Part shown: positions 1-64,000 of the stretch, piece by piece
Position numbering within the stretch: position 1 is the stretch's first letter
How the letters are laid out: every line of letters starts with the position of its first letter
Origin: Scatophagus argus
Lineage: Eukaryota > Chordata > Actinopteri > Scatophagidae
Assembly (NCBI RefSeq): GCF_020382885.2
Contig: NC_058511.1
Location: 6,975,501 to 7,039,500, forward strand
Length of the DNA: 64,000 nt
Direction: 5' to 3'
The notes under the pieces: model-generated
Told to the model about the DNA's origin: nothing
Seen by the model: the letters and a program-made list of their open reading frames with translations, nothing else
The model's database searches: none
Program-made: the position numbers and the translations under genes

Positions 1-748
1 ATCATATTACCAATAAAGAAATTGGGTGTGGTGGTGGGGGGTTGCCGACAAGCATGCAACTACTAATGTTCACAAGACTAGCTGTTTGCTCCAGACATCA
101 GGTGAGAAAGAAAAGCAGAGAAAATGATTCATCATCAGTGCCCTCTGCTGTCTCTCTCTGTCCATCTCACCTGGAAAAACTATTCACTAGCTTTGCTAAC
201 ACGCCAGGGCAGCACAGAGTGATGAAAATGTTATGGATGGCGATGAACCAAACAACAGCAAAGCTAAATAAATAACAGACAAAAAAAGTGCCACAGACTC
301 CATTCAAGACTGAGCTGGAATAGTCTAGATCTTTATAATCAGGGAGGGAAAGTAACACAATTCAACAATAAGAGCTATAATAAGTGGATTGTCATAGTTT
401 TGTTGTTTTTTGTTTTTTTTTACACTTCATATATCAATCTATAGATAGGATGGTGCTGGACTGATGATAGCGTTTCAAGCATGTTCACATGTATCCCTTT
501 TACTAAGACATAAAAAAAGGCCAGAGGGGGCTGGTAGCTTTTCAAACATCACATTCATTCAGATTTCAGTCTTTCCCACCTTTCTTCTCTCGCACCTCCA
601 GGATGCTCTTCAGAGACACAGAGGGGAGGGTTGAACGAAACACTTCCAGTGGCCTTACACATACACACTAGGTCAGACAGAAGTAAGGGAAAGTAGGAAT
701 GCATATGGTGGCGTGTATGTGTATGTGTTTTGGCAACAGGGCTGGTGC
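1..748. other. 3' flank and probable 3' UTR of laptm4a
   Basis: This stretch lies just downstream (minus strand) of the laptm4a stop codon at 749-751. It probably holds the 3' UTR, but I could not pick a convincing minus-strand poly(A) signal. Short open frames on both strands show no family resemblance and no splice context. No RNA gene or complete repeat was recognised. Confidence 0.5.
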
Positions 749-3700
749 TTAAGCAGGCATGTAAGGGGGAGGTGGCTCCTTCTCTGGCATCTTCATTGCC
801 ATCTCGTAAGTGGGCAGGATGTACTGGAGAAGAAAGAGAAAAAACAAAGTTGCTGTACAAAAGAGTGGACATTTGATCGAAAACGGATGTTTCTGAGCCA
901 GTGCAGGTTGCGACGTTATTTTCTTTATTGATTAATCTGGTGATTAATTTCTCAATTAATTGTTAGGTTTATGAACTGTCAGGAAATAGTAAAACATTTC
1001 CCAGTGCTCAAACCAACAAATATCCACTTCATTGTCATAGAATAATAAGCAATAACCAAAAAGACCAAAACAACTTGGATTTGTTTCAACTTCTCAAATG
1101 TGATGGCATGTTGGTTTTATTAGTCTTTTATGATAATAAACTGAATATATTTTGGCTTTTGGTGGTCAGTTGGTCAAAAGTTCATCTGAATGTGAATCTT
1201 GGACACCAAATAATCAAATAATTAATTAACTGACAAATAAGTGGTTGATTAATCACTCATGAAAATACTGTTACTTTTGCTTTTGCCACAAAAGGATATT
1301 CTAAGGAAAGGATTTCTAATTTTACTGTAATGGTTTTAAAGATGCATTTTCAGATTGTCACTGTGGGGATGAGACACCACCTGCTGGCTGAACCTCAATA
1401 TTACACATTACTGCATTTGATAGTGTCAAGTGTGTTTTTTGTGACAGTAAATACTGAGTGTCTCAGTCAATGTGAATACCTGGGGCGGGGTCTCAAAGGC
1501 AGGGTAGACGGCAATCTCTGGCATGTTCCTGTTGTTGATGTACTTGTAGCAGTTCCACACACAGTTGATCAAGTAGGCCTGCAAAGTAAATATAAGACAG
1601 CTTGGGCTGTAACTTTTAGTGTATCCGCAGACAGGACAAAAATATACGTTTTCTCAAAGTACTCTTCTTCTCAAAGTGCTCTTCTTTTGCTTTAGAGTAA
1701 CATAAATTAACCAACACATGGAATAAACCAGGTTTAACTGAAAACAACCACTGATTTCACCTTGAGGATGATGAGGAAGGCAAAGAAGATCAGCACAAAG
1801 AGCAGCAGGCAGCTGGAGTCCAGAGAGAGGAGGTTATCCTTGTAGGGGAAATCCGGCTAAGGAGGAAAAGAACACACAACGTCAGATAACCCCTCGTTAT
1901 ATGTATTTCAACTCACACACCACCACTGACACCATGCAATGGAAAGAAAAAGCTGAAGACTTGTGACTGCGGACTGACCAGCTGGTCCAGGTAGTCCTTG
2001 ATCCTTGGTAGGTAGGTGAGAGAACTGATGGCCACCAGGCAGCTCAGAGCAAAGTCAAAGAGCTGGTAGCAGAAAAATGGGATGAGCCAGCCGTCACGAT
2101 GCTGAGGAAAACAGGAGGACATAAAGTCATGTTATGAACAAACTCATCCAGGGGGCAGATCCTGTTTGAGTCCATTGTAAACAAAGACCATTTTGCTTCT
2201 TTATTAACCGTATCTAAACACACTCGTCTTACGTTAACTTTCTTATGTATCTGTATTCAGTTCTACAAACTCTACAGATGATGATGCATTTACAGCCTGA
2301 GCAGCAACAAGAAACACTATACTTTTTATTGTTTTAGAGTCTATCATTAGTGTTCCAAATTCTAACCTTGGTTTTCCTAGTTTAAATGTCTAATTAAAGT
2401 TTTCCTGGATTGAAGACATTTTTTCCTACTGCTCAGACTGTGACTGTATCATCAGATGTGGCTTGGGCTAAATGAAAGGAGTCCGCCTACAGGGACACGG
2501 AGTGCTGACTCTCTAATTGTCCACGCTAGCATGTCTTACTGTAACAAAGATTCACAAGAATCTCTACAGGCGCGTTTTTTCTGCCAAGGCCTTCTTTGAC
2601 AAAGATCTACTTCACTCTCAGTTCCCACATCATAGCAGAATACTGAATATCTGTGGTAAGTTATCACTGGGAAACTACAGTACTAACAGCAGCTGCGCTA
2701 CTACACTGTACTGGAAAAGGGAATCTACTACAGTTGTCTAGGATAGGGCTGAGCATTGTTTAAAAAACTGCAATACCAATACTAGTACCCTTAAACTGAT
2801 ACCTACAGAGTACTTCATTTGATACCTTGACAGGCTGGACTGCCAACTCTGTCAAATGCGACTACAACTGCATGGGTTGTAGCTGCTGTGGTAGAGAGCC
2901 AATCACATGTCAAATTACAACAGAAGAACGCTTGCTCTGATTGGCTGTGAGCCATAGAAATAGTCATTTTTTTCTAAATTTGGGTACAAAAGATTTTAAA
3001 TGCATGTATCATCTGACTGGACACATCGAGATTCTACTCGGTACTGGGCTATTTCAATCAACAACTTAAAAAGGCATTGAGTACTGATACCCAGCCCTAG
3101 TCTGGGAGCAGGAACTTTTATGGCTAAGGCATAACTCTGACACAGACTTTGTACCCAGGATGCAGGTGTAGATCAGATTTTCACTGTGCAGGCCACGTCA
3201 AAAGGCTATCAAACCTGACAATCTTGATGCAATCAGGCAGGCATGTGAGGAAAAGATGACAGGCAGTCATTTTTGAAAAGCCAGCTAAAATGAACTATGT
3301 GGAAAAAAACAGAAAAACAAACAAAACAAAACAGGGGAGGGTGTTTCCGTATTTCCGGTTAGGTCTTGCTTTCCTCTTGCTCTGACGCTATTATTATATA
3401 ACTTGAAAGCAATGCATTTCTGCAAAAACATTCTGGGATTACACATTTGCATAAGAAACCGTGTAAGTGCTTTGAATTGAGAGTATGCTGTCAAAATAGA
3501 ATTATGAAAAAGGCACCGTGCACACTTACAGTAATGGCTCCGTATACCATCATGGCACTGATAGTGAGCATCAGCAGAGAGATGGCAAATCCAACGCAAG
3601 CATTCTCTGCATGAGAAAAGGTGAGAATAAATAAAACTGATCAAATGCAGGAAAGATTTTTCACAACTTCAGTGCAGTTTTAGCCTTGATGTATGTATCA

Positions 3701-6272
3701 GTGAGTATGGGCACTGATTTATTCTCTTTGAAGCAGCAGTGATTTGCATACAGTATGTCTTTCCAGCTAATTCCGTTTTAAAAGGCCAGCTCTGGGGAGC
3801 ATTAAGCCTCTCCGTCTCGGATGTGGAGGGTTAGTCGAGCCACAATGAAACTCAGCCTGGGACAATTAAAAGGCCTGCCTTTCATATTCTCTTTTCTCTC
3901 TGTCAATCAGACTCTCGTTTTCGCAAACTGTTCCGTCTGTTCCACTGGAGAGGTAATGCTTGTCAGAGACCTGCTGCAGCAATGCAGTCCAGAGACATTT
4001 CTTTGTTATTCAGTAGCTCAGGCAGAACAACGTGTACATTGGTATTTTAAAAAGGACTGTTGTTTGCTCATCTTTAGGTGACTGAAAACAAAATCTGCAC
4101 TGGCTTAGGATCTGGTATTCATTATGAAAAGGAGCCTTTATGTTGGAGTAAATGAAAATACCCCTGTTATTGTGAGTGTAACGCTAACTGAAAAGACAAA
4201 CACTTGCATTAATCGAAACTAAAAGCCAGATATCATTTTCACATGTTCTCTCTTAATAACTTTGAAACACTGCCTGAAATGTGGAATGAATGCTGCCTGT
4301 AGAAGCTGCACTAACATGCCAACATTTGCTCTGAGGGCTGTGGACAACATCCACCACCCTCCTGTGTGTTGGTGTGAGCCTGCTGTGGGAAGGTCAACCC
4401 AGCATGGTTATTTCCACTCCTCTCCTGCTGAGTCACTGTTTCAGAAAAATAAAGAGGCCTTCACCAAGCCAACCAACAAAACAACCGCCAGCAAGAAAGA
4501 AAAGGCCTTCTGATGATCCTACCAGACCTGCCCTGCCACACTTAAATACAAACAATGAGAACCAACATAAGTCCTAGAGGAAATTCAATGGAGCAAACAC
4601 CAGCGGTGCTACGTCAATAACAACATTTTCAGACAACATGTACACAGCAAAGCAGTGTTCGGTTGTCTTCATGAGTTGTTTTCTTTTCAAATCAGTGGGG
4701 AGATGTGCCCCCTGAGGAAGCTGAATCATATGTTCAACGTAAGCAGAACAGAAGCTCACAGGTTCATGGAAAAAAAGCAACTTCACTTTAAATCCAGGGG
4801 AGCATCCAGGGAATATTTACTTATGTTTCACAGGGAAATTAAATGAACCACAATAACAGAATGTGTTTGAAGAGTAATAAACTCCAGAACATGATTAACA
4901 ATTTGTATGTTTGAATAATGCATTTGTTTTTTAAGCCTACAGCATTTCTTAATTTCTTACCAGACATTCGGTCCGAGGCAAAGTAATGGTCGATGACCTC
5001 ATACTGCAAGTCAATGGTGGGCACGTTTTCTGGGTGGGTCACAGCTACAGTCAGCAGGATGCCCATCAACAGGTTGACTACCTGGGGAGAGGAAAGACAA
5101 GAAAATTTGTTAAAAAGGATTCTAGCAGTATTTCTCAGCACTTTACGTACATTTTTTTTAATCTTTTTACGTAACTAACAATATTTTCCAATACAGTTTG
5201 GAATGTAATTTAGATTGAATTCCTGCCTAAAAGACTCTTTTGTGTTAGGATTTTAAAGGCCACCGTAAAAGCTAACTTAGATCACAGTGGAAACGGTGCT
5301 TTGGTGGAAACCGAAGAAATCGGTTCGTGCGTTTTATTTGTCAAATTATGTCCAACTGCCAAAAACTGGGAAGACTTCGAAATTCGACCAAAACCAGGAA
5401 CATCAGCTGTTTGATGAAACGAGAGCGGATTAACTGTACAGCTGCTTGAGAGTACTGCATGGGACAAAATGTGCAGAGGGCAATGATGTTAGCAATGAGC
5501 TAATGTTAGCAAACAGTTCGCTGCTTGAGTGTTGCCTATGAAATAGTCTCTTCATTTCAGCTACCAATACAATATAAATTACCTTAAACAACACAAGTTA
5601 GGCGGGTTCCTTTGTAGCAACTTATGTAACTGCGGAATAGTCCTTCAAAGTCAAGCCTGCTGTGATTTGACAAGCGTCACATTAACAAGTCTGAGGAATT
5701 AGATAGCTTGCGCTAGCTAATGTGCTATATAACGTTAAGCCGAGACAAAATGTCACACATTTTAAAGCCTCAGATAATAAACGGGTGTTGGTAACTTATA
5801 GCCACTCGTTACCTGATTTTCTAACCATACTTGCTAGGTTGGGCGAGTTTTATCGAACAAAACTCTTTGCTAATCAATACCGACATGATGGCAGGCTATT
5901 GCTAACACTAGCATTCTGATGTTAACTCGGCATCTAAAGGCTGATCGAAAATACCCATAATATCTAGGTGATAGCGGGGAAAGCTCACAACAATCATATT
6001 CACGACATTTTCAGAAAAACCGTTAACGCTGTCTGGTTGACATACATTTGATGGTTAACTTGATACTTAAACAAACTTAACACATTGGATTACCAGTGCT
6101 TGCTAATGCTAGCTTGACAACAGCCATCAACCATTTCACGTACCATGTACCATGTTCCCAGGATGATGGTCCCCGTCCGGACATGGCAACATCCGCAGCA
6201 CCTGGTGGTGTACAATCTGTTTCGACTATGCTTAAAATGATGCATGTCCTCCACAAGCGTAGGAAGAAACAT
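749..6272 (-). CDS. laptm4a: Lysosomal-associated transmembrane protein 4A (LAPTM4A), 7 coding exons
   Basis: This is a four-pass late-endosome/lysosome membrane protein of the LAPTM family, known from mammals to interact with Nedd4-type ligases and to affect small-molecule transport and glycolipid synthesis. Exons (minus strand): 6272/6245-6144, 5081-4961, 3606-3530, 2101-1979, 1856-1761, 1578-1480 and 823-749. All junctions are GT-AG and in phase. Seen directly: an N-terminal [20 protein letters not shown] block, four hydrophobic segments, the [14 protein letters not shown] and [20 protein letters not shown] blocks, and a tail with PTYEM and a PPPPYMPA end (PY-type motifs). The ATG at 6245 gives 230 residues, close to the 233 of human LAPTM4A. 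The first ATG at 6272 adds nine residues but has a weak Kozak context, so the start is unsettled. The gene lies next to the syndecan gene on the same strand, as in tetrapods. Confidence 0.95.
900..1262. repeat. Degraded hAT-type interspersed repeat
   Basis: An AT-rich stretch between laptm4a coding exons 6 and 7 has the look of a very common fish repeat: ATTGATTAATC motifs at one end, a centre resembling GTCAGAAAATAGT and CTTCTCAAATGTGA, and ATTAATTAACTGAC-like motifs at the other end. The termini are too decayed for an exact boundary. The call rests on recalled family appearance and was not checked against a repeat library. Confidence 0.5.
2744..3099. mobile_element. Non-autonomous hAT-like element with 8-bp target site duplication
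   Basis: A 356-bp element lies in laptm4a between coding exons 3 and 4. It begins TAGGGCTG and ends in the inverted form CAGCCCTA, allowing one extra or missing base inside the termini. It is flanked by near-identical 8-bp repeats, GTCTAGGA at 2736-2743 and GTCTGGGA at 3100-3107 (7 of 8 match). Terminal inverted repeats plus an 8-bp duplication fit the hAT superfamily. No transposase frame is present. Confidence 0.7.
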
Positions 6273-6299
6273 CGGGATACCTGGCCGTGGAGGATAGAA

Positions 6300-7380
6300 A
6301 CCGTCTTAGAAATGAACCGACGAACACGGAACGCCCACCACCACTTCCTTCTATGACAACACCGCGGATGAAAACAAACGCTGTGACAGGCCGGAAGAGG
6401 CGGAGATCAGGCTCAACTTTGACCGGCAGCGGACTGCGGTCCGAACAAGCAGCAGTGAAGAATTCATAACCACTGGACTTCAGCTTTAATAGGAGCTAGC
6501 TAGATGGAAATGGAAAATAAATAAATAAATATATAAATAAATAAATAAACATCTACTGACTGGTTTTTCAACTGCATTGGAGGCCCCATGTTCCCACTGG
6601 GGAAATAAGCTTCTAGTTCTAGCAAATTTGTTTTACAACTTCCTTCCGTTGTTATTATTTCTCATGGTGCATTTTTTCAAATAACGCTGCACTCAAGTTA
6701 CCTCAAAGTAATTACTAATTACTAAATTATACCCAGACAACGCACAGAGAGTGTGAGAAACAGGTCAGCTCTCATACAGCTCAGATAATAACAGACAGAT
6801 AATAAAACAATTTCTCCATGCCATCAACAGTTTAATTAATATGATGTCAGATCAATTCCTGGAAAAAAAAAATGCAATACTGAATTATCTTGCTGAACAA
6901 TATATTAAAGTATATTACACACAGTGCAATAGCATGTACACAACATCCCCTCATTGTCATACATACATTTAAACAGATGAATACAGTGGATATACACTCA
7001 AAAACATTTTGTAAAACATACAAAATCATATGATCATTAATTAACAAGTATGGAATACAAAAATAGTCATTTCATGGTGCACATTTAGACAAGATGACAC
7101 TTTGCATTGTAGCAGCTGATCATCATTACCTAATCATTGTCATTCACGTTTAATAAATGTCCTTGACACTGAAGCAGCAAAATGATATTCAGTAATCATT
7201 AATTTCATTATTTACGCTTGTGCTTTTTCTACTGTGACATGTCAAAACTGTTTCCATTTCAAAAAAGGCTAGCGAGCCTTTTCTGTACACTCATGTTGCC
7301 CTGAGAAGACGTCAAAATAAGCTTGAGTCTGTCAGCTTTATAAAAGACAGACAATAAAGCATTTGTTCAATAAAAGCAAT
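6300..7380. other. laptm4a promoter region and laptm4a-syndecan intergenic DNA
   Basis: The bases just above the laptm4a start, about 6300-6470, are comparatively GC- and CpG-rich and have no TATA box, as expected of a housekeeping promoter. From about 6560 to 7380 I see AT-rich intergenic sequence with no gene-like open frame. It ends near the AATAAA-type signal of the syndecan gene. Confidence 0.5.
6515..6549. repeat. (AAAT)n microsatellite
   Basis: A short tandem array of AAAT units, interrupted once by ATAT, lies between the laptm4a promoter and the 3' end of the syndecan gene. Confidence 0.85.
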
Positions 7381-7381
7381 T

Positions 7382-7387
7382 TTTATT
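7382..7387 (-). terminator. Candidate poly(A) signal of the syndecan gene
   Basis: AATAAA on the minus strand lies about 175 bases beyond the syndecan stop codon. It gives a short 3' UTR. Other AT-rich hexamers nearby could be used instead. Confidence 0.45.
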
Positions 7388-7562
7388 TTTGATTATAAAT
7401 ATAAATAAATTATCTATGAACATAATAAATGTCATTCCTGATGCACACCCAACCTAACCAACCAAAGAAATATGACAGCAAAATAAATTTACAGTAGCCT
7501 CCCTAGGTACAGAATTAGCCTGGCAGCATCAACAAAAAAAACCCAAGACTGGTTTTGGACAG

Positions 7563-10244
7563 TTAAACAACAACTTCCTTCCGTTTGCATTTGTGATAAT
7601 CTTCATCTGAAGCCCTCTGCTGGCCCAGAATGTATCCTCCATCACCATCTTTCCTCTCCCATTTGTGGATTAATACTGCTCCAAGTGCAGCTGCAAGTAT
7701 CAGTCCCGACACTCCTCCTGCAATCACGGCTGTAAATATAAACACAAATGACTGGGTTACAACACAAATTCACAGTGTGTCACTCTCTCATGTTCAGTGC
7801 ACCGTATTGCAAAGTACCTGTGAGGACTTCTTTTCTCTCCAATAAACTCTTGCTGTTTGCAACAACAATGAGTCTTGATGTGCTGTCTTTTGCAGGAGAG
7901 TGTGTACTGTGAAAGGTCAGGACCGAAGAACCCTTAAGACAGAAGAAATTGTGTAACTTTGTTTGCCATTCTGTCATCTACATTATAAGGTGAAGACACA
8001 GCAAGACTCATGAAAACAAGACATATGTCATACAGGGAAAGTATTCTCAGTTCCGCCCCCTTCGTTTGCAGGTAATATTCTGACATTTTTGGAGTTTTTC
8101 ATTTCACCAGGTGAGTCTGCAAAAAGAGAGCAAAGAGAAAAAAAGAGATGCAACACAAACATTGGGTAAAGGTAGAGAGGATCATCATCATTTTATGGTC
8201 ATTTGTTTCGATACTCAGCATTACCTAGTTCTGACCAATCCCCTGAACCAGAACTTTCCAAGTCATCTCCTGATCCCTCCAAGTCTTCAGGATGGCCAAT
8301 AAACTAATTTCATGGAGAGAAGGGATGATGATATATACAGATGCAGACCACTACTGAATAACAGCACTTTCATACTGTTTTCTGTCTTATTATCAGACAT
8401 ATGAAAACAGACAAGAGGTGCACGGAGCCTGTAAAGGTACTTTCCTTAAGAGGGCAATAAAGAAATGAATTATATTCCCAGATACAAAGTCCCACTGAAG
8501 TAACAAGTGACTGACAAACCCATAATGACACAAGTGTCCATACTGTTATCACCAGCAAGGTGCAGCGAGTAGAGAATACAGCTCGAATTATCTGGTATTA
8601 TCACTCCACCCTTTTGGCGAAGCAGTAAATGTAAAGGAACACAGAATCTTTTCTTAGCAGTTTGGATGCAACAATTCCTGCGTTTAGCGTCTACAGTTTC
8701 AGTGTTTGAACAGAACTGCAGCAGCTTAACACGAAGTTATGAAACAGAGTAGCTGACAAATATGGTTTTACTGCCAGCTTTAAAGCCTACAGTGGGTGAA
8801 TATTTAATGGAACGACTGGATGGACAGAGGTGGAGGAATTAAAAACATTTGTTTTGCAAAATGGAATACTGCTGATAAGTCAAAAGGAGGAACTAAACAG
8901 TCATACTCCCTGCCAAAAGATCAAATATGCGTTTGGTATTTCCTGAATCAGGAATATCATGTTGCACCCGTATTATCTGTGCTGCCCAGCTGTACACTCT
9001 AACAATGTTTACTGCTTCAATCAGTCTATTAGACAGTACTAAAGCTCAACAGGATGCAATAAATTCGATGTTTAATTTCTAATTGATCCCAATGGACTTA
9101 AACATTAGTTCTAGCTTTAACAAGTGTAGCAACAAAGATTTAAGCAGTTACTTTTGCACTAAAGAGCCTGAGGCTTATTACCAGCTATAACTAAGATTCT
9201 ACCTCTTTGTGAGAAATGCTTTGCTTGGCTTGTTTTTCCCAGTTTATGCATGGGTTTCCTCTTGCAGTTCACAGACATGAATGCAAAGTGTGAATGCTTT
9301 CTATGTATGTTGGGTGCACTGCATGTTGAATTTAGCACCTCGAGGCCTGGATTAGCAGGAAGAGGATGAAAATGAATTGACAGGAAAAAAAAATCATCAC
9401 CAATTTTGATGGGTCAATAATTTTTTTCAGTTATTTGTTGAGTAAAAACATCAAATATTCTGTGATTCCAGCTTTTACAATGTGAGGATTTGCTTTAAAT
9501 CGATACAAGTTGAATATCTGTGGTTTTTGCATTGTGGGCACATTTGAAGACATGACCTTAGGCTGTGATAAACTGTTATGTGAACTCAGTTATTGACTTT
9601 TATTATAATTATTGAAAATGACTTTTCCTTTAAATTGAGAATTTCTTTTAAATTTTTGCAAAATAAAATATACAATAGGAACCGAGCCATTCTGCGTAAC
9701 GAGCACTTGTTCTTTGATACTTCAAGTAAATGCAGCTGGCAATTCTTTATGTACTTTGACTGCAAAACTTTAATAATGAAATACATAATAATGACATATA
9801 TTTAATGGTGGCACTTTTAAATGCCTATAAAAGAGGCATGTTATTAGTTTGCTGCACTTTAATGACCTAAATAATATCAACTAAAACCCTAAACCATTAG
9901 GTGATTTCAGTAAGAGCTTAATTCCTGTTAAGAGCAAGTTGCCATTATTGAACTAATATACAAAATCAAATTAAAATGTTAGCCTACAAATTCAACTATT
10001 AATCAAGACTAATGAAGGATTCAAATTTCTAGCGAAAAACACAAGCCACAAGGAACAACCAAGTCGCAGAAATGCACACACCCTGACATTCTTTTACTGT
10101 ACTATGACTCGGCTAACTTCCGGAAGTGAGACAGGTGAGTTTAACGAAAATGCAGGTCTAACACTGAAAATGACTTACCGACATTTTAACTGGTTGTAAT
10201 AACCCCAGAGCTAAAAACAAAGAAGATGTGAAAAATATCCTCAT
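7563..10244 (-). CDS. sdc1: Syndecan, probable syndecan-1 orthologue with diverged cytoplasmic tail, 5 exons
   Basis: Syndecans are single-pass heparan-sulfate proteoglycans that act as co-receptors for growth factors and matrix. Exons (minus strand): 10244-10179, 8303-8225, 8116-8034, 7932-7818 and 7729-7563. The chain is 510 nt, 169 residues, with every junction in phase. Seen in order: signal peptide (1-22, MRIFFTSSLFLALGLLQP); an acidic Ser-Gly cluster, HPEDLEGSGDDLESSGSGDW, with candidate glycosaminoglycan serines 33, 40 and 42; a short spacer; a juxtamembrane LLERKEVL; the membrane segment AVIAGGVSG..., which keeps the GxxxG dimer motif; and a short tail. Human SDC1, as I recall it, has PEDQDGSGDD and LLDRKEVLGGVIAGG at the same places. 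The position between laptm4a and pum2 matches human SDC1. Oddities: about half the mammalian length, an altered C1 region, and a C-terminus KEVVV where syndecans end EFYA. Certain as a syndecan; the sdc1 assignment rests on synteny and motifs. Confidence 0.88.
9375..9500. repeat. Fragment of hAT-type interspersed repeat
   Basis: The bases include TTGATGGGTCAATAATTTTTTT and a stretch resembling ATTCCAGCTTTTACAATGTGAGG. These look like the middle and end of the same fish repeat family seen at 900-1262 and 13375-13651. No intact termini are present. Confidence 0.45.
10116..10127. promoter_or_regulatory. Palindromic ETS-type site ACTTCCGGAAGT
   Basis: A perfect 12-base palindrome carries two opposed GGAA cores, a consensus ETS-factor site. 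It lies about 50 bases inside intron 1 of the syndecan gene, close to its promoter. Function is inferred from sequence only. Confidence 0.4.
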
Positions 10245-10759
10245 GTTTCAGCTTATTTCGTCTTCTTCACAGGAACCAGCAGGTGTTTTGACCGATCTTC
10301 GAGCCTCTGCCGGGCTAACGAAACCCCGCCCAGCGGTGAAGCAGGTATTACGACAGGTATGTACGGAAGACTTCTGGAAAAAAAAATCATATTGAAATAC
10401 TTTTAAGTCGGAGTTTACGGAGGTTACGGTTAAAACTACTCTTATGACTCCCGGCTTCTTTCAATGTTTATCCAATTACAGAAGGAGTACGTCAGTGGTG
10501 GGGAAAAAGGGCTCCTATTTAACACTGCTGTGGATGCTATGTTCATTTTGCCATAAAATATTTTAATGTTTAAAGTTTTCTTTTCCAAAAGTTTGGGGGA
10601 GTACATGTTTTGTTAAGTCAGTTTTTAGTGATGGTTATAATTACGTCCTTTTTAAAAAGACTTTCAAATTCTAACACACTGGGTGACCTTTTCAGTGACG
10701 CGTTCAAAAATAAAAAAACAAAATCAAAACATGACTAAAAACCACAGCAATTCTGGTCA

Positions 10760-13173
10760 AATGTTAGAAGAACAGTTTAATCATACATAGTCACAATTCT
10801 GCTTCCAAAAATGAGTTTGTTTTTCTTCATCTAACATCTGGAAATGTACATAAGGCCACCTGAAAATGTACATGACTTTGACAGTGTGACAAAACTCATA
10901 TGTTCATATTTATATAATTGACAATATTTTACATTGCTTTTGCTTACAAGGTAGTAGCTGTTCCAAAATACAGCACTCTTCTGTACAAAAATAATTCTTG
11001 TCATATCCTGTGAAGGTTCCATGGCAGCAGAGAGGACTAAATGCAGCCTCTGTTTTAGTAGAGTGTTTTTTTTCTTCTTCTTTTTAAACTGTCACACATC
11101 AGAAAGACTATCAACAGTGGATGTTACAGCTCCAGTACAAATAGAGGCTGGCCTTTCCCATAACGGATTAAAAACAAAAAACCATGCCAGATTGTGAAGC
11201 CATAAACTTTTTTTTCTCCTTTAAAACAACAATTGATCAAATAAAACTGTATACATTATATTCAAGGGGAAAGGAGTGATGAATATACACACATCAAAAT
11301 GCACATTTTTGCCTTTTTTCTCCCCAAAAAGTGTAAAAGACATCCCATTTACAGCATAAACGTTTACAAATGTACAACTGTACAGACGAAATAAAAGCAT
11401 CACTACAAATTTAGCGCAAGGCCTGTCAAACACCACGACTAGACTTTTTTTTTCTTCAATTAAACTAATAATCATAGACTTATTAACTGCACATATACTA
11501 CATGTATTCTACAATTATTCATATGAAGCAAAGAAGCCATCACTACGAGCATTACAGGTGAATTGTATAGCTTTCGATGGCCCCACCGGCCTCCACCAAA
11601 GCACTTGCATTCCCATTCCCAACCAATTGAAAAGAAGCTTATTATTAAAAAAAAAAAAAAAAAAAAAAAAAGGAAAAAAAAAGGAAAAAAACAAACAAAA
11701 ATAGAACCACTTAAAAAAAAACAAAAACAAAAAAAAAACGGTTCTTTCAGCATCCCCTTCTTTAACTCATCCCGCTAGCTCTAGTTCATTTCACATCAGA
11801 TGTACAAAACCCGGATAAGCTCCACATCACAACATGTTTTTTTTGGACTACTCTGACCTGACCTGACCTTCAGGCGGTGGGGGTCCCATCATTGCTGCAA
11901 GCCCCCTACCAAAAAGCAACAATTTACTCATACATAAAGATGCTATACATTGCTAAACTACTTCTACGCAAGAGATGATTATTCAGTACATAAAGATTTC
12001 CTACGGCAGTGTTCATCTCAAACTACACAGACAGATGTTACACAAAACACGATAAAGAAAAAAATTCATTCCAAGGATTAAAACCTGTCACAGCATGCCA
12101 ACACATAGCCCACTCCCACCCCACTCAACACCCACCCCCGCCCACTACGCTCATTTCACGTTAAGATTATACCAGGTTACGCACCCGCTGTACAACCAAA
12201 CCTCATGCTCTGCATCTATAAGTTAATGGTAGCTTTTATCTTGCATAAAACCCGAGTGATCACCTGGATGAGGGAAAAACGGCTCAAATGGGGCTCAGTG
12301 GATGCAGCAGCTCAGGTTGGTCAGTCTGTAATATTTAGTACCGAAATATCAGGCAGGCAAGAAAAAGCCACCACTGAAAAACACTACCCTAGACTGAAGC
12401 ACCAATCCCCAAAGCCAAGCTCGCAAACCGGTCTTGAAGACCTCTGGGTGACTGTGGCACATAGTACTCTCCTGTGGACGGAGGGGTTTGTATCCATCCA
12501 TACTATGTAGTGCTATTGGAAAACTAATCCATCAGCTGCTTTGGCATGGGAAAATACTTTAACTGTGCATGGGATAATATACAAATATAATATTCAATTG
12601 CCTAGCATTAATTAGGACAGCTGACATAATAAGTCTGGTTACAAAAACAAATGGATTTTTTTTTTTTTAAAGGATCACTTAGTTTAGCCTTATAAAATCA
12701 CTTGCTGGTGTTAATTGTAGGAATTGTAAATTTCAGCAACTGTGTATAAGTTTTTTTTTCTACAGAGAATTTACAAGGTAAAAAACTGAATGTACAAGAT
12801 AATATGAAAACCAGTCAAATACATCAATTACATCATTAACAATGGGCTTGTGTTTTACCCAGGAAAAAAACAAAAACAAAAAAAACAAAACAAAATTCTC
12901 GGCCTGCTGACTGTGCGTCCCCTGGGGGTGGGGGGGCACGCTGGGGACCTGGCACCAGGGGTGGCAGAGTGGCAGGGGTCAGTTGTCACAGCGTTCTTAG
13001 GTGAACTTGACTTGTCTTTCTTATTTTCTTTCTTTTTGGTAATTCCCCCAAAAAATGGGATGACAGAGGGTGTCAAAAGCTAACCCCTATGGCTAAGGAG
13101 CATCTCTCACAAAACAGGGGGTTTGGGGGTCCTACTCCTCCACTTCTTCAGGGGATCCAGGATGTCCATGTGA
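10760..13173 (-). other. Probable long 3' UTR of pum2
   Basis: About 2.4 kb downstream of the pum2 stop codon contains no protein-coding signature. It is rich in A or T homopolymers, including a run at 11647-11690. A minus-strand ATTAAA at 10776-10781 could end the transcript, about 500 bases from the syndecan first exon. A long 3' UTR is typical of Pumilio genes. I looked for TGTANATA Pumilio sites and found no clear one. Confidence 0.5.
11647..11740. repeat. Poly(A)-rich simple repeat
   Basis: A long A run is followed by GGAAAAAAA, AAAC and AAAAACA units. On the minus strand it is a T-rich tract in the pum2 3' UTR. The lysine-rich frame through it is an artefact. Confidence 0.85.
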
Positions 13174-24383
<11,210 letters not shown>

Positions 24384-24396
24384 TCCAGGGGAAAGC

Positions 24397-26000
24397 CTAA
24401 ACAAAACACATTATTCAGTCAAAAAATCAATATCTGTATCAAATTTAGAGATACAAACATGAGTAATATGTTGATGTGTATATGTAATTTTGTTTTAGTA
24501 CATTGTGTCATTCTGTATAATAACAATTTACACAGTGGTCTATCTGTAAAATAATTAACTCAGATTTATGATTTACGTTAGTATTTACAACCACATAAAC
24601 TCAACGAAATGGGGTGATGGGTCACTGTATCCTGCTTTTCAGTAGTGAAAGCTAATGTGGCCTTAATCGCTGATTGAGTCAAATAAAGTCTTTATGTAGA
24701 TTTCTTTTTTTAAAAAAGCACCCAAAATCGCATTACATATATAGCAGATACCGCACTTTGATCAGGACATAACTAATTCCGGAGTTGTTAATTTCACGCC
24801 ACCACTGTTCTACGGCGGCAGACTGAAACGTTAACGTAACGCTAAACCAACTTTTGTGAGTTGGCTTGCTCAACACCGGGGCAGCAACGTCAATAGAGGG
24901 AATGCTGATTTAGTGATTTACTGGTTTACGAATGGCCACGGCAAGAATAAAACAAGTGAACGACAACAATGTTGATGGCTTACAATCCCAAAAATGCTAG
25001 GTAACGTTGTCTGTGGTAGCCATGTTAGCTGGCTAACGCAACGCTACCACTGATGTAATATTACTCATAATCAAAAAGACGCTCGAAGCATCGTATAATT
25101 CTACTGATTTTAAACACGACAAGAGCAGCTGTTGGCATTTCGAGATTTACAAGTAGCTACATCGATTCATTCAACATTAACATTACCGATCATTGAGGCA
25201 AACCGAAATACAAACCCTTCAGCAAGCTGGCTAAGCTAGCTTACAAAGCAGACCTGCCCAACAAGTCCGCTGCTAGCACGCCAACTTGGTGGCTTTCACT
25301 GGACATTTACGTAAATGGCTGTTTAATGGGCAGCAAGCAAAACCACATTTGTCTGCCATTGTGGTTTAAGTGAAACTATTAAGTGGCACTAGCTGAGACA
25401 TGTTTCGTCTTAGCTAGCTAACATTTCTACACTGGGGGAGAGCATTAGCAACATGCTAAGCTAATCAGCTAGCGTTGACCGCAGCAGGCCTGTTCTGTTT
25501 ATTATTGGTTGGCGACGCTAGACATTAAGTTAAATTAATTACTTTGTCACTGTTTTAGAGAAAGCTGTCAGGGCCCGTGTAATGCGGAAAACTAGCCATA
25601 TTCGTGGTTCGAAATACCTCACTTGCTATATGCACCAAGGCAAATACATCAAAATAGCTTAAGTAAGAGCTAGCAAACGCTAATTGCCAAGTTGGTGTTG
25701 AGTGAGCTAAACATCAACCAAACCACTCAGCGGCTAAACAACATGGCCCCCCTTCAAGTTCCAAACAGAGGGGCCTTAACGGCTAAACAAAAGGGGAAAT
25801 ACTCGCACCATGGCAGTCGTGCTAAAACCAGACGCTTTAAAAAGCCTTTACTTTGCAAAGCGAGCAAACGAAGAGGGGATACTCACGCGTCGTCGTGTTG
25901 AGAGAGGGTCTATGCTTGCTGCACGCCGTCAACCCAATTCTATATTGTTTTGTTTCCTTGGAGAGAGCGGTGATTTAGCAAGGCTTGATAGTCTGAGCTA
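24397..26000 (-). promoter_or_regulatory. pum2 first intron, 5' UTR exon and promoter region
   Basis: A non-coding exon appears to end at 25887 (donor GTGAGTAT on the minus strand) and joins the coding exon acceptor at 24397. Its start is not determined, but the sequence to about 25990 is plausible 5' UTR. The intron is enriched in GCTAGC, GCTAAC and GTTAGC motifs. No TATA box is evident. Confidence 0.5.
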
Positions 26001-26588
26001 AGAGTTTGCCTGCGCTAGTGCCCCCTCCCTGTAAATAGCGTGAACTACGTAGACATGCGTATAACAATGTCAATGAAAATTTGCCTCCCAACGTACCTTT
26101 TGTGCACCATGTGAAGGCAACATAAATATTTTTCAGTGTAGTTTTGATGTGTTTAATAATCTGCCAGCCAACATATTTTAAATTACTGCTGTAACACGCT
26201 TAACATGCCTCCAAAAGTATTCTCATATTGCTTGTGGGTAACATAAATATGTCTTAATTTGATCGGATGCTAACTAATTTCATTTTGTAGACTGGGCCCA
26301 CCACAATAACAAAGCAACAGACTAAAGACTAAATAATACTAAAGACTAAACAATATTTCGGGTATGTTCTAATGACGAGGAGCCCATTGGAAAAAAATCG
26401 CGAGAATTACAAAAAAAAAAAAAAAAGTCGTGTGATGCATCATCATCTTGAAGATAAATTTGGTGGATTTTGGCTGATCCTGGGTCGGGTGGGTCCTCGT
26501 GGTCCACGATCCTCCTCTACATACGGAACCCCGATGAGATCCAATCACCTCTTCCTTTACAAACTGTGATCTCACCTCCCTATTTCCG

Positions 26589-26722
26589 ATTGGATTGCTA
26601 TATTTAGGAAACCACCCTGTGCTTTATAAAGAGATCGCAGTGGGTGCTCATAAATGATCTGGAGTTGGGAAACGGGAGTGACACACCGGACGCGCCTGTC
26701 CACACTCTTAAGTGTATAAAAG
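26589..26722 (+). promoter_or_regulatory. rhob promoter: inverted CCAAT box and TATA box
   Basis: ATTGG (inverted CCAAT) at 26589-26593 and TATAAAAG at 26715-26722 precede the rhob start codon at 26790. TATA spacing puts transcription start near 26745. Mammalian RHOB is an immediate-early gene with CCAAT and TATA elements, so the arrangement fits rapid inducibility. Confidence 0.65.
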
Positions 26723-26789
26723 CAGTGCGCGTGATTTCATCTGAGTTTTGAATGCTACATTTCGGCGAGACCTGGGTGAAAAGGCAGCA

Positions 26790-27380
26790 ATGGCATACAT
26801 ACGCAAGAAACTTGTCGTGGTGGGAGACGGCGCGTGTGGGAAGACGTGTCTACTGATTCTCTTCAGCAAAGACGAGTTTCCTGAGGTCTATGTCCCGACT
26901 GTGTTTGAGACATATGTGGCGGACATAGAAGTGGACAACAAGCAAGTCCAGCTGGCTTTGTGGGACACAGCTGGGCAGGAGGACTACGACCGGCTTCGCC
27001 CCCTCTCCTATCCGGACACTAATGTCATTCTTATGTGCTTCTCGGTGGACAGCCCGGACTCGTTGGAAAACATCCCTGAAAAGTGGGTCCCTGAAGTCAA
27101 ACACTTTTGTCCAGATGTACCCATTATATTAGTGGCCAACAAGAAAGATCTTCGCAACGACGAGAACGTAAAGAACGAATTGTCCAGGCTGAAGCTAGAG
27201 CCAGTGAAAACTGAGGAAGGTCGGGCCATGGCCATGCGCATTGGCGCATATGACTATTTGGAGTGTTCTGCCAAAACCAAGGAGGGGATCTGGGAGGTCT
27301 TCGAAACTGCAACACGGGCAGCCTTACAAAAAAACAACACGCCATTAGGAAGCTGTCACAGATGCTGTGTTTTGATGTGA
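26790..27380 (+). CDS. rhob: Rho-family GTPase RhoB, single exon, 196 residues
   Basis: RhoB is a small GTPase of endosomes and plasma membrane that controls actin and receptor trafficking. The 196-residue length equals human RhoB, and the gene is intronless like RHOB. Seen: P-loop GDGACGKT (12-19), switch [16 protein letters not shown], switch [26 protein letters not shown], and ECSAKTKEG. Cysteines 189, 192 and 193 keep the RhoB spacing for palmitoylation and prenylation. Oddities: residue 41 is Thr instead of Asn, and the C-terminus is CVLM instead of CKVL. An upstream in-frame ATG at 26748 would add 14 residues, but the family start MA-IRKK favours 26790. The gene is divergent from pum2, as in human. 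Confidence 0.95.
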
Positions 27381-27957
27381 GTCGACGCTGTATGGAGAAC
27401 GCAGGCAGTATGTTTCCACCCCTGGGATCTGTGTCTTAACATGTACGGGCCATGACGACGGTTTGGCTGTACCGTGACTGGAAACAAGTTGTTTTGAGCA
27501 CACTCGGTAATCATCTGATATCGGTGTGTGTTTTTGTGTGTGAAATGCATTGGTTACAGCATGGTCGTTATGGGTCACATGATCCCAGACAGCTGGAGGG
27601 GTAAAAAGGACAAGCAGCCCAAGTTATCCTCCTCTGATGTGAACATGACTCTTCCAAAGGCCTGCTTTCGAGCCAAGATTTCGGTTGCTCACTTTTTTGG
27701 GGTTTCAAAGTGTTTGCAAAGGTCACTGCCTCACTGCTAAGGTTAAGCAAAGCAGTACAAAATTGCACTGGTTATTTATGTCCACTTTTTTTTCTTTTGG
27801 TTTCTGGTCTTGTAAAATGACGCATCACCTGAAATCGCACATCACCTGAACAATACGGTTATGCACATGAAGTTTGAATAGTGAGTGAGCTATGAGTCAG
27901 TGCAGGGATGCCTATGGTGTTAAGTGTAATTTCTTTTCACATTTTATGGTATTTTTG

Positions 27958-27963
27958 AATAAA
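27958..27963 (+). terminator. rhob poly(A) signal
   Basis: AATAAA lies about 580 bases after the rhob stop codon, in an AT-rich context, and would define a short 3' UTR. Confidence 0.6.
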
Positions 27964-27969
27964 GATCCA

Positions 27970-30640
27970 GCTTAAGTTTTCATTAATGGAACCAGTTTCA
28001 GGTTTGTCAGCTGGAAGCACATCCATGTATTAAATGCCTGATAGTTTTTATACAAGAGGCTAAGTAGTATGACACTACACATTGGCAAGTCTTGAAAAGG
28101 GCTAACGACATTGTCTGGAGTAAATTTTAAGTTTTCAGGCAGATGTTTTGTGATGGTTACGTATAGAGATACCAGAAACATTTTGTTCTAAGTGTTATGC
28201 TTGCTTTTGACTACAGTGAATTCTATTGGGAGGATATTCATGAGAAAGATGTGTTTTGATTGTAGATTGTCAAACAATAATTTTTGGGAAAAAATTACAC
28301 AGATGCATTGTAACCTGTTAAAAGTGCAACCAGCAAAGGAGGGGCAATGCCTCTTCACAGCTCACCTGAACACACAGTATCTGAACTCTTGAGGTCCAGG
28401 TCGAGCTCTCTCTGAGGCTGGCATACCTCACTTGTCTTTATTAAGGTTCTGCTTCATTTACAGTCATGTGAATGATATTTCAAAGAGAAAATTGAGCATG
28501 TGAGATGGTTAAGCATGTGAGTTCTTTGCTCAGCGACACATTTTTTTTTTGTTTCGTTTTTGGAAAGTGTCTTGAAAAGAAGAGCGGGGGTTTGTCAGAG
28601 CTCCCGTGAGCCAGTAAAACACATCACACACAGATTAAGTCATCTGATGGCCATTAAAAATTTCAAAGGAATTATTGAAATCACAATCTAAGAATTATTT
28701 CACAAACTTAACGGGTATCATTTTGACTAAAACACTGCAGAAAACTTAATGGAAAGTACAGATTTTTTTTTCTACAGCTGCAAAAGTCACATTTACAGCA
28801 GTCAAACTGAACTGTTGAGATACACAAAAAGAATACACTTAATGTCTTCCATTATGACTGAGAATGTACATCGTATTTATTTGGTCAAAAATACTGTTGG
28901 GATTTTGAAATTGGCAGCAGAAAAGCAATGTATTTGAGCTTATTTTTCATACTTGTGTAATAAATTCAGCTCATGTTTGATCTGTCTCCACAGAAGTGTT
29001 TTTGTTACTGTCCTCTTACACAATGGTGACAGAGCTCGTTCAAATGACAGCTATGAACATCAGTTACAGAGACTATTGCTACACTGGGGCTCCTGGGTAA
29101 AACCCCAGTGGATTCATGGTGCAAGTTATTGTTTCCTGGAGACGAAAAAGCTCTGTTTTACTTTAAACATGTAATTTTTCTGTGTTTAAGTAAGTAACCA
29201 TAGTAAAGATTAATCAGAGTTTAAAGAGTGTCTTTTATAAACCCAACCAGAGTTACAATGGTGTAAAAGTCACATTCCTCCCTGCCTTCTGTTGCTGGGC
29301 TTTTTGCTGACTTACTGGACAGGAATGCATTGTGCTGGACTAGTTAATTTTCCCACACCGGGCCCCCCTCATGTGCCTCTTATTTCCAGTGTTGTTAGGT
29401 TATTACTCACCGTTCAGACAGTGCAGTTTTCTTCTTTTTCTTTATTTATAGGAAACAAATAACATAATGGAGAAGAAAAATGCTTAAAATGTGGCAAACA
29501 TATTTGTTTGTAAGATTTTATCAAATTCTGATCATGTTAATGTACTGACATAATTTCTAGGCTTGAATGGTAGATTGGGAACAATGGAAATTTTGTGAGG
29601 AAAAACAATTCAGAATGTAAGGGAACAAGTGGCACTGTTTGGGAAAGTCAATAAAAGAATCAATGTGTGTCACCACCTCTACTTTTCCATCCTTTTGCCT
29701 CATTTTCTCACATTAGAGACAAACACCCAATGTGGTATTGCAGTTATCATTAGTTTCAGTTTGATAGCAAACATGTATTTAATGACAATTATATGAACAT
29801 TGTTGCTATATTTTGTAAGTTACATCATCTGTTGTATTTGTTTTTCCTCTACAATTTGAGTCTGATGATAAGTGATGGAAAGTACATTTATTTAGCTATA
29901 GTTTTAAGGCACGTTTACTTATACTTTTACTTTCCATTTTATATTTTATACATAATATTGTACTTTTTATTACACTAAACTTATCTAACAGCTTGTTAGT
30001 ACTTTTTAAGAGTTCTTTTACTTTACATTTAGCCAGTAATACTTTAGTAATGTTATTACACTATTTAGAAGTTCTGGTAGTGGATTATGTTTATATATTA
30101 CTATAAATCAGGGATATGAATACACCTTCCACTGCTGTTTATGATTACGCATATGCAATAGCTATTATTGGAAATATGTATTCATGTATTCAAAAGGGTG
30201 AATACATTTTGTGAAGCTTTGTACTATTGTTAACTGTCAAAGTGACTATATACTTATCCTCATTGTTTTATGATAAAAGAGCTTATGTGAAAGCTATTTG
30301 TGTCCAGCTAAATTAGGATACAAATGACTCATGGGCCTACGGCAGCAGTTTTATTTTATTTTAAAATTAAACCAAATTGTGACGAGTCAGTATGCAATTT
30401 TTTAATGAGCAGTTATGTTTTTGTGAGTTTGAGGGAGGCAAAACTGACTTAAACCAAGGTTTAAGTTCAGGAACACACCAATTTATACACCACAATACCA
30501 CCTTTGCAGCATAATTAATTTGAAGAAAATCTGACTATTGTGTAAAAATCTATCAGCTTTGTTTACAATCTTGTTATTGTAAGCCTGCAAAGTATTTATG
30601 TTAAAGAACAAGAAATGCACAAAGATGTATGCAATACAAA
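27970..30640. other. Intergenic DNA between the converging rhob and apob copy 1 genes
   Basis: About 2.7 kb with no gene-like frame or splice chain on either strand. It contains a degraded hAT-type repeat near 29870-30138. None of the human intervening genes (HS1BP3, GDF7, LDAH) is visible. Confidence 0.7.
29870..30138. repeat. Degraded hAT-type repeat (AGTG-TGGAAAGTA family)
   Basis: It starts AAGTGATGGAAAGTACATTTA and ends CCTTCCACTGCTG, imperfect inverted termini of a fish repeat whose interior is rich in ACTTTTACTT motifs, as here. Boundaries are good to a few bases. Confidence 0.6.
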
Positions 30641-30645
30641 TGGTC

Positions 30646-30651
30646 TTTATT
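30646..30651 (-). terminator. apob copy 1 poly(A) signal
   Basis: AATAAA on the minus strand lies about 260 bases after the stop codon at 30911. Confidence 0.6.
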
Positions 30652-30910
30652 GAAGGTCACATATTGTTTTGTTTAAATAATACAAGACACAAAGTGAGCA
30701 CAGTAGGATCAAAACAAACGGGAGTCTGCTGTGAGATAAAAAAGGATGAACAATTTGAAAAACAGAGACAATAACAAGAGACAAGCATCACGCATACAGA
30801 CAATGCTTGTTAGCATCCAGCTTTTTATTTTTTGGTAGAATAGTTTTACTGTTGTCTTAAGTGGTTACACAACAGACACAGTCAATACAAACACTATTAG
30901 CCATGTCCAG

Positions 30911-33900
30911 TTAGTTGAATTTGGCAACAAATGGCAAAGGAATGTCAATGTCCATCTGCTTGTCACCTACTCTCACAAATGGTTTGACATTTTTGCTTTT
31001 CTCTTTTAGTACCTTAATGACATTGTTGTGGAAAGCATTAAGACGTTTCACGGCTGAGTCAATCCAGGACTGGATGTCATACTGAAGCTGTACACTAGAC
31101 ACATCAGCCAACATGTTGTTAAGTTTAGCTCTTACAGCTTTTAGATATTCCATAACAATTCTGTGGACCTCTTCAACCTGTTTGACAACATCAGCCAGGA
31201 CATGGGAGTTGATAGCATCATGGTATATATCAGTCACAAAGGTGTAGAACCGCTCTGCATTCTGAGATTTTAGGATTTGGAGAAACTTCTCACTTTGGTC
31301 GATGGTAAACTGCATGAATGCAGAGAATTTGTTACGGATATCTTCCATCTGGATATTCCCCAGTTTCCTCACTGTGACAATCATCTGGTCCTGAATTTTC
31401 CTTAAAGCTACAGACAAGTCATCAAGAATTTCTCTACCACTGACAACATGGTTAGAGCCAGGAAGGGTGAATTCAATGGCTTTGAAATAATCAAGGACTG
31501 TTGAAAACACGGAGGCAAAGTATTCTGGAATCTTTTCAACAGCCTCCTCAGATACTTCTGCAACAAAAGCATTAAATTTCTGGTAGACCTCCAGCCCAGA
31601 CAGCCTTTGTTCATACCCAGGGATCTGGAACTTAGTCTCCCTCAGGAATTCAACAATGGCGTTAAAAACTATTTCAACTTTCTTTTGGTACTCTTTGAGG
31701 ATCAGAACAGTTTTATCTGTTACAGTGGTCATAATATTGGAAGGATTTACTGCTGCAAGGTTGTTAAAAGCTCTCCTGAACATCACTTTACCCTCCTCTC
31801 TAGCCCATTCAAAAGTACCCTCAAGTCTTCTAGCATGTCTGTAGATGGTGTTATATGTCCTGACAGCAGGATCAGACACCATTTCCATGACAGTGGGCAC
31901 ATGATCCTTCATTTGCAGCATCATCTCATATGGCATCTCCATATTCCAGGTTGTCTGAAGATTCAGCTGCTCAGAGTTCACCACAGACATCTTCACACCC
32001 AAGATATCAATGTCTGTTGTTGGCTCAGACTGTGGGAAAATATAAACATTAAACAAAATTTTTACTAAAACTTAAATACACCATTTACACGAAACCACAT
32101 TCAAAGTAGGCAAATAAGCAGATAAATAAGAAAAGTTATCTTACCGGGTAGCGACCATAGAGTCTTGCTTTCACTTGTGCTGGGCGCTTGGTCTGCATCT
32201 GAAGTGCGAGGAGTCCTGCAGATGGAGTGGACATAGAGACAACAAGGCCTTCCTCTGGATTTCCAGTAATCCTCTGGTAGATTTCCATAGTCATGTCAGG
32301 CAGATTGATTTTTGCTGAATTGGTGATGGAGGTATCCACATTTTCATAACTTAGGATGATGGTGCTGTCATGGTTTCCCTCTAGCAGTGTTGAGTGTTTT
32401 ACAGACAGGGCAGAAACCATTTTAAATCCATCAGCCGTGTTCAAGTTGGTGTTACCCTGAATCCTTCCAGTCAGAAACTCAAATTCAGAGGATGAAGAAG
32501 CATCAAGTTTGACAATGAAGCTCTCCTGATTGAGGATGCTGGCATCAGTTTTGAGTGTGATCATTGCTGATTTCATGGAGAACTCATAGGTCAGATCACC
32601 CATTACGGGGATCTTGATGTTTGTAATTTTGGGCAGAGTGATTTTTGGAAGAGTGAGCTTTCTGAGGGCAGATGGAATGTGCAGAGCAGGCACTGTGATG
32701 AGACTGAAGTCAGGCAGGGGAATGGTGAATGTGGACACCTCAATATTCATCACTGGAACGTGGTAGGCAGGAACTGTGATGGTTTTGGGCAGGTCAATGC
32801 TATATTTTTCATACTCTGCCTTTGCTTTGTCATAAGATGAAGCCAGCATGGCAGCAGCCTTATCCTTGCCAATGAGCACTTTCTTGTGCAGAGTCTTGAA
32901 ATTGGTATTAATGACACTGATTAGTGGATCCATGTTAATGTCAATGGTCATCATCTCAGGGTTCTTCATGTACTTCACTTTGGAGCTCATGTCAAATGTC
33001 TGCTGAGTTGTGGTCAGGAGATAGCTCAGGCCAGCGTCTTCCCACAATGAGTAGTCTTCTATACTTTGCGTCTTGATACCAACAAATGGCAAAGTTATTT
33101 CAGGAATGGTGATGCGCTCTTTCAGTACCTCCAGATTTGCTTCTCCATTAATTTGGGAAAATATGTTAATTTCGCTGTCACCATTATCTATTGTAAAGTA
33201 ATGGGAGTATTTGTATTGGTTGAATCTAGCCAGACCTGTCCAGCTAGCTTGCTGAGCTTCAGACTTCAGGGAAAAGAAGATGTCATTCTGGAGATCCATC
33301 TTTCCAGACAAACTGAACGGAAAGGCAATCTTGGCATTCCCCTTGTTTTTGGTGTCAAACACAAGGTCTCTAGGTGTGACTGAAGCAACCACAGAGCTTG
33401 AGAGAGTTCCTTCAACCTTCCCAACTAGCTCTGCATTGTGAGAGGCAGAGAAATCAATTTTCAGGTCTTCAGCCTTAGCCTGGAGCTTGACCTCTGCTAT
33501 GCTACCCCTCATGATAGGGGTTTCTGTCTCAACCTTGGCTTCAAATATTATGTGGCGGAAAATGCAAATATCTGCAACCACATTTTGGTTCATTTTGAAG
33601 TCTCTGCTGCCTGTTGCTCCAGTGAAAGTCACTTTGGCTGTGTGGAGATCCATCACCACCTCCATGTCACTCTTGTGGTTTGCCTCATCTGAAAGGTCCT
33701 GGAAAGCATATTTTCCTTTAGCCAGATTGTCAATAGTGAGACTTGCTGTGCCATCCACAACCTTAAAAATGGTCTTTTGTTTCAGGGATGTTTCACTGAA
33801 GATTTCGAGGGGTGGCATGTTAAGATTGTGTTTGTAGCCAGTCTCCACAGTGGAGGAAATTCCATTTTCAGTGGCAAAGAGTGCACTACTAACAAGCTCT

Positions 33901-36900
33901 GCAACATAGAGCTCAGTATTTACATTTGCAGTCGTTTCAGTAGAAGCTTGAGCTGACAGGCCATAGAGAGTCATTGTTCCCTTGTGGTCAAATGTAAAAC
34001 ATGACTGGTCAACTTTGATGTTCTCAGAAATGGACATGGGACTCATCTTGGGTGCAACAAAATGAGCACTGGCATCCACAGTAAAATCAAGGATCCTCAA
34101 AGTAGATGTAGCCTGTGAGTTGAGGTTCATTTTGAACTCTGGCGTGATTGATGTACTTGTGGTGTTCTCCAGATCAGCAGTGGTCCTGAGGTTGTAATGA
34201 GGTGAGATAATTCTGAACTCTCCATAGAGTTTTCCAAAACAGGGAACCTTGCTGATGTCTGCCATTTTCTCTTTCAATTCCATTGTGAATGTGTCATAGT
34301 CAAAAGATTTGATTTTCTGGATCATTCTCATAAAATAGTCGCTCATGTCATCAATTAGCTGTTTGAAGTCAAAGGAATACAGTTCATTCACAAACTCCTG
34401 GATGGGTACCATAACTCTTCTGAGCAAAGGCTGGATGTCAGTTGTCCTGAGAGCAGCAAATGCAGACTGAATCCTTTCCCTCACATGATACTGCTTCATG
34501 ATTTTAACAATTTCATCCATAATGGCTCCAATCATCTTCTCAACCTCATAGCTGGAGAGAATCTCCTCTGCTTTGGCATAAATTACGCTGAACTTGCTGT
34601 CAATGTTATGCTTCTTGATCCAAGCCATGACAGCCTCCTTTACTGATTTCAGCATTTTCACGACTTTGTCAGTTGGGAACTTTGCGGTCAGGTTGGTCAC
34701 ATAGTTTTCCATTGAATTAATGAACTTTCTCAGGTCTTGGACAAAAAGATTGAAATCAAAATTATCAACGATCTCCTTTAGTTCTGACACTTTGTTCTGA
34801 AACTTGGCACTGACCTCATACTTAGTGTTGATATCTTTCAACATCTCAATACTGTGATCCATCAGCCTCATCACTGTGGTCTTTACATTTTCAATAACTG
34901 CAGGCAGGTGCTCAATGAATGGGATCTGAATGAAGTGGCTATCACTGTTCTTGTCATATTTCACAAATCCAGAGATTGCATATTTTTCATTGGCTTCACT
35001 GAAGAGTGGGGCTGTGGCAGCACCCGACATCTCAATGCCTATTCTGTCTGCATTGTTATAGGCATTCATTTCCTGATCAAAAGTATGTTCGTTTACCTTG
35101 GATGTCATCTTCAGTGTGACACTTTGTTCTTGGAGGCTCAGCATGCTGCTGAACTTGTTGCCCATACTGGTCTTGATAGTGGGTCTGCCTTCCAGTTCAT
35201 GGGTGGTTGAGGCTCTGTACTCAAATGAATGGGTGAATTGCCGGGGTTCTGCTTTCAGGAGGAATTTGCTGTATAGTTCACCGCTCTGCTGTCCATACAG
35301 ATACACGGCACCATCTGAGTTGAAAATGGCATCAATGTTCAGAGTGAAGGGTGCAGCAACAGTTTTGACCGTGCTGTCCAGACGAAGATATGGGGAGTTA
35401 ATGTTGGCTGCATTGTTAAGCTTCATGTTCAGACCAGCAACCTCCATGTCAGTGGTATGCATCATGTGTGTTCCCAGGAGTTTGCCATTGGTATTGTACT
35501 TTGCAGACAAGACCATGTCAACAAACTTGACTTCATAAGTGTGCTTGAGCTCTTCCTCTGAGAAGACTCCCATCATTGTTCCAGTCAACTCCATGTTGTA
35601 AGGCTGTACCTTGAACTGGGCATCATTCACAAAGTTGACCTCCATGATCTTCAGGTCATTCTTCACAATGACTGAGGCAGTAAAACGTTCCATGTTAATG
35701 CTGATGTCATGCTTGTAAGAGTTACGCTCGTCAAGGACATTCTCAGTCTTGGATTGGACTGCAAAAGATCTCATTGTAAGGGACAGTGAGTTGGTGTTGT
35801 CGGTCCTCATTTCATTGAAAGATCCCACGATACTGTTGGAAAGAATCAAGCCATCTTCATTCAATTTCATGTTCATTCTGTTCCTGGTGTTGATGTCAAA
35901 GAAGTTGCCCTTAAATATGCCATTGAGAGACACTTCTGTGGTTGCCATCTTTCCCTCAACACTGAGCTCAGCTTTGTTCTCTTTAAGGGCTCCCTTGGTG
36001 GTGAGAGATACGGTAGCACCAGAGGTATCAAGTCCAGCGTGGAAAACATTCTCAAAGGTCACTGGACTATGCTGAGCAGTTGTTGTACAGCTAGTGGTCA
36101 GGCCATTCATGTTCAGGGCCAAAGTTGCCTTGTGAGAGGCTAGGCTTGAAAAGATGTTCAAGGAGGCATCAGCATTGATTTCCAAGCCAGAGGGGTTCAT
36201 GGAACCAGTGAGCAAAGAATAGGCACGGTTCTCTGTGTCATCAGCTTGATTCTCTATCCTGAGGCTGGCCTGTCCTTCAGAGGCAGAGAAGTCTATCTGG
36301 CTACGAAGCATTCGCTCATCAGCCTTGGTCACAGAGTCAGACTGGATGGTAATCTTGACATCCTTGTATTTCAGGCTCATTTTGGTGGTATGCTTGATGG
36401 GGTCACTGTTCATGTTGGTGTTTGACTCAATCATAAGCTCCTCATTTGCATATGATGCCTTGATCTTGTTTGAGACCTTCAGGATTTCAGAATTCACCCT
36501 CAGTGTGCTCTCCATTCTTGCTTCTTTCTTTGCTGGCTCAACAGAGAATGTGTGGAGATAGGTGGTGGTAGCAGCCATGGGTCCAACAGACACACTTCCG
36601 TCTGTGTTGATATCTCCGGAGAGCATGTTTGAGTCTAGGACAACCTGGGTAGTGACAGTCAGAGATGTCTCCAAACCCAGAGAAGAAGTGGCATACACAT
36701 TATATTTTCCTGTTGACATTACATTATCCGTGACTGCAATTGTTTCCTGCACATTAAAACCTGTGGTCATGAGCATGTGTTTCATGGAACCATCAATGCT
36801 GTATTGCATAGTTTTCTCTGCTGTGTCTGTGATTTTTGTAGCGCCTTTAAAAGAGACAGAACAGTAAAATATTAATTAGTATCACCTTTTGTGTTATTTC

Positions 36901-39900
36901 TCTTGAGTTAAACGATAAATATGTGATTTTTATAACTAAAGAAAATGAAAAGATTAAATTACCTTTAGTTGAGAAGGAGAGAAGCTCAATTGGACTCTCA
37001 GCCAGGATGCTGAACATGGCCATATAGCTAGGAGAATCTACAGTATTGTTACCAGCAGATGCTGTTGCCTCCCACTTATAATAATTGCTGTTGACCTTGG
37101 CAGACATTTCCATCATTCCCATCAGAGGAAGGGTGAGATCATATTCGGAGGGGATGGTAAAAGTGGGAATTTGGATCTCCTTTGAGGCAAACTCCATGCC
37201 CAGCTGAGGCATGGATATGCGTGGGGAGGCAACCACTGGAGGTATCCTTAGTTCCTGAGATGACTTGCCACCAAGAGGCAGAGGAATACTGATGGTGAAA
37301 CGGTCCTGATTGAACTGGTATCTGAATGTGCTCTCACTGGTAAAAGGATGAAAAGAGAGAGAACATTTGTTAAAACTGAAACAGACACATAAATGGTGAA
37401 TAAAAGTTGTTTTACTTTATCTGGGTAAAGCTGCAAATTTCTTGTCATCCATCCAAAAAACAATGATTACTCTTACATATGGTGTTTACTTACAGGTTCA
37501 TGAATAGATTTTCAGGCATGGAAGGCATTTCAACAGTTGCCATTTTGTTCTTCAGTGTCTCAACATAGGGAACATCCTTTGTGATCTTGTTCATCCACAT
37601 ATTGCTGGCCTGTTGGGGAAAAAAAACACCACATTTCTCATACTTTAGTCTGAAAGAACAACATATCAGAAGCTGCTGAACTTGTTAGTATTATATTATC
37701 TTTACCTCAGCTGCCTTGTTGAAGATATGACGCAGTTTCATGTCAGTCTTGACAACCTGCTGGTCCATGGCATCCTCTACAAACTGCCTAAGCCAGGCCT
37801 GGAGAGCTTCGGTGTAAGGCACCAGGATCTTAGTACTGGCATTCATGTTGGACATCAGCTGAACCTCAGCCTGGTCTTCACCTGATATACAAAGCCGGGC
37901 ATTTGGCATTTAGCATTTAGCATTTTACTTTTACATTTGAGACCATATTTGTACAAATGTCTGAAAAAAAAATTCTAAAGTCTGTTTTCACAAACAGACA
38001 TACCATATTTGAATGTGACTGCCTGAATGGAGGAGGTCTCTGGGAGCTTGACATCGCTTTTAATCTCCATGGTGAGTCCTTCAGCTTTGTTCATGGTAGC
38101 AGTAAGGCTGGCATCGGTCTTGAGTGAAGGGACTAATAGCTGAACCTGCAGCATGCCATCAGTCATTGCCTGAAGCCTGTGATTGATACAACAATAAGTC
38201 AGTGCTTGTATATCAGAAAAGCATAAAGACTGTTACATGTGTGAATTAGTAGCTTTAGTAGCTTTCAGTAAGATATTATTTATTGGCATTGTTTGTAAAC
38301 ACAGTCTGTGGCTGTGCTGACTCACTTGGCACGGCCAGTCAGAGAGAGCTGGGGTACATTCTTGTTGGTGATCTCTAAGGAAATGGATTTTCCTTTGGTG
38401 TTGCTGTCAGTCATGCCAACCTTAATGCCGGTTTCAACATCAAAGTCAGGTATCTCAATTTGGGTGGTGAAGACATTCCTGTTCCTGTTGTATTTCATGG
38501 TTGCTGTAGCTTCAGCAGGCTGAGCACCTGGAGCCACGAAGTTAGAAAGATATAATGTAATTATTAGTATGCTGTAAATATCGATGTATGCAACCCTTTA
38601 AACTGAAAAAGGAGGTTATGAGACATGGAAAAACTTTGTTTTTTATAAATAAGATGCTCATACCCTCAGCTCTTAGGGCCAACTTCAAAGAATCAACCTT
38701 CTGGCGACCATCCTTTCCTTCGCTGAGAAGCTTGTAGGCAATGGTAGCTGAGTACTCAGAGACCTCTTCAGAAGGCTCGATGTCCACAGAAAACCTAGGA
38801 TGAAAAGAACAAAGAGTAAGTCACTGATGATATTGCACTATGCAATCAGCGATAGCAAAATTGGCAAATTAATCACAGATTCTTCAAAAAACAACCTACT
38901 TAGTCTCTCCATTCAGGGGGAAGTAGGGAGCAGCAGTCTCGTCACCAGTGTCAGGAAGAATTGTTCTGGTGCAGTATTTGACTCCAGAGAAGAGAGGTCT
39001 GCAGTTCACTTCACCCTGTCTGTGTGGGATCTCTACAGCCTGACCAGCACCCACAACCAGCACTTTATTGCTATTTCAAAGAAAAAAAGGAAAAAAAACC
39101 CCACAGAATCAGTTTCTGTCTTTTAATAACTTTGTTGAGCAACGCAGTAATAACGATAATATGGCACTATGTGTTGAAACACTGTATCACTAACCTAAAA
39201 CAATCGAAAATCTACTGTCATCTACTGTTAAAATATTTTTGTTTTGTTTTGTTTTGTTTTTTGAGAAATATAATACATGAATGCATTTTGTGTTATTTGT
39301 TACCCGATACTGAAGAGTCTCGTGGTGCCCTGTGGGGCAGGGATGGAAAGCTTGACCTGGCTGTCCTCCATGGTGATCTTGGCATTGATTGCACTCTCAT
39401 GGTACATGTTGGTGTGCATCTCGACCATGGACGCAACAAATTCAGGGACATGGACTCCCATCTGTGTCACAAACTCAACTCCAACAGAGGGCATGAACAG
39501 CAGTTCCTTCTGTGAACAAAATACATATCACATAAAATTCAATTGGTTGCATTCAAAAATATAAATACAAATCACGATATAAATTGACACTGGCATCATC
39601 ACACAGCCACTGTTACAATGTCGAACTACAAAAACTATTATACTACCACTATTTATATTGGTTATTATTATTATTATCATTATTAAAGAACAACAACCTA
39701 ATAATAAAACTATAACTGACTTTTTCTGATAGAGTACTGATGATAGGTTGAGGAAATATATACCATTTTTGGAACCATGCGAAGACCTCCCTTTGCACCA
39801 GGGGTAAAGATGCCAGACAAAGCAAATTTCAGAGGCAAGCCAGATGCTGTTGGCATGATGAATTTGTTGTCCATGAAGATGTAATGAGCAAAGATCTCAT

Positions 39901-42900
39901 TCTTAGTGCTGGACATCAGGTTAGCCACAACCTGATAGAAAGAATCAACAGTCACTTTGAATTCTCTTGTGTTGTGGTAAAAAAAAAAAAAAAAAAACAG
40001 GAAAAAAAGAATAGTAATTTGTGGGACAAGCATTATATTAAATTTAAACAGGAGTGCTGAACAATACCTTGGAAGGAATGATCCTCATGAAAATATCTGC
40101 ATACATCAATGCGTTGTCAGCAATGGACCTCAGTTCGCTGCCCTTGATGTAGCCAAGCTCAGCTCCCATGATCCTCAGGTAGGCCATGGCTTCTGGGGAC
40201 TCCTGACTCTGCAGATCTTTAACCAGCTTGTTGAAGTTGCGAACGACTTCTCTCACAAGATTTTCGGGAACCTTAGGAAAAAGTTGCATTAGTTGTGTTG
40301 GTGTCAGAGGAAATGATACTATGAGTGTTTAACAGTATTAATGAAACACAAGATATACCTTCCGTCCTTCTGATTCTGGTGCAGCAAACCACATATTCAG
40401 TTCTGGTATCTTGTCCATAGTCCAGTACAGAGCTTTGGACAAAGTGTCAGGGAAAAACCCGTTCTTTCCAAACAAGGCATCAATTGTTGGCTCAAAGCCC
40501 TTTCCTTGCATGCCGACCTATTGGAAAAATGAAAGCGATGCAAAAACAGTTTTGGATTAGTATGTCAAAGTCTAAATCTGGGCCAACGAAATCTCTTACT
40601 AATGCTATTTAAAAATCAGTGACAGGTGGGATACTGTGGCAAATTTCTTGTAAATATAAAACCATAATTTGAATTAGTGGTGCAATATATCAATTTTACA
40701 TACCTCCCAAATATCCATGTTGAAACCAAAAGCTTTCAGGGTAGTTTCCAGCAAGACCTCCCTTGGCAACTGGCTACTGGGATCAAAAATGATGTTGCCC
40801 TGAACACTGGCCTGCATGTTGTTGTGTGCTACGCCCAGCTTGTAGTTGCGAGACTTTGTGGTGTAGTCATTGTGTGTGGCGATATCAGTGTCTTGCAGGA
40901 CATCCATGATCTTCTCACGTAGCCTGGGGTAATAATGAAACAATAAGCTGCATAGAAGTAGCTGGATTGTCAAATCAGTGCAGTATTTCCATGAAATAAA
41001 GCGTGATTTAAAGCATTAAAGTGCTCCATTCTTACCTCTGTGTCTCTGAATCAGTGGAAGAAATGATATTGTAGATGTGGGAGGTCACAAAGGACTTGAT
41101 CTGTGTGTTCTGCTCCTGTCTAAGCAGCTTCTTCACAATCTCAATGTCACTGTCCTGCGGATTTTTCATCAGCATCAGGTAAGCTGCCAGGCGTTTCTGC
41201 ACAGCACCCTTGGGGTACTGGCTAACCCTCTGAAGGTTAGAGCGAACCTGTATAGAAAAAAAACAGTAACTTGTTAACGAGTGAGGGAAGCTGTAGTATT
41301 TTGGGAAAGTCTATTCTATACAGCTAGTAAATTTGGATACTGTTCATGTGGGCATGGTTGTGTGTGTGTGTGTGAGTGTGTGTATGTGGGAGGGGTGGGT
41401 GGGGGGTGTTGGGGTCTGTTACCTCATCTGTCACTGACATGCGTCTGAAAGCCTGAATGGCTGCCATCTGCACAGACAGTGTGGTTGCAGGCTGTCTCAT
41501 GCACTTTAGTAGGGTGGTCTTTATAGCAGGGTTAGCAGCCTCCATTGCATCTCCCATGTTACCAATAACCTGGATGGAATAGCATGGACAATAAGTAAGA
41601 CCGTGGAACTGGAAGTTGCCACAAAAAAATGTACATTTATAATGTCACATCTGGTCACCTACCCTCAAGATCAGGAAGGTCTGATCTTTGTCCCCAGAGC
41701 AATCTGCACCCAGGAGAGAAGCCATGAACTCTGAGACAGCAGTGATCTCTGGGGTAACGCCCTCAGCCTGGTACAGTCTGGTAACAAAATTAGTATTTAG
41801 TGATGCACAACATACTCCAACTCCTCCTATTACACTCCTGAGCAAGATGTTCATCGGATTTAAATAAACATGATTTTTAGGTTTACTTACTTCCGGACTA
41901 TGTTACTCAGAGCATACATGATGGGTTTGCTCTGCTTGTACTCAGCCATTGCCAGCATGTCTTTTGCCATGAGGCGGGAGGGGTTAGCCAGCAGTCCCAT
42001 GGCATAGACAGTAGCATCAACCTCAAGAGCACCATCGGTAAAGGTCCTGAGATCCTTCAGCATGGCACTGGTGCACTCTGGGGTTCCGCACTGAATCAGA
42101 GCTTGCCAGGACAGAGGTGTGGACAACTCCATCATCTCAGCAACTGCAGATTCCAGGACCTCAATCTTCAGGCCACGCAGCTCAGACACCAGCTTGTGGA
42201 AGAGGCTAGCCCGCTCCTCGCGGTCTTCATGTGACAGAGTGCTCAGCTGCTTCAGTGTGGCGATGACAGCATCCTTGGTTTGCACTGGGGACTTGTCGTC
42301 AACAACATCCATGGACAAGTACTTGAAGCTGTCCTCATCTGCACAGAATTTTGTCACAAACAGTAAGTAAATGCAGTGAAGTCTGACACATTTGACATAC
42401 TGAGCATATTTTAATATTTACAAGCTAAGCTTAAGAGATGAAGTACTCACTGCGATCAAAGATTCTGTCATTGATCTTAGCAGTTTCCCTCAGGGTCACA
42501 GTCTGCTTCACCAATGTAGAGATCCCATATTCATTCCTATTTGCAAAGACAATGTGAGTAAGAAATACTTACTCTTGGTACACTTAGAAAGATGGACCAT
42601 TTAGGAGAACACAGTGTGCAAAATTCTGAAATGTTACAAATCAGTTATCAGTTATAAATATTATTTAGTGGATGCTTTGTTGTTTTAAAACTTACTGGTG
42701 GGAGAGGGGCAGAAAGATGTGTTTCTCTGCGCATACTCCACTGGTCATGTGCTTCTTCTGGTTGTCAAACTTATAATTGCAAGTCTGGGTGCTGCTAATC
42801 ATCTTGGACAGAGGGTAGTTCTGATGGTAGAAAGACATCAATGTTTTGTTTGAATATGAGGAAGAGCAAACTGCAGGAAAAACAGCATATTTGATGTTTT

Positions 42901-45002
42901 TTCTGTTTTCTGTAAGGAAATCTATCAGTTGATTCATACCTTGAAATGATATGATTCTAGTAAGAGGGTTTTTAAGACTTTGAGTTTCCAAATCCAACAT
43001 ACAATCTAATAAATCTTGCCTTTAGTTTGTTATGGTGACAGTGTAAGGTTGTTGCTTAATCTCCTACCATGCCAGTGATGAGGGCTAATGGACTGGTGTC
43101 CTGCCTGTGGGCAAAGAATGAGTCGCATTTGGAAAGATCCCTGTTGACAGTCACATCAGTGGCAATGTCCTGTCTGGTGTTGACGGTGAAGTCGGTGGGG
43201 CAAACTCCATGCACGGTGGGCTGAAAGTGATGGCATCATCATCATCAAAGTTGCAAGAGATGCAGTGGTAAACATGATTTTTGTACTTTAGCAATTTCCC
43301 AGAATCTGATTATCAAGTGATCTGAAAGATTGCGCCCCGTTATGAGAGCAGGTGATGCTTTATAGAAAGATAAACTTATCTAAGACTTTGACCTGTGAGA
43401 ACATGATGTTACAGCAGTGTATTTATCACCTCTGACTGGGGCAGCTTATCTCCTCATTGCGCAAGTTGTTTATCACAAATAGAATAAAGCTCTGCTGCTA
43501 GACTCTGGCCTGAATTGATCGGTGACCTCTCTAAATACTGATGAAACGAAAATAATACCAAAAAAACAGTCAGGAGAGCTACCATTTTTTTGTTGTTTTC
43601 CTCTTCCATTACTGGCACAAGGAGGGCAGAGACAATTCCCCTCTTGATGTTCAGGATGTTGACAGGCTCATCATCCTCAGGGTAGAGTTTGACAGAAGTC
43701 TGTTCTTCAACTGCGACCTTCAACAGGTTCCTGGTGATGTGGACATGACATTATTTACAACCTGCCATTTAGCCCATCCTTGTCAGTTATGTCCTGAACT
43801 TCAGCCACTTTTCTGATCATGCTGCCTTTAGTTTAAGTACTCAAGAATACAGATAAATACAAAATCTTTGCTGGAAACCAAACAAGGTGACTTACTTGGC
43901 CATGGCAGCTTTGAAAGCATGAGCTCCAGCAGCAGGAGAATACTCTGGGTTCCCGTATTCATCCACACTAGAAATCTCGGTCAAAGAGCAATCTGTTGTG
44001 CGGATAATGAAGCTACAGGTCTGGGGTACATCAACCTCAACCTGTGCAGCAGATAAATATTTTTTAGCGCTACTGTTTACTAGTTAGGGTCACAAAACTC
44101 TTGTATTTGCAGTAGCATTTGGGGCTATGAAACATACTCTGCAGGAGACTTTAGGGCCACTCTTTTGGTTAGTTGCTCCGTTCACGCCGTTAAAGGTCTC
44201 AGCTTCATAGTCGTACACAAACCGCCTGAAGTTCTTGAATCTTTTGGCCACTAAAAAGTATTTGAAACAAGATCTTATGTACACATATATGACTGACACT
44301 TTTTACAGAATGCCTTTTGATACTTAAAATGGAGTATTTAATACTTTACTGAAAGGTAAAACTCAGCAGGGATTCACGGTTGGAAAACACTTATTTTTGC
44401 ATATTTATCAAATTAAATCACATCTTAAAACAGTAATTTATAAATCAATGTTAAGATTAAAAAAAGCAACTCACGAAAGCAAGTGGAAGATTGTTCCATA
44501 GCATTTCCAACATCTTGCTCTGTAAAGAATGAGAGAAGTTGTTTGTTTGGTAGTTTGTTTGACATTTTAAAGCCACAAGTTGCTCCAAAACATAACTGAA
44601 AGCATTTAAATAATTATAACTAATAATAAGCAATAACAATTAATGAAATTGTTAAATCACACACACTCTGCATTTATGCAAGTATTTACACCATTATCCA
44701 TTAACCGTAAGCATTTAATCTTTATTTCTAGCTCAAAAATACTGCATTGTCAGTCATGAATAACAACTGATGTGTACACTAATCCAACTAGCATAATAAA
44801 TATATACTTACTTTACTTTATCAAAAATAGTGTATACTTTAGTTCCAAGCATGCATATAAAATAACAATTTCTAAGGTTTTGTAAACAAGAAATAAACTT
44901 TACAGCCTTAGATTGCATTAGCTTCCACATAAGAAAACAGTACTTACGGGCTAGTGTGTATGTGCCCAGCAGCAGCAAAAGGCAGAGCTTGGTACCCCCC
45001 AT
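30911..45002 (-). CDS. apob: Apolipoprotein B, copy 1 (complete, 26 exons, 3303 residues)
   Basis: ApoB is the non-exchangeable scaffold of secreted lipoproteins made in liver, intestine and yolk syncytium; its N-terminal vitellogenin-like domain is lipidated by MTP. Exons: 45002-44948, 44519-44475, 44250-44138, 44041-43896, 43730-43583, 43220-43068, 42820-42696, 42536-42451, 42338-41891, 41777-41663, 41569-41423, 41247-41036, 40923-40704, 40517-40359, 40271-40068, 39931-39764, 39509-39304, 39070-38900, 38794-38664, 38527-38326, 38176-38004, 37881-37706, 37609-37494, 37336-36963, 36844-32145, 32029-30911. They total 9912 nt, in phase. Signal peptide: [18 protein letters not shown]. Recognisable blocks: [41 protein letters not shown]-type [17 protein letters not shown]. 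It is about 1260 residues shorter than human apoB-100, with most of the central helical region missing and the C-terminal part fused. The paralogue suffix (zebrafish apoba, apobb.1, apobb.2) cannot be decided here. Confidence 0.95.
32145..36844 (-). other. apob: Large central exon of apob copy 1 (4700 nt, equivalent of human exon 26 fused to a later exon)
   Basis: This is one open exon, residues 1365-2931. It carries the beta-sheet blocks, a shortened helical block (34250-34960) and amphipathic strands rich in LPKITLPKI-type repeats. Its 3' end, ARLYGRYP, matches the end of a separate downstream exon in copy 2 (53682-53868), so intervening exons and introns have been lost. Confidence 0.85.
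41355..41395. repeat. (TG)n microsatellite
   Basis: An interrupted TG run lies in the apob copy 1 intron just downstream (minus strand) of the exon ending at 41423. Confidence 0.8.
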
Positions 45003-45064
45003 GATGGGCTTTGTAAAGCTCCTTGAAGCCTTAAAATCAGGAGAGTCCTCCTCTTTCCGTGAAG

Positions 45065-45170
45065 ACTAATTCTTGTGCTTTGTTCCACTGGCTTTTATAG
45101 AGCTAATCTTACTGTATGTGATTACCAGGACGTGCAAATGTGTTGCCCTGGTTTCAAAGTCTGAGCAGTC
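45065..45170 (-). promoter_or_regulatory. apob copy 1 promoter
   Basis: On the minus strand TATAAAA (plus coordinates 45093-45099) lies about 95 bases above the start codon. About 65 bases further upstream a CAAAGTC half-site at 45156-45162 (plus strand) is compatible with HNF4, the known liver/intestine activator of APOB. The HNF4 reading is inferred. Confidence 0.5.
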
Positions 45171-45179
45171 CTTGTGGCA

Positions 45180-48100
45180 GGCCAAAGGTTGTATATGGTT
45201 TCACAAACTAGGACGTGTCTGTCAGCACTGGGTGGGGGGTGTGATTATGTTAAATTACCTCTTCAGCTCTTGTTTTATCATCTTGAGGTTATTTTCCTGA
45301 GACATGACGTTAACCCTGATGTCATTTTTAATGGAGAAAAAAAGTTATGAACCTTTATTTTTAAGATAAATCACATATTTTTTTTAAAAAAAAACATTTG
45401 TAATCAGATCAGTATCATATAACAGCTCATATATCCTGAATCATTAATTTTGATTGCTTGTTTGTACTGTTTAAAGGGCAAATGAACTAATTTTGTGGTA
45501 TGAGCAAAGTTTGGGGATGTATTTTACTTTTTAAAGTCTTTGTGTGTTTAGTTCTTTGTGTCATTTTATTTTTCACTCTAAATGTTTGAAAAGTAAGTCA
45601 AGGCAAGTCAAGGTCGAGGTTAGATGATGATTTCATGTCAAAAGACATGAATTAAACAATTCAAATGGAAGTAAATACTCCGCAGTTTGTTTCTTAAGAC
45701 AAAGACTATGCTATGGTACACTTTTAAACATCCACAAATACATGAAAAGCTCTCACAAAAATGTAAGTGAACCTTTGCCCGCATGCTGCTGAACAAAATG
45801 AATCATACTGACTCAGAATCAAAACCAGAGTCACCTGCTGCTTCTTCTTACCTGTACTTGGAGTGTGTTATCACCACATATTAGATATAGATAACTAGAT
45901 GTCTTAAAGCTCTACTGGCTCTTTTATGACACACACACACACACACATATCTATGTTATTTAAACTGTTTCAGGCCATGGTGATTATCATATTTTAAATA
46001 TTTTGCACAAACAACATCATATTTTATTCTAGAATGATAAGCACAAGTGTGACAGGCCACATTTATAATGTTGGCATTATATTTAGGTGTGACAGTTACT
46101 GAGCGGTGGTACAGTGTGTGGCATCTAACTGTCATGGCTATGAAGTCAAAACATCTCATGAATAAGGCCTAATACAGAAACTATGTTGTATATTAGAAAC
46201 AGTGCTTGAGTGTGAATATACTGTAAAATCCTGCACTTAATTACAAAGCTGAGGTATTTGTACATCTGTTCTCACAATTTTATCTATTTTTTCCAAACCA
46301 AACAGTAAAATCAAGAAAGTAATCATCAGATGAATCCATAATGAAAATAATCTTTGGTGACAGCCTACATAAAATGTTTGAACATTATGAATCAGTAGTA
46401 ATAATTTAATTATATTATGTAAAAGCCTACACATATATCATTAAATATACAAATACACACCATTTGCCTGTACTGAATATTTTTAATTGTTATGATTTAT
46501 TTTTACTTTGTTACTCCTGATAATACATGTATACTTGTACTACATTTTCAGTGCAGAACCTCCTTGCAGTGGAGCATTTCTACAGTGTAGTGCTGGTACT
46601 GTTACTTAAGAGGATTTGAAAAACACTGACAAAAGCAACAAACACACATAAATTTGAATTTAAGCCTAAATTCAGAGAGATTTGTCAGACTCAGCAACAC
46701 CTGAAATTTGTTTAAATTTGTTGTTGATTAAAAAAAACAAACTGGTGTCTCATCACTTGGCTAACCTTTCACCTCCTAAGGGAAGTCTATGACAACTGTT
46801 TGATCAGCACTACAACACAGGTGAACTCAAGATAAGTTAATCAGACTGAAGACAGCAGTTGGACATTGCATAAGGGTTGTGCAGCAGTGTTTTTTTTAGA
46901 AAATATTTTAGTGGACAAAATTATTTTATTAATTATAAGAAATAATACAAAGAAAATTGGCAAGTTAAAGGATTATTGTAAATCTGTGCTGAAGTCCATC
47001 TGAGGAGTTCAAACACTACAAGAATTACTACAAGAAATTTAAGCATAACTCAAGAGAGGTTGCCACAAAAAATAAAATGTGCATAAATCATACAGGTATT
47101 TTGTTAAATTGTGCAGCTGTTTTCAATCACTCAGTGGTGTTGTGGAAAGAGTAAAAACAGAGAGCAGATCAATACGGCTCAATGCGTTACATGTGGTGTC
47201 ATTATATGGCTCCAGTGGATGCAATAAATCTTGACAAGATGTACACAGAATGAGTGGGGGGTAAAGATGGACTTTGAAAGGAGCAGCTCACCTAAAAATG
47301 ACATTTCGGTCATTATCTACCCATCCCCATGCAGCATTCTCCTAGACAACTGGACTGAACGACAACAACAAAAATAATAATAACATTTAGAAAAGTGTAC
47401 AATATAAAATGACTCATTACCATTCACCTGATGCAATCAAAGTCTCGAGAAGCCCTAAGATCTCAAAGTGATTTGAAAACGTTATTTGCACTGCATGAAC
47501 CCAAGTTTTAACCCTGTTCAGACAAAGTGACTGCTAGCTATTTTAGCTTAGTGGCTACAGTGAAGATTTTTACCTAAAACTGAATGTAAATAAAATCTTT
47601 TCAAATCACTCTATGATATCTTTTCTTCCAGAAACTGGTATTACACTCAGCAAGCCATGCTATTGTATTTATTTATTTATTCATTTGCGTAGTTTTTAAA
47701 TATTATGAATAATTCCCCATCTGCTTCAGTTAAGTGAATGCTGCGATGCTGTTTTGCTGTAAAGTTCATGAAACAGAAACAGAAACAAAATCCTACATTC
47801 CATTAAGTGAGTAGATAATGACTGAATTTTCAATTTTGGATGAATTGTTCCTTTAAGGAATAAAGGTGACTTATAACAACAACAAAAAAAACAAGCAGTA
47901 AAGTAAAGCAAAGTAAAGTAAAGTGAAAAGAAACATGAGGAACAAGAAACATTACAAACATTAAAAAGTTAAGTAAAGTCAGTGAGTGATTAGTATATTT
48001 TTTTATAGAAGCAGTAAACTTTAAAAAGCTAAACTGATTTACCCAATTTGACATTCAAGGCTTCCCAAAATCTTTAAGACCTGATTGCATCTTGCTTGTA

Positions 48101-49890
48101 GTCTTGAATTGGACTGTTCTGGGTCCTCACAAGATTAGATGAAGACAGACCCATGATTTGTTTTTAAGAGCTCAGCAAAATCAGCTCACATCTGTGACTG
48201 TGGTGACACTATTTTTGATATTTCCAGATAACAACCATATTGAAGTAAATTTGATAACAAGCATAAATTACTACAACTACAACACTGCGCAAAAAAAATG
48301 TGCATCAACTCATGGATGAGAAGGTTGATCTCAGAAACATTTATGGTGCAATCTTTTGGGCAATCAGAGCTCTGTCCCAGTGAGGGAAGTGCTTAACAAT
48401 AGATCAAATACCTAGTGCTTCATTCTGTATGCCAATCACCTCTACTTTGCATATTGCAAAACTGTTGCTGGGCAAATTGGACAAACAGTGTTTAGACAAG
48501 GAATTCTCTGGTGATTTTTCCTGTTGTTGTGGGTTTGAGTGAGTTCCTCAAGGACTTAAAGAACATGACTAAACTATCAAATGAATGTATATGTGTTGCA
48601 TCTAAAGCAAATCTGTGGAATGGCCAGTGTGGAAAAGGTAGAACAAAGTTTACATGCTGGTAATAATGAAGCTGTTAAAACCGCAGAAAAAAGTCAAAGG
48701 GTCATTAGTCAGTGACAGACCTATATACTGTAGTTTATTTGTAAGAACTGGGAAGACTTTGGCTTTCCAACTGAGCAGCAGATAACCCAACTTCAGGAGA
48801 GCACCTTTAGGGTTTCTTTGCTTTGACTGAGGCAGAACATACAGATAATGTGGTTGTTCTACGTATTGGGAAACAGCAGAATCTAGAAATTGCATAACTG
48901 ATAACAGTATTAGTTAGCCTTAGCTTTCAGTGTTGACATGCTGGGGCTGGCTTTGCTTTTAATTTATTGCATAACAATAGAGAAGAAGAGCTGGCATGCA
49001 GTAGGTGTTAAACTCATCTGCTGACCAACTACATCTGGGCAGAAAATGGCTTGGAAATGTTTACATGGATTGTAAGCTGAAACATTATTTAACGGCACAT
49101 TACGTGCCCTATTTTAGGAGAGTACAGTAATCTGAAAATACTACCCTACATCTCACTGAGTAATAACTTGTAAAATCTCCAGGAACTGGTTGATAAAACA
49201 TTGCAGCACTACTAAGGAGAGGCAGCCATGGATCAAAGGTTTCTGACAATGCTCCTCAAAATCTCCATCAGGGATTCAGCTGAACTACGCTGTCTTGACC
49301 CTTTTATATAAAATTGTATATAATTTTGGATCATACTGAATGAACTAAACACATTCTGCCACATACTGTAAGACCAGGCTCAAATGTTCCCCCAATAAAC
49401 AGTAACATATCATACATGCAGACCCAAATCTGCTCATAATCAATGTACAGTACAGCATTTCTACTCCTCATGGTTGTACAGAATGATATGCTACATAGTA
49501 GTGAATTTTAAACTATGTGTCTATAAAACTAGAAGCCAGGCAGTCACAAACGGGCCTGAGAAAGCAACCACAGTCCTATGAAACACAGAAGCTCTGATTC
49601 CAGTCTATTCATGGTGCTGACTGATTCGCTAACAAGTGGGCAGTGGTATAACAGCAGCATGATGGTACAAAGAATATGTTCCAGTGTCACCCTCTGGTTG
49701 CAAACAGACATTACATTTGTGCATCTGATATCCAGTGTCTTTTTTAAATTGAAAACACAATGACATTATTCAAAAAAAGTAACACAAAAATAAATAAAAT
49801 TGAAATAAAATAAAATGAAGGTTTTTCTTATTTATTATAGAAAAGTGCATTAAATATCAGGGAAAAAACTTACAGTCCAGATCATAATTG
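45180..49890. other. Intergenic DNA upstream of apob copy 1
   Basis: I see no coding exon here. It contains a short (CA)n run at 45933-45947, a partial hAT-type repeat near 46500-46625 and an AAAGT-type simple repeat near 47896-47931. I looked for decayed apob exons 6 and later and recognised none. Confidence 0.6.
46500..46625. repeat. Partial copy of the AGTGGTGGAAAG-type repeat
   Basis: It includes TACTTGTACTACATTTTCAG, a CAGTGTAGTGCTGGTACTG-like segment and GTTACTTAAGAGGATTTGAA, resembling the 3' half of the repeat at 29870-30138. The end is missing. Confidence 0.4.
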
Positions 49891-49899
49891 AATTCTCAC

Positions 49900-50564
49900 C
49901 ATATTTTTATTCTACTTTTCTTCTAGCAGATGCACAGCCAGGGCAGAAATGATACCCCTTTTAATGTTTAGGACTGTTTCACCATCCTCAGGGTTCAGTT
50001 TCACATCACACACACCTTCAGAGGATATCTATACAAAAATGTGTGACTTTTACCATTTAGTCTTATAGCATATGCATTTCATAGCATAAAGCGCGTTCAT
50101 GCTACTGGATGTGTCACTTAATGGAAATCTGCTGATGTAACGCACCTCTCCATTTCAGGAGCATCAGAGCTGGGTGCAGGACCAAGGACAGGGTTGCCCT
50201 CTATATCCATGTCATCCACCTTACTCAGGCAACAGCCAGATGGGACAATGAAACTACAAGTGTGAGGTACTTCAGTTTCAACCTATTTTTAAAAAATACT
50301 TTAGCTTTTCCCTGTTAGTTATAATGTAGAAGAATTTTTTTTTTTAAAGTTTAAAAAGTGCTCTAGGGATAAGTCATCATTCATGTTTTAATAGCGAATA
50401 TGAGAAAAAAATATATGCATCAAAGCATTAAAGTTCAACTTACATCTGGTCTCCTAAAATATAGTGTCAGTTATAAATTATAAATTTAGCAGTTATATAT
50501 TATAAATTAACATATCAAAAATGCTGGAACTTACTAAAGCAGGGTAAATTCTCTTCTTGGGCAT
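49900..50564 (-). pseudogene. Decayed 5' exons of a third apob copy
   Basis: Three blocks match successive exons of apob copy 1, with GT-AG borders at the homologous places. 50564-50535 matches exon 2 (AQEENLPCF versus AQQDVGNA...STCF; 30 versus 45 nt, same phase). 50282-50146 matches exon 4 (VETEVPHTCSFIVPSGCCLS versus [20 protein letters not shown]; 9 nt shorter, still open). 50028-49900 matches exon 5 (NIKRGIISAL versus [10 protein letters not shown]) but is 19 nt shorter, hence frameshifted, and carries a TAG near its end. Exon 3 is essentially gone, and no exon 1 or exons after 5 were found. It lies between the two apob genes on the same strand. Confidence 0.8.
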
Positions 50565-50569
50565 CTGAA

Positions 50570-52360
50570 AAGACAGTTACAAGAAATCACATGCTCTTCC
50601 CCTAACAAGAAAAGTACTTTGCTTCAAGAAAAGATCAGTTTTCACTTCTTTTTAAAATTAATATTACATTATATGGGAGTACTGTCTCAGTTCAGCCCAT
50701 ACTGTATGCATGTGTGGAGAAACAAAGGCAACTAGTTTCATAAAGCTCCCCTTCAGTATGACTGCCAAATGTGTGAACACAATCAAGAAGCATTTTGCAT
50801 AAGATAATTAAACTTTCATGAATTAATATAATATTATAATAATATGATAGTATAGAGATAATATCCTGTTCTTGCTTCTTAGGTCACATATACATTTAAA
50901 ATTTCTTAATAGTTCCAGGTTTTTCCAAAAGTCTTATTATAATGAATGACAGATAACTTTGTGTAGGTTTATGTCAAAATTGCACCAGCAGCAGCACCTT
51001 TCAGTTGAATACTGTTGAATAGTTGAGGAAGTGTTGGACTACAGTCTCTGTCTGCCGTGTAGACATGATGTTCTGCATGTACACAAAAATATAAGCTGGA
51101 GAAAGTGAAACACGATTTAGTACCTTGAAAGGATATTAGTTATTTTAATTGCACTGGTTTTTCTGGTTATTGTATTATGACAGTTGTGGAGAAATCCTCA
51201 CTTTTCTTACTTTTGACATACACTCAACTGAAAACTATATAAAAACAACATATGTTATGTTTTACCTCATCATCTTCATTGAATTTTGTAAATACATGCA
51301 TATTCTTAATTTGATGCGACATGTGACATTTGATGTGACATGTTTCAAACAAGTTGGTACAGTTTCTTTTTCTTTTCTTGTTTTTGGGAAATGTAAAGAT
51401 GAATTTCTTTTTTTTATGATTTTTTTATTAAAAAAATGAAAAATGATTAGATCATTTTCAGTTATAAGAATTCAAACATGATAATTATTCTAGCACATAA
51501 TGAATCTGAGATAAAACAATAAGTAGTCTGTATTTGACGTGGAACAGAAGCATTGGAATGAATGGAAGGTGCACGGACCGTTATTTTCTACTGAATTTTT
51601 ATAGTCATTTTCAAATATGTGCTAGTTTTATTCTTTTATTTGTCATATCACTCTATAGATGATGATGTTAATTTAACTTGTTAAAGTGGTTAATGTAAAC
51701 TTAAATTAGATTTATTTTCAGATGTTCATTAATGTTAAGACAAATTTCCATTCAAGAATTTCGCAGTTAACAGATTTATATTTAGATTGTAAACGATGCC
51801 CTTTAGCTGATACTTATAGAGAGTATGACTCTTCAACGTTGTATGCATGTCTGCACAGTGTTAAATTTTCATATCTCATTGTCTGTACATACAGTAAGTA
51901 TTGGCCCACAAGAAAGATGCAAGCCTGCAAAATTCTGAGCTTTGAATGGGCTGAAGAGTCGTGGTTTACAGCGCATCCCACCTTTTTTGGAATTTGGTTA
52001 TATGGCATTAAAAACAGTAATTTTGACGTTGCCCTTGTTTTTGCAATATCTACTAAAAACATAGTCCATGCACTATTTTCTTATAACTTCCTGTTACAAA
52101 ATATTTGGAGAGGGCTCAGTCTCTCCATTGTGGATAGCCATTTTCTCTTCAGCTTCACAAACTGTTAAGTAACTGGCTAGTTTTGGTGCTTATCTAAAAA
52201 CAAAAAACAAAAACAAAAAACACATTAATTCTTTAATCATGACTCTAAATAAATTACAATTACTAATACAATTTGATGTGTTGTTTTTATTTTTCAATTT
52301 TATTGTGAATAAACATCATGGAGCAGGAAATATGACATTTAGACATTAGATTGCATGCAT
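50570..52360. other. Intergenic DNA between the apob relic and apob copy 2
   Basis: AT-rich, with no splice-linked exons recognised. A 148-codon plus-strand frame at 51722-52168 has no family resemblance and is probably chance. Confidence 0.55.
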
Positions 52361-52366
52361 TTTATT
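52361..52366 (-). terminator. Candidate poly(A) signal of apob copy 2
   Basis: AATAAA on the minus strand lies about 220 bases after the stop codon at 52587. A second hexamer near 52480-52485 is an alternative. Confidence 0.45.
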
Positions 52367-52586
52367 GATGATTTTCACTCTTTACAGGAAGATGTTTTTC
52401 AGTAAAATATTACATTTTCAATATTTGTACACATTAAACCAAGCATATGAAAATGCTGCAACATTTTTTTGTTCTGTGTTTTATTGTTATAAATATGGTT
52501 ATGGAGCTAATTGTCCATACTCCTTCCGAGCATGTGTTTTGAACAGCTGGTAGTGTTTCATGTGACTGTAGGTCTGTGAGGGTTCC

Positions 52587-55500
52587 TTACAGCTGGAAGG
52601 AAAATGGAATGTCAATTTCAAGTTTTCCTTCACTAACTTTCATGTACACTTGAGCCTCCTCCGAAGCTTGCTGCAGGAAACCATGAACAGTGTTATTGAA
52701 CTGGTCCACTACATAAATGAACATGTCCAGAATGTACTCAAATGCATTGTTAACACGCTCAATATCTAAGGTCGAGATCTGATCAACAACATTCTTTATG
52801 ACTGTGATAAAGTTACGATAGAGGACGTTGAAGTTGACGAACACTGCATCTAAATAGTCAGACTTGACTGAGTCAACAAACTCCTGAGATTTCTCAACAA
52901 CAGCCTTCAGGGTCTCACCAATCTTCATTAGCATTGTGTCAAGACTCTCCATATTTTTCACAAAGTCCACCAGTTCATCAAAAATGATCCTGAAAGTTGT
53001 TTTGACTTGATCCAAGATTTGGTTTCCAGCAATTACATCACCAATCGGCATGCGTAATTTCACACTGCTGATCATGTCAACAAATAAGTTATAGTAGACC
53101 TCCATGTTGTCAGAGATTCTCTGGATGGTTATATCTAGCATAGCAGCAATGCTGGTGGTCAGCTTCTTAAGAACCTCAGGGAGAGTGGTCATCTCATCAG
53201 ACCCAGGCAGTTTGAACTGGGTCTCCCTCAAGACCTTGATGACAGCATCCAGGAAGACCTGGACAGTCTTCTGGTATTGGACAATGATGTTCCTGAAGAA
53301 GACTGACAGCTGGCTCAGTTGAACGTCATAGTTCATCGCAGTGTTATAGGCCTCGTCGATGTGGTTAACAACATAGTTCTTCAACTCCTTCATGTTTCTT
53401 GTGATCTGGTACTTGTCAGCAAACACTGTGAATGTAGATATGACGGAAGGCAGTTTTGTCTTCAGTTCAGACAACATTACTTTAGGTACCTCCATGTTGT
53501 AGGCTATCTGCAGGTTCATCTTATCAGCTTCCTTAGAGGATGATCTGATGACCAATACGTCAACATCAACTTCTGGGGCAGACTGTTGAATAGAAAGGAA
53601 ACAAAATATTAATTTTGCAATATTTTGACTTGACTATTTTTTTTTCAATCATGTCACAAAGTACATATTAATGATACTCACAGGATAACGGCCATAGACT
53701 CTTGCACTCATCTGAGATGGGACTCGGTTATTAAATTGAAATCCAAGAAAGCCAGTCGTAGGGGTTGATACTGAGGCACTGATGCTATCTCTGCGAGCAG
53801 CATAACGAAGGTTCACATCAGTGAAGGTAGGACTGGTGATGTCCACATTCAGAGTATGGCGAGAGTAACTGCAAGAGAAGGAAAGCGTTTTAATTTAAAA
53901 AATCACAATTAATACATGATGGCCTGATATTTAAGAAGTAGGGATCTAATTAAAGTTAAATTTTCACCTGTCGTCAGCCTGGCGCTTTCTCCTGAAATGT
54001 CAAAAAAAGAAGTTAAGTATTATAAAAGTGATAATAGTGATAATAAGTGATAATAAGTTTAACATTTACTGTAAACACAATGTTACCTGAGGGCTTGGTT
54101 AATGACATGGTTGACATCCATGGTCAGGTCGGCGTGTGTCAGAGCCACCTTGCTAATCATGTTCAGAGCTTCATTTTCAAAGTTTGCAGTTGTAGACACT
54201 GTTGAAATAAATATTTTTTGTATGGTTTGGTGTTATACAATGCTTGCAATATAAATAAATATGTTCAGGGAATTTCATCAACTCACCATCCATGTCATAG
54301 TCCAAGAGCTCAATGACAGAAGTGGCAGAGGATTTAAAGGTGATTTTGAAGACAGGAATGTTTCCCTCTCCTACAGCTGCCAGGTTTGTGGTGTACAGTG
54401 GGCTTACAAATTTTAAATTGCCAGACAACTTCTGTTTGGTGGCGCTCACTTCAGCAACAGTTTTCTCGAAGATGGAAAAGTCACCCAGGCTGCTTGGCTG
54501 AGAGATATCAATCTCAATATCAGCAGTCAAAGATGAGGTTGGTGCAAGATCAATTGTAGCCTGAGCAACATGTTTCCCATTGGTGTTGAAACCGAATAAG
54601 TTTGCCTCATTGTTCCCAGTGTACTTCAACACTGTATACACACGGCTTAGGGAAGCTTCAACGGCAAGATTCTCATTTACATCCATGCCAAAGACTTTGG
54701 TGGTTCCATAGTTAATCTTGGCATCGGCAAGAACTTTAGAGGTGGAGCGTAGACCATCGTTAGTCAGATACAGATTCATCTCATTATCCAGGACTCCCAA
54801 AACTAAATAGTCTTCAAGCACTGTGCCATCCATGTTTGCCCTTGTGGATGACTCCACTGAGACATATTCAAAGGTTCCTTCCAGCTTCACACTGTGGTGT
54901 GCATCAGCCTTTCCAACAGCTTTGATCACAGGGATATTGAAATCGCTCTTCATTGTCAAGGTTGAGACAGCATTTGGTTTGGTTTTGGTGTCTGCAACCA
55001 GATTTTGGTTTGCCTCCAGTCTGAGTATAGGAACAGCAATCTTTGCAACAGTAGCCACAGAGACAGCAGTTTCAAAAGTCTCAGCACTCATGGTGATGGT
55101 GCTGTCATGAGTGCCTTGAATGTGAATATTTTCAAGGGACAGGGAATTGGCCAACTTGATTCCTCTCTTGGTGGTTAGACTGGTGGTGCCATCAAGTTTG
55201 GCTCTTAGACCCTCAAAAACAGAGGCTGTGGTAGCTCCCAGACGGAACACCAGATCATCCTCAGCATACAGTCCAGCATTGATATTCAGATTAATGATGG
55301 CAGACTTAAAGTATAATTCTGTCATCAAATTACCCACAGAAGGAATCTGGATCATACCCATCATATCAACAAGGGGGGCATCCTGACTTTTCTTGTAAAC
55401 AAACTTGGCATTGACATCCACAGTCTGCTCAGTGGTAGTCAAAATGTTGTTCAGTCCAGCCTGTTCATACAAGTTAAGATCACTGATAGCTGGAGTACGG

Positions 55501-58500
55501 AAGTCAACAAATAGCAGGTCAATCTCAGGAATGTTGATGGGAGATTTCAGGAAGTCAAGATTGGCTTCACTTTCCATGGCAACAAAGATGCCAGCCTCAT
55601 TTTCATTATTGTCAACAGTGAAGTTGTAGAACATTTTGTACTGGTTTAGACGAACCAGAGCTACAGTGTTCATCTGCTGGCTGTCAGGTTTGAAGATGGC
55701 TGAGTAATCATTCTGTAGATCTATCTTTGCAGTCAGAGTTTCTAAAATATTGACCTTGGCATTTCCTTTGTTTTGGAACTCAAACACAAACTCAGTAGGA
55801 CAGGCAACAATGTTGATTCCATTGGACAGGACTCCACTGACTTCACCATTCAGTTCTGTGTCATGGTTTGCTTTTACTTCAACCTTCATATTGGAAAGGC
55901 TGGCATGTCCAGAAGCTACAAAAAGACTGTTCTTAATAAATGGTGCCTCTGCCTCATTGCGGACTTGAAACTTGAAGAAGTTAAGGGTGCCAGATTCAGC
56001 AGTAACTTGCTGTTTCATCTTCAAGATAGTAGAGTCTGTGTCACCAGTGAAAGTTAAAGTGACAAAACTGGGTGTGAGTGACAAATGCAAGTTGCTTTTG
56101 TGGTTGCCATCATCAGCATTGCCTGAATTATCAATTGTTACAGTGAGGGTGTAGCCATCTTGACGAACAATTGCTTTCTGTATTCCTTTAGCCTCACTTC
56201 TGACGTTGATGATAGGGAGGTCCACCAAATGAGTGTAAGTTGTATCAAGAGAGGCAGACATTCCTCCTCCTACAGCAATAAAGGCTGTGTTCCTAAAGTC
56301 TGCAGTGTAAGGTAAAGTGGTAACCTTAATGGTAGTTTTGGCTTGGGCCTGGGCTGACAGGCCATAGAGAGTTACAGATGCCTGGTGTTCAACTCCAAGA
56401 GCTTGATGGTTCAACTTAAGACTCTCTGCCAAGACAATACGACTCATTTTTGGGATTGCAATACGAGCAGTGGAGTCAAGTTTGTAATTAAGAATTTCAA
56501 AACTTGGAGATGTGGCCTCAGATATAATGAATCCAGTGAATGTAGGTGTCATTTCACTTTCAGTGGAATTCCGGAACTCAGCAGATGTCTTGACAGTGTA
56601 GATAGGAGTTTGGAATTTGATTTCACCATAGAGTTTACCAAAGCATGGGATCATGATCTCACTTGGAATAGTTGGCAGCTTGATCTCAGGAACCTGAAGA
56701 GACTTAACAAGCTTTTCTACAGGAACTTGAGGGATTGTGGGGAATGAGATCTCAGAAAGAGTGATTTCTGGGAAGCTTATCTCAGGGATGGAGGGAAGGT
56801 AGCTCAAGGTCAGGTCTCCAAAGAAAGCATCAAAATCAAATATTTTGATCTCAAAGTTTACAATGAAATCAATTAGATCAAAGATTTTCTGCTTGATGTC
56901 ATCATAGGAAATTGTGGTGGCTTTCACAGTGTGGAAGCCCAGGATGGTGAACTCAGGGATGTTCAGCTGTGATGGGATTTCAAATTGGCCAATCTCATGC
57001 ATTCTGAACTTGACTGAGGGCACAGCAAGATCAGTGAAAGGAATGGTGAAGGATGGTGTGTTCAACTCAGCTTTCTCAAGTTCAGTAAGGAGACCATTAA
57101 TTATTTGCTTAATCTCGCTGATGATTTTCTTTTCAGGTACCATGTCTTCAATCAACTCAGCCAAAAAGCTGAACATTAAACTGATGTTCCTTATGGCTGT
57201 GTTATAGGATTCACTCACAAAGTCCAGATACGAGGCAATCTCAGCTTTGACATCAAAATTTGTAATTTCTTGTTTTATAAATTCAGCAAATCTTCGAAGG
57301 TTATCAAACACAAGCTGATCGATGATATCCTTGAAAGATTTAAGAATTTCTGCCACTTTGATTTCTCTCAGGCGTTCTGTAATGCCTCTACCAGAGGATA
57401 AGACAAAGTTGATAAAATCTCTTGTTGCCTCCAGCTTCTGGGGGATTTCATGAGCCCTGATCAGGTCATTCACATAAGATGTGTATTCAGCAATGACTTG
57501 GTTGGTATAATCCACAAACTCATTGTAGTCCAATGACTTCAGCTTAATCACAATAGTTTCAATATACGTATTCAGCTCTTGAATAATATTCTTCACCTCA
57601 GTGGTTTTCAAGTAGTTGATAGCATCCCGGAAGACTTGCATGAATTTAGAAGGAATGTCTGCATCCTTCACCGTCTTAGCTACAGTCCTGATGGTTTCCT
57701 CAATTTTGAACTTCTTGATCAGTTCCACAACATTTTCTAAGATTGCTTGGACCTTTTTGTCGGCCTCAAACTTTACAATCAACTCTCTCATCTTGGCATA
57801 GAATGCGTTGATGTGACCAACGATGTCAAAGTCCTGAATCACTTCTATAATATAATTTGTTAAATCGCTGAAAATCTGTGTAGGAATGTGACTGAACAAT
57901 TCCTTGATGAAAAATTTAAAGTTCATGGATGAAATGAACCTCTTCAGCTCAGCAATAGCTTCCTGCATGTCAAAGGTCTCAACTATTTCTTTAATGTCCA
58001 TCATAACTGACTGAAGTGTAGCCTTGACTTCATACTTGGCATCAATGTCATGCAGGAATGCGATGCTGCTGCCCCTCAATTTTTCCAAGTCAGTCTGCTG
58101 GATCATCTCCCTCATGGTATCAATCACATACACAATCATAGCCTTGATATCATACTCCTCATTAATAGCATTCAGCTGTTGCTGGATCTTCTGAATGAAG
58201 GTTTCGGGCAGAGTGCAACTAACAATAATCTCCTTCATCATACCAGAAAAATTTTGTATGTAAACAGCGAGTTCAGCCAGCAATTTCTCAACAGTAACCT
58301 TCTGATTTCTCAAAAAGGCTTCCACATCCTCCAAGGAGATGAGATATTTTTGGCTAAAATCATTGAAATATTGCTTCAGATGAATTAGGTTGCCCTCTAT
58401 ATTTAGTTGAGAAACAAAGTCACTTACATGTTGGGGAACAGCCTCTAGTTTAGCCCATATCTCCTCATTGTTGAGGTAGTCTTGTAGTGTTTCTGCAACA

Positions 58501-61500
58501 TGTACCACAAAGCCCTTGATGATTTCCATGACGGCAGGTACATTTTCCAAGAGAGGGAACTGAATTATATGACTGTCTGTGTTCTTGTCATACTTGACAA
58601 AGCCAGTGACAGTAAATTCCTGGTTCTCTGTGGAGTCTGTGTTAAAGATGTTTGTGAGAATGGCACCAGAAACCTCAATTCCAGTTCTTTCAGCAGTGTT
58701 GTAAACACTCATGTCGTGATTAAAGGCATGCCCATTCACTTTAGACTTCATCCTTAAACTGGTCTTCTGCTCGTGGAGGGACAGAAGAGTATCCATCTTG
58801 TTGTCAAATGTGGTCTCAAGGGAAATCCCATTATCTAACTGCTGGTTTACTGATGTTCTGCATTCATGTGAGCTAGCAAAAGCCAGAGGTTGTGCTTTAA
58901 GGAGGAGCTTGCCATAGAGCTGTGCAACGTGCTTTCCATACATAGTCATGTCTCCATCAGCATTGAAAATGGCATCAAGGTTGAAATCAAAAGGCACAAT
59001 ACTGCAACGGATGGTGTGGTCAAAGCGCATTGCCTGTGAGTTGAAACGGGCATCATTGGTGATCCTGGCAGCAAGACCAACAACGTCAAGCTCTGTGTTG
59101 TGGCTCATGTGAGTTCCAAAGAGTTTTCCAGTGGTGCTGCACTTTGCATTAGCGGTCATATCAGCATAATACACCTGATAGGTGTGCTTGAGCTCCTCTT
59201 CACCATAGGTAACTTTCACGTTTCCAGTCAGGTCCATCTTGTACAAGTCTGCCTGCAGCTGAGCCTCATTAATGAAGGTGCCTGCCAGGAATTTCAAGTT
59301 GTTGTTCACATTTGCAGAGGCAGTGTAAGGTTTCAGAGCAACGGTAATATCATGAATATAAGAGGCATACTCAGTTGCTGTGGCCTCAGCCTTTGAGTTA
59401 AAGTCAAGGCTAGAGAGAGTAATGGTCATAGTGTTGGCATTATCAACTTTGATGTCACGCATTGCAGCCTTGTTGGTAATGGACAGAGTAGCCCTTGAAG
59501 CATCAAGCCCAACACTGAAGGTGTTTTCCATGGCTAAGGGGCTCTGGAGGGTGGTTGTTCCACTTGTGGTCAAACCATCTTTATTCATTCTCAGAATAGC
59601 CTTGTGAGTAATCTCATTTTCAAGGAGCTTCACAGTGGCATCACTGTTTACAGCCAGACCAGTGACATCAAGAGAAGCAGTAAGAAGAGAGTAAACACGG
59701 TTTTCAGTGTGGTCTGCATTTGTCTCCATTCTCATGACAACCTCACCAGCACCAGCTGAGCCCTGAGCCTGGTTGCGAATCTTCATTCCAAAGGCAAAGG
59801 CATTTGCATCGCATTTCAGTGATAGCTTGCTGTCTTTGAAGGAAAGCTCAGCAACATGGGTGAAGATGTCTTCAAAGGCATTGGTGTTAGATACAACAGA
59901 GAATTCACTATTGGCTAGGGTTGCTGCAATTGTGTTCTTGGCTTGAAGGATGGTGGAGTCAAACTCAACAGTGGAATCAATCTTTGCTTCCAGCATGGAT
60001 GGGAAGATAGTGAATGACTGTGTTGAAATGGTCTTGCCATACATGGGGCCAGCCTTGAATGTTCCCTCAAAGTTGCTGTCAGCAGAGATTTCTTTAGTGT
60101 TGAGTCCACCCATAGCAGTGTGCTCCAGTGCAACTTCGAGACCAAGTGGGCTTGTGGCTTCAAACTTGCTGCTTGATCTCACACTGAGTTTGTCTGTGAT
60201 CGTTGCATCTTCAACAATACTAATACTGGCTTCAACAAATTTATGGGTCAAAGAGCTTTTCAAATGGGCCTTAATGGAATCAGTGGTGGCCAACATTCCA
60301 GATCCTAAATAAAACACAAGAAAAAACATTGGTCTTTCAACAAAATGTTTAAATACATTCACTTTTGTATACTATATTCATACCAAAATATAAATAATCC
60401 ACTACTTTTGCATTTAGCAGAGAACAAAAAAAAAAAAATCAACTGAAGTTATATCACATTGTTTCACATAATCAATGGATGTTGAAAACTAACTGAAAAC
60501 TGTTGTTGTTCAAGAGTGAACAACAAATAAGGGGTAACGGTGTACACTCTGACCGTATTTATTATGAAATACCTTCAATCTTTATTGAGAGGATGTCAAG
60601 CGGGGAGGTTCCTTTCACTTCAAACTTGGTCGAGTAGCTTGGTGTCTGCACAACATCTTTGCCAGCAGCCATTGAGGCTTCCATGTCGTATAGGTTACTT
60701 CTCATTAGAGTTGAAACTTCAGCTTTGCCAAAAAGAGGAATAGACAGAGTGACGCTCTCGGGTACAGCAAGCTCTGGGATGGGAATCTCCATGGAGACAA
60801 TCTCCAGTCCAAATTGGGGTAGAGAGATATGAGGTATGGTCAAAGCTGGTGGGAAGTTAAGCTCTTCTGTTGACTTTCCTCCAAGAGGGAGAGGGATGGC
60901 AATGATGAAGCGCTCATTGTTGAAGTGGTAGACAGCCTTCGCCTCACTGTTACAGACAGAAAAGTTACATCTATAAATATTTTTGAAAAAAATATTCACA
61001 TAATTGAAACATTTATCATGGAATTGTTCATACTTACGTATTCATGAACAGTGTCTTTGGCAGGGAAATTTCGGGCATATCAGGTACTCTGAAGTTCTGA
61101 ATGTAAGGGATATCAGCACCATACCTTTCCATGTAGTTGTTTGCTGCCTAATTAAAAAAGGCAATCAGTGTTTTATGCCTGTTTCACATTTTTTTACAAA
61201 AAAAAATTTGAATCATTGTTAAATTCAAGATTTATACCTCCACAAACTTCTTGAAGATGTGACGGACCCTCATGTCAGTCTGCCCCACCTGCATGTCAAG
61301 AAGTTCGTTGCCATACTTCTCAACAATATCAGAATTTGGCAAGCTGCTGGTGTCAGTGTTTACATCAGACTTGAATTCAACCTCAATTTTGCTGGCATCT
61401 GCAACAACAGAATATAATAAAATTAATCCTGAGACCTGAAGAAATATTCTTCTAAACCCCAGATAAGAGTTAAGCTGGTATAGGAGACTTATTCTAAACC

Positions 61501-64000
61501 AGGGTTGCTCAAACTCCTTCCCTCAAAGGAGAAAAATTTAAACTTAACTGTGGACCACAGACCAAAAGCAAACACATAATGTTGTTAAGATCTAAAATGA
61601 TACTAAGATCCCAGGTTTCCTTAATTAACTGATCTTCATTAATTTAACCATTATGGTATTTCATATTCTAGCATTTTTTAGTTTTCTCTTTTTTTAATCA
61701 ATGTTTACACCAAGGTGTCAAAGGTGTTGTGTTTTAATTAAGCACCATTCCAAAAAAGCATTTAAGAAGACCTCTCCTGCCACTTGCTCATCTCATAAAT
61801 TGGAAGAACAACAGCAATAAAAATGACCACATCACGCTAAATAATAAATCTTTTTTTCTCTGAACTGGGTCTAACCTACACCATAGTGGTTTAACACTTC
61901 AGATTCAATCATAACTAAATTTGACTGAAAATTATCCACACTGCAGCACCAATACTGTAGGGTTAATCATCTTCAGTACCCTCTGAATGCATCTCTACAG
62001 AGACACAGCGGTAACAAACAATCAACCAGTGTTGGGAAAGTTCACTTTCTACATGAACTAGTTCAAAGTTCAGTCCACAAATTTCAAAATGAACTAGTTC
62101 AGCTCATAGTTCATAATTCAAAATTTTGAACTAAGTTCAAGGTTCCCAAAAAGAACTAATTCATAGTTTTTTTTTCTTCAATAAGCTGCTGCAAGCCATT
62201 ATCAAAAGTCAAAATTATTGCCACACAGAAATATGAACGAGTTCATGAACCATCATTCATTGAACGCGTTCAGGCACAACACTGCAGTCAAATAGGGTTA
62301 TTTGACACATTCTGGAGTCCAGTTATCAATATCACTTGCCTGCCCACATAACACAGACTACATATACATAGACACACACACACACACAGATACATCCACA
62401 TCCAGAAAACAAGCTGCCCCTACTGCTGGGCTCGTTATTTAAATCATAGTTGTATCTGTAAAGTAATAGGGTTTTTTATTTTGCAACAACAAAGTAAAAA
62501 AGAAAAAGAATAAGGTAACATAAAGTCTAACATTTCCTGAGCAATGTTTAGGATTTATATGTACCTGTTCAAGATGTAAGCAACTTTTAAATTAATTATG
62601 TAATATTCAGATAAAAAGGTTAAAATTACATTACCATATTTCATTGCGATTTTCTGCTCAGAGGTGGCTTCCATGACCTTGATTTCACTCTTAAGTTCCA
62701 GTTCCAGCTCTTCATCACGCTTCAGGCTTGCTGTGACAGTGGCGTCACCACTGACTGAGGGGACAAGAAGTTGGACTTGCAGCATACCTTCCTTCATGGC
62801 CTTCAGACTGAAAAATGTAACAGTGAGTTAGCATAATCTTAATTATGACACTGATGTTTTGTCATCAGGATTTATGGTTCATTTCTTACTTGGCACGGCC
62901 AACCAGGGAGAGCTGAGGGATGTTCCTGTTTATGAAGTCAAGAGAGATGGAGTGAGTTCCCTTGCCCTTGGTGTTTCCATCAACAACTCCCATCCTGATT
63001 CCAGCCTCCACATCATAGTCAGGGATCTGGATGTCAGCTGTGATCACATTCTTCCTTCTGTTATATTTCATGATTGCTCTGGCTTCAGTTGGGTCTGCAC
63101 CTGTTTTTGGCAAACAAATCTATTAATATTCCATAACTCCACTAAACTTTAGAGCTTTTCCAAATTGAGTTTGTAATGAATCTGAAATATTTTCAATATT
63201 ATACATTACCTTCAGCCCTCAGAATAAACTTCACAGAGTCAACCTTCTGCCGACCCTCTTCTCCCTCTCTGAGGAGCTCGTAGGCAACAGTGGCTGTATA
63301 CTCAGTGACTTCACCAGTGGGGTGGAGCTCCACAGCAAATCTGTTTAGATAAGTCAATTAGACAATATTTCTATGTGATAAATTTTGAAAAGACAGTTAT
63401 TTGCTGGGAGATTAGGAAGTCTTGCTCACTTGCTGTCTCCAGTGAAGGGGAAGTAGGGGGCCGTCTCCTGAGAGAAAGCATCAATGTACTGCAGAGTAGT
63501 GCAGTATTTCATTCCAGCGAAGACAGGAGTGCATTCACTAACATCTACCTGGTCCATAGCCATAGGGGGGATGGTCTTCACCTCTGATCCAGTCACTGCT
63601 ACCAGGGTGTTTCTAGATTTTGAATATAGAAATGTACAAATTCTTGCAATCACAGACATAAGATACCCATAAATTATATTTATATTCTTATTATATTAAT
63701 TTATTAATTCTATTATTTAAAGCCATGGTTACACAAAAAATGACTGCACTTAAGCTATAATTACATCTATTTTTATGTTTCCCTCATTGAATAACATTGT
63801 TCCCCTTATACTTTGGCTGTTTCTTTCTCCTTTAATAGTGATGGTGTTATCTGTGTCTTGTATTTAGGTTGGAGGAAACTGCATCGCATCTGAAAATTCT
63901 CTTTGGACTTACGTCATTTTGATGAGCTTTGTAGGACTCACTGGAGCAGGGATGGTCAGCTTGACATTGTCACGTCCCATGGAGAGTTTAGCTCTGACCC
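52587..64000 (-). CDS. apob: Apolipoprotein B, copy 2 (partial: 5' exons beyond the right edge)
   Basis: This is a second apoB in head-to-tail tandem with copy 1. Exons in the window: 64000-63913 (partial), 63612-63430, 63340-63210, 63100-62890, 62807-62635, 61398-61238, 61147-61038, 60946-60573, 60304-54287, 54198-54087, 53991-53968, 53868-53682, 53582-52587. All are in phase and give 2921 residues. Exon lengths 131, 173 and 374 are identical to copy 1, supporting orthologous exon structure. The 6018-nt exon holds a long amphipathic helical region (about 56700-58600), beta-sheet blocks, PCFGKLYGE and the SLTTKRGIKLA segment that aligns with the human LDL-receptor site. The C-terminal exon has no cysteine. 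Relative to copy 1 it lacks about 110 residues around the LPKITLPKI strands but retains three small exons (54198-53682). Confidence 0.95.
53968..53991 (-). CDS. apob: 24-nt micro-exon of apob copy 2 encoding a furin-type site
   Basis: The micro-exon has an acceptor TTTCAG and donor GTGAAA, and its phase joins both neighbours. Spliced residues read ALRRKRQADDS, containing RRKR followed by Q, which fits the furin consensus R-X-K/R-R. It lies about 400 residues from the C-terminus. Confidence 0.75.
54287..60304 (-). other. apob: Large central exon of apob copy 2 (6018 nt)
   Basis: A single exon equivalent to human APOB exon 26. It encodes beta-rich modules, then about 600 residues of amphipathic helix, then beta strands with repeated PEISFPEITL-type units, and ends with IELLDYDMDG. 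Stop-free throughout. Confidence 0.9.
55149..55181 (-). other. apob: LDL-receptor-binding-site homologue in apob copy 2
   Basis: It encodes SLTTKRGIKLA, aligned with human site B RLTRKRGLKLA (residues 3359-3369). The K-R-G-x-K-L-A core is kept, but two arginines are replaced by S and T. Receptor binding is possible but unproven. Confidence 0.7.
62027..62284. mobile_element. Non-autonomous hAT-like element with 8-bp target duplication
   Basis: A 258-bp element in an apob copy 2 intron starts CAGTGTTG and ends CAACACTG, exact 8-base inverted termini. It is flanked by CAATCAAC (62019-62026) and CAGTCAAA (62285-62292), 6 of 8 identical. The interior has repeated GAACTAGTTCA-type half-palindromes. 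It has no coding capacity. Confidence 0.75.
62368..62390. repeat. (CA)n microsatellite
   Basis: A short ACACAC run lies in an apob copy 2 intron, close to the hAT-like element. Confidence 0.75.

Follow-up and report, generated by a model that had tools for sequence, protein, structure and literature searches.

A candidate syndecan-1 gene between laptm4a and pum2 in the teleost Scatophagus argus

The window, that is the whole stretch of DNA analyzed here, covers 64 kb of the Scatophagus argus genome (C19:6975501-7039500; whole genome 570.7 Mb). The genes of this region, the first three of which lie to the left of the window, follow each other in the order KCNS-type BTB gene, TPR gene, matrilin gene with one VWA, laptm4a, candidate gene, pum2, rhob and apoB-like. 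The candidate consists of five minus-strand exons running from window position 10244 to 7563, which we rebuilt from the raw sequence. The features are listed below by window position, with approximate ends for laptm4a and pum2.

749..6272, minus strand: laptm4a, neighbour (Pfam Mtp, 83.6 bits on the joined exons)
7382..7387, minus strand: AATAAA, putative polyadenylation signal, 175 bp past the candidate stop
7563..7729, minus strand: exon 5, GxxxG membrane segment and short tail to EVVV, stop (Pfam Syndecan, hydropathy)
7818..7932, minus strand: exon 4, remaining ectodomain and juxtamembrane block LLERKEVL, phase 1 out (spliced model, codon score)
8034..8116, minus strand: exon 3, short ectodomain exon with LPANEGGGTENTF, phase 1 in and 0 out, 3' end uncertain
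8225..8303, minus strand: exon 2, acidic cluster with three Ser-Gly sites (PEDLEGSGDDLESSGSGDW), phase 1 out (spliced model; same phases in the four other syndecans)
10179..10244, minus strand: exon 1, 22 codons comprising the start and the signal peptide, phase 0 out (spliced model, hydrophobic stretch)
10201..10501, no strand: CpG-rich block, putative promoter, at exon 1 and extending upstream of it (CpG count)
13174..24383, minus strand: pum2, neighbour (PDB Pumilio 2, 410 bits vs Pumilio 1, 378 bits)
26790..27380, plus strand: rhob, neighbour (PDB RhoB, 360 bits vs RhoA, 345 bits)

An earlier note on this DNA had named laptm4a and pum2 as the neighbours of the candidate, and both were confirmed by the Mtp and Pumilio scores given above. 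We take the Mtp-domain neighbour to be LAPTM4A and not 4B or 5, judging only from its likeness to the human sequences.

Joining the five exons gives a protein of 169 residues with no internal stop. The introns measure 1875, 108, 101 and 88 bp, all four have GT-AG ends and the junctions are in phases 0, 1, 0 and 1; the in-phase five-exon chain claimed in the earlier note holds in its coordinates, phases, splice dinucleotides and open frame. When splice sites were scored against a general consensus, the exon 1 donor (TCG/GTAAGT) reached the 99th percentile and two sites were weak: the exon 2 acceptor stood at the 63rd percentile among all AG dinucleotides of the strand, and the exon 3 donor at the 84th among all GT dinucleotides. 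The exon 3 donor used is slightly outscored by a rival at 8084 (6.0 vs 6.8), so that the 3' end of exon 3 is not fixed and a form of 152 residues is possible. Coding signal was measured with a codon model trained on the apoB-like exons of the window, the null being drawn from its open non-coding fragments. Of 20,000 null draws, 4 (a fraction of 0.00020) scored as high as the whole chain. For exons 2, 3, 4 and 5 the corresponding fractions were 0.048, 0.041, 0.024 and 0.000 (4,000 draws each), and the codon signal is absent from exon 1, where 0.73 of 4,000 null draws were as high. Six stretches of the window reach 12 or more CpG per 250 bp, and one of them lies at exon 1 of the candidate; the remaining five are found at the laptm4a start, at a pum2 exon, upstream of the first coding exon of pum2 (two blocks) and at rhob.

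The syndecan order described earlier (signal peptide, Ser-Gly cluster, LLERKEVL, GxxxG segment, short tail) was borne out by hydropathy, sequence and Pfam. The signal peptide (KD11 2.16 from residue 3) and the single membrane helix (KD19 2.30 from residue 117) are predicted by hydropathy only, and the helix sequence contains GxxxG. Near the N-terminus, Ser 33, 40 and 42 stand in acidic Ser-Gly sites that are putative points of glycosaminoglycan attachment. The candidate is a member of the syndecan family, PF01034 (Syndecan) matching residues 105-165 of the joined protein with 41.2 bits (E 1.6e-10; gathering cut-off 25.2 bits). A search of the whole genome with the same profile gave 11 places, corresponding to four canonical syndecans, the candidate and six neurexin-type places. 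The canonical syndecans (C17:11.508, C17:5.761, C9:11.585 and C3:27.921 Mb) score 75 to 99 bits per single exon. Exon 5 of the candidate alone scores 31.3 bits in this search; the neurexin-type places range between 28.9 and 32.0 bits, and three (32.0, 31.9 and 31.7) slightly exceed exon 5. Neurexins are large multi-domain proteins, and what they have in common with the candidate is a membrane segment matched by PF01034. All six of these weaker places are at different loci and end in KEYYV, which we take to be the neurexin type of ending, whereas the candidate has no such end. The neurexin-type matches, and central exons without a Pfam family match, would fit a chance chain of open stretches round a neurexin- or syndecan-like membrane exon, with no real gene present. 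We find this scarcely credible, since the 41.2 bits of the joined protein, the phases, the Ser-Gly cluster, the hydrophobic N-terminus and the position all agree, the codon null is rarely as high and KEYYV is lacking.

From their tails and juxtamembrane blocks, the four canonical syndecans were identified as sdc3 (C17:11.508 Mb), which has the tail LEEPKQATVTYQKPDKQEEFYA and an ILERKEVL block, two sdc2 genes, and sdc4, which has an EIYA tail. Intron phases read by eye are those of the candidate at all four junctions in sdc2a, sdc3 and sdc4, and at introns 1, 2 and 4 in sdc2b. The candidate is distinct from the sdc2, sdc3 and sdc4 genes of this genome, each of which is located elsewhere. Apart from these genes and the candidate, the 11 PF01034 places comprise only the six that end in KEYYV, so no second syndecan-1 was found by this search. 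The two syndecan-2 genes lie at C17:5.761 and C9:11.585 Mb, and the C9 copy has an altered V region (DLGDTKLTTTQYQKAPTK) and retains EFYA.

The candidate is a real gene whose tail departs from the syndecan family. According to passages of a 2006 paper, the C1 sequence RMKKKDEGSY is almost completely conserved across all syndecans (PMC1464127); in the candidate C1 is degenerate and reads KWERKDGDGGY, with one residue extra. In the V region (ILGQQRASDEDYHK) the leucine and the tyrosine that the same passages call conserved in syndecans (PMC1464127) are both retained. C2 is not kept: the candidate ends in EVVV, and the four other syndecans of the genome end in EFYA or EIYA, the latter noted for fish syndecan-4 in that paper (PMC1464127). 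Fish sdc3 is like the candidate in family, intron phases, RKEVL block and paralogous Pumilio and matrilin neighbours, but it retains a canonical C1, EEFYA, GPSGDFE and SSAAQLPQK. Likewise sdc2a, sdc2b and sdc4 share with the candidate the family, the intron phases and an LG after the start of the V region, but have TEVL in place of KEVL and EFYA or EIYA tails.

Tail motifs of this kind could have gone because selection had lapsed, the gene being a positional orthologue of syndecan-1 that was recently silenced or is on its way out. A degenerate C1, the change from EFYA to EVVV, a terminal branch with 6.4 changes per column in the tree described below and the two weak splice sites (acceptor of exon 2, donor of exon 3) all suit such a decay. 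However, all five exons are open and in phase, the CpG-rich block is retained at exon 1 and the codon score exceeds the null. We also simulated drift by substitutions only, starting from the end of fish sdc3 (66 codons) and going down to 43% identity, and 463 of 4,000 frames stayed open. This is a weak argument on its own, which would presumably gain weight if all 169 codons and indels were considered; it speaks weakly against long neutral drift and is compatible with recent decay. Taken with the other observations, we regard a decaying gene as improbable.

Passages of the 2006 paper give HS1BP, RHOB, PUM2, LAPTM4A, MATN3, WDR35 and, remotely, KCNS3 as the neighbours of SDC1, and place PUM1 beside SDC3 (PMC1464127). 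By these neighbours tetrapod SDC1 (CD138) has the same locus and gene order as the candidate; HS1BP and WDR35 were not seen in the neighbourhood of the candidate. A matn3-type matrilin lies 13 kb from the candidate, outside the window (coiled coil at C19:6969792), and beyond it to the left come the TPR gene and then the KCNS-type BTB gene. This matrilin was identified from its position and from one VWA, one EGF and a coiled coil, read in frames of at least 40 residues; mammalian MATN3 has four EGF exons, and one was read here. A Pumilio search of the genome matched pum2 in the window and one other locus, a gene at C17:11.470 Mb which is taken as pum1. The latter is part of a mirror locus of about 65 kb on C17, with the Pumilio gene at 11.470, sdc3 at 11.508 and a matrilin coiled coil at 11.534 Mb. 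One syndecan was thus found in either sister region: sdc3 stands at the Pumilio-matrilin locus of C17, and the candidate stands beside pum2 and the matn3-type matrilin. Syntenic position is the main argument for the candidate being the syndecan-1 orthologue, which is supported by its place between laptm4a and pum2, by the matn3-type matrilin and by the mirror sdc3 locus. The orthology proposed in the earlier note is thus supported, mainly by the separate sdc3, two sdc2 and sdc4 genes, by the matrilin 13 kb away and by the Pumilio and matrilin genes that flank sdc3.

By sequence alone the assignment of the candidate is weak. Like the candidate, tetrapod SDC1 has a short run from the signal peptide to PED.[DE]GSGDD followed by SGSG (human sequence) and an LL[DE]RKEVL block, and the candidate may keep a trace of the membrane-proximal glycosaminoglycan site. 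It differs from SDC1 in its length (169 vs 310 residues), with an exon 3 of 83 bp, in its degenerate C1, in EVVV for EFYA and in a membrane-proximal Ser that is Gly in the alignment. The motifs LLERKEVL and PEDLEGSGDD, put forward earlier as closer to SDC1 than to other syndecans, are indeed SDC1-like but nearly as SDC3-like, given ILERKEVL in fish sdc3 and DLEGSGDD in human SDC3. Full-length alignment scores fail to separate the candidate among SDC1-4. At the N-terminus SDC1 scores best (57 vs 53, 48 and 24), for the juxtamembrane block and helix the Smith-Waterman (SW) scores are 94 for SDC3, 91 for mouse SDC1 and 83 for human SDC1, and for the tail alone they are 55 for SDC2, 37 for SDC3 and 29 for both SDC1 and SDC4. 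In a tree of 10 rows, an analysis that the earlier note had proposed, the candidate joins SDC1 at 23%, and a branch with support 92/100 sets it apart, together with SDC1 and SDC3, from SDC2 and SDC4; by path distance SDC3 is nearest (6.38), then SDC1 (7.06). Placements of the candidate with SDC2, SDC3 or SDC4 were not rejected by the AU test (p-AU 0.30, 0.27 and 0.31).

The exon 3 sequence LPANEGGGTENTF ends 30 residues before the juxtamembrane block. In a register anchored on that block it aligns with the membrane-proximal LPAAEGSGEQDFTF of SDC1 (post hoc p 0.005 for human, 0.0024 for mouse), and the same test, also post hoc, gave p 0.16, 0.76 and 0.39 against SDC2, 3 and 4. The 30 residues that adjoin the block showed no likeness to SDC1 (p 0.89). 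We rate the match as modest because the test was post hoc and these next 30 residues are unlike SDC1. Possibly LPANEGGGTENTF is a degenerate copy of the membrane-proximal glycosaminoglycan site of SDC1, LPA.EGSG; if the alignment is right, the chain-bearing serine there is now glycine.

If the candidate were instead a copy of sdc3 or sdc2, inserted at the laptm4a-pum2 place after loss of the true sdc1, this would agree with a juxtamembrane and helix region nearest SDC3 (SW 94), a tail nearest SDC2 (SW 55) and SDC2 and SDC3 placements that the AU test leaves unrejected. Nevertheless the candidate sits between laptm4a and pum2, like SDC1, and it is no retrocopy because introns are present at the conserved phases. 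Moreover GPSGDFE and SSAAQLPQK of SDC3, which fish sdc3 has, are missing and an SDC1-like site may be present, and we judge such an insertion very improbable. In all, the candidate is with high probability a teleost syndecan-1 orthologue at the ancestral place (matn3, laptm4a, sdc1, pum2, rhob), shrunken and fast-evolving, and most likely still working as a small proteoglycan.

As such it would be transcribed and act as a small co-receptor that carries heparan sulfate and whose scaffold binding is altered. By glycanation, as many as three of the N-terminal serines would receive heparan sulfate chains able to catch growth factors and matrix, and the GxxxG helix would dimerise. The V region, with its conserved Leu and Tyr, and the C-terminal EVVV would link the protein to cytoplasmic scaffolds through PDZ binding, with partners that probably differ from those of EFYA-type syndecans. 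Class II PDZ ligands have hydrophobic residues at positions 0 and -2, and EVVV, being hydrophobic-x-hydrophobic, is therefore still a plausible PDZ ligand.

The earlier note had said that comparative work reported no syndecan-1 in fish, which is right for the 2006 paper: its passages state this absence, and take the adjoining PUM2 and LAPTM4A of Tetraodon as a specific loss of SDC1 (PMC1464127). A 2021 review repeats that syndecan-1 is absent from bony fishes, a 2024 study in carp measured syndecan-3 because it had no orthologue of CD138 to use and, in passages on the salmon B-cell surface proteome, CD138 was not identified (PMC6362898). A 2022 review states the contrary and, from BLAST searches with human proteins, ascribes CD138 to bony fish, with the locus unnamed in the passages concerned (PMC9141580). 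Among the matches listed in our literature search, whose scope was published reports, none reported a teleost sdc1 locus. A gene at an interval formerly read as empty makes the loss of fish syndecan-1 a testable question. It also provides a candidate marker of plasma cells and epithelia in fish, and a vertebrate syndecan in which the otherwise near-universal cytoplasmic end is changed. A bolder reading, to which we give somewhat less than even chances, is that teleosts never lost syndecan-1 but kept it in a miniature, rewired form, with the ectodomain sugars, dimerising helix and promoter retained and the EFYA/C1 code replaced by a new EVVV PDZ ligand, and that this may be the missing teleost CD138. 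Under that reading, similarity searches would have missed sdc1 owing to the small size and the divergence of its exons.

One more matrilin coiled coil was found at C15:19177808-19177897 and perhaps belongs to a second matn3 that stems from the fish duplication; the sole PF01034 match on C15 is neurexin-type and lies 1.3 Mb from it. To the right of rhob, the window contains two tandem apoB-like genes on the minus strand (about 30900-45000 and 52590-64000) with long lipoprotein frames, and Vitellogenin_N (Pfam) was found in pieces of the first. We take these lipoprotein genes to be apoB from position and sequence. To the left of the window there is a transposase-like fragment, presumably of Tc1/mariner type by its resemblance. 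Repeated frames on both strands at about C19:6950000-6962500, between the KCNS-type and TPR genes, resemble what we take to be zona pellucida (ZP) domain proteins.
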